Source: Verrucomicrobium sp. (GTDB taxonomy: Bacteria > Verrucomicrobiota > Verrucomicrobiia > Methylacidiphilales > UBA1321). Taken from it: a stretch of 64,000 nucleotides of DNA. The stretch is taken from the NCBI GenBank assembly GCA_017849585.1, contig JAFIGT010000039.1:62001-126000 (forward strand). The letters are read 5' to 3'. The translations under genes were made by a program, and so were the position numbers. Below are positions 1 to 64,000 of the stretch, piece by piece (position 1 is the first letter of the stretch; the number at the start of each line of letters is the position of its first letter). The notes beneath the pieces are model-generated. The model was given only the letters and a program-made list of their open reading frames with translations, searched no databases and was not told where the DNA came from.

Positions 1-2
1 GC

Positions 3-728
3 GCGGCTTCGCTGCCGTACGATGTCCAGCAGGAAGTGTTCACGGTGGGCGGTCGCGTAAAATCGAGCGATCCCAAAAAACTGCATGGCTTCGATTACGA
101 AGCGGAGGGCGCTTACCAATTCGGCTCAACGGATGGACGTAATGGAACGGTATCCGGCGGAGCGTTTAGTTTTCCCACGGGCAGCGCGCTAAATTTGAGC
201 GCCTTTGCCGCGCACGGAGCCGTGGGCTATACCTGGACGAGTTGCGACTGGAAACCTCGTGCTGGACTTCAATATGACGTGGCTTCCGGGGACGATAATC
301 CCAGCGATGGTTCCTCGCAGACGTTCATGAATTTGTATCCAACCAATCACAAGTTCTACGGCTATATGGATCTCTTCGCATGGAAGAATATCCATAATCC
401 CTCCTACAACTTCAGCATCAAACCGATGAAAGATTTGACGCTAACTTTTGCGCATCAATTCTTCTGGCTCTATACCACTCAGGATGCCTGGTATCGCGCG
501 AATGGCGTGGCTCAAGTTCGCCCGCTGAACGGGGCGGCGATGAGCGCAAGTAATTATGTGGGTAATGAAGTGGATATAACGGCGACTTATTCCCCGATCA
601 AGAATTTGGGAATTCTGGTTGGTTACAGTCATTTCTTTGCCGGAGATTATGTGAAGGATACGCAGGCGGGTGCCAATGGGCCTGACGATGCGGATTTCTT
701 TTACCTGCAATCCACGGTCAAGTTTTAA
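3..728 (+). CDS. Outer-membrane beta-barrel porin, alginate-export-like (C-terminal part)
   Basis: The reading frame is open from base 3, so the GTG at 36 is probably internal and only the last 241 residues are seen. The protein alternates short amphipathic strands with Gly/Asn/Asp turns (for example the stretch ending FSIKPMKDLTLTFAHQFFW) and ends in an aromatic residue (TVKF), the usual signal for outer-membrane barrel insertion. The pattern resembles the Alginate_exp family of 18-stranded porins. Only four bases separate its stop from the flavoprotein start, so it appears to lead or belong to the nitrate operon. I infer that it lets nitrate or another small anion cross the outer membrane. 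The substrate is not visible in the sequence, and other porin families remain possible. Confidence 0.7.
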   Translation, partial: AASLPYDVQQEVFTVGGRVKSSDPKKLHGFDYEAEGAYQFGSTDGRNGTVSGGAFSFPTGSALNLSAFAAHGAVGYTWTSCDWKPRAGLQYDVASGDDNPSDGSSQTFMNLYPTNHKFYGYMDLFAWKNIHNPSYNFSIKPMKDLTLTFAHQFFWLYTTQDAWYRANGVAQVRPLNGAAMSASNYVGNEVDITATYSPIKNLGILVGYSHFFAGDYVKDTQAGANGPDDADFFYLQSTVKF

Positions 729-732
729 ACAT

Positions 733-2493
733 ATGCCTACGGCTCCTCCCACTATTCCGGAAAATGCTCCATTTACGCCGGAGCAGAAGGCGTGGATTAA
801 CGGCTATCTGGCCGGGCTCTATGCGTGTACTCAAGGCACCGCAAGGTATTTGACTCAAGGGGAGGAAGCTCTGCGGGAGCCCTTGCACATCTTGTTTGGC
901 AGTCAGACGGGAACGGCGGAGGGGCTGGCTCATCGGTTGTCAAAACTCGCTCAGAAAAAAGGATTCGGTGCGCAAGTGAAGCCATTGGGAGAAGGGGCGA
1001 CGCTCGATTGGAATTCAGTGAAGAATCTGTTGGTCATTACGAGTACATATGGTGATGGCGATATGCCCGACAACGCGCAAGCGTGCTGGGAATTTCTCGC
1101 TTCGGATCAAGCGCCGATGTTGTCCCAAGTACGATTTTCAGTGCTGGCGCTGGGGGATACCAACTACAGTGCCTTTTGTCTGGCGGGAAAAAAGTTTGAT
1201 GCTCGGTTGGAGGAATTAGGTGCTCGGCGCGTGTCGCCCCGGGTGGATTGCGACGTAGATTATGAGAAGGCGGCGCTTGCGTGGTTCGAAATGGCGATGG
1301 CTGGACTAGGGGCCAATACCGCGACGGTTGCGGGCGTGAAGGATGATTCGGAGCCTGTTGTTTCGACTGGTTACACCCGGATCAATCCCTTTCCGGCCAA
1401 GCTGTTGACGAGTTGTGTGCTCAATGGAGCGGGATCGAGTAAGGAGACGCGGCATGTCGAGATCTCGTTGGAAGGTTCGGGATTGAACTATGAGGTGGGC
1501 GATGCGCTGGGAGTGATGCCGAGCAATTGCCCAGTACTGGTCGATGAATTGATTCGTGCCCTGCATTGCGATGGGGAGGAGGCCGTACCGCTGTCAGTTG
1601 GAGGAGAGACATCGCTTCGGGCGGCACTACAGAATCACTATGATATCACGAAAATATCGAATGAACTGGTGCAGGATTTTTTCCGTCGTTCGGGTGAGGC
1701 AATTCATGCGCAATTACTAGCACCGGGACGTGAGGACGATCTAAAGAAATATCTTTACGGCCGGGATGTGATCGATCTTTTAGTGGAATTTTCCAAGGTT
1801 CGATACACGGCGGCAGAGTTGTGTGCCTTATTAAAGACACTTGCGCCACGTCTCTATTCCATTTCCTCCAGCCCTCTGGCCCATCCTGGGCAGGTGCATC
1901 TGACGGTTGGTATTGTTCGTTATGAAGTCAATGGACGTTCACGGGGTGGGGTATGTTCGACATTTTTGGCGGATCGTATTGGAGTTGGCGGTACGGTGCC
2001 GGTCTACGTACAAGCGTCCCATGGATTTCGTTTGCCATCCGATGGCAATGTTCCAGTGATCATGGTAGGTCCCGGAACAGGCATTGCGCCTTTTCGCGCT
2101 TTTCTGGAGGAACGGCAGGCGCGGGGTGCAAAAGGACGTAACTGGCTTTTCTTTGGAGATCAGCGCGCAGCGAGTGACTTCCTTTATCGCGATGCCTTGG
2201 GAGGGTGGCAAAAGGAGGGGCATCTCACCCGGTTGAGCACGGCTTTTTCGCGAGATCAGGAGAGAAAGATTTACGTGCAGCACCGGATGGAGGAAGAGGC
2301 GGCGGAGTTGTGGTCCTGGTTGCAGGATGGGGCTTGCTTTTATGTCTGCGGCGATGCCTCTCGCATGGCAAAGGATGTGGATCTGGCCCTGCATCGGGTG
2401 GCGGAAGTGGGAGGTGGCCTTGCGGTGGAGGCGGCCGCGGACTACATCAAAAAGCTTCGGGCGGAAAAACGCTATATGCGCGACGTCTACTAA
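733..2493 (+). CDS. CysJ-like NADPH diflavin reductase of the nitrite reductase system
   Basis: A 586-residue protein with the CysJ layout. A flavodoxin domain has its FMN loop at FGSQTGTAEG (from residue 55) and STYGDGD. An FAD domain carries RLYSISSS (from residue 373), and an NADPH domain carries GPGTGIAP (from residue 446). The C terminus RYMRDVY is nearly identical to that of CysJ. The family passes electrons from NADPH through FAD and FMN to a sirohaem protein. Its neighbour at 2510 is a sirohaem nitrite/sulfite reductase rather than an obvious CysI, and nitrate reductase follows, so the likely job is feeding electrons to nitrite reduction. I chose the ATG at 733 because the longer frame would overlap the porin gene and domain similarity begins after it. 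No good Shine-Dalgarno sequence is seen. A role in sulfite reduction cannot be excluded. Confidence 0.88.
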   Translation: MPTAPPTIPENAPFTPEQKAWINGYLAGLYACTQGTARYLTQGEEALREPLHILFGSQTGTAEGLAHRLSKLAQKKGFGAQVKPLGEGATLDWNSVKNLLVITSTYGDGDMPDNAQACWEFLASDQAPMLSQVRFSVLALGDTNYSAFCLAGKKFDARLEELGARRVSPRVDCDVDYEKAALAWFEMAMAGLGANTATVAGVKDDSEPVVSTGYTRINPFPAKLLTSCVLNGAGSSKETRHVEISLEGSGLNYEVGDALGVMPSNCPVLVDELIRALHCDGEEAVPLSVGGETSLRAALQNHYDITKISNELVQDFFRRSGEAIHAQLLAPGREDDLKKYLYGRDVIDLLVEFSKVRYTAAELCALLKTLAPRLYSISSSPLAHPGQVHLTVGIVRYEVNGRSRGGVCSTFLADRIGVGGTVPVYVQASHGFRLPSDGNVPVIMVGPGTGIAPFRAFLEERQARGAKGRNWLFFGDQRAASDFLYRDALGGWQKEGHLTRLSTAFSRDQERKIYVQHRMEEEAAELWSWLQDGACFYVCGDASRMAKDVDLALHRVAEVGGGLAVEAAADYIKKLRAEKRYMRDVY

Positions 2494-2509
2494 AGCGAAA
2501 GAATTTATC

Positions 2510-4294
2510 ATGACCAATGAATTGCAAATTCCCGAGCCGCATAAGCAGATTATTGCCGCACAATGGCCCGAGCATTCGTTGAATCCCGAGCAAAAAAATT
2601 ATCTGGAAGGTTTTTTTGCCGGCATGCAGGCACAGGGAATTTCTTTTGCTGGAGCGGCCACTAGCGCGCCAGCTGCAGTGGAAGAATCAGCGCCATTGAT
2701 TTTTGAGGAACGGGTGAAGCGGGAAGAGCATCCGCTCGATTCATATTATCGGCTGACAGATAATGCTGCGTTTAATAAAGCGCCCGATAAGGAAGAAACT
2801 TTTCGTTTCAAGTGGAATGGACTTTTTTATCTGACTCCGGTGAAGGATGCGTTCATGGCGCGACTACGGATACCCGGTGGACAATTGCGGACGTTTCAAC
2901 TGCGGGAGATTGCGCAGGTAGCCAAACAGTTAACGACAGGCTATGTGCAGATTACGACCCGAGCCAATTTTCAAATTCGCCTGATTCAGCCCAAGGATGC
3001 ACCCGAAGTCTTGCGGCGCATTCAAAGCGTGGGACTGCATACGCGAGGAGCGGGAGCAGATAATATTCGCAATATCACCGCGAATCCCACAGCCGGCGTC
3101 GATCCGCAGGAACTGATTGACGTGACGCCATATTGTAACGATCTCGCCCAATTCATTCTGGCGCATCGCGAGTTCTATGATTTGCCGCGTAAATTTAATA
3201 TCGCGCTTGATGGCGGCGGTCTGATTGGCTCCGTCGAGGATACGAATGACATTGGTGTCCGCGCGGTTCGTGTGAACGAGAACGACCTGGGCATTTCACC
3301 CGGCGTCTATTTCCGCATGAAACTCGGCGGCGCGACTGGACACAAGGCTTTTGCCCGTGATCTGGGCGTTTTGATCTCTCCCGATCGAGTGGTGAAGGTG
3401 ATTCTGGCAGCGGTTCGGGTTTTTATCGCGAATGGGAATCGTGGCGATCGGAAAAAATCGCGGCTCAAGCATCTGCTCGATACATGGACTCTCGATCAAT
3501 ATCTCGCGGAGATGGAAAAGCGGTTGGCGGCTTCTCTCATCAGGGCTCCATTGGATGTTGAAGGTAAATCGCCTCTACATGAATCGGAGGCAGCCTCAAT
3601 GATAGCGCATTCTCATATCGGTGCTTTTCCGCAAAAGCAACCGGGTTATCACTATATCGGAGTTGCCATTCCAGTTGGCCAGATTTCACCGGATCAGTTG
3701 CTGCGTCTGGCGGACTTGGCCGACAACTATGGCGCAGGTGAAGTACGGCTCACCGTGTGGCAGAATTTGGTTCTGCCGCATATTCCGGACGCCTATGTGG
3801 AGACGGTGAAAAAGGCGCTCGTGAAAATGGGTTTTCACTGGAAGCAATCGAATCTGAGCAGCGGAGTCGTAGCCTGTACGGGTAATGCTTATTGCAAATA
3901 TGCGGCAACCAATACAAAGGCGCATGCCGTGGAGATCATCAAGAAACTAGAGAAACGGATTACACTGGATCAGCCTATAAACATCCATGTCACCGGATGT
4001 CCGCATTCCTGCGCGCAACATTACATGGGGGATATTGGATTGTTGGGGGCGAAGGTGAATCGCGCGGGTGAATCCATCGAGGGCTATCATATTTTTGTCG
4101 GTGGTGGATTTGCCGCCAATCGATCCATTGGACGACAGGTCTTTCAGGGTATCCCGTATGATGAAGTCTTCGATCTCTTGGAGAAAATGTTGAATGCCTA
4201 TCTGCAGTATCGCACAAATGGAGAGAGCTTTCAGCAATTCACTACCCGGCATGATCTGAATGCCTTGCAGATTCTATTTTGTCAGGATGTCTGA
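2510..4294 (+). CDS. nirA: Sirohaem/4Fe-4S nitrite reductase (NirA/sulfite-reductase haemoprotein family)
   Basis: A 594-residue protein with two ferredoxin-like half domains and two sirohaem-domain repeats. Four cysteines that should bind the 4Fe-4S/sirohaem unit are visible: CTGNAYC (C456, C462) and GCPHSC (C497, C501). The family carries out six-electron reduction of nitrite to ammonium or sulfite to sulfide in the cytoplasm. The position between a CysJ-like reductase and NasA favours nitrite. The N terminus has a PEQKxxxxGxxAG segment also present in the upstream flavoprotein. I take the ATG at 2510. The longer frame from 2327 runs far into the upstream gene and has unrelated sequence. 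Its TGA overlaps the next ATG by one base (4294), suggesting coupled translation. Confidence 0.87.
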   Translation: MTNELQIPEPHKQIIAAQWPEHSLNPEQKNYLEGFFAGMQAQGISFAGAATSAPAAVEESAPLIFEERVKREEHPLDSYYRLTDNAAFNKAPDKEETFRFKWNGLFYLTPVKDAFMARLRIPGGQLRTFQLREIAQVAKQLTTGYVQITTRANFQIRLIQPKDAPEVLRRIQSVGLHTRGAGADNIRNITANPTAGVDPQELIDVTPYCNDLAQFILAHREFYDLPRKFNIALDGGGLIGSVEDTNDIGVRAVRVNENDLGISPGVYFRMKLGGATGHKAFARDLGVLISPDRVVKVILAAVRVFIANGNRGDRKKSRLKHLLDTWTLDQYLAEMEKRLAASLIRAPLDVEGKSPLHESEAASMIAHSHIGAFPQKQPGYHYIGVAIPVGQISPDQLLRLADLADNYGAGEVRLTVWQNLVLPHIPDAYVETVKKALVKMGFHWKQSNLSSGVVACTGNAYCKYAATNTKAHAVEIIKKLEKRITLDQPINIHVTGCPHSCAQHYMGDIGLLGAKVNRAGESIEGYHIFVGGGFAANRSIGRQVFQGIPYDEVFDLLEKMLNAYLQYRTNGESFQQFTTRHDLNALQILFCQDV

Positions 4295-5910
4295 TGGAAA
4301 CGCTCGATTCAGCGCGCTTTTCGAAGGCGGAGCAGGTTCCGCTTCGGACGCTCATTGATGAGTTGTTGCAAGAGCAGCAATCGCTCTCTGCGGTGGAACG
4401 CTTCTCGCAGCGGCATGCAGGAGATATAATTCCGGCGCAGCAAAAATATTATCGCGATCTGATCCCGCTTTCGACTCCGGGACCGGGGGAACAATATGCT
4501 TTCCAAGTTAATCTGGATATCTGTACGGGGTGCAAAGCTTGCGTGAGCGGTTGCCATAGCTTGAATGGATTGGACGAGGGCGAAAGCTGGAGACAGGTAG
4601 GTTTGCTGGTGGGTAGTGAGGAGAGTGAACCTTACCAACAGACGGTTACTGCGGCCTGTCATCATTGCGTCGAGCCGGCCTGCATGCATGGTTGCCCGGT
4701 GGCGGCTTATGACAAAGATTTCAGTACGGGAATTGTTCGCCACCTCGACGATCAATGCATCGGTTGCCAATATTGTGTGTTGAAGTGCCCCTATGACGTC
4801 CCAAAGTACCATGCGAAAAAAGGCATCGTGCGCAAGTGCGACATGTGCCAAAGCCGGTTGAAGGTTGGAGAAGCGCCCGCATGTGTTCAAGCCTGCCCGA
4901 CCCAGGCCATTCAGATCACAATTGTTAAAAGCGACGAGATTCGTTTGGCTTCAAGGCCGGCTCAGCAAATGATCGCCGGTGCATTTGATTCGAGCTATAC
5001 GCAGCCGACGACGCGATATCACTCGCGGAAATCGGTGCCGGGAAAGATCCGACCCGCGGACGCTTATCAATTGCGGTTGGAGCCCGCGCATTACCCGCTT
5101 GTCTTCATGCTCGTGTTGACTCAACTCTCGGTCGGTTTGTTTGCAGTTCAGATCGTGAATAGCTTTTGTAGTTTATCTGGAAATGGAGCAGGAATGACCC
5201 TGCTGGCTTTGGCGGCGGCTTTGCTTGGAGTGATCTCAAGTACGTTGCATCTAGGAAGACCGCTTGGAGCGTGGCGGGCGTTTCTTGGGTTGCGGCGCTC
5301 ATGGCTCAGCCGGGAAATTTTGATCTTCGGAGCCTATGTGCCAGCGGCGATATTCTATACGGCCTTGCAATGTCTGCCGGAGTTTATAATGCCGATGCGC
5401 TCAAGTGTGACATGGGTCCTGATTGTCAGCCTTCTCGTGTTTGGATTTAGCGGAGTTTTCTCTTCCGTCATGATTTATGCCGATACACAGCGTGAATTTT
5501 GGCGGCTATCGACCACAACATGGAAATTTTTCGGGACGACATTGATTCTAGGTGCAGCAGCGGCGGCGTTGTTCTCTCCATCACTCCTTTGGGTCGGCGT
5601 GGTGATCGTGTTACTGCCGATCAAATTGACCCTGGAGTGCGACATCTTCCGGCATTTGCAGGATGAGGGAACAACATCGCTGAGCCATACAGCGAGAATA
5701 TTGCAGGGGACGCTCGGCAGATTGGTGATGCTTCGATTTGGCCTCGCCGCATTGGGCCTCGGTTCGCTTGGAATGGAAATGTTCAGTGGCGATTCACTCA
5801 TTCTTCGAGGTTTCGCCTTTATCTGTCTGCTGTGTGGAGAGTGGCTGGAACGAGTTTACTTCTTTCGCGCCGTCAAGGCGCCGCGTATGCCAGGCATGGC
5901 GGGAAATTAG
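4294..5910 (+). CDS. Fused DmsB-like 4Fe-4S protein and DmsC-like membrane anchor
   Basis: A 538-residue fusion. Residues about 70-215 contain four ferredoxin cysteine groups: CTGCKACVSGC (C77, C80, C83, C87), CHHCVEPACMHGC, CIGCQYCVLKC and CDMCQSRL followed by CVQACP. This is the layout of DmsB/NrfC-type subunits that wire four clusters to a molybdoenzyme. From about residue 268 the chain becomes strongly hydrophobic with about eight membrane segments, as in DmsC/YnfH quinol-oxidising anchors. The gene overlaps nirA by one base, and nasA starts six bases after its stop. I infer a quinol-fed electron route to the downstream nitrate reductase, held at the inner face of the membrane. The start at 4294 avoids the longer overlap that a start at 4279 would give. 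Confidence 0.85.
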   Translation: METLDSARFSKAEQVPLRTLIDELLQEQQSLSAVERFSQRHAGDIIPAQQKYYRDLIPLSTPGPGEQYAFQVNLDICTGCKACVSGCHSLNGLDEGESWRQVGLLVGSEESEPYQQTVTAACHHCVEPACMHGCPVAAYDKDFSTGIVRHLDDQCIGCQYCVLKCPYDVPKYHAKKGIVRKCDMCQSRLKVGEAPACVQACPTQAIQITIVKSDEIRLASRPAQQMIAGAFDSSYTQPTTRYHSRKSVPGKIRPADAYQLRLEPAHYPLVFMLVLTQLSVGLFAVQIVNSFCSLSGNGAGMTLLALAAALLGVISSTLHLGRPLGAWRAFLGLRRSWLSREILIFGAYVPAAIFYTALQCLPEFIMPMRSSVTWVLIVSLLVFGFSGVFSSVMIYADTQREFWRLSTTTWKFFGTTLILGAAAAALFSPSLLWVGVVIVLLPIKLTLECDIFRHLQDEGTTSLSHTARILQGTLGRLVMLRFGLAALGLGSLGMEMFSGDSLILRGFAFICLLCGEWLERVYFFRAVKAPRMPGMAGN

Positions 5911-5916
5911 GTGACG

Positions 5917-8115
5917 ATGAAGCTTCAAGTTGAAAAAGTACTTCGCCAGTTCGATGGACCATTGACGCAGGATCTGGTTCTTGAGCCAGGGAAATTTGGA
6001 CTCGGCCATATACCCGCGAAATGCCAGCCGGATTCAACGACAACGACGACGTGTGGGTTCTGTTCGACTGGTTGTGGACTTACTGTTCACTTGAAAAACG
6101 GGGAGGCAATCAATCTCACCCCGAGCTCGCATTATCCGGTCAATCTCGGTATGGCCTGTCCGAAAGGATGGGAGGCGCTCACGCCTCTGGCTGGTCCGGA
6201 TCGCGCAACCACGCCACTTTGGAAAGATATTGAAGGTGTTCGGCATTCACTCACTTGGGAGGCGGCCATGAAGACCTTCACTTCCAAGTTCAAAGGGATC
6301 CAAGCGAAGTATGGTCCCGAATCAGTGGCGTTCCTGAGTACGGGACAAATTGTGACCGAGGAGATGGCCTTTCTTGGAGCGTTGACGAAATTCGGCATGG
6401 GACTGATTCACGGGGACGGTAATACGAGGCAATGCATGGCAACGGCCGCGACCGCGTACAAGGAATCGTTTGGATATGATGCGCCTCCATTTACTTATCA
6501 GGACTTTGAGGAATCAGATGTGCTCGTTTTTATTGGTGCCAATCCCTGTATTGCCCATCCGATCATGTGGCAGCGGGTAAGCCGTAATCCGCATTGCCCT
6601 GAAATCGTGGTGATCGATCCACGCAAGACAGAAACGGCCATGGCGGCGACACAACATTATGCCATTCGACCCAAGAGCGACCTGGTGTTGCTCTATGGAT
6701 TGGCTAATCGACTGATCGAAAATCAATGGATAGACCGAGGCTATATTGCAGGCCATACGAGAGGTTATGAGGGTTTTGTCGATCACGTGAGTAGCTTTGA
6801 TTCGGCGCGGATTGTAGCAGAGTGTGACATCTCGGCTGATGATCTGGAAAGATTGGCGCGAACGATACATGAGGGGCGGCGCGTATCATTCTGGTGGACG
6901 ATGGGGGTTAATCAAAGTCATGAAGGAACTCGTGTGGCCCAAGCGATTATCAATCTCGCCCTGATGACGGGCAATATGGGGCGACCCGGGACGGGAGCTA
7001 ATTCGATTACGGGCCAATGCAACGCGATGGGGTCGCGTCTTTTCAGTAATACGACTAATTTATTTGGTGGGCGCGACTTTCGAAATCCAGAACATCGGCA
7101 AGTCGTGGCGCATCGTTTGGGGATCGGGGTTGAGAGAGTTCCAGATCGAAACAGCTCGGCCTACGATCAAATCATTGAGGGGATTGATCAGGGGAAAATC
7201 AAGGGGTTGTGGATTATTGCCACCAATACGGCCCATTCCTGGATCGATCAAAATCGGCTGAATCGAATTTTGGATAAGCTGGAATTTCTAGTGGTGCAGG
7301 ACATGTATCACTCGACCGAAACCGCCTCGCGGGCCGATCTGATTTTGCCAGCAGCGGGCTGGGGTGAGAAAGAGGGTACTTTCATCAACTCAGAGCGAAG
7401 GATTGGGTTGACCAAGAAAATTGCGCGGGCTCCCGGTCAAGCTTTGAGTGATTTTTCGATCTTCAAGCTTGTCGCTGAATATTGGGGAGTGGGATGTATG
7501 TTTCGTGAATGGGATTCGCCAGAAGCTGTGTTTCAAATCATCAAGAGACTTTCGATTGGTCAACCGTGTGATCTTTCTGGAATTGCGAATTATCAAATGC
7601 TCGATGACTGTGGTGGTGTGCAATGGCCGTTTCCGAGTGGAAGTCAAACTTTGGCGACTCACCGTCGACTCTTCGAAGACGGTCGCTACTATCATGCCGA
7701 CGGTCGGGCGCGATTTGTCTATGAGCAGCCGCGTAGCTCGGGAGAAATGGTTTGCAGTGAGTATCCTTTTCTTCTTTTGACCGGACGTGGAAGCTCCGCG
7801 CAGTGGCATACGGAAAGCCGGACGGGCAAATCGGATATATTGAATAAGCTATGTCCGACACAACTCTGGATTGAAATCAATCCCGCAGATGCGATACGCC
7901 TGGGGATTCAGTCCGGGCAGCGTGTGAGGGTGAGGTCAAGGCGAGGAGAATTGCTGGGGGTTGCGCATATTACGCCGACGATTGCTGCCGGACAGGTTTT
8001 CATTCCAATGCATTATGTAATGACTAATCGACTCACCTATGCGGAGGTAGATCCCTACTCGCGCCAGCCTTCTTATAAAAATGGGGCGGTGCGAGTGGAA
8101 AAAGCCGAGGATTAA
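5917..8115 (+). CDS. nasA: Assimilatory nitrate reductase catalytic subunit, molybdopterin oxidoreductase
   Basis: A 732-residue member of the Mo-bisMGD family. The N-terminal 4Fe-4S site is CGFCSTGC with C46, C49, C53 and C81 (ACPKGW). The likely molybdenum ligand is C173 in GNTRQCMA, followed by the GANPC cofactor-binding region. The C-terminal molybdopterin dinucleotide domain holds [12 protein letters not shown] and ends with the NGAVRVEK segment. There is no Tat signal, which fits a cytoplasmic NasA/NarB enzyme reducing nitrate to nitrite. AGGTGA ends four bases before the ATG at 5917 and supports this start over the in-frame GTG at 5911. The MOSC, mobA and moaA genes next door supply its cofactor. 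The enzyme's last base pairs overlap the end of convergent moaA by four bases. Confidence 0.9.
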
Positions 8116-9080
8116 CCGCCGATGGCGGTCATCGGACGACCAGGTTCGTAGCAATCGGAGAATTCGTGATTTTCCGGCTTATTGGCGATGGCCTCGCGAA
8201 GCAGGGATTCGGCGCTGCTCGCTCCAGAGCGTAGTGGAGCAAGCAGGTCGATCTCGCCATGGCGCCCGAGGCAGGGGCGCAACTTACCATCGGCGGTAAG
8301 TCGCAGCTTGTTGCAGCTTTCGCAGAAGTGAGGTGTGGTGAGTGCGCCGATAAAACCGATTTTAGCTCCTGTCGATCGATGGAGATAGTAGCGGGCGGGG
8401 CCATGGCCAGGACGATAATCGACCAGGGGCTCCAGATTGCCATCGGCTTGAAGCTGCTGCATGACCTCGCCGACGGAGATAAAGTTGGACTCATTGAGTA
8501 CGTCCGTACGCGAGAGAGGCATGAGTTCGATGAAGCGTAGGGGGGTATCATGAGCTGCGGCAAATTCGATCAATGGGTGGAGGCTCGATTCGTTGACGCC
8601 GCGCATCAGGACGCAGTTGAGCTTGACCACCTCGAATTTCGCGCAGAGGGCGGCGTCGATTCCCTTCAAAACGGGGGTAATATCTGCGCCAGTGATAGTC
8701 CGGTACGTGACTGGATCAAGCGTATCCAGACTGATATTAACCGAACGGACGCCAGCTTTTTTCAGTGGAAGCGCGAACGATTCCAGACGTGTGGCGTTGG
8801 TCGATATTCCCAGTGTTTGCACGCCGGGCAATTCCCACAACTGACGGGAAATCTCGACGATATCGGAACGCAGGAGCGGTTCACCGCCGGTCAGTCGGAA
8901 CTTGCGAAAACCGAGTGTCGTGGCGCTTTGGGCGATGTGCACAATTTCGTCCGCGGTCATGTGATCGGAGCGTTGGGCCCAGCCTTTATAGCCTTCCGGC
9001 ATGCAATACAAGCAGCGCTCATTGCAGCGGTCGGTCACCGAAATCCGGAGGTAGTCGATTGTTCGGCCAAAGGGATCCAT
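8112..9080 (-). CDS. moaA: GTP 3',8-cyclase, first step of molybdenum cofactor synthesis
   Basis: A 322-residue radical-SAM enzyme. The N-terminal cluster motif CNERCLYC uses C19, C23 and C26. The second cluster is visible near the C terminus as CESC followed by a third cysteine in RPCLG. The protein ends in Gly-Gly, a conserved catalytic feature of MoaA. It rearranges GTP to 3',8-cyclo-7,8-dihydro-GTP, which MoaC turns into precursor Z. MoaC is not in this window. The ATG at 9080 is preceded by AAGG about 12 bases upstream. A longer frame starts with TTG at 9101 and adds only seven non-conserved residues. The gene faces nasA head-to-head at its 3' end and diverges from the MOSC-mobA pair. 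Confidence 0.95.
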
Positions 9081-9228
9081 GATAGTTATACCTTGGGGCA
9101 ATACTGGTCTTTGTCAAAGGGGAGTCTGTTCAAAATGAAGACAGCGCATGGGGCTTCTGGGGGGAGGATCGCTTTGCATTGAATAAAGACAGCCATTCAG
9201 CGAGAATGTAAGAAGAGAGATTGCTCCA

Positions 9229-9705
9229 ATGATGATCCATATTCGCCACCTCTATATTTCTCCCGGGCATAATTTTTTTGGCCATCACGAGCGTCCGGCG
9301 GGAGACCATCCCTTGCTCGAACGGGAAGAAATCGAGTGTGTTGCGGGAGAAGGAATTCGACACGACCGTTTTTTTGGGTTCAAGGAAAACTACAAGGGCC
9401 AGATTACTTTTTTTTCCAGTGAAGTGTTCGAGGAGCTTTGCCGCGAGTTGAAGGTAAAGAATGTCTCGCCGGGGGTGACACGCCGTAACGTCATTACGGC
9501 TGGTGTGGATTTGAATACATTAATCGGTCGCGTATTTACGATTCAGGATATTCAGTTTGAAGGTACTGCGGAATGCACGCCATGCTACTGGATGAATCAG
9601 GTCATCGTTCCAGGAGCCGAAAAGTGGCTGGCTGGTCGGGGTGGATTGCGAGCGCGAATTTTGACCAGCGGTTCTCTACGAGTGGATGAAAAGCCAAACT
9701 CATGA
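9229..9705 (+). CDS. MOSC-domain protein
   Basis: A 158-residue stand-alone MOSC domain. The family signature cysteine lies in the C-terminal part within ECTPCYWM, and RRNVITAGVDLN matches the central conserved strand. MOSC domains are found at the end of molybdenum cofactor sulfurases and in YiiM/YuaD-type proteins, where they bind or sulfurate the molybdenum cofactor. The stop overlaps the start of mobA by four bases (ATGA), so both are made from one transcript. I infer a role in maturing or inserting the cofactor for NasA. The exact reaction of such short MOSC proteins is not established. Two adjacent ATG codons (9229, 9232) are possible starts. Confidence 0.85.
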   Translation: MMIHIRHLYISPGHNFFGHHERPAGDHPLLEREEIECVAGEGIRHDRFFGFKENYKGQITFFSSEVFEELCRELKVKNVSPGVTRRNVITAGVDLNTLIGRVFTIQDIQFEGTAECTPCYWMNQVIVPGAEKWLAGRGGLRARILTSGSLRVDEKPNS

Positions 9706-10259
9706 TGAATTTTAGCGCTGTCTTGTTGGCAGGCGGAAAATCGACGCGAATGGGACGCGATAAGGCGTCACTGCCATATCTGGGGCGCATGCTATGGCAA
9801 CATCAGGTTGAAACCCTTCGCGCAGCTGGAGCGGCCGAGATTCTGATCTCGGGTCCACCAGATGGAGTCTATGCGGATTCCGGGTGTGCGATCATTTCGG
9901 ATGTGCATGCAAATTGCGGACCGATGGGCGGGTTATATTCCACACTGGCGAAAGCTACCTATGGACATGTGTTGCTGCTGGCCGTCGATCTTCCCCACAT
10001 GACCAGCGAATACTTGAAGCGGCTCGGATCGAAATGCCAGCCTGGCCAGGGTGCGGTGGGAATCAAGATGGCGTATGAACCGTTGGCGGCTTATTATCCA
10101 AAGGAACTTTTCCCGTTACTGGAAGAGCATATCCTGAAGCATGAGTACTCGTTTCAAAAATTGATCGAGCAAGCCAAGTTGTGTGGATTAATGGCGGGCT
10201 TTCCCATCGCGCAAGACGACCTTGCTCATTTTTATAATTGGAATCGACCACAAGAATAA
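9702..10259 (+). CDS. mobA: Molybdenum cofactor guanylyltransferase
   Basis: A 185-residue nucleotidyltransferase. The N-terminal loop LAGGKSTRMGRDK (residues 9-21) is the GTP-binding signature of MobA, and the Asp in AVDLPHM is the expected metal-binding residue. MobA attaches GMP to molybdopterin to make the MGD cofactor that NasA-type enzymes need. The gene overlaps the MOSC gene by four bases and ends the nitrate/cofactor block. It is slightly shorter than Escherichia coli MobA (about 194 residues) but appears complete, with the C-terminal FYNWNRPQE motif typical of the family. Confidence 0.92.
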   Translation: MMNFSAVLLAGGKSTRMGRDKASLPYLGRMLWQHQVETLRAAGAAEILISGPPDGVYADSGCAIISDVHANCGPMGGLYSTLAKATYGHVLLLAVDLPHMTSEYLKRLGSKCQPGQGAVGIKMAYEPLAAYYPKELFPLLEEHILKHEYSFQKLIEQAKLCGLMAGFPIAQDDLAHFYNWNRPQE

Positions 10260-10455
10260 TTCACGCGGACAGTCCGCACGAAGACCAGGTTGTAAATTTC
10301 CATTACAAGTGAAAATGCTCGCCATTTGAATAGTTTCAGATCCACGCCGCTTGTCGGTTTCAGTGGGGCCCCATACCTTTTTAGTGAAATGGACCGACGC
10401 ATACTTCGGTGCAATGAAGCAGCATTAAGAGAGGAAAAATAAAAACTCCACCGCT
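10260..10455. promoter_or_regulatory. Leader region of the PEP-CTERM gene with two short inverted repeats
   Basis: This 196-base gap separates mobA from the first gene of the next module. Two inverted repeats are visible. GCGGAC-A-GTCCGC lies at 10265-10277, and TTGTAA-N7-TTACAA lies at 10290-10308. Neither is followed by a T-run, so they look more like protein-binding sites than terminators. A LacI-type regulator is encoded at the end of this module (15517) and could be the binder, but that is inference. Confidence 0.35.
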
Positions 10456-11322
10456 ATGAATCTATACAGAAATCCATTTTGTCGCTGGTCTCTATTAAAT
10501 TTGGTCGTATTGATCCTTGCTGGATTTGGTTTAGCCGAGAGTCGTGGGCAGGTCATCACCGGATTCGAAACAACGGATGGTGGCTATGTGAACGGTGGCT
10601 CGCTGACGGGAGTTACGGATACATCCGCAGGTGCGGCATGGGGTAGCGCGGCAAGCATTACCGCATCGAACCTGAATCCGTATCAAGGCGCTCAGGCCGT
10701 GCGCATTAATGATACCAGTACCAGCTTGGCGGGCGGGGATAGCTTGAATCTGGCGAACTCGGCGTCGCTACTTAATGCGCCTTTTCGTTTTCAGGTCTCA
10801 TTTGCGGTTGGTGCCGGATATAGCACGGGAACGAATCTACAGTTCTTTCTGGAATATGGTGGGACGGGAGCGGCCAATAATAAGGATTGGGTGCGAATCA
10901 ATTTTGATAATGACATCCTGCGTCTCTATACAGGAGATGGATTGGGAGGCGTCACGGGGGCTAATTTGGGATTGTACACGAACTATTCCGATTTTGGCGG
11001 CTATGTGTCATTCGACTTGGTTATTGATCCTGTGACGCACAAATACACCCAGGTGATTGTTTCGGGCGCCAAGACGACGATAAATTGGACCAGTACCATC
11101 ACCTCGAATGCCGATGGAGGGGCGATTCCCTGGACGGCCTCAGCAGGCAATCCGGGCACGATGCTGAATCTTATTACCGGCTCAAATGACACGATCGTGG
11201 TCGATGTGGATGCACTGAGCGTAACCGCAATTCCAGAGCCAGGGGCAATCTCGCTGCTTTTACTCGGTGTGGGTGCATTGGCGCGGGTCGGCAGGATGCG
11301 GCGGCTTCGTAATCATCGGTAA
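10456..11322 (+). CDS. Secreted PEP-CTERM protein, possibly a carbohydrate-binding jelly roll
   Basis: A 288-residue exported protein with an N-terminal signal peptide (hydrophobic residues about 13-27). The body is rich in Gly, Thr, Asn and Ser. The C-terminal sorting signal is IPEP, then a hydrophobic stretch, then an Arg-rich tail (RMRRLRNHR). PEP-CTERM proteins are processed by exosortases in bacteria that make extracellular polymers. No exosortase gene is in the window. The early ITGFETTDGG and later TVVDVDALSV-like edge suggest a beta-sandwich of the carbohydrate-binding type, although I cannot assign a family. It is followed at 35 bases by another secreted protein and then a GH-A hydrolase, so it likely works at the same surface substrate. 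Confidence 0.85.
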   Translation: MNLYRNPFCRWSLLNLVVLILAGFGLAESRGQVITGFETTDGGYVNGGSLTGVTDTSAGAAWGSAASITASNLNPYQGAQAVRINDTSTSLAGGDSLNLANSASLLNAPFRFQVSFAVGAGYSTGTNLQFFLEYGGTGAANNKDWVRINFDNDILRLYTGDGLGGVTGANLGLYTNYSDFGGYVSFDLVIDPVTHKYTQVIVSGAKTTINWTSTITSNADGGAIPWTASAGNPGTMLNLITGSNDTIVVDVDALSVTAIPEPGAISLLLLGVGALARVGRMRRLRNHR

Positions 11323-11357
11323 GGGATGTCCGTAATTCCAAAGAAAGGATTCTAGTT

Positions 11358-11999
11358 ATGGAAAAAATCAAAAATTTCTTCGGTTGTTTGGCGGCTGGCG
11401 TCAGTCTGTTGTGTACGCTGGGTGGTAATCTGGCGTGGTCTGCGCAGAATCTCGCTCGCATTGATATTATCAGCAGCCCGCGGGACGAAATTGATCTGGA
11501 GATTGGCGCTTGTTCGTCGGGCGCGAAGGTAATGCATGCGGACTGGCTCAATGCGGGTCAGAAAACCCGATTCGTCACGGCTCTTTTTCCCACGACGACA
11601 GATTGGCAGGAAGGTTTCCTGACGATTACTCCTTCGAAGAGTGGTAATGTTTCGCTTACTCTGATGGGGACATATTTGGTGGAGGATCCAGCCACGAAAA
11701 AAATCCGGTGCATTCAGATCGATTTTGATGATGTGCAGGCTGACAGTATTGTGATTAAAAACGGTGGCTTTGAAAAAAAGGAGAATGAAAATCGACCTGC
11801 CTCTTGGAGCGTGGCAGATCTTCAATCCGGAAATCCACCTGTCGATGACTCCAATCGGGCGAGGGTGGAAGGTGGCAGCGCGAAGGCTGGATCACATTTT
11901 ATACGGGTCTGGCATAATTCCCGCATCTCTCAATCGTTCTTTGTAGAGGCCAAAACACCGATCACCATTCGCTTTTACTATCGCCTGAGTGATAAATAA
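11358..11999 (+). CDS. Secreted protein of unknown function with NGGFE motif
   Basis: A 213-residue protein with a signal peptide ending near AWSAQ. I do not recognise a family over its whole length. The second half begins with IKNGGFE and has SWSV and GSHFIRVWH further on. This pattern, start of a domain with N-G-F-E and later an AGSHFIRV strand, is common in CBM4/9-like beta-sandwich domains. There is no membrane anchor or PEP-CTERM tail. AAAGGA sits about nine bases before the ATG. It lies between the PEP-CTERM gene and the GH-A hydrolase on the same strand and is probably cotranscribed with them. Confidence 0.75.
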   Translation: MEKIKNFFGCLAAGVSLLCTLGGNLAWSAQNLARIDIISSPRDEIDLEIGACSSGAKVMHADWLNAGQKTRFVTALFPTTTDWQEGFLTITPSKSGNVSLTLMGTYLVEDPATKKIRCIQIDFDDVQADSIVIKNGGFEKKENENRPASWSVADLQSGNPPVDDSNRARVEGGSAKAGSHFIRVWHNSRISQSFFVEAKTPITIRFYYRLSDK

Positions 12000-12048
12000 T
12001 CAGGTCGAATGTCGGTATGATTTGGCTCTCTCTTGCCTGGTTGCTCTT

Positions 12049-14706
12049 ATGAAAATCATTACAGTTTTATCCTTCATTGGCATGACGGGGCTGTTCCTGA
12101 CAGCGTCTACCCCCTCCCAAGCTGCGGAGCGCGGTGTAATGGATTACTGGGCACCGGGCGTTCTCAATCCCGAGTCCGGAACCGTGGAAATGGATTTGAA
12201 GTTTCTGCGGTCACGCGAAGAAATGCTGAGTGATTACTTCTTCGTATTTCGCGCCACGGGTAATTCCTCGCTCGAAATGACGACGGTTCTGGGACTCGTT
12301 TTCTGCCCGCCTGGCGATAATCGTGATTTTCTGGCACTGGCACGTAGTAATGCAGGCGCGAGCGCCATCTCTCCGGAGGCGCTGGATTTTGAGGCGAATA
12401 AAACCTACCGTTTGGCTTTTACCTGGGGCGATGGTCAGCACAGTTTTTGGTTGAACGGAAAACTTCTAGGCCGAGGCGCATTGAAGGTACCGCTCGCTCT
12501 TTTGCCGGATCGCTTTCGTGCTGGAAAGCTGGGCTCCTTTGAAGTCGAAAAATTGCGGGTTTCTGATTTGGCTCGCTCCGGCATGGAGTTGCAGAAAAAG
12601 GCGGAATTGAAAGTGGATGAGCATACCACGTTATGGGATGAGCGTACCCTACAGCAGCCGGCACTTGGAAAAACCAATTGGCAGGAAAAAACATTTGGCG
12701 CGTGGGCCTTTCCTGAACGGGCACCGGCAAAGCTTGTGACGGCTGTGGGGCAACCACTATCCGTGCCGCTGCGTTTGGTGAATTACACGTCAAATGATGC
12801 GGTGGTGGAGATCAAATGCGATCTGTTCACGCGACTCGGTAAAGCTGCTGGAACGCAGACTTATCAAGTTCCTGTGAAATCGGGAGTTTTATATGCTCCG
12901 CATGAATTAGCAATGCCTGCCGTGGGGCGGCCGGGTTACTATAATATCAAGATCACGGTGAAATCTCCGCAAGGTCGAGAGTCGATGTATGACTGGTCAT
13001 ATGTCGTTCAGCCGGTAGAGAAGGCAGCGCCCGGTAAGCTGGCTGATTATCTCGGACATCATCACCACTTCAACAAGCCCGATGCGTACACCCAATTAGG
13101 GATTCGTTGGCATCGGGCGTGGGGCAATGAGCGCAGTTTTCTGTGGTGTAATGTAGAACCTGCGTCGGGCGAATTTCAGTGGGCCCAAGCGGATGAGGAC
13201 ATGGCGGCAGCGAAGAAGGCCGGCATCCAAGTGTTGGGAGTTTTGGGCTATCCGCCGACATGGGCCAGTTCGCGTTCCGAGGCTGAGGTGAATCGGTTGA
13301 AGGGAAAGGCAGCTTCCGAATTTCTGCGTCGTCCGGAGCGATTCAAACCAAAGAATCTATTGGATTGGGAAAAATATATCCGCGCGGTGGTGCAGCGTTA
13401 TCATGGGCAGGTCAAGCACTGGGAAATCTATAACGAGGTCGATTTTCATCCACCCTTTGTATTCGCCAGTTTTAGTGGATCGACAGAGGACTATTACCAA
13501 CTCCTCGAGTCGGCACATCGGATTATCAAGGAGATTGATCCAGAGTCCCAGGTCTTGACCTCTGGCTTCAGTCTTTCGCAAGGTGCCACGGACACCGGCA
13601 TGCCGGCCGCGCTGATGAAGATGGGGGCTGCGAAATCGTTCGATATTTTCAATGTGCACGGCTATGCGGGGCGCAATGACACGATCGCTGCGGCGTTGGC
13701 CGCGGCGCGAGCGGCCAAGCCCAATGTGCCGCTGTGGCAGACGGAGCGGCAATATATGGGAGGGTTCCAGGATGAATACGAGGCCATATCGACCGCTTTC
13801 TGGTGTCTCGACAACGGCTTCTCGAAGTTCTTTTTTCATGAAGCGGACATGGATCGCTTTTATGGAAATCTCAAGCCGACTCCTTATTTTGCCGTAACGG
13901 CCGAATTGTCGCGGCAACTTCGCGTATGTGATAGCTACGTTGGCAAGATCGAGGGATTGGGTGGGTCTTGTGCTGGGTGGCAACTGAAGCGTACCGATGG
14001 AGGACGGCTCTACGTCTTTGCGGCGAATAGCGGCATAGTCCGGTTGACTTTAACCGCGGATAAAAGCGACATAGTGGTGGCGGTAACGGATCTCTACGGA
14101 GAGCCTGTATTTTCCGGAAAGTGGGATTCGGCCAAGCCGTTAGATTTTTCAGGGCTGATCTATCTTGTCAGTCCAGCGCCATTGAAGATTGCCAAGGTGG
14201 AGCGATTGGTGGGCAATGCGGTGGCTAATCCGGGATTTGAAATGCGCGAGGGAGATTACCTGATGGATCCCACGGCAGCGCGTCCTGTCTATTGGAAATT
14301 GAGCGCGGAAGATCCCGAGCGTAAAAACTTTGGTTACATCAAGGGAGCTCATACAGGCGAATGCGCGATTCGATTCGCGACTGGCACGAACGCCAAAGGC
14401 GTGTGGGTGAGCCAACCTGTGACTCTTGATTCAGCCGGGGAATGGGTCCTATCGGCTTGGGTGCGAATCCAAAAGGGAGTCTCGGTTCGTATGAGATTCT
14501 CGCTGCAAATTCCGGGTTCGTCGATGCCGAGCGCAGCGAACGCGCTTGCGGTGGAGGGGACGGGTGAGTGGCAGCAGCTGACGGTGAGACAGAAGATTTC
14601 CGGATCGGGAGTCCGAGGGACCGTTTTCGTGGGGATTCAAGAGGGAGAGGGCGTGGTGGAAGTGGATGATGTGGAATTGTTGCCACAAACGCCGGCGACT
14701 CCATAG
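12049..14706 (+). CDS. Secreted clan GH-A glycoside hydrolase (GH39-like) with carbohydrate-binding ends
   Basis: An 885-residue exported enzyme. The signal peptide ends after PSQA. Residues about 28-190 look like a concanavalin/laminin-G-like domain, followed by a beta-sandwich linker. The barrel spans about residues 330-640. Its acid/base glutamate is E463 in HWEIYNEV and its nucleophile is probably E566 in LWQTERQ. The C-terminal part (from about NPGFEMREG) resembles a CBM4/9 domain ending in VDDVELL. This arrangement matches GH39-like or related endo-acting enzymes, though the exact family and the substrate are uncertain. I place the start at the ATG at 12049, where the signal peptide begins; the frame is open 60 bases further upstream. 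It is the enzyme of the first PEP-CTERM module. Confidence 0.82.
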   Translation: MKIITVLSFIGMTGLFLTASTPSQAAERGVMDYWAPGVLNPESGTVEMDLKFLRSREEMLSDYFFVFRATGNSSLEMTTVLGLVFCPPGDNRDFLALARSNAGASAISPEALDFEANKTYRLAFTWGDGQHSFWLNGKLLGRGALKVPLALLPDRFRAGKLGSFEVEKLRVSDLARSGMELQKKAELKVDEHTTLWDERTLQQPALGKTNWQEKTFGAWAFPERAPAKLVTAVGQPLSVPLRLVNYTSNDAVVEIKCDLFTRLGKAAGTQTYQVPVKSGVLYAPHELAMPAVGRPGYYNIKITVKSPQGRESMYDWSYVVQPVEKAAPGKLADYLGHHHHFNKPDAYTQLGIRWHRAWGNERSFLWCNVEPASGEFQWAQADEDMAAAKKAGIQVLGVLGYPPTWASSRSEAEVNRLKGKAASEFLRRPERFKPKNLLDWEKYIRAVVQRYHGQVKHWEIYNEVDFHPPFVFASFSGSTEDYYQLLESAHRIIKEIDPESQVLTSGFSLSQGATDTGMPAALMKMGAAKSFDIFNVHGYAGRNDTIAAALAAARAAKPNVPLWQTERQYMGGFQDEYEAISTAFWCLDNGFSKFFFHEADMDRFYGNLKPTPYFAVTAELSRQLRVCDSYVGKIEGLGGSCAGWQLKRTDGGRLYVFAANSGIVRLTLTADKSDIVVAVTDLYGEPVFSGKWDSAKPLDFSGLIYLVSPAPLKIAKVERLVGNAVANPGFEMREGDYLMDPTAARPVYWKLSAEDPERKNFGYIKGAHTGECAIRFATGTNAKGVWVSQPVTLDSAGEWVLSAWVRIQKGVSVRMRFSLQIPGSSMPSAANALAVEGTGEWQQLTVRQKISGSGVRGTVFVGIQEGEGVVEVDDVELLPQTPATP

Positions 14707-14719
14707 AAGAACGAGAAAT

Positions 14720-15382
14720 ATGACCACCACGGGCTCAAATACGAATCAATACGGGGTGGGGTGGCGAAGTCCAGAGCCGACTTGTCGCCGTACAGCTTTC
14801 ACCTTGATCGAATTATTGGTCACGATATCGATCATTGGGATCCTGGCTGCACTGGCGCTACCTGCTTTCAGCTCTGCTCGGGCCAGGGGGAAATCCCTGC
14901 AATGTCAGGCGAATTTGCGGCAGATCGGGGTGGCGATGACTGGCTACCTTAGCGACAATAACCAGGAGTACCCCCGGGCTTACAATGCCACATCAGGCGC
15001 CACCACCTGGATGCAAAAACTGGCTCCTTACGCGGGGATTCCAGAGAATCAAATGGGACCGGCGCCACTCAAGCGTGCGATAGGGATTTTTCTCTGCCCG
15101 GAGTATCGACCGGCTGGTCGTGAGGTGGCTTACGCTCTGAACTATTCAATCGATCCAACACAAATCTACAAATCATGGAACTACCGTCCCTTGAGCGTTT
15201 CCGGAGCGAATCTTTTTCTGATTGTCGAAGTGGCGATGAATTCAGACCTTTATTCACCGAATCGGGATGGTGAGGTGGCGAAACGTCATCCAGCATCTTC
15301 GGCGAACTATCTGTTTGTCGATGGCCACGTGGAAAATATCAAGGGTCAAGTACCATCTACGGACCCGAGATGGACTCCCTGA
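14720..15382 (+). CDS. Type II pseudopilin-like protein (GspG-like, FVDGHVE C-terminal motif)
   Basis: A 220-residue protein with a prepilin N terminus. A short basic leader precedes A/FTLIELLVT, with the expected Glu at +5 and a long hydrophobic helix ending near PAFSSAR. The residue before the cleavage point is Ala, not the usual Gly. The C terminus has HPASSANYLFVDGHVE, close to the H-X9-DG pattern common in Verrucomicrobiota, Lentisphaerota and Planctomycetota. Such proteins are processed by prepilin peptidase and assemble in the inner membrane or in a pseudopilus. It follows the GH-A hydrolase by 13 bases. A secretion or display role for that enzyme is a reasonable inference but untested. 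Confidence 0.85.
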   Translation: MTTTGSNTNQYGVGWRSPEPTCRRTAFTLIELLVTISIIGILAALALPAFSSARARGKSLQCQANLRQIGVAMTGYLSDNNQEYPRAYNATSGATTWMQKLAPYAGIPENQMGPAPLKRAIGIFLCPEYRPAGREVAYALNYSIDPTQIYKSWNYRPLSVSGANLFLIVEVAMNSDLYSPNRDGEVAKRHPASSANYLFVDGHVENIKGQVPSTDPRWTP

Positions 15383-15516
15383 ATTTGGCGAGGGTTCTCG
15401 TTACCGCATGAGTTTCTTCATTTGGCAGGAACGAATTGTGCCTGGCAGAAAAAGGCTCGATCTTTTCTTCCATCTGTTATGATGGTCCATGGCTTGTGCG
15501 CGATGGTGCTGACTCT

Positions 15517-16545
15517 ATGAGCGAAAACCGAACTCCAATCCTGGCGGACGTGGCGAAATTGGTGGGCGTGGCGATTGCCACGTGTTCAATGGCCTTGCGG
15601 GATGATCCACGGATTTCGGCCGCCACGCGCAAGCGGGTCAAGGAGGCGGCCAAGACAATTGGCTATGAGCCCGACCCCTTGCTTGCGGCATTGGTGACGC
15701 GGCGTCGGCAGACGAAGCGCGTGTACGCCAATCTGGCGACGGTGATGGATGATCGCTGGCTCAAGGAAAAGCGTCAGGAATGGGCGGAATTATTGAACGC
15801 GGGAATGCAACGCGCCTGCGGTCAGCTGGGTTATCATCTGGAAAATCTTTACGTGTTGCGTGATCTGGGTGGGGGCAAGGATGGCGATCGGATTTTTCGC
15901 GCACGCGGCATCCAGGGATTGATTTTGCTGCCGACGCCTGATGGCTGCCTCGATTTTGAGATTGATTGGAGTCGCTATGCGGTCGTGACGATCGGAAATA
16001 CCACGACCAGTCAGCCTTTTCACCGCATTGCCACGGACGCCTTTGCGGCGATGAGTCTCGTGTGCACCAAGCTGAAGGAATTGGGCTATCGCAGAGTAGG
16101 GCTGGCGAATTGGATGCCGCTGGAGCGCCGATTGCGTTACGAGTGGCTGGGGGCCATGACGAAGGAACAATATTTGCCCGGCGGGTTGAAGGTGGTAACT
16201 CCCCATCTGCCCATGGAATTGACGAAAACCGGCTTTCTCGACTGGGTTCGCAAAGAGAAACCGGAGTGCGTCGTGACGGGCAATGAGGATATTCCAGAAT
16301 GGTTGGAGTCGGGAGGGTTCAAAGTGCCGGATAAAGTCGGCGTGGCTTTCCTGGGAAAAGACACGATCGCGAAATCAAAGGCGGCGGGCATTTTGCAGCA
16401 TATGGATATTCTCGGCGAATGCGCGGTCAAGCAACTGCATGCCATGCTGGCTTGCAGCGAACGGTCATTCCCGGGGGTGCCTCGCGAAATTCTGATTTAT
16501 CCCCAGTGGGGGGATGGTTATACCTTGCGGTCGCAGGGCAAATAA
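15517..16545 (+). CDS. LacI-family transcriptional regulator
   Basis: A 342-residue regulator. Residues about 6-30 form the LacI helix-turn-helix (ILADVAKLVGVAIATCSMAL), followed by the hinge segment DDPRISAATRKRVKEAAKTI. The rest is a periplasmic-binding-protein-like sensor domain. The phrase YEPDPLLAALVTRRR after the hinge is characteristic of a Verrucomicrobiota LacI subgroup. I chose the ATG at 15517. The longer frame from 15436 adds residues that precede the normal start of the DNA-binding domain. The gene ends the first PEP-CTERM/GH-A module and probably controls it. Its 3' end overlaps the convergent GH20 gene by 28 bases. Confidence 0.9.
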   Translation: MSENRTPILADVAKLVGVAIATCSMALRDDPRISAATRKRVKEAAKTIGYEPDPLLAALVTRRRQTKRVYANLATVMDDRWLKEKRQEWAELLNAGMQRACGQLGYHLENLYVLRDLGGGKDGDRIFRARGIQGLILLPTPDGCLDFEIDWSRYAVVTIGNTTTSQPFHRIATDAFAAMSLVCTKLKELGYRRVGLANWMPLERRLRYEWLGAMTKEQYLPGGLKVVTPHLPMELTKTGFLDWVRKEKPECVVTGNEDIPEWLESGGFKVPDKVGVAFLGKDTIAKSKAAGILQHMDILGECAVKQLHAMLACSERSFPGVPREILIYPQWGDGYTLRSQGK

Positions 16546-19010
16546 CGAGCAGGATTCAGACGCTGCAGTGCCCGGTCGATATGCTCGGGAACACAGCGGC
16601 CCGCATAGGTTTTACGATAGTTCGATTCAAATCGATGGAGGAGCACCGGCAAAGATGGCCCACGGCGTTTTGTGGCTAGTTGAATGGACCGCGTATCTTT
16701 CCGACCGGTGATTGCCACGAGAATAATATATCCTGCGGCATGGGTGGAGCGGAGGACGATACGGTCAATGGATTGGTCCGGATGCGGGTTGATCCATGGA
16801 GCCAGGTAAAGCATGCGGCGTCCCAGATCGTGCGCGTTGCTAAAGCCCTGCCAGGCGACAAGAGCTTCAGCTGGCGCTTCCTTACCCATGTTCCAATCAC
16901 CAACATGGGTATCGGCCACGATGGGCATCAGGTTCCGGCTCCCGTTGGTGTAATGAATTTCGTAACAGGCGATCGCTGTCCCAGGTGCTGCATAGGCGGC
17001 CGTATGAAAGAAAAAAAGGCGATTAAATTTCTTCCCTTTTAATGGAACGGTAGCGATCTCCGCTCCATTGGGATTGTGCTCGCCTTGAAGCAAAATGGCA
17101 TTGGATTGACCACGCTGATGATCGCTAATCTTCAAGGTGACGCCATGGGTGCGATGCTTGCCCGGCTTGAGCGCAAGATTGGTACCCGTGAGGGCCGGAA
17201 TAACACGCTGGGTTCGACCGTTGCAAGCACCAGTGAGATCAATCGGAAAATCCTTTCCTTGGCCAAGTTGGGGCAAAAGTCTGGCGGTGGCTTGTCTTCG
17301 AGCGGCGGAGCGTAAAGCAGCCATATCAAGAGACGGTTCGATGACTTCGAGCAATTCTCGATTGCGCTGACAATGCTGCTTTGTCGTCTTCCAGAAGGTA
17401 CGCAACGATTTCTCCAGTGTTGTAGTTGGGAGCGCTTCGGTGACGCGAAATTCTGGTGCGTGCTGAGAATAATTTTGCGCGTCGTAGTAGTTCACGGCCT
17501 TCGCGAAGCGACTGCCCGAGCCAAGATAGAGAGCATCGAAACGCTGGAGATATGATTCGATCGATTCGTCTCGCGGATGCCAGGAATAATCGCCTGCTGC
17601 GGCAAGGTCAGTCCAGGCCGTGAGGAGGGAGGCAAAGGTACTCCAATAGGTGTGGATGAGACCGCGCCCGCCAGCGGCTTTGACCCCCTGTGCCATCGAC
17701 TTGGCATTACGAATGCGACTATGAAACCCGGCGAAAGGGAATTCCTCGACCACCGGACTCCCCGCGGAGGCTCCAAGAGTTTCGAATCCTTGATCTTGAA
17801 AAAAGCGCAAATAGGGCCACGGCGTGAAATCCGGCTTCGTGGAACGTTGAAACCAGTAGGGTTGGTAGAGCTTGCGTAGATGACGCGGGATGGAGGGCAG
17901 ATCCTCGCGAAGTAGTTCCGTTGGCAATCCGTGTCCGATTTCCCATTTTTTGGCATCGGTACCCCAATAGTTCCAATACATGATGAGAGTCTCGCGAGGG
18001 TAATCGGCAAGACGCTCTGGATGGCTTGTCAACATGTCGTGCCACATCATCGGGCGACGACCCTGCTTCAGCATCCAGCCAATGAGCTCGTTATAATAAT
18101 TGAAGAAGAGGTCGGCAAGTTGTCCGCGGTCGGCAAATTTCTGGCAACGCGGGCAGAGTTTGTTGAAGCGGAATACTTCGTCGCCAGTGATGTTAACGTA
18201 TCGGGCATCGGAGTGGACATCGAGCACCTCTTGCCAGAGGTCCTTGATGAATGCTTTCGACTTCGGATTGCTGGCGCAAAGCTCCATGCTGGATGTGGGT
18301 ACTTCGCGCAGATGTTTGAGCGAGGGGTGGCAGAGGTAGTGTTCCTGATGCCCGAGCGAATCGACTGTCGGTATCAATTCGATAAAATTCTGCCTGGCTG
18401 TGGCAATGAGATCACGACATTGATCCTTAGTCAGTGCGGACGGGATGGCGATGAAGGGATATTTTTCCCAGGAAAAACTGCCATCATATTCGATTAGAAA
18501 GTAGTTGAACTTGAAGGAGGCAAGTTTCTCCAGAGTCTCCTTCAACTTTTCATAAGGCGGCATATGGCCACTTCCGAGAGTGAGGTGAACGCCTCGCATT
18601 TCGAGATCCGGCCAATCCAGCAGAACACCGCAAGGCAGGCGGTCGGACTGGACCAATAATTGTCCGAGTGTTTGCACTCCATAGAAGAGGCCGATAATGG
18701 TTTCCGCTTGGATGAGAATTTGATGCCGAGTGATTTCAAGACGATACGCTTGTTCGCGAAGGACTGCGGGAACGCTTTGGGGCAATCGTAGTGAGGAGAC
18801 GATTTGCACGCTCAATGTAGCGTTATCGCTGGTCTCCAATTGCCGCCAGCCGCAAGGGAGTCGACGATTCAGCAAATGCCGCACTCTAGAATCGCCGATA
18901 TCCCCTGCGACGCGCCATTTGCTCGGACTCACGAAAGAACCACTCTGTCTTTGAATATGTCGTGGTAGCGGAATCAGATTTTCGAATGAAACCACGGAAT
19001 GACTTTTCAT
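16518..19010 (-). CDS. GH20-family beta-N-acetylhexosaminidase-like protein
   Basis: An 830-residue protein without a clear signal peptide. The N-terminal part (about 1-130) has the GH20b fold pattern, including AYRLEIT and GLFYGVQTLGQLL. The catalytic barrel starts near PDLEMRGVH. The family's acid pair appears as D277-E278 in NITGDEV, where most GH20 enzymes have HIGGDE, so two flanking positions differ. GH20 enzymes remove terminal GlcNAc, GalNAc or their sulfated forms by substrate-assisted catalysis. The C-terminal 250 residues look like a beta-sandwich and are not assigned. It is the last gene of a minus-strand group with two Gfo/Idh/MocA-type proteins. Cytoplasmic location and action on imported oligosaccharides are inferred. 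Confidence 0.82.
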   Translation of the reverse strand: MKSHSVVSFENLIPLPRHIQRQSGSFVSPSKWRVAGDIGDSRVRHLLNRRLPCGWRQLETSDNATLSVQIVSSLRLPQSVPAVLREQAYRLEITRHQILIQAETIIGLFYGVQTLGQLLVQSDRLPCGVLLDWPDLEMRGVHLTLGSGHMPPYEKLKETLEKLASFKFNYFLIEYDGSFSWEKYPFIAIPSALTKDQCRDLIATARQNFIELIPTVDSLGHQEHYLCHPSLKHLREVPTSSMELCASNPKSKAFIKDLWQEVLDVHSDARYVNITGDEVFRFNKLCPRCQKFADRGQLADLFFNYYNELIGWMLKQGRRPMMWHDMLTSHPERLADYPRETLIMYWNYWGTDAKKWEIGHGLPTELLREDLPSIPRHLRKLYQPYWFQRSTKPDFTPWPYLRFFQDQGFETLGASAGSPVVEEFPFAGFHSRIRNAKSMAQGVKAAGGRGLIHTYWSTFASLLTAWTDLAAAGDYSWHPRDESIESYLQRFDALYLGSGSRFAKAVNYYDAQNYSQHAPEFRVTEALPTTTLEKSLRTFWKTTKQHCQRNRELLEVIEPSLDMAALRSAARRQATARLLPQLGQGKDFPIDLTGACNGRTQRVIPALTGTNLALKPGKHRTHGVTLKISDHQRGQSNAILLQGEHNPNGAEIATVPLKGKKFNRLFFFHTAAYAAPGTAIACYEIHYTNGSRNLMPIVADTHVGDWNMGKEAPAEALVAWQGFSNAHDLGRRMLYLAPWINPHPDQSIDRIVLRSTHAAGYIILVAITGRKDTRSIQLATKRRGPSLPVLLHRFESNYRKTYAGRCVPEHIDRALQRLNPARYLPCDRKV

Positions 19011-19034
19011 GACGCAGGGAATTGCAGAAAGACT

Positions 19035-20111
19035 TTAGAACGAAACGGGCTGGCCACATTCAATACTGTCGTAGCAGGCGTTCATCGCTTCGATGGTGCG
19101 GCGATGCCACGGCAGGTTGATCATGGGTGTCTTCTTCTCGCGAATGCAAGCAACGAATTCGTCCATCATCCCAATCCATTCATCAAAATAGGTATACTGG
19201 ACGGTGTAACGGTCATTGGGAGCACCATTGTGATAGACGTTCGGGCCGAAGCAATCGGCCATGAGGGTGCCTTTTTCACCGATCACGGAGATATTCACTT
19301 CCATACGCTTTGGATAGACTTCCCAGCCTGGTCCGGGAACCTTCAGTCGTTCCTCCAGTCGTGACCAAGAAGGATCAAGCAGGAAGGTAACACCGTTACG
19401 CATTTTCCCGGCGACCATGAGCACATCTTCCACTTCGATATCGGGCCGCAGATTTTTCCCCACTTCTGCGTAGATGGATTCGAAGTCGCTCTTCGTCATC
19501 CATCGAATCATATCGAAGATGTGCGGGTGATCGCACAGTGCTCCGCCGCGAAAACGTGAATCGCTCGTGTTTAATTTTTGACGACGGCCATAACTGACTT
19601 CGGGTACGCCCTGCCAGGGAAATGCCCAGACAGGAGAGAGTGTGATATTGGTGGCTTGAAAGCCAAGGATCGGGCCAATGGCGTCCTTCTGGATGAGCTG
19701 CTTGATGCGATGGACAACGGGATTGTAATGCAACTCGAGTTCGATCTGGCAGACAACACCATGGTGCGCGACGAGCTGGATCATTTCATCGTACTCAGCC
19801 ATGTCGAACGATGGAATTTTCATCGACAGCATGTGAATGCCGCGCTCAGCGCAGAGTTTCATTTGAGCCAGGTGTCTCTGATTGGCGGACGCGAGAACGA
19901 CGGCCTCGATGTCCGGGTGTTTGCGGAACATTTCCAGTTCATCGAGATAACAAGGTACTCCGTGACCGAGGGAATCGAAATGTCTCTTGATTTCAGCGGA
20001 CTCAGCGCAGACGGCGACCCAGCGCAGTTTGGAGTTTTCCTTGAGGGTTTGGTAGTACTTGCGGGTATGGCCATGGGTCAGCGACAACATGGCAATGGCA
20101 ACGGGTTTCAT
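19035..20111 (-). CDS. Gfo/Idh/MocA-family protein with atypical nucleotide-binding motifs
   Basis: A 358-residue protein with the size and fold pattern of Gfo/Idh/MocA oxidoreductases: an N-terminal Rossmann-like half and a C-terminal alpha/beta half (FRGGALCDHPHIFDMIRWM, then late GEKGTLMADCFG). Two hallmarks are altered. The dinucleotide loop, normally GxGxxG, reads MLSLTHGHTRKYY. The EKP motif that precedes catalysis is replaced by MKIPSF. The histidine in CDHPHIFDMIRW remains. Family members oxidise or epimerise sugars with NAD(P), and some use the bound cofactor for glycoside cleavage. It sits ten bases downstream of a shorter relative and 24 bases upstream of the GH20 gene, so it likely acts on a product of that enzyme. 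Confidence 0.82.
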   Translation of the reverse strand: MKPVAIAMLSLTHGHTRKYYQTLKENSKLRWVAVCAESAEIKRHFDSLGHGVPCYLDELEMFRKHPDIEAVVLASANQRHLAQMKLCAERGIHMLSMKIPSFDMAEYDEMIQLVAHHGVVCQIELELHYNPVVHRIKQLIQKDAIGPILGFQATNITLSPVWAFPWQGVPEVSYGRRQKLNTSDSRFRGGALCDHPHIFDMIRWMTKSDFESIYAEVGKNLRPDIEVEDVLMVAGKMRNGVTFLLDPSWSRLEERLKVPGPGWEVYPKRMEVNISVIGEKGTLMADCFGPNVYHNGAPNDRYTVQYTYFDEWIGMMDEFVACIREKKTPMINLPWHRRTIEAMNACYDSIECGQPVSF

Positions 20112-20120
20112 GGGGATAGA

Positions 20121-20978
20121 TTAGAGGGTGATGCGACGGTTTGTGGCAGCTGACTGAAAAGCAGTGTCGACTACCTTGGCCAAGTGCCGGTGTTGAGCCT
20201 GCAAGGTCTCAATGGGAATTGGACTTTGACATTGCCGGAGAGCAGCGCGAATCAAGGTGATGACATCAGCGGAAAATCCAAATAACTCGGCATCAGTGTC
20301 GGTATAGACGGTGGCATTGCTGGACTGGAAGAGATAAATCGACTCCTGCGCCACTTGGGTATCCACCACGCGATCACAGGTGACTCCGCGACTGGCGATG
20401 ACCTCGTGCCGATCCTGTCGTGTACTGCCTGTGGGTTGAAGGATGGAGGCCTCGATCGAAGCGACCACGCCATTTGAGAGACGGAGGATGATATTGGCTA
20501 CGGAATCGCGCGTAATTGTGCTGAAAAGACTGGTGATTGTTCCACCACCAATCCATTCACAAAGGTCGAATTCGCGATAAAGGAGCTCTTTTAGGGTTTC
20601 CGTTTGGCTCGGGGAAAAACAACGAAAGCGGAGCAATGAGACATTCTCGACGGTTTGCTTTTCCACAATGGATCGCAGTTCGATGAAGCGTCTTTCCTCA
20701 CGCCAAGGGCGCAAGGGCAGCAGGGTGGAAGTGAGGTTTTGCTGGACCAAATGCGTCCCTGAAACGAAGGCGATGGAATGAGGATCCATATCCTGTGGGG
20801 TGAGGGCGAGCGTCCAGCCGGAGGGGGCTGTTATGTTATACTTTTCCAGCAAATGGCGCAAAGCGTCGCTAGCGCTGGAAACCTGTGGGGAACGGGTAAG
20901 GATGGAGTGCATATCAGAGGAAATAGCCCAGTCTCGGAGTCGAGGCCGGTGAAGGTTGATCAGGCATCCACTGGGCAT
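20121..20978 (-). CDS. Short Gfo/Idh/MocA-like protein lacking the Rossmann motif
   Basis: A 285-residue protein. Its second half resembles the C-terminal domain of Gfo/Idh/MocA proteins: FDLCEWIGGGTITSLFST, then LSNGVVASIEASI, and an ending NRRITL like the KRSITL end of the family member at 23345-24367. No GxGxxG loop and no EKP motif are seen in the first 110 residues, which I cannot assign. The frame is intact, so it is not an obvious pseudogene. It is the first gene of the minus-strand group with the oxidoreductase at 19035 and GH20, with only nine bases between it and the next gene. It may be a non-catalytic partner subunit of that protein. GGAATT lies before the ATG at 20978; a second ATG at 20912 is possible. 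Confidence 0.65.
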   Translation of the reverse strand: MPSGCLINLHRPRLRDWAISSDMHSILTRSPQVSSASDALRHLLEKYNITAPSGWTLALTPQDMDPHSIAFVSGTHLVQQNLTSTLLPLRPWREERRFIELRSIVEKQTVENVSLLRFRCFSPSQTETLKELLYREFDLCEWIGGGTITSLFSTITRDSVANIILRLSNGVVASIEASILQPTGSTRQDRHEVIASRGVTCDRVVDTQVAQESIYLFQSSNATVYTDTDAELFGFSADVITLIRAALRQCQSPIPIETLQAQHRHLAKVVDTAFQSAATNRRITL

Positions 20979-21450
20979 CGGAATTCCGACGGACTGCCAG
21001 ATTAGGTTGGATTAAAAATAACGTGGAAGCGTGAGCCCTGACGCGGGAAAGAGAGGTGCTCATTTTTTGGTGAATATTCATGAAAATAACCTGTGGCCGC
21101 TTGCGAAACGAAATCAATTTTCGGACATAAATCGGGACGTGGCATGTGTTATGTTTGATAGGCATCTATATATACTAAATGGAGCCAAAAACAACGTAAT
21201 GTTTCCGGGTGGGATCTCGATTTCGGCTCTTTTCTCCTCGGTTGAAATGATTCAATAAAACAAGGAAATCCGGATTTTATGCGGGCCACTTTTGATTTAA
21301 TAATCGTCGATTTATAGAGGGAAAAACATGCTTTTGAGAATTCGATTTATCGCGAATAACGTGGCTGAATTCGAAGTCTTTCGACGGTTTCCAGTCTTGT
21401 TCGAGTGGGGGTATATATGATATATATATAATAGGTTTTAAAACTATTTC
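20979..21450. promoter_or_regulatory. Divergent AT-rich regulatory region between the GH20 group and the barrel/SIS pair
   Basis: This 472-base stretch is the longest non-coding region in the window. It holds a perfect 12-base palindrome AAATCCGGATTT (21266-21277), the inverted repeat TTGAA-N4-TTCAA (21242-21255), and direct repeats TCGATTTAT (21307, 21342) and GAATTCGA (21338, 21367). A TTGTTC (21397-21402) and a TATATA/TATAAT run (21421-21432) lie just before the + strand gene at 21451 and may be its promoter. The small open frame at 21031-21258 has no similarity or ribosome site that I can support. Confidence 0.5.
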
Positions 21451-22533
21451 ATGAGCACAAAATTATCTACTGGAAAGCCGGCTCCCGTTTGTGAAGCTGG
21501 CGTTAGTTATTACGGAATCAGTTATCCGGAACATGCTGAGCGTGATTTTCTCGAAATGAAAAGCCACCACTGCAATGCGGTCATCTTAGCGTTGAGTGAA
21601 TTCGACATCGATTTTTGGTTTCCGAACATTATCGAAGTCACCCGCGTCGCCAAAAAGCATGGGTTGCGCGTCTATCTCGATACCTGGGGTATTGGCAAGT
21701 GGTTCGGTGGTGAGCCGCCGAGCAAATTTCTCACTGACCATGCGCAATGCCGGCAGGTTAGTGCCTTCACTGGGGAGCCGCTCCCGGCGGCATGCTTTGT
21801 CTCGACGGCTTTTCGCGAGTATTTCAATGGCATTTGCGAAAAGCTGGCTCGTTATGTGGAAGCGGATGGATTTTTTTGGGATGAGCCGCATTACGCTTTG
21901 CCCAAGAATATGGCCTCGATAACAGGAGGTGCCGGAGAAGATTGGGCTTGCCGCTGTTCCTGTTGTCAGGAGAAGTTCAAGGCGCGTTACGGTATGGAAA
22001 TGCCGAAGCTCCTGACTCCAGAAGTGGTGAATTTCCGTGAAGATGAAGCGCTGGACGTGCTTCGCGAGGCATCGCGACGGATCAAGGCGATCCGGCCGGA
22101 GAGCGAGATTACCTGTTGCGTGCATGCGACTCTCAATACCTACTACGTTACGGAGCGGCGTGGGTACGATAACTGGGAAAAGGTGGCATCGAGTCCAGAA
22201 TTCGATGTCTTCAGTACGACAATCATTGCTTGGAACCTGCCGAAATCGTTCTTTGATGACATCACCCGCCGTACGGTGGAGGTGGCGAAGAAGTACGGCA
22301 AGCGCAGTCAACGCTGGATGATGGGGTATTACAAGCAGCCGGATGATCTGGAAGAAATTGTGCGTACAGCAAAACTCTATCGGTCAATGGGTGTCGATTC
22401 GCTCTTTACGTGGACTTATCGTGGCGGCAAGGGGACCGTTCTCGCTGCACCTGATGCCGACGGTGTCTGGGAGGCGGTGGGGAGGGCGAACCATCAGTTT
22501 CTGACCATGAAGATGGAGGAGGATAAAAAATGA
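21451..22533 (+). CDS. Unknown TIM-barrel-type protein, possibly glycoside-hydrolase-like
   Basis: A 360-residue protein that I cannot place in a named family. It has no signal peptide. Regular beta/alpha segments (GISYPEHAERDFLEMK, HGLRVYLDTWGIG, ADGFFWDEPHY, ITCCVHATLNTYY, GVDSLFTWTYRGGKG) read like a (beta/alpha)8 barrel. The acidic pair in FFWDEPHY at the end of a strand is where catalytic residues often sit in glycoside hydrolases. A CRCSCCQEKF segment resembles a metal site: C-x-C-x-x-C, seen in several barrel proteins of this type. The stop overlaps the SIS-domain gene by four bases, so the two are translationally coupled and probably act on one sugar or sugar phosphate. Function is unknown. 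Confidence 0.75.
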   Translation: MSTKLSTGKPAPVCEAGVSYYGISYPEHAERDFLEMKSHHCNAVILALSEFDIDFWFPNIIEVTRVAKKHGLRVYLDTWGIGKWFGGEPPSKFLTDHAQCRQVSAFTGEPLPAACFVSTAFREYFNGICEKLARYVEADGFFWDEPHYALPKNMASITGGAGEDWACRCSCCQEKFKARYGMEMPKLLTPEVVNFREDEALDVLREASRRIKAIRPESEITCCVHATLNTYYVTERRGYDNWEKVASSPEFDVFSTTIIAWNLPKSFFDDITRRTVEVAKKYGKRSQRWMMGYYKQPDDLEEIVRTAKLYRSMGVDSLFTWTYRGGKGTVLAAPDADGVWEAVGRANHQFLTMKMEEDKK

Positions 22534-23276
22534 GTTCGACCTACTTGGAATTGGTGACGGCCAATTTGAACCGGATCGAAAAGGAGCAGGCGGACAATCT
22601 GCGTCGAGCGGGCCAGCTGATGGCTGAGGCGATTGCAAACGACCGGCTTATCCACGTTTATGGCGGGGGTGGACATACCTGCTTGCCTGTGGCGGAGATG
22701 TTTTTTCGCGCAGGCGGTTTGTCCAACATCAACCCTCTCATCGATACGGCGCTCTCTCCGTTCACGCAGGCGATTAAATATCTGGAGTTTGAACGGACGT
22801 TGAATTTCGGAAGTGCCTTGGTGCGCTATTATAAATTGAAAAAGGATGATATTGTGGTGGTCTTTCACAATATCGGATTCAATGCGGCGACGATTGATGC
22901 TTGCGAGGAATTCAAGAAGGTTGGGGCGCGTATCATTGGTGTGGCTTCCTCCTACTGGCAGACAGAATGTCCAGCAGATCACCCGATCCGTCATCCCAAT
23001 GGCAAGAATCTGTTCGACTATGCGGAGGTGTGCATCGACGATTATAATCCGGTGGGCGATGCCACATTAAAGGTGGCGGGATTCTCCGAACCGATCGCTC
23101 CGGTTTCCAATATGGCCGATTTCTTCATCGCGCATCGGTTGGAAATTGAGACGGTTAAGGCATGTGTGGATCGAGGAGTGACTCCACCTATTTGGTGTAG
23201 TGCGAATACTCCTGAAGGCGATGCTCGTAATCAAGGCTATCTGGCTAAGTACAGTCCGCGCATCAAGAGCTTGTAA
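22530..23276 (+). CDS. SIS-domain sugar-phosphate-binding protein (UPF0309-like)
   Basis: A 248-residue protein with one sugar isomerase (SIS) domain. HVYGGGGHTCLPVAEMFFRAGG is the first binding loop, VVFHNIGFNAATIDACEEFKK the second, and the C-terminal ISNMADFF-like segment (APVSNMADFFIAHRLEIE) is typical of the UPF0309 group. SIS domains bind phosphosugars and either isomerise them or sense them. GGAGGA is eight bases before the ATG. It overlaps the barrel gene by four bases. A GC-rich terminator hairpin follows it. The likely substrate is an amino-sugar phosphate given the NagB, PIG-L and GH20 genes nearby, but this is inferred. Confidence 0.85.
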   Translation: MSSTYLELVTANLNRIEKEQADNLRRAGQLMAEAIANDRLIHVYGGGGHTCLPVAEMFFRAGGLSNINPLIDTALSPFTQAIKYLEFERTLNFGSALVRYYKLKKDDIVVVFHNIGFNAATIDACEEFKKVGARIIGVASSYWQTECPADHPIRHPNGKNLFDYAEVCIDDYNPVGDATLKVAGFSEPIAPVSNMADFFIAHRLEIETVKACVDRGVTPPIWCSANTPEGDARNQGYLAKYSPRIKSL

Positions 23277-23293
23277 GTATTGGTGGTACGTGA

Positions 23294-23319
23294 GCCACCG
23301 TCCGAAGGCGGGCGGTGGC
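23294..23319 (+). terminator. Rho-independent terminator after the SIS gene
   Basis: An 11-pair stem (GCCACCGTCCG against CGGGCGGTGGC, one T:G pair) with loop AAGG is followed by CATTTCTT on the + strand. It lies 17 bases after the SIS-domain stop and before the convergent oxidoreductase, as expected of a terminator. The opposite strand lacks a T-run after the stem, so it is probably one-directional. Confidence 0.8.
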
Positions 23320-23344
23320 CATTTCTTAACAAGCATTGGCAGAG

Positions 23345-24367
23345 TTAAAGCGTAATGCTCCGCTTCTCATCGGCGGACTGGATTTCGGCCAGCACGGTCC
23401 GGAGGCTTTCGAGGGCCTGCGGTCCTGTGGCGATGGTTGGTTTTGATCCAGTACGAATTCCTCTTACGAATGTTGCCAGTTCGTTGTAATATCCACCGAG
23501 ATCAGAAATGTTTCCGCTGTTGGGACCGTCCGATTTAATAACGGGTTTGTTGAAGAGCATGGCTACACGCTTTTGATCCTGTAGCGTGATATGAAGCGAT
23601 GGGGATATCAGGGAATCCATTTCGACTACTGCGTGTTCAAACACGGCTTGAAATGCCATTTGGAAACCCCATTGGGCTGGATAATCCCAGCCGCCTTGGG
23701 CCGTAACGGCAATTTGATCGTAGTAGTAATGCGTGAACAGGTGCGTGTAGACACCATCGACTTTGTGTCCGATCGAGTGAACAGACTGAGGTTTGCCGAG
23801 AAGATGCAGAATGAAGTCAGTATCGTGAATATGCAGATCCAGCGCGGCACCCTTGGAGCGATGATTGGCATGCAACCAGTTCTCCTGGCTGTAGGCGGGT
23901 TTGCTAGCTCGGCGTTGCATCCAGAGACTGGTAAGGCATCCGCCTTGGCCTGATTTAAGAAACGTTTCCAGTGCTTGATATTCCGGCCAAAAACGAATGC
24001 ACTGACCCACTTGAAAATGCACGCCAGCAGCCTCTACTGCAGCGAGGGCGCGCTCAGCGTCTGCGATCGTGAGAGCGAGGGGCTTTTCACAAAAGACGTG
24101 CTTGCCTGCACGCGCAGCGGTCACAATGGCGTCCGCATGCAGATCCGTGGGCAGGCAGATGTCGACGATATCGACGGCTGTTTGATCGAGAACTGCCTCA
24201 AGGGTTGGAAAGAGAGTGGCGCTGAGCCCGTATTCGGCGACAGCCTTCACTGTGGCCGGGAATGTATCGACTACGCCGACAATTTCGATGTTCTCCAAAG
24301 CCTGATAGACTTTGGCATGCATTTGTCCCATGAATCCAAAACCAACAATGGCAACACGAAGTTTCAT
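23345..24367 (-). CDS. Gfo/Idh/MocA-family oxidoreductase
   Basis: A 340-residue enzyme with intact signatures: GFGFMG (residues 9-14) for NAD(P) binding, CEKPLALT near residue 92, and a C-terminal domain with DLHIHDTDFILHLLG supplying the catalytic histidine. Members oxidise sugars, inositols or amino sugars. The ATG at 24367 is preferred over 24403. A promoter is visible just upstream (24383-24411), which places the transcription start between the two codons, and homologues start with the KLRVAIVG segment. It diverges from an AraC gene and shares its regulatory repeats. Substrate unknown. Confidence 0.88.
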   Translation of the reverse strand: MKLRVAIVGFGFMGQMHAKVYQALENIEIVGVVDTFPATVKAVAEYGLSATLFPTLEAVLDQTAVDIVDICLPTDLHADAIVTAARAGKHVFCEKPLALTIADAERALAAVEAAGVHFQVGQCIRFWPEYQALETFLKSGQGGCLTSLWMQRRASKPAYSQENWLHANHRSKGAALDLHIHDTDFILHLLGKPQSVHSIGHKVDGVYTHLFTHYYYDQIAVTAQGGWDYPAQWGFQMAFQAVFEHAVVEMDSLISPSLHITLQDQKRVAMLFNKPVIKSDGPNSGNISDLGGYYNELATFVRGIRTGSKPTIATGPQALESLRTVLAEIQSADEKRSITL

Positions 24368-24382
24368 GTCATCAGAGTGGTC

Positions 24383-24437
24383 ATAATAGGAGAGAAAAAC
24401 CATGGTGTGATCGATTTTAGTTTTAACATAATCGATT
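24383..24437 (-). promoter_or_regulatory. Promoter of the oxidoreductase with AraC-type direct repeat
   Basis: On the minus strand ATCACA (24411-24406) and TATTAT (24388-24383) are separated by 17 bases and read as -35 and -10 boxes. The heptamer ATCGATT occurs at 24410-24416 and 24431-24437, exactly 21 bases apart. The nearer copy overlaps the -35 box by two bases. Direct half-sites two helical turns apart that touch the -35 box are the classic layout for activation by AraC-family proteins. The divergent gene at 24458 encodes one. Confidence 0.6.
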
Positions 24438-24457
24438 GAATCCCTAAGTTGATTTCC

Positions 24458-25333
24458 ATGCCCAGGTTTCAGTTAGTATCACCCGCGCTGGAGCGCATTC
24501 GCGCCATGCGCTCTCCGCACGACTATTTTGCCGAAACCCGGAGCGGGATTGCGCTGTGGCCGGAAAAGATTCTGTGCTTCGCGCGGAGGAGTCGCGCGGA
24601 AACCGCGAGGGATGTACTTGCGAGACATCACCATCATCGCTACGTCCTCGTTGTCCCATGGCAGGGGACGGGAACCGTTTATGCGGATGATCGACGGTTT
24701 GTACTTGGGCCTTTGCACTCGCTGCTGATATTCCCATTTCAGTTTCATCATGGCTTTGCATTCGATCAGGAGTTTGTGATCTGGCAGATCATCACGTTCG
24801 AAATAAAGGACGCTGCGACACTTGAAGGCCTGCGCCTTCATCCTTCCCGACGCATGGAGGAAGGCGATTATGCATTGATGGCCGGTCTCGTGGAGGCATG
24901 GGAAATGCGACGTAATAATGAATTATCCCAATGGCTGGGGCTTTTCCTAAACCGGATGCTAGCGGTCAAGTCAGTGGGCCGTGTGCGAGAGGGAAGTCGC
25001 GCGAAACCATCATCGCTCTTGATGCGGATTAACCAGGAATGCATGCCACGTTTGGATGAGGCAATTGGATTGAAGGAATTGTCGGGTCGTCTGGCGATTT
25101 CGGAGAGTTACTTGCGTGCGCGTTTTCGGCAGGAAACCGGAATGAGTTTGGGTCAGCACTTGCGGCGTTTGCGCTTGCAGAAGGCTATGTCTCTGTTGTT
25201 GCAATCCGAGCTATCCATTTCGGAAATTGCGGAGCGTTGCGGTTTCGATTCCATTTTTTCTTTTAGCCGGTCATTTCATCGCTTTTCCGGTATGCGGGCC
25301 ACGGATTACCGCGAGCGCTTCACAAAAGGTTGA
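24458..25333 (+). CDS. AraC-family transcriptional regulator
   Basis: A 291-residue regulator. The N-terminal half is a cupin-like sensor domain (HHHHRYVLVVPWQGTGTVY then a FPFQFHHGFAF strand). The C-terminal 100 residues hold both helix-turn-helix units: LKELSGRLAISESYLRARFRQETG and ISEIAERCGFDSIFSFSRSFHR. It is related to the AraC gene at 27428-28309, sharing the sensor layout and FPFQFHH. I start at the ATG at 24458; a TTG at 24449 adds three residues. It diverges from the oxidoreductase at 24367 and probably controls it and the downstream isomerase and oxidoreductase genes. Confidence 0.9.
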   Translation: MPRFQLVSPALERIRAMRSPHDYFAETRSGIALWPEKILCFARRSRAETARDVLARHHHHRYVLVVPWQGTGTVYADDRRFVLGPLHSLLIFPFQFHHGFAFDQEFVIWQIITFEIKDAATLEGLRLHPSRRMEEGDYALMAGLVEAWEMRRNNELSQWLGLFLNRMLAVKSVGRVREGSRAKPSSLLMRINQECMPRLDEAIGLKELSGRLAISESYLRARFRQETGMSLGQHLRRLRLQKAMSLLLQSELSISEIAERCGFDSIFSFSRSFHRFSGMRATDYRERFTKG

Positions 25334-25401
25334 ATCGAATGTGTTAAAAGCCGAATCGCTATGGCTATGGTGTGAAGGAGCCGGGCGAGACAGAATGAGT
25401 C

Positions 25402-26262
25402 ATGGAAAAATCCATGAAATCATCCATCAGCATCTGGTCGTTCCCCGCCGGCGGAACGCTTAGCGATAAATTGCGTTTGGCGCGGGAGGCCGGTTTTGAT
25501 GGTTTTGAGATTGATCTGAGCGAATCGGGACCGGTCAATCTCGCCAGTACACGGGACGACCTACGCGGAGTGCGTCGTTTGTCTGAGGATACAGGCATCA
25601 ATTTGAGTGGTCTGGCGACAGGCTTATACTGGGAAGCAAATGGCGCGAGCGCTAACGAAGCGACACGGGCGAGGGCGGAAGCCATCTTGCGTAAACAAAT
25701 TTGGATCGCGCATGAGCTGGGAATCGACGCTGTGCTGGTCGTGCCCGGAGCGGTGGGGGTGGATTTTATTCCTGGATGTGAAGTCGTACCGTATGCGACA
25801 GCCTATGCTCGGGCAACAGAACTAATCCGGAAGGTTTTGCCCGAGGCGGAGAGACTCAAGGTGTGCATTGGCATCGAAAATGTCTGGAATAAATTTTTGA
25901 CTAGTCCGCTGGAGATGCGGAGCTTTGTGGATCAATTCCAATCCCAATATGTTGGGGCTTATTTCGATGTGGGTAATGTACTGGCAACGGGGTATCCCGA
26001 GCATTGGATCGAGATCCTCGGCTCGCGAATTGCAAGAGTGCACTTCAAGGATTATCGCCGCGCGGTGGGTTCGGCGGACGGATTTTGTGATTTGCTTTCG
26101 GGGGATGTAAACTGGCCGGAGGTGATGAAAACTTTACGCGCTGTGCCATACTCAGGGTGGGTGACGGCCGAGATGATTCCACCGGTTCCATTTTATAAGC
26201 ATTGTCCCGAGGTGCTGATTCACAATACTCATCGAGCCATGGCAGCAATTTTGACGCTGTAA
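25402..26262 (+). CDS. Sugar phosphate isomerase/epimerase (AP endonuclease 2-type barrel)
   Basis: A 286-residue (beta/alpha)8 enzyme of the xylose-isomerase-like barrel superfamily. Likely metal ligands appear in order: Glu in GIENVWN, Asp in YFDVGN, His in VHFKDY, and Glu in TAEM. These enzymes isomerise or epimerise ketoses and related sugars, sometimes as phosphates. Two ATG codons are possible (25402 and 25414). It is ten bases upstream of an oxidoreductase of the Gfo/Idh/MocA family, a pair seen often in sugar and inositol degradation where the oxidoreductase makes a keto sugar that the barrel enzyme converts. The actual sugar is not shown by the sequence. Confidence 0.87.
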   Translation: MEKSMKSSISIWSFPAGGTLSDKLRLAREAGFDGFEIDLSESGPVNLASTRDDLRGVRRLSEDTGINLSGLATGLYWEANGASANEATRARAEAILRKQIWIAHELGIDAVLVVPGAVGVDFIPGCEVVPYATAYARATELIRKVLPEAERLKVCIGIENVWNKFLTSPLEMRSFVDQFQSQYVGAYFDVGNVLATGYPEHWIEILGSRIARVHFKDYRRAVGSADGFCDLLSGDVNWPEVMKTLRAVPYSGWVTAEMIPPVPFYKHCPEVLIHNTHRAMAAILTL

Positions 26263-26272
26263 AAGGAAGATA

Positions 26273-27427
26273 ATGAAAGCATTCAGAATTGGTTTGATCG
26301 GAGCTGGTGGCCGTGGGGTGTCCTTGGCTAAAAATGTAAGTGAGTCGGGATTGGGTGACGTAGTGGCGGCCTATGATCCCAATCCCTCCTACGCGAAGGA
26401 GTGGATGCGCGCTGCCGAATATGAGATTCCTCTGGTGGATCGGGATTCTTTGTTGAGCGATCCGAAGCTTGATGGAGTGATTGTGGGCTCACCCGATCAT
26501 TGTCATCGTCAGGATGCCATCGATGGTTTGCGCGCGGGCAAGCCTGTGCTGTGCGAGAAGCCGATGGCCATTTCGATTGCAGATTGCGATGAAATGCTGC
26601 GTGTGCAAAAAGAAACGAGGCAATCCTTGCGCATTGGTTTTAACCTTCGATTTCATCCGCTCTATCAAAAAATGCAGGAGATTGCTGCCTCAGGAAAGCT
26701 TGGGAGAATCACGACGGTATGGATTCGACACTTCGTTGGTTTTGGCGGTACCTACTATTTTCAAGACTGGCATTCCCGGCGGGCGCTAAGCACGAGCCTG
26801 TTGCTGCAAAAGGCTACGCATGACTTCGATGTCATGCACTTTGTGGCAGGTTCCTATACGCGACGGCTGACGGCTCTCGGTCGGCGTTCTTATTATGGAG
26901 GGGATCGTAGCAACGCGTTAACCTGCCCGGAATGCGAGGAGAAGTACACTTGTCCGGAAACAAATCTTGATCCGGCCGTCCCGCGCAATCAGTGCGCCTT
27001 TCGTCAGGAGGTCGACGTGGAGGATAATGAATCGGTTCTGATGGAATTGGAAAGCGGCGCCATTGCGACTTATGGACAATGCCATTTCTCCCCAGATTAT
27101 CATCGCAGTTACGTTTTCATCGGTACGAAAGGACGCATGGAAAGTTTCGAATCCATGCGCCGGGTGGAAGGTTGGCAGAGGGACAATCGTGTGGAGGTGT
27201 TGTATCGGCAGGGCGTTGAGCGGGAGACTTTCCACTTTGATCTCACCGGCTCTGGTCATGGTGGCGCGGATCTCCGTATGATCCGAAATTGGCTGCTATC
27301 TATTCACGAGGGGCGCGCCGATACAGAAAACCCAATTGCTGGACGTCAAAGCGTGGCAGTCGGTTGTCTGGCTGCGGAAAGTTTGCGTACAGACAATCGT
27401 TGGTTGACGTTGCCGTCAGTCGTCTGA
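26273..27427 (+). CDS. Gfo/Idh/MocA-family oxidoreductase with cysteine-rich insert
   Basis: A 384-residue NAD(P)-dependent enzyme with GAGGRG (residues 10-15), CEKPMAIS near residue 93, and KATHDFDVMHFVAG carrying the expected catalytic histidine region. The middle contains a cysteine group CPECEEKYTCPET and a later C in NQCAF, which could bind zinc. This insert marks a subgroup of the family and is absent from the other three members in this window. AAGGAAG is at good distance before the ATG. It forms a two-gene unit with the barrel isomerase and ends one base from the convergent AraC gene. Confidence 0.9.
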   Translation: MKAFRIGLIGAGGRGVSLAKNVSESGLGDVVAAYDPNPSYAKEWMRAAEYEIPLVDRDSLLSDPKLDGVIVGSPDHCHRQDAIDGLRAGKPVLCEKPMAISIADCDEMLRVQKETRQSLRIGFNLRFHPLYQKMQEIAASGKLGRITTVWIRHFVGFGGTYYFQDWHSRRALSTSLLLQKATHDFDVMHFVAGSYTRRLTALGRRSYYGGDRSNALTCPECEEKYTCPETNLDPAVPRNQCAFRQEVDVEDNESVLMELESGAIATYGQCHFSPDYHRSYVFIGTKGRMESFESMRRVEGWQRDNRVEVLYRQGVERETFHFDLTGSGHGGADLRMIRNWLLSIHEGRADTENPIAGRQSVAVGCLAAESLRTDNRWLTLPSVV

Positions 27428-28309
27428 TCAGGCGAAGTGTTTTTTGCGATAGGCTAGGGGTGACAATCCGGTTTGCTCCTTAAAGGCGCGACTAAATGTC
27501 GCTAACGACGAATACCCGCAAGTCTGGGCGATTTCGTAAAGCGCAGTGGATCGATCCTGCATCAGAGAGAGAGCTTGATGGGTTTGATAGTTGCGGATAT
27601 AGGAACCTAGACTGATACCGAAATTCTGTCGAAAGACCGTGCGTAGGCGGCTGTCCGAAAGACCGATCGCCCGTGCGATCGCGGGAATGGTGTGCGCGGT
27701 TCGATCTCGCTCCGCGAGGCAACGATTAATTCGCGGTAGAATGGTCACGCCGCTGGATCGGGCGGCACTTTCGCTCACGCGAGCGGACAATTCCTCCTTC
27801 GGCAGCGAGGCGCGCAGAATGGCAAGAAGTGAGGAGAGTTCATTTACGATCAGGTTATTGCGGAGTGGCGATTTCCGTCGTTGCCAAAGCTCCAGGAGCA
27901 ACTGTATCCGTTCCAGGGCGTCTGCCTTAAGTGGAATGAAATGTTGACGAAATTCCTCAAGGGCTTGAGCGCAATCCGTTTCAAACGTGATAAATAGCCA
28001 GCGCAGGGACTCAGAGGGAATGCTGAGATAGTGATGAAATTGGTAAGGGAATATCAGAGCGGCGCGGCCTGGTTCGAGAAAATGATAACGACGATCCAGG
28101 CTGATAATGCCGGGGGTTTCGAGATTCAGGACCAACACAAATCGATGGTGTGGATGGCTGGCAAAGGTTCTTCGCTGCAATTCGGTCCGAGTGCGGCGCA
28201 AAAAAATAAGTACGTTATCCACATGGCATGACCATGGAAGGATAACACCCCGAAAATAGTCTTCTGGTTCGGGTAGCTTGTCTGCAAGCGAGAGGAGTTT
28301 GGGAGTCAT
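27428..28309 (-). CDS. AraC-family transcriptional regulator of the NagB operon
   Basis: A 293-residue AraC protein. The cupin-like N-terminal domain contains HPHHRFVLVLN and FPYQFHHYLSI. The two C-terminal helix-turn-helix units are IPAIARAIGLSDSRLRTVFRQ and LYEIAQTCGYSSLATFSRAF, ending in SPLAYRKKHF. It diverges from the NagB/ROK/PIG-L operon, and the 119-base gap between them carries a 21-base-spaced direct repeat, so it is the best candidate regulator of that operon. Its stop lies next to the convergent oxidoreductase stop. Confidence 0.9.
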   Translation of the reverse strand: MTPKLLSLADKLPEPEDYFRGVILPWSCHVDNVLIFLRRTRTELQRRTFASHPHHRFVLVLNLETPGIISLDRRYHFLEPGRAALIFPYQFHHYLSIPSESLRWLFITFETDCAQALEEFRQHFIPLKADALERIQLLLELWQRRKSPLRNNLIVNELSSLLAILRASLPKEELSARVSESAARSSGVTILPRINRCLAERDRTAHTIPAIARAIGLSDSRLRTVFRQNFGISLGSYIRNYQTHQALSLMQDRSTALYEIAQTCGYSSLATFSRAFKEQTGLSPLAYRKKHFA

Positions 28310-28345
28310 AAGCTGCGATTTTGGAGGTTATTTACGCAGTCGGAA

Positions 28346-28422
28346 ATGCAAAATAAAAGGATAATTATGCAAATATTTTTCATTATGAAGAGCGATTAAT
28401 TGGTTTATCTTGAGTGAAGGAG
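28346..28422 (+). promoter_or_regulatory. AraC-type direct repeat, possible promoter and ribosome site of the NagB operon
   Basis: ATGCAAA occurs at 28346-28352 and 28367-28373, 21 bases apart. A weak promoter can be drawn with -35 AATATT (28372-28377) and -10 ATTAAT (28395-28400), 17 bases between them. The downstream repeat then overlaps the -35 box by two bases, the same geometry as at 24383-24437. AAGGAG (28417-28422) lies six bases before the ATG at 28429 and fixes that start over the GTG at 28414. Confidence 0.55.
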
Positions 28423-28428
28423 CCAATA

Positions 28429-30354
28429 ATGAGCATGCCCATTCAAAGTGAGTCGGAGCAATTGGAGCGGATTCGAACCACTCTATATCCCAAGGCGGAT
28501 GCGGCCTGTGCCGAATTGGCGAGGGAGATTGTTGAACTCATGCGATCCCGCGAAGCGGCGGGACAGAAGACGGTGCTAGGTCTTGCCACGGGTTCGACTC
28601 CGGTTCGACTCTATCGGGAGTTGATCCGGTTACATCGAGAGGAAGGAGTGAGTTTTCGTAATGTTTACACCTTCAATCTCGATGAGTATTTCGGGCTTTC
28701 ACGGGAACACCCGCAAAGTTATTTCCGCTTCATGCACGAGCAACTCTTCGCGCACATCGATATTCCAGAAGATCATATTCACATTCCCAGTGGCACAGTG
28801 ACGCGTCAGCAGGCTTTTCAATATTGTGCGGAATATGAAAACAGCATTCGCGAATTGGGTGGGATCGACTTACAAATTCTGGGTATCGGACGCACCGGCC
28901 ACATTGGCTTTAACGAGCCGGGCTCCTCACGTGAATCGCGCACTCGGTTAGTAACGCTCGACAGCATGACGCGGCGTGATGCTGCGCGTGACTTTCTCGG
29001 TGAAGCCAATGTGCCGCGTTATGCCATCACGATGGGCGTGGGTACGATTTTGGAGGCACGGCAAGTCGTTTTACTGGCATGGGGCGACTCCAAATCGGAG
29101 GTGCTGGCCCGCGCGGTGGAAGGTGAGCAAACGGACAGTCTTCCGGCCAGTTTTTTACAATCGCATGCGAAGGCGCGTTTTCTCATTGATCATGCGGCGG
29201 CGGCGGATCTTACGCGGATCAAGCACCCTTGGCGCGTGGGCTTGGTGAAGTGGGATGATGAGATGACCCGTAAAGCGGTCATCTGGTTGGCTGATACATT
29301 GCAAAAGCCCATCCTCAAATTAACGGATGAAGAATATAGCGAGCGTGGCATGGCGGACTTGCTCACGACTCGCGGGCCGGCCTATGACCTTAATATTCAG
29401 GTTTTCAGCCAGTTGCAGCACACGATTACCGGTTGGCCGGGGGGCAAGCCGAATGCAGATGATTCTTCACGGCCGGAGCGGTCACAGCCTTTCCCGAAGC
29501 GATCACTTATCCTCAGCCCAGAACCACAGGATGATGTGCTCTGCCTTGGTGGTACGCTTAGCCGTCTGGTGCGTCAGAAGCATGAGGTGACGGTGGCGTA
29601 TGCGACATCGGGAAATCTGGCGGTTCCTGATAATGAAGTCTCGCGCGTGATCGAACTGTTTTTGGAGCTGGAACCAGAGATAAGAGAGGCGGGAAAAGAG
29701 CGGAATCTTTTGCGGACAGCACGAGAGCAACTGCGGCAAAAGGGGGAGTTTGATTTTGATTCCATTGAGATTCGACATATCAAGGGATTGCTCCGTCGTG
29801 GCGAAGCCCGGGAAGCGTGTCAGATTTGTGGATTGCCTGCGGGTCGAATTCGTTTTCTCGATTTACCTTTTTATGAAATGGGGCGCTACCGCCAGTTTGC
29901 GCCCAAGGAGGAGGATGTGGCGGCTCTTGTGACGTTGCTGGAGGAGATCAAGCCGCAACAGATCTTCGCCACCGGCAGTTTGTCCGAGCCGAGTTCTGTG
30001 CAGGGCGTTTGCTTTGAGCTGCTGCGTCAGGCGCTGACTCAAGTGGCGTCTCAATCATGGATGAAGGACTGTCGCGTCTGGCTCTATCGAGGAGCGGGAG
30101 CGGAATGGGCCTCTCACGAAATTGAAATGGCGGTTCCATTGAGTCCGGATGAGCTCGCCAACAAGATTCAGGGAATTTATCAACACCAGTCCCAACGCAG
30201 CCAGAGCCCCATTCGCACCGATCGTCATCGCGAAACCTGGCAACAGGCTGAGGCTATTAACCAAGCTACAGCGAAAACGTACAATCGTCTTGGTCTCGCT
30301 GAATACGAAGCCATTGAGACCTTCAAGCAATGGCCAATTTTTACTCAATTATGA
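28429..30354 (+). CDS. nagB: Glucosamine-6-phosphate deaminase fused to a degenerate PIG-L domain
   Basis: A 641-residue two-domain protein. Residues about 15-270 are NagB: ATGSTP, NLDEYFGL and LGIGRTGHIGFNEPG are the substrate and catalytic motifs for turning glucosamine-6-phosphate into fructose-6-phosphate and ammonia. From about residue 355 it resembles PIG-L/LmbE deacetylases, as in other long NagB proteins. The zinc-binding positions look lost. The usual HPDD reads E365-P-Q-D-D, and the usual HxxH near residue 522 reads S522-S-V-Q525. The deacetylase half therefore probably cannot bind zinc. An intact PIG-L protein is encoded two genes downstream. The stop overlaps the kinase start (ATGA). 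Confidence 0.9.
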   Translation: MSMPIQSESEQLERIRTTLYPKADAACAELAREIVELMRSREAAGQKTVLGLATGSTPVRLYRELIRLHREEGVSFRNVYTFNLDEYFGLSREHPQSYFRFMHEQLFAHIDIPEDHIHIPSGTVTRQQAFQYCAEYENSIRELGGIDLQILGIGRTGHIGFNEPGSSRESRTRLVTLDSMTRRDAARDFLGEANVPRYAITMGVGTILEARQVVLLAWGDSKSEVLARAVEGEQTDSLPASFLQSHAKARFLIDHAAAADLTRIKHPWRVGLVKWDDEMTRKAVIWLADTLQKPILKLTDEEYSERGMADLLTTRGPAYDLNIQVFSQLQHTITGWPGGKPNADDSSRPERSQPFPKRSLILSPEPQDDVLCLGGTLSRLVRQKHEVTVAYATSGNLAVPDNEVSRVIELFLELEPEIREAGKERNLLRTAREQLRQKGEFDFDSIEIRHIKGLLRRGEAREACQICGLPAGRIRFLDLPFYEMGRYRQFAPKEEDVAALVTLLEEIKPQQIFATGSLSEPSSVQGVCFELLRQALTQVASQSWMKDCRVWLYRGAGAEWASHEIEMAVPLSPDELANKIQGIYQHQSQRSQSPIRTDRHRETWQQAEAINQATAKTYNRLGLAEYEAIETFKQWPIFTQL

Positions 30355-31748
30355 ACTCACTTTCTACAGCGCTTCGGCACGTTCCGAAACTTCACACTGA
30401 TTTTGTGCCTGCCGTTCTGTGGCGTCGAGCCTACGAGAGAAAAGTGAGCCTGGATTGCAGGTCGACTCCTATCACACTTGCGCTTGAGCGCCGAAACGGA
30501 GATATCTCGCGATGGGAGACCAAGGTATTGTCCTCCAGTGCGGAAAATGATTCGCTGACAATCCGTTATTTGGAGCGAGCTTTGAAGTTTTTGCTTTGGC
30601 AAAAGGGGGGGCATCGAATTTATTTTTCCGGACCTGAATCGTTTGCGGTGGCCTTGCGGCAGATATATTCCAAGACAGGCGTGCGCCAGTTTGATTCTAA
30701 GTTTATCGGAGAAAAAGTTTATGGAGAAGCGCTCTCGATTGTGAGCGCTCCGCTTGATTCGATCCCAGCCGAGACGGAGAGTCAGGCCGCCTTGGGCCGG
30801 AATTGGAAAGGATGCCGGATTGGCTTTGATCTGGGCGGCAGTGACCGCAAATGCGCGGCGGTTATTGACGGCGAAGTGGTCTTTTCCGAGGAAATTCCCT
30901 GGGATCCCTACTTCCAGAAAGATCCAAATTATCATTTCGAAGGGATTCAGGATTCGCTGCGTCGTGCCGCGGAAAAACTGCCCCGCGTCGATGCAATCGG
31001 TGGTAGCGCGGCCGGTATCTACGTCGATAATGAACCGAGAGTCGGTTCGCTTTTTCGTGGAGTGAACGAAGAGGAATTTACGCGTCAAATCCGACCTCTT
31101 TTCAAGCGACTGCGCTCTGCCTGGAGTGGAGTGCCATTTGAGGTGATCAATGACGGTGAGGTTACAGCGTTGGCCGGAGCCATTGCCTTGCAGGAGAATG
31201 CTGTTCTGGGCATTTCGCTCGGTACAAGCCAGGCGGCGGGCTTTGTTAATCCCCATGGAAACATTACCACCTGGCTAAATGAGCTGGCATTTGCGCCAGT
31301 GGATTATGCGGAGAATGCGCCCCGTGATGAATGGTCCGGCGATATCGGCTGTGGCGTGCAATATTTTTCCCAGCAGGCTGTGGCGCGACTGGCTCCGCGG
31401 GCGGGAATTCATTTTCCGGAGGAATTGCCTTTTGCCGAACGTTTGGTCGTCGTGCAGGAACGAATGCAGGCGGGGGATTTTGCCGCTCAGGCAATCTTTG
31501 AAACGATCGGTACGTACCTTGGCTATACGATTGCGCACTATGCGGACTTCTATGATTTCCGGCATCTGCTGTTGCTGGGCCGAGTGACCAGCGGGCATGG
31601 TGGAAAGTGGATCATGTCGCAAGCGAGACGCGTTTTGCAGGATGAATTCCCCGAGATTAACCAGAAGATTGCCTTCGTCATTCCCGATGAAAAACAAAAA
31701 CGGCACGGACAGGCAGTGACCGCCGCGAGTCTTCCGGTTACGTACTAA
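30351..31748 (+). CDS. ROK-like sugar kinase or ATPase with N-terminal extension
   Basis: A 465-residue protein of the actin-like ATPase fold. The first phosphate loop is FDLGGSDRKCAAV (about residue 155), the second LGISLGTSQAAGF (about residue 290). About 150 residues precede the fold and are not recognised. Typical ROK kinases have a CxCGxxGC zinc motif; I do not see it here. The protein starts inside the nagB stop (ATGA at 30351) and is followed four bases later by the PIG-L gene. A role in phosphorylating an amino sugar before NagB fits the position, but a regulatory or ATP-sensing role is possible. The upstream ATG at 30330 would need a longer overlap. Confidence 0.78.
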   Translation: MNSLSTALRHVPKLHTDFVPAVLWRRAYERKVSLDCRSTPITLALERRNGDISRWETKVLSSSAENDSLTIRYLERALKFLLWQKGGHRIYFSGPESFAVALRQIYSKTGVRQFDSKFIGEKVYGEALSIVSAPLDSIPAETESQAALGRNWKGCRIGFDLGGSDRKCAAVIDGEVVFSEEIPWDPYFQKDPNYHFEGIQDSLRRAAEKLPRVDAIGGSAAGIYVDNEPRVGSLFRGVNEEEFTRQIRPLFKRLRSAWSGVPFEVINDGEVTALAGAIALQENAVLGISLGTSQAAGFVNPHGNITTWLNELAFAPVDYAENAPRDEWSGDIGCGVQYFSQQAVARLAPRAGIHFPEELPFAERLVVVQERMQAGDFAAQAIFETIGTYLGYTIAHYADFYDFRHLLLLGRVTSGHGGKWIMSQARRVLQDEFPEINQKIAFVIPDEKQKRHGQAVTAASLPVTY

Positions 31749-31752
31749 TTTT

Positions 31753-32601
31753 ATGAAATTCACGCAACCTCAAGCGGACTGTTATGTCCCCGATCATGCT
31801 TCGATTGATGAAGCTCTCTCCCGTACCACCCACCTCTGCATCGCCGCCCATCAGGACGATATTGAAATTTTCGCCTACAACGGCATCGCCGCCTGTTATC
31901 ACCAGTCCGAACGTTGGTTCACCGGCGTGGTTGTGACCGATGGCGCGGGTAGTGCCCGAACGGGGATTTATGCGTCTTATACGGATGAGGCCATGAAGGA
32001 TGTGCGTTGTCAGGAACAGCGTTCTGCGGCTTGTGTCGGTGGTTACTCGTTGCAAGTGCAGTTGGGCTACAGCAGCGCTTTGGTGAAAGACAATGCGCAA
32101 AAGGGCGTGGTGGAGGATTTGCGCCGTATTCTCGAGAAGGCTCGTCCGGAGGTTGTCTATTTGCACAATCCTGCCGACAAGCATGATACTCATGTTGCCG
32201 TGCTTGCGCGCAGTCTCGCCGCGCTACGATCTCTTCCCAAAGAACAGCGTCCCAGGAAAGTCTACGGAGGCGAAGTGTGGCGCAGTCTCGACTGGTTGCT
32301 TGACGAGGACAAGCAGGTGCTGGATGCCAGTGCCCGGCCCAATCTGGCATCGGCTCTGGTGAATGTGTTTGATTCCCAGATTTGCGGTGGCAAACGCTAT
32401 GATCTAGCGACTATCGGGCGTCGTCTTGCCAATGCGACTTTTTTTGAATCCCACGCGACAGACAAATCGGATGCATTGACTTGGGCGATGGATTTAACTC
32501 CCTTGGTTGCCGATGATACACTCTCCGTATCGGCCTATACGACGCAATTGATCCAGCGTTTCCAACAGGACGTGGAGAAACGAATCAATCGTTTTTTTTA
32601 A
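31753..32601 (+). CDS. PIG-L family deacetylase
   Basis: A 282-residue PIG-L/LmbE enzyme. The zinc site is visible as AHQDD (H33, D35, D36) and a later KHDTH at about residue 145, so all three usual ligands are present. The family removes N-acetyl groups from GlcNAc derivatives or related amides. It is the third gene of the NagB operon and may supply deacetylated amino-sugar phosphate to NagB, replacing the function lost in the NagB-fused PIG-L half. No signal peptide is seen, so it acts in the cytoplasm. The 3' end faces a convergent pseudopilin gene 20 bases away. Confidence 0.88.
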   Translation: MKFTQPQADCYVPDHASIDEALSRTTHLCIAAHQDDIEIFAYNGIAACYHQSERWFTGVVVTDGAGSARTGIYASYTDEAMKDVRCQEQRSAACVGGYSLQVQLGYSSALVKDNAQKGVVEDLRRILEKARPEVVYLHNPADKHDTHVAVLARSLAALRSLPKEQRPRKVYGGEVWRSLDWLLDEDKQVLDASARPNLASALVNVFDSQICGGKRYDLATIGRRLANATFFESHATDKSDALTWAMDLTPLVADDTLSVSAYTTQLIQRFQQDVEKRINRFF

Positions 32602-32620
32602 AACGTGCTGCAGACACGCC

Positions 32621-33331
32621 TTAGGGATTCCACCAGTTCCATCGATTGGGTTTGCCGGGGCGATCTGCCGGAGCATGGGAAAGTTCCTGAAGCGTCAGCT
32701 CCTCCACGTGGCCATCGCAAAACGCCATCAGCATCTTCGTCCGTCCGCCACGATTGAAGGTGGCGGGTGGCTCCTTCATGGTGTCACCATTTACTTCGGG
32801 GGTCATCTCTCCCAAAAGGATGGTCTCGGCAGGCTTGGGAACCGCCAGCATGCGGAAATTCCAATTGGTTCCGCCTGGATAGGATGGCTGCATCCAACCA
32901 TTGATAAAGACGGACGAGGCTCCGGCGGGGCGTTTGGAGGCCGGCGCACTGTCGGGCACGTTGTAGATGGACTGCGGATCCATTTGGAGAGGTGCCCAAA
33001 ATTTGGAATCCCACACCGGATGCTTGGCCATATCGATGTTGAGGTAAGAGCCCAGACGTTGCCGCCATGATGCGGAGTTTTCGTAAAACCACGTGAGAGT
33101 GAAACTGCCGTTGTTATCCCCGGCATAGAGCAATTGCGCGGCGGCCAGTTGCCGGAGATTTGAAGCGCCCTTCAGCGCCATGGCGGTTCGGCGCGAGGAC
33201 TGCAGACCGGGAACCAGCAGCGAGGCCAGAATGCCAATCAATGCCACGGTCACCAGCATCTCGCTTAGGCTGAATCCGTTGCGATGGTCTCGTCGATCCT
33301 GGATGGAAAACGTGATCATGATGGGAATCAT
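32621..33331 (-). CDS. Type II pseudopilin-like protein (CDGHVE C-terminal motif)
   Basis: A 236-residue prepilin-like protein. The leader ends in a Gly before FSLSEMLVT with Glu at +5, and a hydrophobic helix follows (IGILASLLVPGLQSSRR). The C-terminal AFCDGHVEEL parallels FVDGHVENI in the pseudopilin at 14720. It lies 15 bases after the stop of the GH-A hydrolase at 33347 on the same strand, the same hydrolase-then-pseudopilin order as in the first module. The first ATG (33331) and one four codons later (33319) are both possible starts. Confidence 0.86.
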   Translation of the reverse strand: MIPIMITFSIQDRRDHRNGFSLSEMLVTVALIGILASLLVPGLQSSRRTAMALKGASNLRQLAAAQLLYAGDNNGSFTLTWFYENSASWRQRLGSYLNIDMAKHPVWDSKFWAPLQMDPQSIYNVPDSAPASKRPAGASSVFINGWMQPSYPGGTNWNFRMLAVPKPAETILLGEMTPEVNGDTMKEPPATFNRGGRTKMLMAFCDGHVEELTLQELSHAPADRPGKPNRWNWWNP

Positions 33332-33346
33332 CTCGTTATCATTGGG

Positions 33347-36031
33347 TTATCGGTCCAGTCCGGAACGGATATAAACAGGATACTCGCCTACCTCGGCGTT
33401 CTTGACGGATAGGGGATTGCCCATCACATCGAATACTTTACCTGCAAACGACGTTCCCAGCAACTTGGTCAAAGCCAGGGAACTTTCTGCCCAGTACACA
33501 TCCACCTTCTCTTTTGCTGTGGTGAAGTGAGCGATGTGAACCGGTACATTCTCGACGAGGCGCGATTCGAAGCCCGCTCCATGGGCATCTTCCACTTGGG
33601 CCACCATGGCGGCGTGCGCGGCGATGCCGGGGCCGGGAATGCCGGTGACATCAATGAACCCGCAGGTGATGTCCTCGGGGGTGCGCCGTCCTGCTTCACT
33701 GGTTCCGGATTGGTAGGCGAAGTGACGCTTCACTCCGTTCGCCTTGAAATAAATCGCAGAGCGCACCATGGAGGCTGCGCCTTGGGATGGGGTCGCGGCA
33801 GATGATGGGGGAATGCGGTACGTCTGCAACCAGCTTTGACTTCCCGCGAGGTAGATGCCGCCCTCGGTATGCCACAATTCCAATGGAGCCTGATTTTTAC
33901 CCCGGTACGTGGCGTAGCGCGCCATCACCGAGTCAAGAAAATCGATGTCCGGATTATTACCGCCTGCCGCAAGGCTGTAGAAATGAAAGGAGAACGCATC
34001 CAGGTATTCCGCCGCGCCCTTGTCGAGGATGCCCCAGCCGAGTGGGGCGTTGATGCTGGCAATGGCAGGACCGATGACGAAAGGGGATTTACCAGTCGAA
34101 TCCAGTGCTTCGCGCGCTGCTTTCACTAGGGCAAAATAAACTTCTGTCTTGTCGAGGCCGGGGCGAACTTTCAGATAACCGCCGTCGGGTTCGTTCCAAA
34201 TTTCCCAAGCATCGACGGTGGGGGAAAAGGCGTTGAAGCAGCGCACCACGTAATCCTTCCATCGGTTTAGATCGGCCGGCGGATAGCTGCGCGTCCAGCG
34301 AGCTTTTTCGCCCTTGGGATCCACATCGGCGGCGAAGTTTGGCGCGGTTCCCAAGTTGGCCAAAAGTCGAAACCCTTGTGCCTTCGCCTTTGTCAGGCTC
34401 TCGGTTTGGAAATTCCACTGTCCCGGCGTGTGCTCCATGGCCATCCATTGGGTCATGAGTGGTGGATATAGCCGCAGCCAGCGGAATCCGGCGCGGCGGG
34501 CAATCTCCAGATTATAGGAATTCAGGTCCACGTGCGAACCGAAGTAGGAGTCTGGACGCTCCGACGGAGCGGGGAGATCGGGCAGAACGCTGTAGATTTG
34601 TTCTGCGAGCAATGGGCCGGTTGTGGTTTTGGCGGCGTTCACTGGCTTTGGACCAAGCCACCGTTGCCACCACGAAGGAGATTCCTGGATTGCCGACTCA
34701 CCCCTCCGCTGCACTTCTATGCGGAAGGCGCCGTAACGGTTCGTCGGTACCGGGAACGTAGCCCGTCCGTAACCGTCCGCGTTCAGCAGGACGTTGACTT
34801 CTGTTTGCGCGACTGACTGGTCGAGATAATCACGCACCGTCACCACGCAGGGCCAGTTCGGTGCCCCCTTGGCTCCGGCCACCTGAAGCTGGAATTGGCC
34901 GCTCTGGTTAAGCGAGTAAAGGTGAGCTGTCGGCGTTTGCGCGGTGGGCGAGATGGAAACGGCCGGGGGAAAGAGAGTCACCTCGGGATTCTCATTTTCA
35001 GTGAGCGTTACCGCATCGATGTCGTAACGGGCCGACTGGGGAAATTCAAAGAAGACACAATAGACTCCATTGGGGGCGGGCTTCAGGGTGACGGGTACAG
35101 TATAGGTTTTCCATTCCCCGGTGGCTTGCAGTGTCGATCCCCCATCGAGTCGCACATTGCCATTTTTTCCGGAAGCGATGGAGGCGTGAAACGATACGGG
35201 TGCGGACGCCCGCAGCGTGAATTTCAAATTCATCGGACGTCCATAACGAGCCGGAAAGTACGCGCTCGTCACCACGGCGCGACTTTGGTTGGGGACATCA
35301 AACGAAAGATAGCGCTGGCCTTGAGGTGCGTCCGAAGCTTCGGTCGTGGTCAGGCGAGATCCTTCTGGCGAGGGGGAATTCGAGCCGCTTTCCTCCCATG
35401 CTGTGCCGAATTCGCGTGTACGGAAAGTGCCGGTCCAACCATCTCGTCCGACTTCGAACGAGGCATTGCGGATCGGATTTTCACGAGGCACTGCGCCCTC
35501 TTCCACGGCAGGCATTTCCGTTACCGAAACGTCATCCACCCAGATGGTGCCCACGCCGCGCAACTGGAACACCAGCTGAACCGTTTCTGTATCCAGTTTC
35601 GGCGGCAGGGACATTGTATAGACAAACTCCTGCCATTGTTCCGTGGGAATCGATTCAGCGCGAAAATGTACCGTGTAGGGTTCCTCTCCCCTGCGCATCA
35701 GCAGGTGCAGAGCCGGACCGTTGCTGATACCTCGTGCCCAATAACTGACGCGCAGGGTTTGGTTGGGTCGAACAGCGAATCCAGGATAGAGAAACTGCGT
35801 TAATGATCCATGGATCGATTTGGTGAACTGCATCTTGTACGAGAAATCTCCCGAGTGTGGATTAACTTTATCTCGCAGAAAACGCACTTCGTTACGGAGC
35901 CAGTTATTCTCCGCCCAAGGTGCGGTACCCTCTTCGAAGCCGGGGTTGGAAATCAGATTGGGTGCAGGTGTGGCATCAGCGAAAGCCAACGTCACGCTCA
36001 GGCAAGAGACGAGAAAGAGGAATCGGTTCAT
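33347..36031 (-). CDS. Secreted clan GH-A glycoside hydrolase with two N-terminal CBM-like domains
   Basis: An 894-residue exported enzyme with a signal peptide of about 19 residues. Two CBM4/9-like beta-sandwich domains follow: one starting at NLISNPGFEEG and ending IWVDDVSV, the other starting NPIRNASFEVG and ending DIDAVTL. A linker domain leads to a barrel from about residue 500. The acid/base residue is E614 in AWEIWNEP and the nucleophile E723 in LWHTEGG, as in GH39-type retaining enzymes. The polysaccharide target is not clear. It is followed by a pseudopilin gene and preceded by a PL22-like beta-propeller gene, all on the minus strand under a LacI-type regulator. Confidence 0.85.
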   Translation of the reverse strand: MNRFLFLVSCLSVTLAFADATPAPNLISNPGFEEGTAPWAENNWLRNEVRFLRDKVNPHSGDFSYKMQFTKSIHGSLTQFLYPGFAVRPNQTLRVSYWARGISNGPALHLLMRRGEEPYTVHFRAESIPTEQWQEFVYTMSLPPKLDTETVQLVFQLRGVGTIWVDDVSVTEMPAVEEGAVPRENPIRNASFEVGRDGWTGTFRTREFGTAWEESGSNSPSPEGSRLTTTEASDAPQGQRYLSFDVPNQSRAVVTSAYFPARYGRPMNLKFTLRASAPVSFHASIASGKNGNVRLDGGSTLQATGEWKTYTVPVTLKPAPNGVYCVFFEFPQSARYDIDAVTLTENENPEVTLFPPAVSISPTAQTPTAHLYSLNQSGQFQLQVAGAKGAPNWPCVVTVRDYLDQSVAQTEVNVLLNADGYGRATFPVPTNRYGAFRIEVQRRGESAIQESPSWWQRWLGPKPVNAAKTTTGPLLAEQIYSVLPDLPAPSERPDSYFGSHVDLNSYNLEIARRAGFRWLRLYPPLMTQWMAMEHTPGQWNFQTESLTKAKAQGFRLLANLGTAPNFAADVDPKGEKARWTRSYPPADLNRWKDYVVRCFNAFSPTVDAWEIWNEPDGGYLKVRPGLDKTEVYFALVKAAREALDSTGKSPFVIGPAIASINAPLGWGILDKGAAEYLDAFSFHFYSLAAGGNNPDIDFLDSVMARYATYRGKNQAPLELWHTEGGIYLAGSQSWLQTYRIPPSSAATPSQGAASMVRSAIYFKANGVKRHFAYQSGTSEAGRRTPEDITCGFIDVTGIPGPGIAAHAAMVAQVEDAHGAGFESRLVENVPVHIAHFTTAKEKVDVYWAESSLALTKLLGTSFAGKVFDVMGNPLSVKNAEVGEYPVYIRSGLDR

Positions 36032-36041
36032 GGGAAAACAA

Positions 36042-37298
36042 TCAAGCGGTTTGGGAGATCAGTGACTCCACAGGAACAAAGGCCACATCCACCATGCCGC
36101 GAACCAGCGTGGTGTAGGCAATCAAGCGGTCCTGTAAGCAAAATTGGGGGTGGGGATGTACATGATAACGGGTCAGCCCAGGCGGTAGCGAGGGTAAACG
36201 CGAAACAATATTCGTCTCGCGACCTGTCATCAGGTTAAGAAAGAGAACCTGTCGCACGGCAGGATCTTCGCCGGGAATTCGATCGGCGACGAGATATCTT
36301 TCCGAGGCATCCGCATGAGCGTGGGAGAGCGACGTATGGGGCCACATCAGCTCTGGTACGGATTCACCCAGCCGGAGACGTTCGATGCCGCGGTGATAAT
36401 GCACATACCAGATGTGACGCCCATCGCGGCCCCACCATTCATGGCCATGCATGGAGCGTTCATCACTCACAATGTGCGCGGTGTCATTGACATAATGAGG
36501 ATTTCCACCGCGCAGATGGGTTGTCGCGGCGATGGGCTTTGGAAAGAGCGGGTGTGCCGGCTGGCCGTGACGAATGAGCCAGAGCCGGTTCTGGTAGTGG
36601 GAGATTTCGCCGGTCAATGGATTCACCGAGTGATCTTCTGCGATCAATTGCAGGTTGGAATCGACCGGACTGAACTGGGCGTGGTTGTAGCAGTGGTCAA
36701 ATTTTTGCCAAAGGACGAAATCGCTGCCATCGAGCGGTGCGTGGCCAATGTACCATTCCTTGCCGATTTCCACATCGAGATTCAGCGCCTTGCGGTCAGC
36801 AGAAAAAGTCATATGTGTCGCCAATCGCCATGGACGGCGATTGCGGGCCAGTTCGCCCGGAAAGCGGTTCACCAGCACGGGAGCGGCCTCAGGTTCCGGA
36901 GGGCGCTTCCAGATTTCGAGCCCGGTGCACCAGTAGACTTCCCCGGTGACGGGGTCGACTGCCGGGGAGGCGTCGGTGAAGACGGTTTCCGGAAAATGAT
37001 GCACTCGGTTTTCCGCAAAATCGATCAGCGCCAGTGATCGTCCTTGATTCGCGCTTCCAGCGGGTGGAAACGCGACATAGAACCAATAATAGCGCCCGTC
37101 AGCGGAAAAACTTGTATTGACGAAATAAAAGGATTGTTGGAAGGGGGCCACGCGCTTGCTGAGCAGGAAGCTTTCCACGCCGCTTTGGGGATCCTTCCAG
37201 CGCGTGAAAAGAGGTGATGTTTCCAGAAAATGGACTGGGGCCGGGCGCGAGCGTGGTGGAGTTGTCCGGACCGCAGGCAATGTGTCGGGAATGAGCAT
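36042..37298 (-). CDS. Oligogalacturonate lyase-like beta-propeller protein
   Basis: A 418-residue protein with repeated blade edges (FSADGRYYWFYV, FSADRKALNLDV, FSPVDSNLQLIAED, GRDGRHIWYVHY) typical of a seven-bladed propeller. Histidine-rich positions in SMHGHEWW, SLSHAHAD and HVHPHPQF resemble the Mn-binding site of PL22 oligogalacturonate lyases, which cleave unsaturated digalacturonate inside the cell. No signal peptide is seen. A relation to PL22 is plausible, but a TolB-like propeller of other function is possible. It is ten bases upstream of the GH-A hydrolase and 60 bases downstream of the LacI regulator. Confidence 0.7.
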   Translation of the reverse strand: MLIPDTLPAVRTTPPRSRPAPVHFLETSPLFTRWKDPQSGVESFLLSKRVAPFQQSFYFVNTSFSADGRYYWFYVAFPPAGSANQGRSLALIDFAENRVHHFPETVFTDASPAVDPVTGEVYWCTGLEIWKRPPEPEAAPVLVNRFPGELARNRRPWRLATHMTFSADRKALNLDVEIGKEWYIGHAPLDGSDFVLWQKFDHCYNHAQFSPVDSNLQLIAEDHSVNPLTGEISHYQNRLWLIRHGQPAHPLFPKPIAATTHLRGGNPHYVNDTAHIVSDERSMHGHEWWGRDGRHIWYVHYHRGIERLRLGESVPELMWPHTSLSHAHADASERYLVADRIPGEDPAVRQVLFLNLMTGRETNIVSRLPSLPPGLTRYHVHPHPQFCLQDRLIAYTTLVRGMVDVAFVPVESLISQTA

Positions 37299-37358
37299 GG
37301 TTCACAACCATTGCCGCTTTTTCGCCATTTCGCCAGCGACCGTCTGCTGAAGCGTTCA

Positions 37359-38444
37359 TCAATCCGGCTTCGAAATCTTACGAATCGTGACGGCGCGCCA
37401 CTTCTCGCGCTCGGTATGCCATGTCTCGTAATCGTCCACCCATTCCCCCTCAATGGCCATGACCTGGGGATAGCGCGGCAGTCCAATTTCATTGCGCTGC
37501 AGTTGTGCAACGAGGTGCTCACAGGCAAGTCGTCCGACTACGCCGGAGAGTTTGTTGATACCTTGGGAGCGCGCGTCCGCATAGGATAGGTTCATATTCA
37601 CGTATCGGATGTGTGTAGGGGCTGCTCGGTGGTGAATAGCCTCGAAATTTTTTGGAAAATCGCCCCAACCAGCGCTGATGATCGCATCGGGCTCATGCTT
37701 TGTCAGCCAGGAATCTAATCCCTCCTGCGCTTTCGGCGATGCATTAACGGGAATGCGTCGGGCGCGGGGCAAGCCGTGTTGATAGCGAAGAAAGGCTGAA
37801 TACCAAAGACCGAGCACTTTGGCATCATCAATACTATTCGCATTGAGTCCAATGCGCTGACAGCCTTCGCGTTCGAGCCGGGTGAGAACTGATAGCATTT
37901 CCCGATAGTAATCGGTCGTGGCGCGGTGCAGTTGTGGTGTGCTAAGTGAGTAATCAAAGGCTACGGCGGCAAACCGTTCCCACTGCAGAGGCAGCGATGC
38001 ATCCAACCGATCAAATCCACCGATTAGCAGTCCGCGTATCGCCCGCGTGGAGAGGAGGTGACTCATCCGCGCAGGGGTCATCCCAGGCTCTCCCAAATGG
38101 ACGACGTCCAGGCGGTAACCCAGTTCTAGCGCGCGTTCCGCTGCGCCGAGGTAGTAATCGTGATGCGGGAATGGCTTCCAGCGTTCATAAGAATCGTAAC
38201 TGCTGACATACGCCAGTGTTTCCCGATAATTCACATCACCCTGCGCGCGCAAATGATGCATCAGCGTGGCAAGCTTTGGATCGGGATGATATCCCATTTT
38301 TCGAGCAAGGGACTGCACGCGCTCGCGCGCTTTGGGAGAGATACGGGGATGGTTGCGCAATGCCATGGATGTGGCGGCGAGAGAGAGTCCGGCCTTTTGA
38401 GCAATGGTGCGGAGGGTGACGCGGCGTTTGGATGCAGGGGGCAT
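37359..38444 (-). CDS. LacI-family transcriptional regulator
   Basis: A 361-residue LacI protein. The helix-turn-helix is at about residues 9-33 (VTLRTIAQKAGLSLAATSMAL), followed by RNHPRISPKARERVQSLARKMGY and YHPDPKLATLM, the same subgroup as the LacI gene at 15517. The sensor domain occupies the rest. It begins the minus-strand group with the beta-propeller, GH-A enzyme and pseudopilin and faces a divergent PEP-CTERM gene. A half-symmetric TGAACGCTTAA just upstream (38447-38457) could be its own operator; this is weak evidence. Confidence 0.9.
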   Translation of the reverse strand: MPPASKRRVTLRTIAQKAGLSLAATSMALRNHPRISPKARERVQSLARKMGYHPDPKLATLMHHLRAQGDVNYRETLAYVSSYDSYERWKPFPHHDYYLGAAERALELGYRLDVVHLGEPGMTPARMSHLLSTRAIRGLLIGGFDRLDASLPLQWERFAAVAFDYSLSTPQLHRATTDYYREMLSVLTRLEREGCQRIGLNANSIDDAKVLGLWYSAFLRYQHGLPRARRIPVNASPKAQEGLDSWLTKHEPDAIISAGWGDFPKNFEAIHHRAAPTHIRYVNMNLSYADARSQGINKLSGVVGRLACEHLVAQLQRNEIGLPRYPQVMAIEGEWVDDYETWHTEREKWRAVTIRKISKPD

Positions 38445-38478
38445 GGTGAACGCTTAACCATATGCCCGATTGCGGCGG

Positions 38479-38505
38479 AGGTGTCCAACGCAATAATGTA
38501 CACCT
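38479..38505. promoter_or_regulatory. Inverted repeat before the PEP-CTERM gene
   Basis: AGGTGT (38479-38484) and ACACCT (38500-38505) are perfect complements 15 bases apart, ending at the ATG of the PEP-CTERM gene at 38506. They sit between divergent LacI and PEP-CTERM genes. An operator or an RNA hairpin at the start codon are both possible. No Shine-Dalgarno sequence is evident. Confidence 0.35.
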
Positions 38506-39237
38506 ATGAAAACTCTCGCCCTTGGATGCTCCCTGATGGCCGTTGTGCTGATGTCTGCCACGGCGCCGGCAGCCATCGATATTTCCACCACGGTGGGCGC
38601 CACCGCGCCCGCTTCGAATGTCACAGTGAGTTTATCGACGTTGAATTATACGCCGAACGTGAGCAATACCATCGGCTACGGCTGGAAAGGGGATACGCGC
38701 CGGGACATTGGGCAGACGTTCACGACGACTTCCGCGTTCACGCTCGACAAGATTACGCTGCAGGTTCAGTACGTGGGAAGCGCCGCGCCGGGGGCCAGTT
38801 ACAGCCTGAGCCTTTACCAGTTTGCCTCTTCCAGTAGCTTGACGAGCACCGCCACGCTCGGAACCTGGGAAGGCGCCTTGCCGGATGCCGCCACATTGGT
38901 TCCCGGTGCCTATAATTTTAGTAGTGGGACGGTGGGGCCGTTCCTTACTTTCGACATTCCGGATATCGCGTTGAGCAGCGGAGTGACGTATGGCTTTGTG
39001 CTCAGTTACACCTCGCTGACAGCCTCCGAAACGATGAATTTCTGGGTCAAAGGCGGCGGTTACTATGCGGGTGGTCAACAAATCGAAACGAGTGTTGCCG
39101 GTGCCACCACCTTTACCAACAGCGGTGGAAACGATCTCCTGTTCTATATCCAGAGCGTTCCGGAACCATCGGCCCATGCGCTGATTTCCACAGGAGCCAT
39201 GCTCGTGCCGGCTTTCCTCCTACTGCGCAAGAAATAG
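38506..39237 (+). CDS. Secreted PEP-CTERM protein
   Basis: A 243-residue exported protein. A signal peptide of about 22 residues ends at PAAI, and the C terminus has VPEPS, a hydrophobic stretch, and LLRKK, the PEP-CTERM sorting layout. The body (about 30-205) contains DIGQTFTTTSAFTLDKITLQV and ending VTYGFVLSYTS, a pattern of a beta-sandwich seen in several PEP-CTERM proteins of this phylum. It diverges from the LacI regulator of the second GH-A module and probably belongs to that module. Surface attachment through an exosortase is inferred. Confidence 0.87.
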   Translation: MKTLALGCSLMAVVLMSATAPAAIDISTTVGATAPASNVTVSLSTLNYTPNVSNTIGYGWKGDTRRDIGQTFTTTSAFTLDKITLQVQYVGSAAPGASYSLSLYQFASSSSLTSTATLGTWEGALPDAATLVPGAYNFSSGTVGPFLTFDIPDIALSSGVTYGFVLSYTSLTASETMNFWVKGGGYYAGGQQIETSVAGATTFTNSGGNDLLFYIQSVPEPSAHALISTGAMLVPAFLLLRKK

Positions 39238-39332
39238 CCCTGAATTCGGATGGGGTATTTCAAGGGGGAGCGGGGAGTAGGCGAGTAAAACTTGACCCTT
39301 CCTGTGTCCCGGGGAATGGTAGATGCGAACTT

Positions 39333-40307
39333 ATGAGCAAGCTTCGTATCTTTGTGGATTTTGCGTTGTCACCGGACGTGCTGGAGTTATTGCGTGAGGG
39401 GACGCGCGGGCACGAGCTGGTTTTCCCGCTCAAGCCGATTACCTCGGTGTTGGCCAAGGGGGAGCCTGATCCGCAATTCGATACAGTCGATGTCGCTTTC
39501 GGCCAACCCGACATCGGAGCGATTTCCAGCTCCTCGATTTTGAAATGGGTGCATATCAGCACTTCCGGTATCACTCGTTACGATAATCCGGAATTCCGCG
39601 CACTCGTCGCGGAAAAGAAAATTCCGGTGAGCAACAGCGCCAGCGTCTACAACGAAGCCTGTGCCGTGCACACGCTCAGCTTCATTCTGGCGCAAGCGAG
39701 GCAACTGCCGCTCGCTCTTCGCACTCGAACCGCTAATGGCACGGAGGCGTGGAACGCGCTGCGGCAGGCGAGCACGACCTTGCAGGATCAAACGGTTCTG
39801 ATTCTCGGCTACGGTGCGATTGGCAAACGACTCGCTGAGATGCTGGCCCCACTGGGCGTGAAGATGGTGGCCTATCGCCGCAAGCCGCGTGGCGACGAGG
39901 GCGTGCCGGTTATCGCCGAGTCGCAGTTGGCGCAAGTCCTCGGCGAAGCCGATCATGTGGTCAATATTCTTCCGGACAGCGCGAACACACGTGGATTCTT
40001 TAACCGGGAACGATTCGCGCTGCTCAAGTCCGGCGCAGTTTTCTATAACATTGGCCGCGGTACGACCGTGGATCAAAACGCCCTGCAGGAAGTCCTGCGC
40101 GCGAAGCGGCTCCAGTCGGCGTGGCTCGATGTTACCGACCCGGAACCGCTGCCGGAAAGTCATCCCCTCTGGCTCGAGCCCAATTGCCACATCACGCCCC
40201 ATGTGGCCGGTGGGCATGCGGACGAGACCAAGACGCTCGTGCGCCATTTTCTCCGCAATCTGGAACGCTTCGTCCGACAGGAACCGCTCCTGGATCGCGT
40301 GATGTAG
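39333..40307 (+). CDS. D-isomer-specific 2-hydroxyacid dehydrogenase
   Basis: A 324-residue NAD-dependent dehydrogenase. The cofactor loop is GYGAIGKRLAEML. The catalytic residues lie in NIGRGTTVD (Arg), DPEPLP (Glu) and ITPHVAGG (His), all in the expected order. The family interconverts 2-oxoacids and D-2-hydroxyacids, for example glyoxylate/hydroxypyruvate or phosphoglycerate. Which acid is not visible. It stands alone on the + strand between the PEP-CTERM gene and a convergent AraC gene. No ribosome-binding site is obvious. Confidence 0.9.
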   Translation: MSKLRIFVDFALSPDVLELLREGTRGHELVFPLKPITSVLAKGEPDPQFDTVDVAFGQPDIGAISSSSILKWVHISTSGITRYDNPEFRALVAEKKIPVSNSASVYNEACAVHTLSFILAQARQLPLALRTRTANGTEAWNALRQASTTLQDQTVLILGYGAIGKRLAEMLAPLGVKMVAYRRKPRGDEGVPVIAESQLAQVLGEADHVVNILPDSANTRGFFNRERFALLKSGAVFYNIGRGTTVDQNALQEVLRAKRLQSAWLDVTDPEPLPESHPLWLEPNCHITPHVAGGHADETKTLVRHFLRNLERFVRQEPLLDRVM

Positions 40308-40345
40308 TATCCAGTAAAGGCATCCTGAGCTGGAAGCTGTTGGTG

Positions 40346-41227
40346 TTATTTCCGGTGCAGGAGTCGGCGCAGCATCCCGGGGTTCATGCGGTAATGCCGA
40401 TGAATCGCTTTACTGAGATGGCTGGCGTCGACAAAGCCCAGTTCATGCGCGATGACATCCAGTTTGTCATTGCCATGACGCAGGCGATTCGCCGCCTCGT
40501 ACAGTCGCAATTGCAGCAGGAAGGGCGCTGGGGAGAATCCGGTCACTTTGCGGAAGTGATGACTGAAATTGCTTCGGCTCATCCCGGCGGCTTGGGCGAG
40601 ATCGGTCGCCGCCAGTGTCCGGCTTTTACGTTGCGCCCACTGGCGACGCGTCCAATTGAGCAACTGCTCGCGGCCTTGTGCGGGCGAACGAATCAACGAC
40701 AGCGCACGCTCCAGTTCGAGAGCCCACTCCCACAGAGCCAACTCAAAGGCGTAACGATCCTCGTAACGGCCATGCACGACCTGCTCGCAAATCTGGGCCG
40801 AAAGCATGTGCAGTGTTGCCTCGGACGGGAGGGAGAAGACGGTGCCAAATTCCTTCTGCGTCTGGATGAGTCGATCCCGGACCGTGGGATGGTGGATGAT
40901 CATCCAGTAGAACGTCCACGACGAAGAATGCTCTGGCAGCCGATAGGAGTGAGCGGAGGGGATCGCCGTGAGAAAGGCATCGCCGGCCCGTAATGGAATA
41001 CGGCGGCCTTTCTCTTCATAGAGACCTTCACCATCGAGCGTGTATTGAAAAACGATGTAAGGGTGCTTGGGATCGGCGCCGCGCTTCAGTCCGTGCCAGG
41101 AATAATCCCGGGGGATCGTGCGCGTTTCGTAGCCGCAATAGATCCATTGGGGCAACAGATCTGAAACGACCGGCACAGCCTTTTCCGAAAAAGTGCTGCT
41201 CAAAAGCTTCAGCCACGATGGATTCAC
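40346..41227 (-). CDS. AraC-family regulator divergent from alpha-galactosidase
   Basis: An AraC protein of about 293 residues. The cupin sensor includes WHGLKRGADPKHPYIVFQYTLDGEG-type strands and PLRAGDAFL. The helix-turn-helix units are AATDLAQAAGMSRSNFSHHFRK and LDVIAHELGFVDASHLSKAIHR. The start is uncertain. No ATG is available near the sensor domain, and candidates are TTG at 41302, GTG at 41227 and GTG at 41176. The 41302 choice would bury the palindrome and repeats at 41275-41322 within coding sequence, so I prefer 41227. It likely controls the GH36 gene that starts at 41323 on the other strand. Confidence 0.82.
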   Translation of the reverse strand: MNPSWLKLLSSTFSEKAVPVVSDLLPQWIYCGYETRTIPRDYSWHGLKRGADPKHPYIVFQYTLDGEGLYEEKGRRIPLRAGDAFLTAIPSAHSYRLPEHSSSWTFYWMIIHHPTVRDRLIQTQKEFGTVFSLPSEATLHMLSAQICEQVVHGRYEDRYAFELALWEWALELERALSLIRSPAQGREQLLNWTRRQWAQRKSRTLAATDLAQAAGMSRSNFSHHFRKVTGFSPAPFLLQLRLYEAANRLRHGNDKLDVIAHELGFVDASHLSKAIHRHYRMNPGMLRRLLHRK

Positions 41228-41274
41228 AAAAATACAATTAAATGAAAACAGAATACCAGTCCAGAGTGTATTCT

Positions 41275-41322
41275 TTCTGATCAGAAGCGGATATCTTTTC
41301 AAATAGATACCAAATATCTTTT
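41275..41322 (+). promoter_or_regulatory. Palindrome and repeats upstream of the alpha-galactosidase
   Basis: A perfect 12-base palindrome TTCTGATCAGAA lies at 41275-41286. ATATCTTTT occurs at 41291-41299 and 41314-41322, 23 bases apart, and AGATA-N5-TATCT (41305-41319) is an inverted repeat that shares the second copy. The repeats run up to the ATG at 41323. They are candidates for binding by the AraC protein encoded on the other strand. Confidence 0.45.
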
Positions 41323-43416
41323 ATGAAACGTTATCTCGTTCGTCGCAATGGTCTGGAACTACATTTCTATTTCGCGCCTGATCAAGCGGTGCGCTATCTC
41401 CTCAATCCGCCATCGGAACCCGTCCCCGCCTTGCTGAAATGGGCGAGCCTCGTGGAAGTTCAGGTCAATGGCGGCGACCCGGACGATCATCACGGCAATA
41501 AATACACGGCCACAGATCCGGGGCGTCATCTGCGCTATCATCAACATCGTACGCTGCGCACACAGCTTGGGTATAAACTGGAAATCATCCAGCGGGGTGG
41601 CGACGTGGAAGTGATCTCCCATCTGCAGTTTCTCGGCAAGTTGCCCGCCTTTCGCTCGTGGACCACGGTTCGCAACCTGAAGAAGCAGCCCTTGTTGCTC
41701 GAATACGTCAGCACCTTCGCCTTGGCGGGTGTTTCCTGCGGCGGAAAATCCGGTTGGGATGACAAGATGCAGCTCCACGTGCCGGACAATAGCTGGTGTG
41801 GCGAATCGCAATGGCGTTCGGGATCGCTGGCGCAATTCGGTTTGTCTAGGATATCCTCCGATTTCCACAAGTTTGGTTTCTCCATCAACCGTATTTCCGT
41901 TGCCAATCTGGGTACCTGGTCGACGGTGGAACATCTACCGATGGGCGCTTTGGAAAACCGCGAAACGGGTCAGACTCTCTTCTGGCAAATCGAGAATAAC
42001 GGTTCCTGGCATTGGGAGGTCAGCGATGGCGGGAACGAACTCTTTCTGCATGTTTCCGGCCCCACCTATCGCGAGTGTCACTGGAGCAAGCAACTCGTGT
42101 TCGGGGAGATTTTTACTTCGGTCCCGGCCACGATCGGATTGACGAAGGGGGGCTTGCAGGAATCCATGCAGGTGCTCACACAGACGCGGCGCTTGATTCG
42201 CCGCCCTCATGCGGACATGAAAAAGATGCCGGTCATTTTCAATGACTACATGAATTGCCTCGACGGCGATCCCACGACGGAGCGGCTTCTCCCGGTCATC
42301 GAATCCGCTGCGAAACTCGGTTGCGAATATTTCGTGATCGATGCCGGTTGGTACGCCGAGCGGAATGAGACGTGGTGGGCCTCGGTGGGGAAATGGCAGC
42401 CCTCGCAGACCCGGTTTCCGAATGGTGGACTCAAAGCTGTCATCGACCGCATTCGCGAGCGGGGCATGATTCCTGGCCTGTGGTTGGAGATCGAAGTGAT
42501 GGGCATCCACTGTCCGCTGGTCAAAACATGGTCAAAGGACTGCTTCTTCCAGCGCAACGGCATTCCGATTATCGACCATGGGCGGTATCAGCTCGACTTC
42601 CGCCATCCGAAAGTCCGTGCGCATGCGGATGAAGTCGTCGACCGACTCGTCTCCGAGTTTGGTGTCGGCTACTTCAAGATGGATTACAATATCAACGCGG
42701 GACCCGGCACGGATCTGAAGGCTGACGCTCCCGGCGATGGATTGCTCCAGCACAATCGCGCCTACCTCGAATGGCTGGAAGGCGTCTTCGACCGCCACCC
42801 GGCACTCGTGATCGAGAATTGTTCCAGCGGTGGACTGCGCCTGGACTACGCATTACTCTCGCGCCACAGCATTCAATCCACAACGGACCAGACTGACTAC
42901 CGGCTCAACGGGGCCATTGCGGCGGCGAGTGCTTCGGCGGTGACACCGGAACAGGCGGCGGTGTGGAGTTATCCGCTCGCCAAGAGCGACGACGAGGAAG
43001 TGATCATGAACATGGTCAATGTACTGCTCTCACGAATCCATCAAAGCGGTCGTGTGCACGAGATTTCTTCCGCCCGCTTGGAATTGATTCGCGAGGCCTT
43101 GACGCTTTACAAGGGCATTCGTTCGAATCTGCGCGACGGCATTCCCTTTTGGCCGCTCGGCTTGCCGCGACTCGGCGATGACTGGGCGGCCTACGGGCTG
43201 CATTGTTCGAAGGCTTCCTATCTGGCCGTGTGGCGTTTCGACGGAGCTAAAAAAACGATCACGTTGCCTCTCGGAACTGCGCCCAAGATCCGGACAGTGG
43301 AATGCCTTTATCCGCAGTCTCCACGTGGCGTGTCCCTCAACTGGCAGACGCGGAGCGGTAAACTCGACGTCACATTGCCGCAGAAGTGGTCGGCCCGACT
43401 CCTGCGGTTGCGCTGA
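41323..43416 (+). CDS. Alpha-galactosidase, GH36 family
   Basis: A 697-residue GH36/clan GH-D enzyme. An N-terminal beta-sandwich domain leads to a barrel with DAGWYAERNETWW, GLWLEIE, the nucleophile D454 in YFKMDYN, and ENCSSGGLRLDY. The acid/base residue is most likely D522 in STTDQTDY. A short C-terminal beta domain ends the protein. GH36 enzymes cleave terminal alpha-galactosides such as melibiose, raffinose or plant galactomannan side chains. No signal peptide is seen, so action in the cytoplasm is likely. The ATG at 41323 has no Shine-Dalgarno but follows directly on regulatory repeats. It faces the large GH-A gene at its 3' end with eight bases between stops. Confidence 0.93.
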   Translation: MKRYLVRRNGLELHFYFAPDQAVRYLLNPPSEPVPALLKWASLVEVQVNGGDPDDHHGNKYTATDPGRHLRYHQHRTLRTQLGYKLEIIQRGGDVEVISHLQFLGKLPAFRSWTTVRNLKKQPLLLEYVSTFALAGVSCGGKSGWDDKMQLHVPDNSWCGESQWRSGSLAQFGLSRISSDFHKFGFSINRISVANLGTWSTVEHLPMGALENRETGQTLFWQIENNGSWHWEVSDGGNELFLHVSGPTYRECHWSKQLVFGEIFTSVPATIGLTKGGLQESMQVLTQTRRLIRRPHADMKKMPVIFNDYMNCLDGDPTTERLLPVIESAAKLGCEYFVIDAGWYAERNETWWASVGKWQPSQTRFPNGGLKAVIDRIRERGMIPGLWLEIEVMGIHCPLVKTWSKDCFFQRNGIPIIDHGRYQLDFRHPKVRAHADEVVDRLVSEFGVGYFKMDYNINAGPGTDLKADAPGDGLLQHNRAYLEWLEGVFDRHPALVIENCSSGGLRLDYALLSRHSIQSTTDQTDYRLNGAIAAASASAVTPEQAAVWSYPLAKSDDEEVIMNMVNVLLSRIHQSGRVHEISSARLELIREALTLYKGIRSNLRDGIPFWPLGLPRLGDDWAAYGLHCSKASYLAVWRFDGAKKTITLPLGTAPKIRTVECLYPQSPRGVSLNWQTRSGKLDVTLPQKWSARLLRLR

Positions 43417-43424
43417 ATGGAAGG

Positions 43425-46322
43425 TTATTTGGCGGGGATCAATTTTCCGTAGAGCGACGGATTTTTATCTCCGCCAATACCGTTGCCCCATTCGAGATAA
43501 CCGACGCGGCCCGAGCCATCGTTTTCATTCACGACCAGGCCGACGCGAACCGATTTGCCTGCCGTGTAGGTGAGTGGGAACAGTTCCGACCACGGGAAAC
43601 GCAATTGATAGAGTGTTTTGTCTTCACTGCGTGCGATTTGACACTGCGCAAAGCGGGCGGGTTGTCCCGCGGGTGACCAATTACCCGGAAGATCTCCGCG
43701 CAATTCGGCTGCGGCGATTTTCATCACTACGGGGCCTTGCGCGGTAAGAGCGATGGCGAATTCGGTATTGCCTCCGACCAATCCATTTTCCTCGCAATCG
43801 ATGGCCAGTTGAAGGCTGTCGCCATACCATAAACGATTCGTCGCTTCATTTTGTACATGCAGCGGATCGGTCACTTCCACGATCACATCCAGTCCGTTCG
43901 CATGCGACGAGATGGCCGCACGAGCCGTCAGCGGCTTCGGCTTGGCGGTGTTCAGTGCGACAGTCCAGTGCCAGTCTTGCGTTACCGGGAACGTCTCCAC
44001 GTTGGAGTTTTTGCCTGCTTTGTAGAGCTCTGCGGTCAATAGCGGTGCTTCTGGAACGGGTAATGATTGTTGCTGTTGCTCGCGGGGATTGATCAAAACG
44101 CGGGCGGGCTTCAATCCGGCCAGTGTCTTCGATTCGGGCGCACTCAGAAAGTAGAGCGTACCCGGAAGGAAGGTGGTTTCCGCACTTGCGGGATTTAGCG
44201 ACTTGGATTCCCAGTCGCAGAGCGTGGAGTTCTTGCCGACCAATCCGCCGAGCACCTCACGCGCCTTGGCGGCGGCGTCTACCCAGAGGACGAGCAGCTC
44301 GCCGCGTTTTGTCTTGAGCTGTACGGCAGAACCCGTTCCGGACAGGGCATACTCGTTTACATATTCCGACTTTTTGCCGGTGAGATTCAGGAACGTCGCC
44401 ATCACGATTGCCGCGTGACGCGGTTCGGGGCGGGGTCGTTTGCGAAAGAGTCCCGAACTATGCACGAACCAGCGTTGTTCGACGGCGAAATCGAGCTCCT
44501 CAATTTCCACCAAATTCAGAATTTCAAAAAGAATCGTCCGCTGAACGCCGCCCCGCAGTTGTTGCAGGTAGTCCTTCATCATGCGTTCCGACAGCGCGGT
44601 TTCCGAGGGGAAGGGCCCCTTCTGGAAATTGCCGCAAAGAATCGCATGCCATTCCGAATTCACGATGGGCCGGGGTTTCGCGTTTAGTGATTGCTCGATG
44701 CGACGATACGGCGTTTCGTTATTCCACGAGCCATGCAAGGACAGGGTATCGTAGTAGGGACCAGCACCGAGACGCAGCACGTTCCAATAAAAGGAATGGT
44801 AATTGGCGCGGGCGCCGAGGCCACCCAACCAGACATCCGAATCAGGTTGTTCCTTTTTGATCGTCTCATAACCGGCCTGCAACAGTTTGACATAATTCGC
44901 GGGCGTGTCGGACCAGTAACAACTCGCGCCCGGCATGTTCGGTTCATTCCAGATTTCCCAGATCTTGATGCGGTCCTTGTAGCGTGCGACCACCTTGGAC
45001 ATGAAATTGCGGAAATCATTCATGTCGCTTGGCGCGTAAGCTGTGGCTTTGCGTACGCACACGTCGATCTGGTTGGCCTCCTCCGGATGTGGCGAAGCCC
45101 AGAGGGGTGTATAGGCAATATTGGCGACCATTTCGATGCCCGCTTTGGACAGGGCATTCACATGCGGATCGACCATCTCCCAGCGATAAACTCCCTTTTC
45201 GGGTTCGAGACCTTTTTCGAGATTGCTGAATTGTGCGCCCCACCCGACGCTGTGCAGCAGTGCAAGATCGAGTCCCACGTATTGGGCGAGCGGAATTGTC
45301 TCGGGCGCCATGATGTAGGTGAATCCCAATTGGCCGCCATGTCCGGGATCGGACAGAAGAGGAGGCATGATGACAAACTGAAAGCGGTCATGCCGGATTT
45401 TGCTGACTGCTCCATTCGGTGCTTGCAGTTGAATCAATGTGGGAGCCAAGGGGAGCGGTTCGCTGTTGGGAACTAATCCGAAGAAACGCACTTCGTAATA
45501 ACCGGGCTCGGACGCTTTCCACGACCACCCTTTGCTGATCACGTCGGCTTTGGGTGTCGTGACTGTAGCAATGTTCTCGCCACGTACATTGGTGATGCGG
45601 CCCTCAATCGCGGAAACATTCGCCGGGAATTGTCCATTCGCTAGTGTGAAGACCGCAGGTTCGCCCAGCGTCCACCACGATCCGACCTTGGCCGGGGTGA
45701 GTGTCAGCTTGAGCTTGGCCGGGCCGGTTTCGCGCAGATCGACGGGACTGATTTTCACGCGGCGAAACGATAATGAACCGCCGAGACCATCTGAGGATTT
45801 ATATTCGTGCGTAGCGAGATTGACGGCCAGCTTGATCGCGCTTTCGGGAATTTCCGAGGGTGGAATTTCTACTCGAAACGATTTCCATCCGGTCGTCAAC
45901 GCTGCCAACGTTGGTACACCAAGATCGAATCGACCGATACATTTGCTCTCATTGTTCCACGTAACGAACGTCCATGCTCGATTGCCAGCGAAGTCCGCAG
46001 AGCGTCTCGCCTCGAATTCAATGCGCAGGCCATTCCGGTACGGCGTGATGTCGACCGGTGCCGACACGATCCCGACCGGATCTTTCTTCGTGGCAGGAAT
46101 ATGAACGAATCTGCCGTCCTCGCCCTGCTCGATCGCCATCCCATCAGGTCGAGCCCCCGAAGGCCAGGAATAAAACGTCCAACCCGGAGGCGTACCATTG
46201 GGTTTGAGAGGGAGACTGAAATCACCGTTCTCGAGTGACTGCGCCAAGCCTGTCGAGACAATGAAAGCGAGGAGATAAATGCCGAGGAGCATTCCTTGAA
46301 TGTAACATTTAAAAGAAAGCAT
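43425..46322 (-). CDS. Secreted clan GH-A glycoside hydrolase with C-terminal CBM9-like domain
   Basis: A 965-residue exported enzyme. The signal peptide ends near GLAQ. An N-terminal CBM-like domain (ENGDFSLPLKPNGTPPGWTF to FRRVKI) is followed by a beta-sandwich and a barrel from about residue 330. The acid/base residue is E460 in WEIWNEPN and the nucleophile E557 in IVNSEWH. The last 170 residues (from about HWTVALNTAK) resemble CBM9/DOMON domains and end GYLEWGNGIGGDKNPSLYG. Its closest relative in the window is the gene at 48896-51355, which has the same ending. I start at the ATG at 46322 rather than TTG at 46325. A promoter lies just upstream (46340-46367). Confidence 0.83.
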   Translation of the reverse strand: MLSFKCYIQGMLLGIYLLAFIVSTGLAQSLENGDFSLPLKPNGTPPGWTFYSWPSGARPDGMAIEQGEDGRFVHIPATKKDPVGIVSAPVDITPYRNGLRIEFEARRSADFAGNRAWTFVTWNNESKCIGRFDLGVPTLAALTTGWKSFRVEIPPSEIPESAIKLAVNLATHEYKSSDGLGGSLSFRRVKISPVDLRETGPAKLKLTLTPAKVGSWWTLGEPAVFTLANGQFPANVSAIEGRITNVRGENIATVTTPKADVISKGWSWKASEPGYYEVRFFGLVPNSEPLPLAPTLIQLQAPNGAVSKIRHDRFQFVIMPPLLSDPGHGGQLGFTYIMAPETIPLAQYVGLDLALLHSVGWGAQFSNLEKGLEPEKGVYRWEMVDPHVNALSKAGIEMVANIAYTPLWASPHPEEANQIDVCVRKATAYAPSDMNDFRNFMSKVVARYKDRIKIWEIWNEPNMPGASCYWSDTPANYVKLLQAGYETIKKEQPDSDVWLGGLGARANYHSFYWNVLRLGAGPYYDTLSLHGSWNNETPYRRIEQSLNAKPRPIVNSEWHAILCGNFQKGPFPSETALSERMMKDYLQQLRGGVQRTILFEILNLVEIEELDFAVEQRWFVHSSGLFRKRPRPEPRHAAIVMATFLNLTGKKSEYVNEYALSGTGSAVQLKTKRGELLVLWVDAAAKAREVLGGLVGKNSTLCDWESKSLNPASAETTFLPGTLYFLSAPESKTLAGLKPARVLINPREQQQQSLPVPEAPLLTAELYKAGKNSNVETFPVTQDWHWTVALNTAKPKPLTARAAISSHANGLDVIVEVTDPLHVQNEATNRLWYGDSLQLAIDCEENGLVGGNTEFAIALTAQGPVVMKIAAAELRGDLPGNWSPAGQPARFAQCQIARSEDKTLYQLRFPWSELFPLTYTAGKSVRVGLVVNENDGSGRVGYLEWGNGIGGDKNPSLYGKLIPAK

Positions 46323-46339
46323 CAATTGCTATCATATGA

Positions 46340-46367
46340 ATTATAGATATATATTCGAGTAGACAAA
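46340..46367 (-). promoter_or_regulatory. Promoter of the GH-A gene at 43425-46322
   Basis: On the minus strand TTTGTC (46367-46362) and TATAAT (46345-46340) are 16 bases apart. The -10 is a perfect match to the sigma-70 consensus. It sits about 18 bases before the start codon in an AT-rich 93-base gap, so the transcript would have a very short leader. It suggests this gene can be transcribed separately from those upstream. Confidence 0.55.
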
Positions 46368-46418
46368 TGAAACCTTAATAGAAGGAAGGTAACATTTTAG
46401 AGGAGTAAATGACCCGAC

Positions 46419-48881
46419 TCACTCCAAGACCCAACCTAATTCCTGCACGGTTAGCTGAGTGCGTTCATGGGGCAGCGCGCTTACCGAGATCTCACAGGAA
46501 ACGATCTCATCGAGATTGAGCGCTTCATCCGCATAAGGCTTGCGGTAGCCTTGAAAGACAAACAAAGAGAAGGGCAGCGTGAAACGTTGACCTTCCGCGC
46601 TGCCCATTTTCTTTTCTTCGACCGGGAGCGTGCAGGCATACGCAGCACCGGAGCGCTCAATCAGTATCAAGGAAATCTGGGCTCCGGCCGGGAGCGATCC
46701 TGCGCAGAGACGAAGGGTAACGGCTTTGGCTCCGGCGGGAATCAGTTCGTCTTTCGTCAAATGACAGACTGCGGTGGCCCAAGTGGTGCCGACGGTTTTG
46801 TTGGGAGCTTCGCCCAAGTGAATGGAGACAGTCGTGGCATTGGTGTCGGTTGCAATTGTGGCCTGCGTACCTGCGGGGGTGATGCTTCGCCAGACCGCAG
46901 TTGGGCTGGTCACGGCCACTCGACATTGCGATTTCGGAGTGAGTTCTTCGGGGCAAAATACCACCGGCAAGGAAAGTCGGCTGGGGACTCCGTCGCCGAA
47001 ACGGCCTGTCACCTCAATCCACCGCACCCGGCCATCGGCATGAGAAGCGTTGCCGCGCACCACCAAGCGGAGTGTGGCGCGGGCTCCAGCGGCCAGCGTT
47101 TGCTTGGCTTCTGGTAATTGGGCTACGATGCCTTCCGTTGCCTCCACTTTCCACTCACCTTTGAGTTCACTGGAGCTAAAATTATAAATATCGAGATCGA
47201 GAACGTTCTCTAGGTGTGTGAGCAAAAAGAAATCGCCGATACGGCTCTTGAAACGATCGGGTCTTCGAAAATCCGCCACCACGGGAGAGATTCCCAAGGG
47301 CTTCGTCCCCGCTTGAATCGCGCGAGTGGGTGGTGGCGTGACAGCTACCGTCGCCGTGGATTTCAATACGAGATAGAGCGGTTCGGGTCCGATCGATTCC
47401 GGCGGACGCGCTAATTTTCGACCCCACATATCCCAGGCGCTTTCCGTGGCCGGAGGCATCCACGCGATGGGCGTTTGGCCTTGAGTCCACGCCACGACGA
47501 CTTTCTGTTTTTTGCCATCGATCACGCAGTCGAGGAGCCAGCCCTCGACTCCGGCGGGAAGGGATTGCAGGGCGCCGAGTGGAACGGCTCCGGCCAGCAG
47601 GCGACCGGCCGCGGCCAGCGCGACATAGGCCGGACGCGGCTCCAGTGTCTCCGGCATGAGCACGCCCCAGGTCTGGCCCGATTCCTCGGTAAAATCAAAC
47701 AGGCAGAAATAATAGAGCCGATCGTTTCCGTCATGGAGGCCGCGAGTATAAAGCTTCGCGATGTCGGCCGCTTGCTGCGCTTCCGTGGCGGCGCTGAGTC
47801 GTCCCCGCTTGCGATCAGCGATCGGATAGCTGCCATAGCTGGATTCCGTCACCCACACCGGGAGATTGCCGCTGAGTCCATCGAAGTTGCGACGTCGTTG
47901 TCGGGATAATTCCGGGCTTTTATGAGCGTGAAAATGGTAACTATCAATTGCCTCAAGGTAGCCGTTTCGCGAAAGCGATTCGGCATGGGGAATGCCAATT
48001 CCCATGGCGGTATGGATTGATGGATTTGTCGCGCGGGCGGCGAGGCGAAAGACCTTGGTTGCGGCGGCAATTTCACTGCCAATATAGCCGCCCCCGATGC
48101 CCTCTGGTTCATTCCACGCCTCGTAGGCTTCCACTGTGCTGCCGGTTTTTTCGATGAGACGACGCACGTAAGCGGCGTAGTCGCGGTAATCGACGGGAAA
48201 TTTCTTGCGCGGACGCACACCCCAATCGGCACTCACCTGAAAGCGTGGCGGCGTGGCAGGCTCCGTCATCAGCAGGAGCTTGAGTCCCGTTTTGGCATAG
48301 GCGTCCGTGGCGAGTTTTAAACTCTCAGCGGAACGATTGCCGGAATCCACCCACGAGCCATCATCTGCCGCAAGCCAGGTCCAGGCCACGGCATCCCGCA
48401 CGCCGTTCACCCCTGCCAACGCGACGAGATTGGCCGCATCATCGAAGGAGGAAATCCGTCCGAGAATATAATAACCGGTGAGCCAGGTCTGCGCGCAAAT
48501 CGGACTTTTCTCAGGTGTGGGAATGGTAAGTGGCGCCAGCACGGCCAGCGCGGTATCGACCGGCTCCGTTGCAGGAGACCATGTCACACGGTAAAATCCA
48601 ATGCCGAGTTTGCCTAGTCCGATTTTTTCTCCCGCGACTTCACCAGAGGCGATCACGGCACCGTTGACATCGGTGAGCGACCAGCGCTGCACCGATTTAC
48701 TCGGTACAGAGAGCGTGACGGCTTCTCCTGAAAGAAAAATGTTACCCGGGTGATGTGACAAAGTTCGCGGTAGAGGCCGCTCCGCATTCGTCTCGGCGCG
48801 ACATCCGGCCACCGTCGAGTCCAGTATTCCAACCACGAGCAACAAGGAGATCAAGCGGAGCGGAGTCGGCAAAGAGATCAT
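46419..48881 (-). CDS. GH-A-clan hydrolase with lipoprotein-type signal
   Basis: An 820-residue exported protein. The signal peptide ends in TVAGC, which fits a lipobox (VAGC), so it may be lipid-anchored. A beta-sandwich domain is followed by a barrel with the acid/base residue E258 in AYEAWNEPEG and the nucleophile E346 in WVTESSY. The C-terminal third holds beta-sandwich domains that I cannot name. The layout is unlike its two GH-A neighbours, which have CBM9-like ends. I start at the ATG at 48881, which fits the signal peptide and follows the stop of the upstream gene by 14 bases. The longer frame from 48968 overlaps that gene. Confidence 0.8.
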   Translation of the reverse strand: MISLPTPLRLISLLLVVGILDSTVAGCRAETNAERPLPRTLSHHPGNIFLSGEAVTLSVPSKSVQRWSLTDVNGAVIASGEVAGEKIGLGKLGIGFYRVTWSPATEPVDTALAVLAPLTIPTPEKSPICAQTWLTGYYILGRISSFDDAANLVALAGVNGVRDAVAWTWLAADDGSWVDSGNRSAESLKLATDAYAKTGLKLLLMTEPATPPRFQVSADWGVRPRKKFPVDYRDYAAYVRRLIEKTGSTVEAYEAWNEPEGIGGGYIGSEIAAATKVFRLAARATNPSIHTAMGIGIPHAESLSRNGYLEAIDSYHFHAHKSPELSRQRRRNFDGLSGNLPVWVTESSYGSYPIADRKRGRLSAATEAQQAADIAKLYTRGLHDGNDRLYYFCLFDFTEESGQTWGVLMPETLEPRPAYVALAAAGRLLAGAVPLGALQSLPAGVEGWLLDCVIDGKKQKVVVAWTQGQTPIAWMPPATESAWDMWGRKLARPPESIGPEPLYLVLKSTATVAVTPPPTRAIQAGTKPLGISPVVADFRRPDRFKSRIGDFFLLTHLENVLDLDIYNFSSSELKGEWKVEATEGIVAQLPEAKQTLAAGARATLRLVVRGNASHADGRVRWIEVTGRFGDGVPSRLSLPVVFCPEELTPKSQCRVAVTSPTAVWRSITPAGTQATIATDTNATTVSIHLGEAPNKTVGTTWATAVCHLTKDELIPAGAKAVTLRLCAGSLPAGAQISLILIERSGAAYACTLPVEEKKMGSAEGQRFTLPFSLFVFQGYRKPYADEALNLDEIVSCEISVSALPHERTQLTVQELGWVLE

Positions 48882-48895
48882 GTGCAGTGTGCTGG

Positions 48896-51355
48896 TTACG
48901 GATTGGGGGCGGGAGTCAGCGTGCCATAGAGCGACGGATCTTTCGAGCTTCCAATGCCGCTTGACCATTCGATCCAGCCGATGCGACCTCCGCCATTGTT
49001 GTCATTCACGAGGAGAGAGAAGTAGAGCGGCTTTCCGCTCTTCCAGACGAGTGGATACAATTCATTCCAATCTATCCGGACTTTATAGCGCCACCGGCTC
49101 TCGCCTATTTTTTCCACCACGGCGTTTCCGAATTGCACCATTTGATTGCCGGGAGTCCATCGTGCTGGCAGATCACCAGCGAGGCTTGGAGCGATATTTT
49201 TCCACAGGACGCTACCTTCCTTTGTGAGAGCCACGGCGAATTCCATCAAGCCACCCGGCATTCCCCGCTCCTCGGCATCGATGGCGAACTGGAGGCTGTC
49301 GCCCGCCCAGTATTCGCCGCGTTTACCCTCCTGATGATGGGTCTCATCTCCCGAAACATCGACGATGAGATCAAGCCCGCTGGCATGGCAGGCTACGGCA
49401 AAGCGGGCGGTGTAATCCTTGGGTGACGTGGCTCCGTTCGCGCTTGCGAATTTCCACGGCCCTTCGATCCAATTGATTTTGGATTCATTCAGGAGCTGAC
49501 CTTGCGGCATGGTTAAGAGTGGTTGTGTCTGATAGAGACCACGCGGCCCCGTGTGTTCTTTTTTCAGACGTCGTTCGCGTTCTTCTTTGGAAATCAGGAC
49601 GTTATCGGAGATCGGGATTGTCTTGAGGAATTCCGCTTTCGCGTCAGTCAGCCAGTAGGCGCGACCGGGCAGAATTGACAGCGAAGTGGTGGAGAGGGAA
49701 CGCCCTTCCCAATCGATCGCACGCGTATCGGAACTGATGGCCTTCAGCAGGAGCGGGTCCATTGGCATCGCCTTGTCGGTCGTATTCCACACGAGAATCA
49801 GTGACTTGTAATTTGTCTCCACCCATGCCGCTTTTTGACCGCTCGAGAATTCAAACTCTCCGCGATACGTGAGCTTGCCCTGAATCCTGTCGAGGAAGGT
49901 ACGCATGACCACGGCCACGAGTCGCGGCTCGATCTGCGGATAACGGCGGAACAAGCCGGAAGGCTGAATGTTATAGCGTTCTTCGCGCGAGTAGGGGATC
50001 ACCTCCATCTCAAAACGATTCGTGTTATTAATCAGGCAGAAAAACGTGGTCTGCAATGCGCCGTATTTGATCTGCATCAGATGATCCTGCAGCATGCGCA
50101 ACGCGAGCTCGCTTTCCGTGGGGAGGGGGCCGGTAGTGCCGAGGGAATCGACGAGAATGGAGTGACACTCGGTGTTCAGCCAAGGCTTCGGTTTCACACC
50201 GAATTTCTGGTCGAGCGCATAAAAGCCGTCCGGTGTTTGCATTCGGCCATGAATCCCGAGCCAGTCGAAATAGGGACCGCCTCCGAGCCGGAGTAATTCG
50301 CGATAGAACGGAAGATAGCGCGAAGTCATGCCGCCAATGATCACATCCGAATCCGGCTGTACGGACTTGACGGTTTCGTAACCATTCTTGAGCAGCTCCA
50401 CGAATTTCTCCGGTGTGTCCCGCCAAAATACGCTGAAGCCCGGCAGGTGTGGCTCGTTCCACAACTCCCATTGCCGGATCTGACCCTTGTAGCGCGTGAC
50501 GATGGCACGCACCGCATTAGTCCAGTCATTCATATCCTTCGGCGGATAGGCAGCATAGCCGGGGACGCAAATATCCATTTGCGTTTTTTCCGGATGAGTT
50601 GAAGCCCACTTTGGTGTGTTCTGGATCACCGCTTGAACGGCAAAACCGTTCTTGCGGAACAGCTCCATGTACTCGTCGTACTTTTCCCACTGAAACTTGC
50701 CGCGTTCCGGTTCCAGCAAGAGCTGCGCGGAAGTTTTGTCGGCCCATTCCCAGCCATTGCCGCCCCAGAGAAACCAGAAGCGCACGAAGCTAAAGCCGAT
50801 CAGATTGGCGGCGATCACATCGTCGGTGGCTTTCTCACAGTGAAAGCCGAATTGTGGCGGACGCTCGACGGCAGGCCGCGCTCCAGACGGGGCGACGGCG
50901 ATGGTGAATTTCTCGCGATACAACAAGCGGGTGCGCGAACGATCATTCAGCGATTTAACCACCCATGGTTCGACAAATGTTCTGGGCTCGCTTTCACCTT
51001 TTTCGCGATAAGTAAAAGTCACCTCGTAAAAACCCGGCTGCGTCGGTTTCCACGACCATCCTTCATGGACGAGCGCAGCACGGGCTACGGTAGATTCGGC
51101 CACTGGGGTACCGAGCGAGTCGACAACCTTGCCGGTCAGGCTTTCCAGCCAATCGGGGACCGTGCTGGTGAGGACATGGAAACGGACGACATCGCCCAGA
51201 GTCCACCAGCTATAAGTGGCGTTGCCGCGCAAGGTGAATTCAATCGTCCGTTTGGCTGCGGGTGCCTCGTTGGCTGTTCCTTCCGCCTGAATCCCTGTGC
51301 AAAGAGGGAGAATCCAGACGGCCAAAGCGACGCTGAGTGGGCGTGAAAAAAACAC
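48896..51355 (-). CDS. Secreted clan GH-A glycoside hydrolase with C-terminal CBM9-like domain
   Basis: An 819-residue exported enzyme related to the gene at 43425. A beta-sandwich region leads to a barrel with acid/base E301 in WELWNEPH and nucleophile E396 in WLNTECHS. The C-terminal 170 residues form a CBM9-like domain ending IGWIEWSSGIGSSKDPSLYG, almost the same wording as in its relative. The start is uncertain. A TTG at 51397 gives a longer frame, but a hairpin covers it. A GTG at 51355 gives a compact signal peptide (charged FFSRP followed by a hydrophobic core ending GIQAEG), so I prefer it. It follows a PEP-CTERM gene on the same strand. Confidence 0.8.
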   Translation of the reverse strand: MFFSRPLSVALAVWILPLCTGIQAEGTANEAPAAKRTIEFTLRGNATYSWWTLGDVVRFHVLTSTVPDWLESLTGKVVDSLGTPVAESTVARAALVHEGWSWKPTQPGFYEVTFTYREKGESEPRTFVEPWVVKSLNDRSRTRLLYREKFTIAVAPSGARPAVERPPQFGFHCEKATDDVIAANLIGFSFVRFWFLWGGNGWEWADKTSAQLLLEPERGKFQWEKYDEYMELFRKNGFAVQAVIQNTPKWASTHPEKTQMDICVPGYAAYPPKDMNDWTNAVRAIVTRYKGQIRQWELWNEPHLPGFSVFWRDTPEKFVELLKNGYETVKSVQPDSDVIIGGMTSRYLPFYRELLRLGGGPYFDWLGIHGRMQTPDGFYALDQKFGVKPKPWLNTECHSILVDSLGTTGPLPTESELALRMLQDHLMQIKYGALQTTFFCLINNTNRFEMEVIPYSREERYNIQPSGLFRRYPQIEPRLVAVVMRTFLDRIQGKLTYRGEFEFSSGQKAAWVETNYKSLILVWNTTDKAMPMDPLLLKAISSDTRAIDWEGRSLSTTSLSILPGRAYWLTDAKAEFLKTIPISDNVLISKEERERRLKKEHTGPRGLYQTQPLLTMPQGQLLNESKINWIEGPWKFASANGATSPKDYTARFAVACHASGLDLIVDVSGDETHHQEGKRGEYWAGDSLQFAIDAEERGMPGGLMEFAVALTKEGSVLWKNIAPSLAGDLPARWTPGNQMVQFGNAVVEKIGESRWRYKVRIDWNELYPLVWKSGKPLYFSLLVNDNNGGGRIGWIEWSSGIGSSKDPSLYGTLTPAPNP

Positions 51356-51374
51356 AGGAGTGGAGGAATGGCAA

Positions 51375-51403
51375 GGAAGGTTGTTCCGAAGAATCAACCT
51401 TCC
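51375..51403 (-). other. Stable hairpin between the PEP-CTERM and GH-A genes
   Basis: GGAAGGTTG (51375-51383) and CAACCTTCC (51395-51403) form a perfect nine-pair stem with an 11-base loop. No T-run follows on the minus strand, so it is probably not a terminator. On the minus-strand transcript the first arm holds GGAAGG and the TTG candidate start of the GH-A gene. It may act as a processing or stability hairpin or a block on the upstream start. Confidence 0.55.
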
Positions 51404-51451
51404 GCCGTGGAGCAGCGAACCATCATTGAAGCAAGAACAAGGAGCCTGTGC

Positions 51452-52261
51452 CTAGCACAGCTTCCGGCGGCTGCCGCGCAGGAGCGTGGCCAGACCAAAG
51501 GCCAGCAGGGCCAGCGACTGTGGCTCCGGCACGACCGTCAGCAGCGAGACGTTATCAATCGCGTACGAGGTTGAACCTGACACGTTATTGAGAAAGCCCA
51601 AAGAAGCCAGTCCATTGCCATTATTCAACTGGAAATAGGAGAAGGCTGTGGGCGTCGACATGCTCGAACCCACCAATCCGTATGAAAGCGTGTAAGATCC
51701 CGCCGCGAAATCCACTGCGAGGCTCAGATTATAGGCATTTAAGCCAACGCCACCCGCGCCCACAGTCAGATCCGAGCTGGCCAAGAGATTCACGGCGATA
51801 TCTTTCCAGCCCAAGGAAGCCGAGTAAGCTTGGAGATTGAGATAGCCGGCACCATTGGTCCCTTGAACCGCACGGAAATTCAGGGAAGGCGTTCCACCGC
51901 CGGTTTGATTGAAGTTGAAGTTCAGGCTGCGGGTGGTCGCACTGCCGGGATCGGTGGCGGCGAAGACGAAGTCGAATTGGAACTGCTTGGGATTGCCCGC
52001 CGTAAGGCCCGGAGCCAGTGTATCGCTCGTGCCATAAGGAACCACGGCTGCATACGTTGATCCACTCACCAAACCAGCGACGCGAGTTGGTGCGATCGTA
52101 CTGCTCAAGGTACTCCAATTAGTTGGCGTGCCACGGTTTTGCGCATCTAGAGTTCCCCAATTTTCGAGGCCTCCATTGGTGATCATCTGAATCTGCGCGT
52201 GCGCGGATAATCCCGCAACAAACAGCAGTAGTGTGGTGAGGATGGCGGTGGTGGCTTTCAT
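51452..52261 (-). CDS. Secreted PEP-CTERM protein
   Basis: A 269-residue exported protein. The signal peptide ends AHAQ. The mature domain starts with MITNGGLENWG and ends with YAIDNVSLL, a beta-sandwich with the edges of a CBM-like fold. The C terminus is VPEPQ, a hydrophobic stretch, and RGSRRKLC. It is a paralogue of the unanchored protein at 52428-53153 (shared pattern DPGSATTRSLN against DPGTSMARSFN, and NFRAVQG against NLRLVQG). GGAG lies nine bases before the ATG. A strong promoter lies upstream at 52313-52341. Confidence 0.9.
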   Translation of the reverse strand: MKATTAILTTLLLFVAGLSAHAQIQMITNGGLENWGTLDAQNRGTPTNWSTLSSTIAPTRVAGLVSGSTYAAVVPYGTSDTLAPGLTAGNPKQFQFDFVFAATDPGSATTRSLNFNFNQTGGGTPSLNFRAVQGTNGAGYLNLQAYSASLGWKDIAVNLLASSDLTVGAGGVGLNAYNLSLAVDFAAGSYTLSYGLVGSSMSTPTAFSYFQLNNGNGLASLGFLNNVSGSTSYAIDNVSLLTVVPEPQSLALLAFGLATLLRGSRRKLC

Positions 52262-52312
52262 TTTTTTGTTCTCCGATGGATTTCTGGGAATGGATGGTTC
52301 TTGCTGTCAAAA

Positions 52313-52391
52313 ATCCTATTACTTTGAATGTAGGGTGTCAAATGAGCTGGAGCGAAACGTTACGTTTGTACTATTATTATTAGTCTAGTAC
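52313..52391 (-). promoter_or_regulatory. Sigma-70-like promoter with upstream inverted-repeat operators
   Basis: On the minus strand TTGACA (52341-52336) and TAGGAT (52318-52313) are exactly 17 bases apart, the best -35/-10 pair I found. Upstream of the -35 is AAACG-TTA-CGTTT (52355-52367), followed by GTACTA-N12-TAGTAC (52368-52391). The first inverted repeat has the size and central symmetry of LacI-type operators; placement upstream of the -35 box would also suit an activator. The promoter should drive the PEP-CTERM gene and the GH-A genes behind it. Confidence 0.6.
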
Positions 52392-52427
52392 CACTTTGAT
52401 GGCATTGGTGATGCGGGGTTTTCTCGC

Positions 52428-53153
52428 TTACTTGAGCGAAACGTTATCCAGACCGAATCCAGCTTGAGACATTGCGGCGGTGAAACTGAAACTGGAGAAG
52501 CCCGTTCCGTTGAGAGGTGTTTGAAAATAGTGGACCTCATTCACACGCGTTAACTCACCGTTCTCCGGGCCGTAAGCGATGCTGTAACTGCCGCTACCGT
52601 CGAAGTTTCCCTTGAGCTGGAAGCGATAGACATTGGCCGTGGTGAGCGTATTTTTTTCCGCGTTATAAACCGAGGCTTGAAAAGCATCCTCCGCGAGATT
52701 CTGCCACCTCTTGCCGTCAAACGCCTGCAGCGTTAGTCGTCCCGGAGCGCTTCCCTGAACCAGGCGCAGATTGACTGAAGGGAGCGGGGCACCCTTTTCA
52801 TTGAGGCAGAGATTAAAACTCCGCGCCATGGAGGTACCGGGATCTTCCGCGACGAAATAGAACTCCAGATCGAACGACGGCAGCGGGTTTGGCACGCCAC
52901 GAGCGATGGCATTTTTATCACCGGGTTTCATCCAGACAGCATAATCCGAACTGCGGGCGAAGCCGGGCATGCGAACTGGCTTGGAACTGCTTTGGCCCAA
53001 GCCCCAGTTCACGGGTTGGCCTGTTGGGGGATTTCCCTCAAGCAAGGACCACTTCTCGAAATCACCATTGGGCAGCATATTTTCCGCGCCGCTCATCAGG
53101 CATGGGCAGAGCATTAGCCAACTCGAAGTCAGGAGGAGGAATGTTTTTATCAT
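52428..53153 (-). CDS. Secreted unanchored paralogue of the PEP-CTERM protein
   Basis: A 241-residue exported protein with a signal peptide of about 22 residues. The body starts NMLPNGDFEKW and ends GFGLDNVSLK, where the PEP-CTERM paralogue downstream continues with VVPEPQ and an anchor. Corresponding strands can be followed across the whole mature domain. The protein therefore seems to be the same beta-sandwich without the sorting signal, and should be released or bound differently. Its ATG lies four bases after the stop of the GH71/99-like gene, so the two form one transcript. Confidence 0.82.
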   Translation of the reverse strand: MIKTFLLLTSSWLMLCPCLMSGAENMLPNGDFEKWSLLEGNPPTGQPVNWGLGQSSSKPVRMPGFARSSDYAVWMKPGDKNAIARGVPNPLPSFDLEFYFVAEDPGTSMARSFNLCLNEKGAPLPSVNLRLVQGSAPGRLTLQAFDGKRWQNLAEDAFQASVYNAEKNTLTTANVYRFQLKGNFDGSGSYSIAYGPENGELTRVNEVHYFQTPLNGTGFSSFSFTAAMSQAGFGLDNVSLK

Positions 53154-53157
53154 AGGA

Positions 53158-54732
53158 TTATCGGGGTTGAAGGGTGGAAGAAGCGGTCGATTCTGTCAGG
53201 TTGACGTAGCGAAATTCTAGGCCTCCCTCGTCTTTGCGTTGGGATTCCTTGGTAATGTGGGTGATCGGCGGCAGGGCACGGGCCTTCCCGCCGAGGGTGA
53301 CCGTTACGGCTCCCGCGTTTACGGACCCCAACACACCATACGACACTCCGGAGGGGAGGGCAACCGTGTCGCCACCTTTGAGTGCGAGTGTGGTTGGCGC
53401 CTTGACGTGGGCCCAATAGAAAGCCTTGGGCGCATACGCCGGCGATTCGACGAACGATCCCTCATGCGTCAGATCCGCCTTCAGCTTTCCATAACGCGGC
53501 GACTTCGTCGTCACCTGATCGGGGATGCGCAGCGGATACGCTACGATAACGGTATCTTTCGTGGCTTGGGGAGCTTGACCGGTCTTGAACCACTCGTTGT
53601 AGTAAGCGAAAACGCGCAGCAGGCAATCGCCTTTGGTGGCTGTCGGACCGACATCGCTTTCCTCCTCGTAATCATTCCACGTCAACACGAACATCCGTTG
53701 TGCATTGGCTTTCAGCGCATTGGCGTAGGTCTCATGGATGCGGCCGAAATTCGGTTCCGTATAGGCCACGTTGCCCCGATAGTAGCCGGGACTCACTGTC
53801 CATAGATAGGGAACAGTGAAGGCCTTTTGAAAAATCTCTTGCTCCTTCATGCCGTCCAGTGGAGATGCCGGACTGAACATGTAGACGCCGTCGGCAATTT
53901 TGTTCCATTCACGTACGAGATCATGCGGCCGGATATCCGCGATGAAGAAAAACTTTTTACCCTCGGCGCGAAGTTCCTGCAGAACCTGTCGCCAGCCCGC
54001 ATCCGGCATGGGAGCGCCCGGTTGTGGCGCGGCGCGTTGATGATCCTTGTAGCAGTCGCTCCCGAAATGAATGATCACGGGCCGTCCGTCAATTTTCCAC
54101 AACGCGGGGGAATCCGGCGTTAAATCAAGCGCCCCCGTCAAAGATCGCTTCCAGGCGGCAACGTCCAGCGTGCGGATCTTTCCTCCGGTCTCGCCAGAAA
54201 AATTCCAGATATCCGGATTCAGTGCGAGCTTCATACCGAGTCTCTCCGCTTCCGGCAACCAGGTCAGGAAGGTTTTGAGTCCGGCCAGTGGTGCATTGCT
54301 TTCGGTCAAGGGCTGCGCCGGATCATAATCCGGCAAGGGTTGCATATCGAACGTCACGATATCGAATCCCGCGCTTTTCATCTGGCAGAGTACGACGCGC
54401 GCGGCGGCTTTCTCCAACTGATAATACTCCGCGCTGCCGACTGCGGGTTCCAATTCCGGGAACGTCACGCCGGGTACGAGGGGATAATTCTGAATGCCAC
54501 TGCTCTGTTTGGCGCGCTGATAATCATACCCTTTTTGCTTCCAGGTCTTCGTTCCATTCAAAGCGCCCACGGGCGAATACCAGGAAATATAACTGACGGC
54601 CACCTCGCGTTTGGGGCTGTTTGTGGGTTCCTCGGCATGCAAGCGCGCTTGACAGGCGCTCGAGAGCAAGCAGGCGAGAACGAAGCAGGTAGGTCGAAAA
54701 GACCGCGAAAAGCGAAGGCTCATTCTTAACAT
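53158..54732 (-). CDS. Secreted GH71/GH99-like glycoside hydrolase
   Basis: A 524-residue exported protein with an N-terminal signal that includes cysteines (LACLLSSACQA), so a lipoprotein is possible but the lipobox is imperfect. The barrel has VAVSYISWYSPVG, FDIVTFDMQPLPDYD, LGMKLALNPD, RPVIIHFG, and LTWNDYEEESDVGP; the last resembles the WNDYxE end motif of GH71 alpha-1,3-glucanases and the related GH99 group. The final 90 residues form a beta-sandwich. The substrate is not shown by the sequence. It begins the minus-strand group and diverges from an AraC gene. Two ATG codons (54732, 54723) are possible starts. Confidence 0.72.
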   Translation of the reverse strand: MLRMSLRFSRSFRPTCFVLACLLSSACQARLHAEEPTNSPKREVAVSYISWYSPVGALNGTKTWKQKGYDYQRAKQSSGIQNYPLVPGVTFPELEPAVGSAEYYQLEKAAARVVLCQMKSAGFDIVTFDMQPLPDYDPAQPLTESNAPLAGLKTFLTWLPEAERLGMKLALNPDIWNFSGETGGKIRTLDVAAWKRSLTGALDLTPDSPALWKIDGRPVIIHFGSDCYKDHQRAAPQPGAPMPDAGWRQVLQELRAEGKKFFFIADIRPHDLVREWNKIADGVYMFSPASPLDGMKEQEIFQKAFTVPYLWTVSPGYYRGNVAYTEPNFGRIHETYANALKANAQRMFVLTWNDYEEESDVGPTATKGDCLLRVFAYYNEWFKTGQAPQATKDTVIVAYPLRIPDQVTTKSPRYGKLKADLTHEGSFVESPAYAPKAFYWAHVKAPTTLALKGGDTVALPSGVSYGVLGSVNAGAVTVTLGGKARALPPITHITKESQRKDEGGLEFRYVNLTESTASSTLQPR

Positions 54733-54759
54733 ATTGATTTAATTGCTGCATTGGCGCTA

Positions 54760-54791
54760 GGCTAAAGATGGAACAGTTATAGGATAAAGAT
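54760..54791. promoter_or_regulatory. Direct repeat GG(C/A)TAAAGAT between AraC and GH71-like genes
   Basis: GGCTAAAGAT (54760-54769) and GGATAAAGAT (54782-54791) match in nine of ten positions and are 22 bases apart. They lie in the 65-base gap between the divergent genes at 54732 and 54798. The second copy overlaps the region where a ribosome site for the AraC gene would be. This fits binding, and possibly autoregulation, by the AraC protein. Confidence 0.5.
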
Positions 54792-54797
54792 AACAAT

Positions 54798-55667
54798 ATG
54801 CGCCAAGTGGAAGAAAAGGCCCGATTCCGTAAATTGCTCGACGAGCTCTTTCGCCACTCCTTTCCCAGTAAGGTATTTCTGGTCAGCCAGCCGGGGACTG
54901 TGGCGGGTCTCGAGCAATCTGCGACCTACGACGGACCACGTGTCAGCGTGTGCCTGTTCGGTACGGCGCGCTATTCGGTGCGTTCGGGAAACAATGTGAG
55001 CGAAGTCCAGCTCAAGCGTGGCGAGGCTATCTACGCGCTGCCCGATTGCGTGATGGAGCCGCACGCACAATCCAGTTACCTCTCCTTTGGTATTGTCTAT
55101 TTGCCGCAATTCACCCGGCTGCTTCTAGCGCGAAAGCTGCTTTCCCGTAAAAATAATTTTCAGCACAACTTCCTCATGAGCTACCATAATCCGGCCCAGC
55201 TCGATGAAGATGGTCAGGACATTGCGCGCTTGATCAGCCGTTGTCACAAGCGGAGCCCCGATAGCCTCTATCTTACCCGCCTCGTGCAAACCCTCCTCAT
55301 TCGCACGCGGGAAATGCTCGACGACAAACCTGCCGAAATGCCGCATGGTAAGGCGTATTTTACCTGGCAAGCCGCGTGTCAATTTGTACACGAACACCTG
55401 CATCAGCCGATTGGTCGCGACGATGTCGCTCGCTTCCTTGGCCTGCATGCCAATCACGTTTCGCGGCTTTTTGCGCAGTTTGAACATGGCTCCTTCAATC
55501 AGCATGTGCTGGAGTCTCGGCTGGAGCGCGCGCAGGCCCTGTTGAAAAATCCGGCGCTCAATATTTCCGAGATCGCTCGCGCCAGCGGTTTTTCCGACGC
55601 GAACTATTTCATTCGTTGCTATCGCAAGAAATACGGGAAATCGCCCGGGAAAGCGCGTGCAGCCTGA
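54798..55667 (+). CDS. AraC-family transcriptional regulator
   Basis: A 289-residue AraC protein. The N-terminal domain includes VCLFGTARYSVRSG and LKRGEAIYALPDCVMEPHA, a cupin-like sensor. The helix-turn-helix units are RDDVARFLGLHANHVSRLFAQ and ISEIARASGFSDANYFIRCYRKKYG. It faces away from the GH71-like gene across a 65-base gap with a direct repeat, and probably controls the whole hydrolase group from 54.7 kb down to 43.4 kb. Its 3' end converges with the Verru_Chthon cassette. Confidence 0.92.
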   Translation: MRQVEEKARFRKLLDELFRHSFPSKVFLVSQPGTVAGLEQSATYDGPRVSVCLFGTARYSVRSGNNVSEVQLKRGEAIYALPDCVMEPHAQSSYLSFGIVYLPQFTRLLLARKLLSRKNNFQHNFLMSYHNPAQLDEDGQDIARLISRCHKRSPDSLYLTRLVQTLLIRTREMLDDKPAEMPHGKAYFTWQAACQFVHEHLHQPIGRDDVARFLGLHANHVSRLFAQFEHGSFNQHVLESRLERAQALLKNPALNISEIARASGFSDANYFIRCYRKKYGKSPGKARAA

Positions 55668-55681
55668 TGCCGAATCATTCT

Positions 55682-58246
55682 CTACGGGCGTAGATTGCGC
55701 GAAAAATACTGGCTCACTTTTCCCGTCTTGTCCCGAATGAGCAAGGTCTCGGTGCGTTGCTCCGCCTGTACGATGATGTTCTGATTGGAGGTTTGCAAGA
55801 TGGCCTGCCCAATGGCATGGACCGTGTAGGCGTTGCTCCGCACCTCCATCAGGTCGATCACTCCGCGTACCAACGCCTCGCTGTCTTCTCCTGTATCGGC
55901 GACCGAGGCCAGTTCGACTAATTCTCCGCGTGACAGAAAAAGCTTATCGAATCCGTAATCGCGGCCCGCATTGGCTGAGCTGGATTTGGTGAATTCGGAA
56001 ACTGCGGTTTGGAGCGTGTCGGCTTGCGAGCTGTTGATCTGAGCGGTCGCGGCATTGTCCTTGTAAGCGTCGGTGACGGCGGCGAGAAATCCATTCCGGC
56101 GTTGCACGAGAGAAGTGCCGCTGGCATCGAGAAACGGCACCAGCGCGTTCTTGCGAAAGGCATTCAAGTTGATCAAACCGCCCCGCCCGACATCCGCGTC
56201 GCGCACGTAGTAGGGGGTTGCGCTCGACGTGGAAATTTTGTACGGCGTGCAAAAAAGATCCAGCAGCGCCCAATCGGGCACCTGCAAACTCCTCTGGGGT
56301 TGGAGCCGCACCGTACGAAATGGCACCCCGTTGGTCGAGCATTCCACTCCTGTGTGCACAAATCCCAGCTCCGCGACCGACTCCACCACGCCATTTAGGT
56401 TTCCAGGCTTACTCGCAGCAGGAGGAAAGCGCACGCTCACAGCGCTGAGAGCTCCCGAATTGTCTGTATCCTGCTGGGCATTCAGACCTGCCTTGGCGAT
56501 TCCCTTCACGGGGGGCGTCCCAAAGGTGTTGCCACTGGCGCGTGCAACCCAGTCGTTACTGTTTTTATTTACGTTCGGATCGCTCACTTCGATGGATGGG
56601 ATCTGTGTCTTATCGAGATTTGTAGTATCTAGGACGTAACCAAGTCCAACGCTTCCCGGAAAAGCCCCTTGAGTGGCGACGTCGATCCGCACTGGATCCG
56701 ACGATTTATCGGTCAGGGCGAGGCGTAGATTCAATCGGTTTGGCCGTGCCGAGCCATTGATTCGAAAATTCCGACTGATGACCCGGCATTGACCGGCGGC
56801 AAGTGTCCGGTTCGCGGCTCCACCTAATTCGGTATCGGTAATTAATTCTGAGACATTGGGTGTTGGTGTGCCCGGGTAACTGGCATTAATGCCATAAAGA
56901 AAAATCAGATTGTATTGTCTCAGATCCGGAATGGAACTAATCCCGTAGTTTTCTGGTAGGTAGATTTCGATGAAGTAAGTGGCGTTGTAGCCATCCGTAT
57001 TGCTCGCGTCTTTCGTGGAATTTTTTTCGACCCAAACAGCCACCTCTGTGATGCGAGGTCCCCGCGTATTACCGAAAATTCCTTCGGCCTGATTGTTGAG
57101 TCCCACCACGATTTTTCCGGGTGCGGCCACGTACCCCCGGATAGGCTCGACGATATCCATGGTGCTTTCCCGTGCGCGCACGTATTCGATGAGATTAAGG
57201 GCGATCTGTTCGGGTCGAACGGGTGCGAATTTTTCAGCGAGGCTATGCCCCGGATTCATGGGCCAGTCCGTCCGATTGAGTAGCGCGGTGATAGTGGAGG
57301 TGACGATTGCGAGTTTGTCGCTGGCGGAGGCTCCCGCGATGTTGCTGCGGAGTCCGGGATCGGCGCTCTCGTCCTTGAGGATGTTTAGATAGGGCTGCGA
57401 ACCGGCCATGCTTCCCCGTGTCGTCAGCATGAGGCGAAGTTCGCCGAAGAGATTGAGTTCCGGGGCGCGATTGAGGATGGAGAGATCGAAGCGATTCGTA
57501 TCGATCAACGCGCTGATCGTGGCATCCACCGCCCGGGCTTCATCGAGGGAATGGAAATAATGCTTGCCGGTGCGCGTGCTCTTGAGTGTGTCGGCGAGGC
57601 TTGCATTGAGGCTGGGAAAAATCAGCAGGTTCATTTGCGACGGATCCCAGCGTGGCACGGTAACGGATCGACGCCATGCCGTGTTAAGGTTGATTTTTGC
57701 TCCCTCATCGTCCGACCAAAAGGCGAAGCGTCCCACGAGCGGATTGCTTTTGTTATAGGCAGGAACCGTTCCGTTCGAAGCCACCAGAGTGCCATCCTGC
57801 CGTAGGTAGATCCAGCGGACCTTCAGATTCACATTCTGCGCCGTGATCAGGTTGCGCGAGGGGGTGAAGAGATTCGGCAGATTCAGATCGACTGCAATGT
57901 CGGTTGAGTCGCCGCTTTGCGCAGCTCCGGAATGAAGCTCCACATTTTTTAAGTCCGTCGCGGTGATGGAGGTGCCGCTGAGCGTCGCGCGGGTGATGCG
58001 ACCGGGCTGCGAAATCCAGAGGCTGCCCGTCTGCGTGCCTTGTGCGATTCTCGCGGCAGCCACGTCAACGGCCGCCTGGGCGAGATGTTGTGCGCGCACG
58101 CCCTGCAAGTGGGCGTCTGCCGAAAAACGTTCCGTGCGCATGCTGGTCAGGAAGCCAACCACAAGAATCGTGATGAGACTGATGAAGAACAGCGACATCA
58201 CCAGCGCGACACCTCGTTGAGAGGAGTTGAAGAAGTGACGGTTCAT
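55682..58246 (-). CDS. Verru_Chthon cassette protein A, GspK-like minor pseudopilin
   Basis: An 854-residue protein. The N terminus RGVALVMSLFFISLI followed by RTERFSADAHLQG and QHLAQAAVDVAAARI matches GspK/PilX, including the lack of the +5 glutamate. At about residue 180 the phrase AFWSDDEGAKINLN matches the DExGKINLN region of GspK. The long remainder is mostly beta-rich and I cannot place it. This is the protein known as Verru_Chthon cassette protein A. It is the last gene of a four-gene unit, and its ATG overlaps the preceding stop (ATGA at 58246-58243). It probably caps a pseudopilus, by comparison with GspK. Confidence 0.88.
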   Translation of the reverse strand: MNRHFFNSSQRGVALVMSLFFISLITILVVGFLTSMRTERFSADAHLQGVRAQHLAQAAVDVAAARIAQGTQTGSLWISQPGRITRATLSGTSITATDLKNVELHSGAAQSGDSTDIAVDLNLPNLFTPSRNLITAQNVNLKVRWIYLRQDGTLVASNGTVPAYNKSNPLVGRFAFWSDDEGAKINLNTAWRRSVTVPRWDPSQMNLLIFPSLNASLADTLKSTRTGKHYFHSLDEARAVDATISALIDTNRFDLSILNRAPELNLFGELRLMLTTRGSMAGSQPYLNILKDESADPGLRSNIAGASASDKLAIVTSTITALLNRTDWPMNPGHSLAEKFAPVRPEQIALNLIEYVRARESTMDIVEPIRGYVAAPGKIVVGLNNQAEGIFGNTRGPRITEVAVWVEKNSTKDASNTDGYNATYFIEIYLPENYGISSIPDLRQYNLIFLYGINASYPGTPTPNVSELITDTELGGAANRTLAAGQCRVISRNFRINGSARPNRLNLRLALTDKSSDPVRIDVATQGAFPGSVGLGYVLDTTNLDKTQIPSIEVSDPNVNKNSNDWVARASGNTFGTPPVKGIAKAGLNAQQDTDNSGALSAVSVRFPPAASKPGNLNGVVESVAELGFVHTGVECSTNGVPFRTVRLQPQRSLQVPDWALLDLFCTPYKISTSSATPYYVRDADVGRGGLINLNAFRKNALVPFLDASGTSLVQRRNGFLAAVTDAYKDNAATAQINSSQADTLQTAVSEFTKSSSANAGRDYGFDKLFLSRGELVELASVADTGEDSEALVRGVIDLMEVRSNAYTVHAIGQAILQTSNQNIIVQAEQRTETLLIRDKTGKVSQYFSRNLRP

Positions 58247-59049
58247 CGGTAGTTTTTTAACGCGACGGTAAAGGTGGCGATGGACGCCCCGCTCTTGATG
58301 GAGGCGGGCAGGGTATTAATGAAAGTTTCCGGCGTATCACTGGCACTGGCCAAGGGAATCGGACTGGGCGCGCGCTTGGCACTTACTTCGTCGAGAAAGA
58401 CGAGAGAGATTTTGATACACGCAGGCAATTGATTGGCGGGGGAGGTCTTGCGGGAATTGCCGAGATAGGCGGTGCCATCCTTGTTGTAAGCCTGCACCCA
58501 AAGACCAAGTACATTCTCCAGGAAGAGACCCCGGTATTGACTCGCCTTTGTCGCCGGAGCTACGAGATTGAGCATGCTGTCGCTGATCCATTTGTCCGGA
58601 TCGCTCGCATCATAAATCAGATAATTGGCGTCTGTCGGATTCACCAACATTCGACAAAGATTCGCTCGATTGCCGTCGCGGCGGATGAAATATCCCACCT
58701 CCGCGATATTGCCGCTCGAGGAATCGGTGGCTACGGGTGCCTGCCAGAAGATGGAGTGGGGATAATTAAGCGTCACGCTTGTAGGGTTGATTACCAGTTG
58801 CAATGCGGTGTCGGCCGTGTCGGGTGAGACGATCGCCTGCCGTAGTTCACGCCCCATGAAGGTGAGGGCCGACCGCGCGCGATTGCGATGTTGGTTTTGA
58901 CTCAGTCCTTTGGTCCAGACGCGGCTCATCTGGTCGGAAAGGCCCACCAGGATCAGCATCACCAGTAACAGCACTGCCATCGCGGCGAGTATTTCCACGA
59001 GAGAAAAACCAGCGCGGGAGCGTGAATGGTTACTTGGAGAGCGTTGCAT
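58243..59049 (-). CDS. Verru_Chthon cassette protein C, GspJ-like minor pseudopilin
   Basis: A 268-residue prepilin-like protein. A basic leader ends in Gly before FSLVEILAAMAVLLLVMLI, with Glu at +5. The following HRNRARSALTFMGRELRQAI parallels the GspJ segment ending ERDLRQAV. The rest is a beta-rich domain with YFIRRDGNRANLCRM and FLENVLGLWVQAYN. I take ATG at 59049; the frame opens with GTG at 59061, 12 bases further up. It overlaps the B gene by 20 bases and the A gene by four, so the cassette is translated as a unit. Confidence 0.88.
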   Translation of the reverse strand: MQRSPSNHSRSRAGFSLVEILAAMAVLLLVMLILVGLSDQMSRVWTKGLSQNQHRNRARSALTFMGRELRQAIVSPDTADTALQLVINPTSVTLNYPHSIFWQAPVATDSSSGNIAEVGYFIRRDGNRANLCRMLVNPTDANYLIYDASDPDKWISDSMLNLVAPATKASQYRGLFLENVLGLWVQAYNKDGTAYLGNSRKTSPANQLPACIKISLVFLDEVSAKRAPSPIPLASASDTPETFINTLPASIKSGASIATFTVALKNYR

Positions 59050-59482
59050 GCAGGACTTCACGATTGGGGCGTTTTTCCGGATCGGATACTGTCGTGGGCC
59101 AGCTGAAAGTGTGTGTGGTAAGTACTAGGTGACTGCCCAGATCCGCCACCTCGGTGCTCGAGTTCGGCAAGCGTCCCACCACTGCGCATTGATACAGCGA
59201 ACTCGTATTGGCCGCGATCAGCGGCTTGTCTGCTCCGTCGGTTTGGAGCTGGCCCTGATTGTCGAAAAAGTAATTCACTGGTGTCCCGACGACCAGCGCA
59301 TCCTTGCCCGACTGCAGGCGGCCGGTCACTTGCGCCATCATCGAGGCCAGCACGGTATCCGAGCCCGATTGTTTGCTCGCGATCAGTCCCACGCTCAGTA
59401 ATCCAAAAATGGAGACCATGGCAAACGAGACGATGCCGAGAGCCACCACCACCTCTACCATGCTGAAACCCGCGCGCCTCAT
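59030..59482 (-). CDS. Verru_Chthon cassette protein B, GspI-like minor pseudopilin
   Basis: A 150-residue protein. The short leader MRRAG precedes FSMVEVVVALGIVSFAMVS, with Glu at +5, as in GspI. The rest is small and contains a cysteine (YQCAVVG). The start at 59482 gives an ATGA overlap with the D gene (stop at 59479) and the correct prepilin leader. The longer open frame to 59827 adds unrelated arginine-rich sequence antisense-like to the D gene, and was rejected. Length fits GspI (about 130 residues). Confidence 0.88.
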   Translation of the reverse strand: MRRAGFSMVEVVVALGIVSFAMVSIFGLLSVGLIASKQSGSDTVLASMMAQVTGRLQSGKDALVVGTPVNYFFDNQGQLQTDGADKPLIAANTSSLYQCAVVGRLPNSSTEVADLGSHLVLTTHTFSWPTTVSDPEKRPNREVLHATLSK

Positions 59483-60075
59483 GGACGTTCGATTTTGGGA
59501 ATACCGGTATAGACGTTCAGGACGATGTCGTAGTAATTCGACGCCACGGCCGAATGATCCTGCACCAGTCGCAAAACAGGCATGGTGTTTGCCTTGATCT
59601 GCGCGCTCTCCATCGTGCCGTCGGCGAGGAAGACCTGGTAGGTGTAGTGACTCGCGCTGATCGTCTTTCCGGAATATTTCAGATCGCCGATGGCGGGCGA
59701 GAGGGTGGGTTTGTCTGTGACGAAGACGCCGCTGTTCGTGCTGTCCACGACCACCTCTGCGGGGAGGAGCGTCCACGGCGAAACCATGCTCCAAGTTTGC
59801 GTCCCCGACTTGTATTCGACGAGACAAAAGAGGCGGTAATCGAGCTTGGCGTCACCCGTGTTGATTGCCATCACCAAGGCCGTTGATGTGTTGCGCGAGA
59901 TTGAATTTTGTCGGGCTTGATTGGCCAGTTCAGCGATCTGGTTGCCGCTGTTCACCAGCTTTGCGGCGCGCAAGGAATTAATTGCCGGGAAGCCCACCGT
60001 GCCGATCAATGTCATGATTGCGATGGTTACCAATAATTCCGTCAGGGAAAAAGCGGCGTTCGTTTTCATGGGCAT
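59479..60075 (-). CDS. Verru_Chthon cassette protein D, GspH-like minor pseudopilin
   Basis: A 198-residue prepilin-like protein, first in the cassette. The leader MPMKTNAA precedes FSLTELLVTIAIMTLIGTVG, with Glu at +5. The residue before the cleavage point is Ala, where Gly is usual. The segment NSGNQIAELANQARQNSISRN matches GspH, where it reads LxxALxxARxxAIxRG. Possible starts are ATG at 60075 and 60069, and a TTG at 60093; none has a clear Shine-Dalgarno. The gene is followed by B, C and A in the order H-I-J-K of type II secretion operons. Confidence 0.88.
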   Translation of the reverse strand: MPMKTNAAFSLTELLVTIAIMTLIGTVGFPAINSLRAAKLVNSGNQIAELANQARQNSISRNTSTALVMAINTGDAKLDYRLFCLVEYKSGTQTWSMVSPWTLLPAEVVVDSTNSGVFVTDKPTLSPAIGDLKYSGKTISASHYTYQVFLADGTMESAQIKANTMPVLRLVQDHSAVASNYYDIVLNVYTGIPKIERP

Positions 60076-60143
60076 CGAAGGTGATGAGGGCAATCCTGAT
60101 CAGCAGGGCAGACGATTCCGTAGTACTATATCGGTCGGGATTG

Positions 60144-61514
60144 TTAGGGCGTGAGGCTCAAACTTTTCCGTGCGACGGTCGTTTTTTTGCGCGGCGCGGG
60201 CTCGGGTGCTGTGGTGGGAGGAGGTTCCGGCGCGGCGATTTCCGTCGAGCGCATCCGGGCCAGTCGTTGCAATAATTGCGGGCGATTCAAAGCGTTCGGA
60301 TCCACGCTCTGCTCCACGCACATCGCGGCGGCCACGCCGACAGCTTCGCCTGTCGCGACGGCATCGCCGGTCACGCGGTAGCTGGCAAAGGCAATGTGAT
60401 CGCCCGAGATGCAGCGGCCCGCCATCATCAGGTTATCCACATCGCGAGCGACGAGACAGCCGAACGGAATATCATAGAAGGGGAAGAAGACGTGTGTCAG
60501 CCCCGTGCCTTCCTTTGGATCGGGATGATGGATGTCCGCCATGAAACGTACATGACAGATGCCGTCGTCGAATTTCTTGTTCGACTGCAATTCCTCTACC
60601 GTCAGATAATGATGGCCCCGGATGCGGCGGCTCTCGCGAATTCCAAGGAACGGTCCCGTATCCATCAGGTAAACGTCCTTCCAAGCCGGACCCGCGTGCT
60701 GACGATACAGTTCCACCAGTTGGCGAATCTCAGCGCGTCCTTGGATTTCAGCGCGCGTCAGATTACGCACATCAATGCCGCTTCCGTACAGATGCGTGGC
60801 CATCAACATGAACACACCCGGTTGGCCCGGCTGCGGAAATAACGTCACATCGCCATAGCTTGGCTCTACTCCGGCTCGCCGCGCGATGTCCAGCAAGGGC
60901 TGGATATGAACGGTCTCCCCCGTGTAGCCACCGATGCGACCGTAGAGTGTCATCGGCTGCACTTTGCCATCCTTTGGACGACCGTACTCAAATGCGCAAC
61001 CGGCCTGAGCCGCCACGTCGCCGTCGCCCGTGGTGTCGATGACCACTTTGGCTTTGATGAATTCGCGACCCGATTTGCTTTCGGTATAAACGCCCGTCAC
61101 GCGGCGACCCTCGCGCGCTACGGCGGCAACGGAGGTATAAAGTTGGACCTCGATACCTGTCTCGATGATCATCTCGTCGAGCAACGTCTTCATCGCTTCC
61201 AATCCATACACCGGCCAGTTCGGCCACTGCTTGCAATACACCGCCGCGCCGCGTTCTTCCAAACGGCGGCGAATCTCGCAATTCAGTCCGTCCTTATGTT
61301 CCGTATCGATCAGGATCGTCAGCGCGCCCGCCGTCCACACACCGCCGAGGAACGGGTGTCGCTCCAGCAAGAGCACTTTCGCTCCGGCGCGAGCTGCGGT
61401 GAACGCAGCTGCGATTCCGGCGGGGCCACCTCCGCAGACGAGGACATCGGTTTCGCGGACAACGGGCACCTGTCGTGCGGGTTCAAAGATGGTGGGAGAA
61501 GCGGTGGGGTTCAT
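60144..61514 (-). CDS. FAD-dependent oxidoreductase (FAD_oxidored type)
   Basis: A 456-residue flavoprotein. The FAD loop VLVCGGGPAG (residues 24-33) is followed by RHPFLGGVWTAGALT, then DTTGDGDVAAQAGC and a late DVDNLMMAGRCISGDHIAFASYR, all typical of the FAD_oxidored family found beside glycan-degrading genes. No signal peptide is seen. After about residue 425 comes an unusual tail rich in Pro, Glu and Thr (PEPPPTTAPEPAP) with basic residues (RKKTTVARK), which is not part of the fold. The start at ATG 61514 avoids residues from the longer frame to 61583. Substrate unknown. It is 68 bases downstream in position from the pseudopilin cassette start and reads in the same direction. Confidence 0.83.
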   Translation of the reverse strand: MNPTASPTIFEPARQVPVVRETDVLVCGGGPAGIAAAFTAARAGAKVLLLERHPFLGGVWTAGALTILIDTEHKDGLNCEIRRRLEERGAAVYCKQWPNWPVYGLEAMKTLLDEMIIETGIEVQLYTSVAAVAREGRRVTGVYTESKSGREFIKAKVVIDTTGDGDVAAQAGCAFEYGRPKDGKVQPMTLYGRIGGYTGETVHIQPLLDIARRAGVEPSYGDVTLFPQPGQPGVFMLMATHLYGSGIDVRNLTRAEIQGRAEIRQLVELYRQHAGPAWKDVYLMDTGPFLGIRESRRIRGHHYLTVEELQSNKKFDDGICHVRFMADIHHPDPKEGTGLTHVFFPFYDIPFGCLVARDVDNLMMAGRCISGDHIAFASYRVTGDAVATGEAVGVAAAMCVEQSVDPNALNRPQLLQRLARMRSTEIAAPEPPPTTAPEPAPRKKTTVARKSLSLTP

Positions 61515-61624
61515 AGAAATATGTAACGATTTAAATTTCGATAACCAAATCATCGCACTACGCCAGAGTAAATGATAGGGCACTTCTGAAACAAAAATAG
61601 GACTCTAGTAACAAAAGAGGTGAA

Positions 61625-64000
61625 TCAATTGCGAATGACGCGCACGCGCATGAATCGCTTGCTGTCAGTGCCGATGGGTTGCACGTCCTTGGCAACGATG
61701 GTTTCTATTCCCTCGACCGGTGTATTGTCCTCGACGTGCACCTGATTTTCCTCCTGCAGCGGATCCAGCGAGGTCCACGGGCCATTTGGCTCGTTGGCGA
61801 CTTCGACCCGAAAGAGGAGATCGGTGGCATTTTTATTGCGAGTGAAGGTGCACGTCAGGTAGCGGGTTCCATTGAGGGATTGCTCCTGCACATAGGGTAG
61901 GCTGGTGGGAGAGAGCTGCAGGGGGGTGCCGTTGCTGTCGCGTAGGTGATAACCCAGGGCGTAACGCAGCAGATTTGTCACCCCATCGGCCAGTGGTTGA
62001 TCCAAATCACCCGACAGACCGGCAATCGCCTCGGTTGAGCCAAAGTTAATCAGGCGCCAGTTGTTCAGGTTGGGAGCCACATACGGCGACGCCGCAACAA
62101 CAGTGCTGTATGTTCCCACATATGATGCATTGAACGGTTTGATGCGGAAGCGGTACGTCTGCCATTGCGGGGCTGTATAAACGAATTGCAGCGTCTCGGA
62201 ATTCACGGTGCTCACTGTGCTGTAATTCGCTCCATTATCCGAAGATACTTCGATCTGGTACGACGAAGCGCCGTCGACGGTATTCCAGTTCAAGACGATT
62301 TCTCCGGTGGCGGTTCCGGGATTTGCGGTGATCGCGGTAATCGTCGCCACGGGTCCCAACGTGAGGGTGATACTGACGGCGGCCGCTTCGCTCGTGGCCA
62401 CGCCATCCGTGGCGGTATAGGTAAACATATCGGTTCCGGTATATCCACCGAAGGAACGATACGAGTAGGCGCCGGTCGTAGCATTCACACTCACCGTGCC
62501 ATGGGCGGGAGCTTGCGCGATCGCGTAGGTCACTGTTTTTCCCTCGGGATCGACGGCGCTGACATTGCCCGTGGCGGGTGTATTGGAAAAAGCTGAAAGC
62601 GTTTTCGGAGCAGCCAGCGGAGGGAAATCCGCGGGAATAACCGTCAACAGCCGGAACGCATCGCGTTTGTTTCCCAGCACATCCGTCGCCACGACGGTCA
62701 ACGCATGAGTTCCCGCGGTGGGAGTAAACGTCCAACGCCACAAGGGTCCGGTCGTCAAGGCCCCCAACCACGTCGCGCCATCATAGAAATCCACCGACGC
62801 GAGCGCATTCGTCTGATCGAAATCCCGCGGGTCAATCTCGATGGGCACTGAAGTGCCGGCCGCCACCGAGTCCGCGAATAACGCGGGCGTGACGATGCGC
62901 AGCGCGGAATGCGTGGGGATGGCGCTGCGGGTGACGAGATCGGTGGACGTCATCGCGCGATAAATGCGGGCCGTTGTTTCGTCCGGCAACCACGAGGCGG
63001 TGCTGACGACTCCGGTGTAGCTCGCGTAGGGAGCGACCGTCGTGAACGAACTCGTGGCGCTCGGCGTTGTCGCGGACGAATAAGTCGTGCGATCCCCCAG
63101 CCATCCGGAAGTATCCGCGAGCGTCAGTAGCGTGGGAAAGGTTCCAGCCGTGGCCGTGGGGGAGGGTGCCATCGGGCGCGGGTAACGCAGTTTGACCACT
63201 TCCGCAATCCATGCCCAACCGGCCTCCCACGCCTGATTGCCGCCGGTGTTGTGACCTACATTCCAGTTCATGCAGAAGGCCACTTGCGCCCCCTGGCTGC
63301 GCCACCAAGTGAACATCTCCTGCGCTTTCAGGGGATTGGTGAAGGGATTGTTATCCACCGATCCGGGCACAAAGAGTCCGGGAACTTTTTTGGATGCAGC
63401 ACTCAGCGTGGGATTCGACCACTCGCCACCGCAAAACGGCACGAAAGCGATCACCCGCTCCGGCCAATTCCGCACGAGAAAACACGAATCGAAGGCTCCG
63501 CGCGAAAACCCGGCGATGGCCAGAGGCGCATTGGAAATTTCCGGGCGACCTGAGACAGCGGCCGCTTGGTTCAGCACCTCCTGCACGGCGGCTTTGATCT
63601 TGGCCGTATCGTTGCCCATCAGATTCATGCGCGCGCCCTGCGTGTAACCGATCAAACCGAAGCCCATCGCGCGCGCCGCCTCCTGCGCCACCAAATCATG
63701 TGCCAGGTAGCGATAGTCCGAGCCATCACCGGGCCCGATGAAAACAATGCCGCGAATGACCGGCTCCGTGGCGGGCAACCACAATCGAAAACTTCCCGAC
63801 TCCGTGCTGGTGGTCGTGCTATAGGTCGCGGTGAAAGTCCAAAACGGTTCCGCAAGAATCCGAGACGAATCGGCTTCGACGCGCACATTATCCCATGAGG
63901 TCAAATTGGTGGTGCCTGCGGTTGATTCCGTGTACCGAATCGATTCCAGCATCAATGCCGAGTCACCGTTCGCGCCCCATTTCGAACGCACTAGTTGATG
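61625..64000 (-). CDS. Multidomain secreted esterase-like protein (N-terminal part outside window)
   Basis: The frame is open to the window edge, so the GTG at 63991 is probably internal and at least 791 residues are seen. The first about 40 residues look like the end of a beta-sandwich (SWDNVRV). An alpha/beta-hydrolase domain follows with GFSRGAFDS (serine near residue 166 of the visible part) and a histidine in NWNVGHNTGG. A cadherin-like Ig repeat (YTGTDMFTYTATDG) and a fibronectin type III domain follow, and the C-terminal region ends with a beta domain. This suggests an extracellular carbohydrate or xylan esterase. The precise family is uncertain. No PEP-CTERM tail is present. Confidence 0.7.
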   Translation of the reverse strand, partial: HQLVRSKWGANGDSALMLESIRYTESTAGTTNLTSWDNVRVEADSSRILAEPFWTFTATYSTTTSTESGSFRLWLPATEPVIRGIVFIGPGDGSDYRYLAHDLVAQEAARAMGFGLIGYTQGARMNLMGNDTAKIKAAVQEVLNQAAAVSGRPEISNAPLAIAGFSRGAFDSCFLVRNWPERVIAFVPFCGGEWSNPTLSAASKKVPGLFVPGSVDNNPFTNPLKAQEMFTWWRSQGAQVAFCMNWNVGHNTGGNQAWEAGWAWIAEVVKLRYPRPMAPSPTATAGTFPTLLTLADTSGWLGDRTTYSSATTPSATSSFTTVAPYASYTGVVSTASWLPDETTARIYRAMTSTDLVTRSAIPTHSALRIVTPALFADSVAAGTSVPIEIDPRDFDQTNALASVDFYDGATWLGALTTGPLWRWTFTPTAGTHALTVVATDVLGNKRDAFRLLTVIPADFPPLAAPKTLSAFSNTPATGNVSAVDPEGKTVTYAIAQAPAHGTVSVNATTGAYSYRSFGGYTGTDMFTYTATDGVATSEAAAVSITLTLGPVATITAITANPGTATGEIVLNWNTVDGASSYQIEVSSDNGANYSTVSTVNSETLQFVYTAPQWQTYRFRIKPFNASYVGTYSTVVAASPYVAPNLNNWRLINFGSTEAIAGLSGDLDQPLADGVTNLLRYALGYHLRDSNGTPLQLSPTSLPYVQEQSLNGTRYLTCTFTRNKNATDLLFRVEVANEPNGPWTSLDPLQEENQVHVEDNTPVEGIETIVAKDVQPIGTDSKRFMRVRVIRN

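Follow-up and report, generated by a model that had tools for sequence, protein, structure and literature searches.

Verru_Chthon gene cassettes resemble GspH-I-J-K minor pseudopilin sets and may encode exchangeable tips for a shared filament machine

Background

How the tips of type II secretion systems (T2SS) and type IV pili (T4P) select the cargo or ligand they handle has long been an open question. Among described systems, the T2SS proteins GspH-I-J-K (XcpUVWX, EpsHIJK) are close counterparts of the gene cassette studied here, which shares their gene order, the predicted J and K folds, a K protein without the +5 Glu, and both INLN motifs of K. The cassette differs in that it has no co-encoded core, is present in ten copies, and scores below all equivalog cut-offs. 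Its K protein is also two to four times longer than GspK, the two motifs being separated by an insertion.

There are precedents for individual aspects of this arrangement. In M. xanthus, three clusters of minor pilin and PilY1 genes are served by one T4P core (PMC7541494). These clusters likewise provide several tip cassettes per single core in an equivalent gene order, but they number three rather than ten, include PilY1, and pair PilX with a separate adhesin instead of using a GspK-like protein with an internal expansion. ComZ of Thermus thermophilus, a proposed tip receptor, is a GspK-like pilin into which a large beta-rich domain is inserted; the insert is a beta-solenoid that precedes the last strand and binds DNA (PMC6561018). 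Protein A of the cassette also combines a GspK-like pilin domain with a large beta-rich insert, although its expansion sits between the two INLN motifs and not before the last strand. Verruconatronum alginivorum carries 67 copies of pulG-like pseudopilins that are tied to a polysaccharide locus (PMC13274419). This case resembles ours in phylum (Verrucomicrobiota), polysaccharide-locus association and copy number; however, those are single pseudopilins, whereas H-I-J-K sets are found here.

The NCBIfam families Verru_Chthon A to D (TIGR02600, TIGR02598, TIGR02599 and TIGR02596) have names that give no function, and a literature search found no paper naming them. As in the locus described below, members of the four families are adjacent, belong to the same phylum and occur in many copies per genome.

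A divergent Verru_Chthon cassette

The window analyzed is a 64,000-nucleotide stretch of a Verrucomicrobium sp. contig. Between positions 60069 and 55682, its minus strand carries four prepilin genes that overlap and run D-B-C-A (Table 1). The D/B and C/A overlaps are 4 bp each, and the B/C overlap is about 20 bp. The best NCBIfam matches of the products are the four Verru_Chthon families (D, 2.9e-9; B, 1e-9; C, 9.5e-12; A, 3.5e-56), which agrees with the first-pass annotation of this DNA as a Verru_Chthon cassette. The motifs quoted there are also present: QARQNSISRN in D, GFSMVEVVVAL in B, GRELRQAI in C, and both RGVALVMSL, lacking the +5 Glu, and DDEGAKINLN in A. The N_methyl domain (PF07963) is matched above its cut-off by B and C, and D falls just below it (20.2 versus 21.2).

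Table 1. Features of the cassette and adjoining genes (window coordinates)
Feature	Position	Strand	Remarks
D, GspH-like minor (pseudo)pilin	59479..60069	-	196 aa; alternative ATG at 60075
B, GspI/PilV-like minor (pseudo)pilin	59030..59482	-	150 aa
C, GspJ/PilW-like minor (pseudo)pilin	58243..59049	-	268 aa from ATG; alternative GTG at 59061
A, giant GspK-like putative tip (pseudo)pilin	55682..58246	-	854 aa; no +5 Glu
First GspK-type motif in A	57677..57727	-	residues 174-190, FAFWSDDEGAKINLNTA; common to GspK of core T2SS operons
Inserted beta-rich region of A	56567..57154	-	about residues 365-560; no GspK counterpart
Second GspK-type motif in A	56162..56179	-	residues 690-695, GLINLN
FAD-dependent oxidoreductase	60144..61583	-	PF12831, 9.8e-102; 75 bp upstream of D, same strand
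Large Big_9/cadherin-like domain protein	61625..63991	-	PF17963, 2.6e-12; continues beyond window
GH71-like protein adjoining cassette	53158..54732	-	PF03659, 5.6e-10
AraC-family regulator, convergent with A	54798..55667	+	PF12833, 4e-18

All four family matches lie below the curated cut-offs (190.9/332.3, 38.7/51.4, 44.8/256.5 and 37.3/70 bits), and the cassette therefore represents a divergent subfamily. This shorter form comprises the window cassette and three others of the genome, while A of other cassettes in the genome scores above its cut-off. A scan for promoters and terminators gave nothing better than shuffle level, and Rfam returned no match. As noted in the first-pass annotation, no T2SS or T4P ATPase or secretin is encoded nearby; none is present in the window or elsewhere on its contig.

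Correspondence with GspH-I-J-K

The first-pass annotation also proposed that D-B-C-A maps in sequence onto H-I-J-K and suggested HMM-HMM comparison as a check. In a 4x5 hhalign profile matrix, the diagonal pairings D-H, B-I, C-J and A-K score best. Resampling supports C-J in 20/20, A-K in 19/20 and D-H in 19/20 cases, and the same pairings recur in 16/20, 19/20 and 14/20 cases when the N-terminal helix is removed. D, C and A thus correspond to GspH, GspJ and GspK, with a likeness that extends past the N-terminal helix. For D, the hhalign match to H (P98.9) is retained without mature residues 1-30 (P79/69 over 128 columns). D also matches the GspH family PF12019 (E 0.019, residues 43-159), and 14 of 16 D homologues match TIGR01708 GspH.

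The proposal holds less firmly for B. Its match to GspI (P97.8) is gone outside the N-terminal helix, and its homologues match PilV (12/15) and XpsI (11/15) more often than GspI (5/15). B fits GspI by position and by this weaker similarity. No cassette protein reaches an equivalog cut-off (TIGR01708, TIGR01707, TIGR01711 or NF037980); the best is A against GspK, at 32.2 bits versus a cut-off of 130.

Structure prediction extends the comparison for C. Its AF2 model (pLDDT 78.9, pTM 0.72) is predicted to have the GspJ fold, with VIA Z scores of 12.6 to XcpW (5vtm), 12.4 to EpsJ (3cfi) and 11.6 to GspJ (3ci0). The model also resembles the Thermus pilin TTHA1219 (5g23, Z 12.6), and the best unrelated structure scores 4.2.

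These results bear on the simplest alternative, in which four unrelated prepilins share an N-terminal helix and stand in this order by coincidence. PDB sequence searches with the four profiles match the helix alone or nothing relevant, and both the B-I and the full-length A-K similarities disappear when the first 30 residues are removed. However, the N-terminal third of A still pairs with K in helix-free comparisons, D-H and C-J likeness reaches past the helix, the C fold is matched at a Z of about 12, and A has a GspK-like predicted fold. We regard this alternative as largely refuted and very improbable.

Protein A as an expanded GspK

Protein A matches the GspK model NF037980 over residues 10-84 (E 7.8e-8), and GspK is matched by all 15 of its homologues examined. 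PilX_N is matched by 4/15 homologues, and the window protein itself has no Pfam match. The +5 Glu is missing from A in all ten cassettes of the genome. In VIA, GspK/XcpX chains take the top four places for the A model (Z 9.7-10.8, against 6.0 for the next match), although the training of AF2 on data that included GspK structures is a caveat for this similarity. The best match, 3ci0_K (Z 10.8), spans model residues 41-854. The predicted structure, a low-confidence model (mean pLDDT 59), thus matches GspK/XcpX over the full chain, starting with the first helix and ending at the final residue. GspK is absent among the best 50 matches listed by a plain Foldseek search, and the aminopeptidases and receptors found there were dismissed as relatives (E above 1e-3).

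Two motifs place the extra length of A. The GspK counterpart of the first is FGLIDEASKLNLNTA (core T2SS operons L122 and L124), and in the second, G690 and N695 are invariant or near-invariant in the A6 set. The flanks measure 192+/-22 and 177+/-21 residues, and the two INLN motifs are 516-874 residues apart. Both motifs are retained at this distance, which makes A a GspK with a greatly enlarged middle. The first-pass remark that the K-like protein is far longer than GspK is borne out: mature A proteins have 838-1,005 residues in the A6 set and more elsewhere, compared with 296-473 for core GspK in 12 operons. Within the expansion, a stretch at about residues 365-560 of A has no similarity to the GspK profile. 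Candidate identities for this segment as an archaellin (Z 6.0) or a cellulose-binding module (CBM3, Z 5.0) were rejected, as these beta-sandwich matches (Z 4.6-6) are below trust.

Ten cassettes and the core machines

The genome contains exactly ten cassettes. Their B-C-A order never varies, and D shifts position or is missing. The four-gene unit also occurs in at least ten other Verrucomicrobiota loci, and this recurrence rules out chance and confirms the cassette as a real unit. None of the ten cassettes has its own GspG, ATPase or secretin. A-like proteins are also found without B and C.

Distribution was surveyed in 241 genomes by comparing the presence or absence of A (TIGR02600) with that of GspG and Amuc_1098. 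GspG is present in 8/8 genomes whose A exceeds the TIGR02600 cut-off. The overall pattern was nonetheless dropped as evidence, because the weak A matches in Akkermansia-like genomes come from solitary giants with neither B nor C alongside. Counting cassettes with the C profile was likewise abandoned; it matches nearly every genome, including core J and other J-like pilins, and is therefore unfit for this purpose.

The first-pass annotation envisaged a core without minor pseudopilins of its own. This does not hold for the T2SS core on contig 7, which has its own complete G-H-I-J-K. It may hold for the T4P core, as no minor pilin set or PilX was seen adjoining the T4P genes of the genome and no PilX occurs outside the cassettes. 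Two other genomes with B-C-A cassettes (G034 and G022) keep the tandem T4P secretins and have no full-length GspD, with GspG none or weak.

Proposed mechanism and alternatives

The cassettes most likely supply a shared machine with exchangeable tip complexes. The specific proposal that each specifies a minor (pseudo)pilin complex of the GspH-I-J-K type, located at a filament tip and swapped on a shared core, seems to us modestly probable. Its direct basis is the H, J and K homology, the C fold, the GspK frame of A, the ten copies and the fixed B-C-A order. The occurrence of ten apparent tip sets mostly beside genes for sugar polymer breakdown suggests that different tips are fitted to one machine, and cassette-neighbor synteny is preserved in a relative (see below). 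What we infer from these observations is the position at the tip, the exchange on a common core, the choice of ligand or cargo, and the identity of that core.

Such a complex would prime and cap a type IV-pilin filament. All four proteins would be processed by prepilin peptidase and would assemble as B-C-A with D beneath. Giant A would presumably occupy the extreme tip because, like GspK and PilX, it lacks the +5 Glu. A shared assembly machine encoded elsewhere could then extrude the complex atop a common major pilin, so that each of the ten cassettes would supply the same machine with a different tip. The expanded A might bind the polysaccharide, or carry the exported enzyme, of its own locus. 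Against this proposal, the likeness of B to I is limited to the helix, with PilV matched more often than GspI among its homologues, and A-like proteins exist without B and C.

The client machine would be either a Verrucomicrobial type IV pilus, with the cassette as tip adhesin or receptor, or a T2SS, with a cargo-selective tip; the pilus is slightly favored. If the cassettes provide alternative tip adhesins for pili with Amuc_1098-type secretins, PilB and PilC, each for a different polysaccharide or surface, their presence where T4P secretins occur and full GspD is absent would be explained, as would T4P genes without an adjoining minor pilin set. The T2SS core, by comparison, is already equipped with minor pseudopilins. 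The structural kinship of C to TTHA1219 and the precedents of ComZ (PMC6561018) and M. xanthus (PMC7541494) point in the same direction. Giant K-like proteins also occur in genomes with T4P secretins and no GspG match; however, B and C are not adjacent to them, and a giant in genome G146 accompanies GspG with no Amuc_1098 match. Furthermore, A is nearer to GspK than to PilX, PilY1 is absent among the window neighbors, and prepilins outside recognized families could serve the T4P. The pilus reading comes close to, but falls short of, being probable.

The GspK-like features of A, by sequence and fold and including the motifs around the alpha-domain, favor instead alternative pseudopilus tips that swap with H-I-J-K of the contig-7 system, where the expanded GspK would recruit exported glycan enzymes into the secretin. 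GspG in all eight genomes with a strong A fits this arrangement, as does a neighborhood made up mainly of exported glycan enzymes and sugar-binding proteins. It is harder to reconcile with the complete H-I-J-K of the contig-7 core, the length of A relative to core GspK, and the cassettes of G034 and G022, and we consider it plausible but rather doubtful. In an improbable third arrangement, the proteins would bypass secretins altogether and form free-standing short pseudopili, or complexes anchored in the membrane, for structural or sensing purposes. Neither major pilin nor core is co-encoded, and K-less H-I-J sets stand alone in other families. However, ten paralogues keep the prepilin signal, the B-C-A order and a K without the +5 Glu, as a filament tip predicts.

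More broadly, and with considerable reserve, we suggest that in Verrucomicrobiota the tip of a type IV-pilin machine may have become independent of the core. A genome would hold about ten interchangeable H-I-J-K sets, all of them served by one T4P or T2SS core. Every set would be linked to a locus for polysaccharide use and would include a giant GspK whose particular insert binds ligand or cargo. If true, this would be a tool-changing secretion or adhesion machine. The tip-complex reading as such offers a probable role for four families of orphan proteins, present in many copies per genome in a major phylum. Ten natural tip variants in one genome, most beside different glycan genes, would make the question of cargo or ligand choice testable by cassette swaps, and the giant GspK with its expansion between motifs is a concrete structural target.

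Neighboring genes

No Pfam match to PilY1/PilC is found among the nine window neighbors of the cassette. A Pfam-recognized glycan-active or sugar-binding protein flanks 7/10 cassettes, a count that refers to cassette flanks alone. The GH71-like gene still adjoins the cassette in relative L074, and its product is a candidate client or co-regulated enzyme. The Big_9/cadherin-like protein, which has 1264 aa in L074, is syntenic with the cassette there. The FAD-dependent oxidoreductase upstream of D is a possible operon partner.

Probable counterparts of GspH, GspI, GspJ and GspK

The four overlapping genes of the cassette, in the order D-B-C-A, all carry prepilin-type starts. In NCBIfam they score highest against the four Verru_Chthon families, in every case under the curated cut-off. 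The first-pass annotation had read the cassette as H-I-J-K, and this reading holds when profiles of 14-17 cassette proteins are compared with profiles built from 12-18 members of true core operons (from Verrucomicrobiota and E. coli K-12): the best partners are D-H, B-I, C-J and A-K. In twenty half-samples of the full profiles, these pairings recur 19 (D-H), 14 (B-I), 20 (C-J) and 19 (A-K) times. With mature residues 1-30 removed and A trimmed to its first 330 residues, the corresponding counts are 14, 7, 16 and 19, so that B-I is the weakest on resampling. GspK is matched by 15/15 homologues of A, which match no other NCBIfam pilin family, and GspH by 14/16 homologues of D. Matches are divided between PilV and XpsI/GspI for B, and among ComGF, ComGE, HpsC and GspJ for C. 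The predicted model of C (pLDDT 78.9, pTM 0.72) matches Thermus TTHA1219, XcpW, EpsJ and GspJ with Z scores of 11.6-12.6; the next, unrelated fold scores 4.2.

Verru_Chthon A, C and D are thus assigned as K, J and H, and B as I by position. This assignment is new here; a literature search found no publications naming the four families. Because cassette proteins do not reach the equivalog cut-offs of the T2SS minor pseudopilin families and linkage to a core is absent, membership does not class it as T2SS.

Anatomy of the giant A protein

The K-like protein was described as far longer than GspK, and at 854 residues it does exceed the 296-473 mature residues of GspK from 12 core operons. A and GspK share two motifs, 'DE..KINLNTA' and a later 'INLN'. 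Among 17 A proteins, the segments outside these motifs are near-constant (192+/-22 and 177+/-21 residues) and the middle segment is anywhere from 516 to 874 residues long; nothing similar to GspK was detected in A residues 361-600. By sequence and predicted model, A is therefore best described as a GspK frame whose extra length lies between the motifs, an anatomy that is new here. The model has low average confidence (pLDDT 59) and a plain Foldseek search gave no useful match. With VIA, the top four matches are exactly the four GspK/XcpX chains (Z 10.8, 10.7, 10.2 and 9.7; next 6.0), and their alignments span the model from first helix to last residue. The expansion is predicted to be partly beta-sandwich. 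ComZ (PMC6561018) is an earlier example of a GspK-like tip pilin that carries an inserted domain.

Ten copies and their neighbors

Ten cassettes were found by searching the complete set of 43 contigs (4.79 Mb, 96% complete). The C profile has exactly ten matches at E <= 2.3e-58, the next being only 2e-6, and both an A search and a prepilin scan are consistent with this. B-C-A order is identical in all ten. D leads the cassette in six, including that in the window, and ends it in two; in one it separates C from A, and in one it was not found. A is short (854-916 aa) in four cassettes, again including the window's, and 1,076-1,308 aa long in the rest. Elsewhere, the four-gene unit is present in, among others, Chthoniobacter, Verrucomicrobium and Methylacidiphilales MAGs. 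In the relative Tous-C9LFEB, cassette and neighbors are syntenic (A identity 93%).

Counting cassette flanks only, seven of the ten encode a protein whose Pfam match, above cut-off, is to a glycan-active or sugar-binding family. Regulators whose N-terminal sequences resemble those of LacI, AraC, IclR or LysR are also common nearby. Co-induction of a pseudopilin with an alginate cluster was reported in a verrucomicrobium in 2026 (PMC13274419).

Features and their locations
Feature	Location	Strand	Description
Cassette	window 60069-55682	minus	flanks GH71, GH42, CBM9 (Pfam)
Other cassettes			flanks alginate lyase with laminin-G domain, GH38, GH42, GH2, CBM9 with F5/8, CBM4_9 (Pfam)
PEP-CTERM protein	window 51452-52261		adjoins GH71-like and GH42-like cluster
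Exported proteins	window 11358-15382		small exported protein, 905-aa exported protein, then prepilin; no cassette
L047	contig 3, ~116800-130600		third ATPase/GspF/secretin locus, several prepilin-like ORFs of its own
L073 (T2SS core operon)	4698-5756; 10883-11608		two genes, no Pfam match
L099 (G232, Akkermansia-like)	4609-8829; 9226-13404; 13925-18142	two on one, one on opposite	three tandem giant prepilins
G108 gspD	C6:72220-73803		interrupted by stops

The small exported protein resembles, at its N-terminus, a protein adjoining cassettes L075, L076 and L079. The genome has 99 prepilin-type N-termini, the majority in lone proteins of ~210-280 aa outside cassettes and cores, similar to the 67 pulG-like genes of Verruconatronum (PMC13274419).

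Candidate machines

As the first-pass annotation stated, no core machine lies near the cassette: its contig has no T2SS or T4P ATPase or secretin. The further expectation of a core lacking its own minor pseudopilins fails for the T2SS on contig 7, whose order is E-F-x-G-H-I-J-K-L-M-x-D with a complete set, but may hold for the T4P. The latter comprises tandem Amuc_1098-type secretins with a putative PilM-like gene on contig 43, and two PilB and PilC on contig 7; no minor pilin set was seen beside these genes. The genome has only weak matches to PilX_N, and those with E < 0.1 are all cassette A proteins. Two other genomes (G034 and G022) have B-C-A cassettes with a giant A and 'GKINLN'; they have T4P tandem secretins, no full-length GspD, and absent or weak GspG. 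Together with the T2SS core's own H-I-J-K and the length of core GspK, these observations tilt the balance slightly toward the T4P, rather than the T2SS, as client machine. Several tip sets on one core are already known from the M. xanthus T4P, with three clusters (PMC7541494); the count of ten copies against single cores is new here.

The prepilin-like ORFs of L047 have hardly any NCBIfam family match, and contig 25 carries a putative Tad-like locus. The two L073 genes are candidate Verrucomicrobiota-specific parts; the second adjoins gspD, a position that a GspC-like protein might occupy.

Related arrangements in other genomes

The L099 giants (~1,366 mature residues) have identical N-terminal sequences, and their array is a possible recombination or phase-variation locus. 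Akkermansia-like genomes with absent or weak GspG (L129-L132, L144) have a lone H-I-J triad with no adjoining K, and giant K-like genes located elsewhere. The small G108 genome (1.7 Mb) also lacks the T4P secretin and still has H-I-J prepilin genes.
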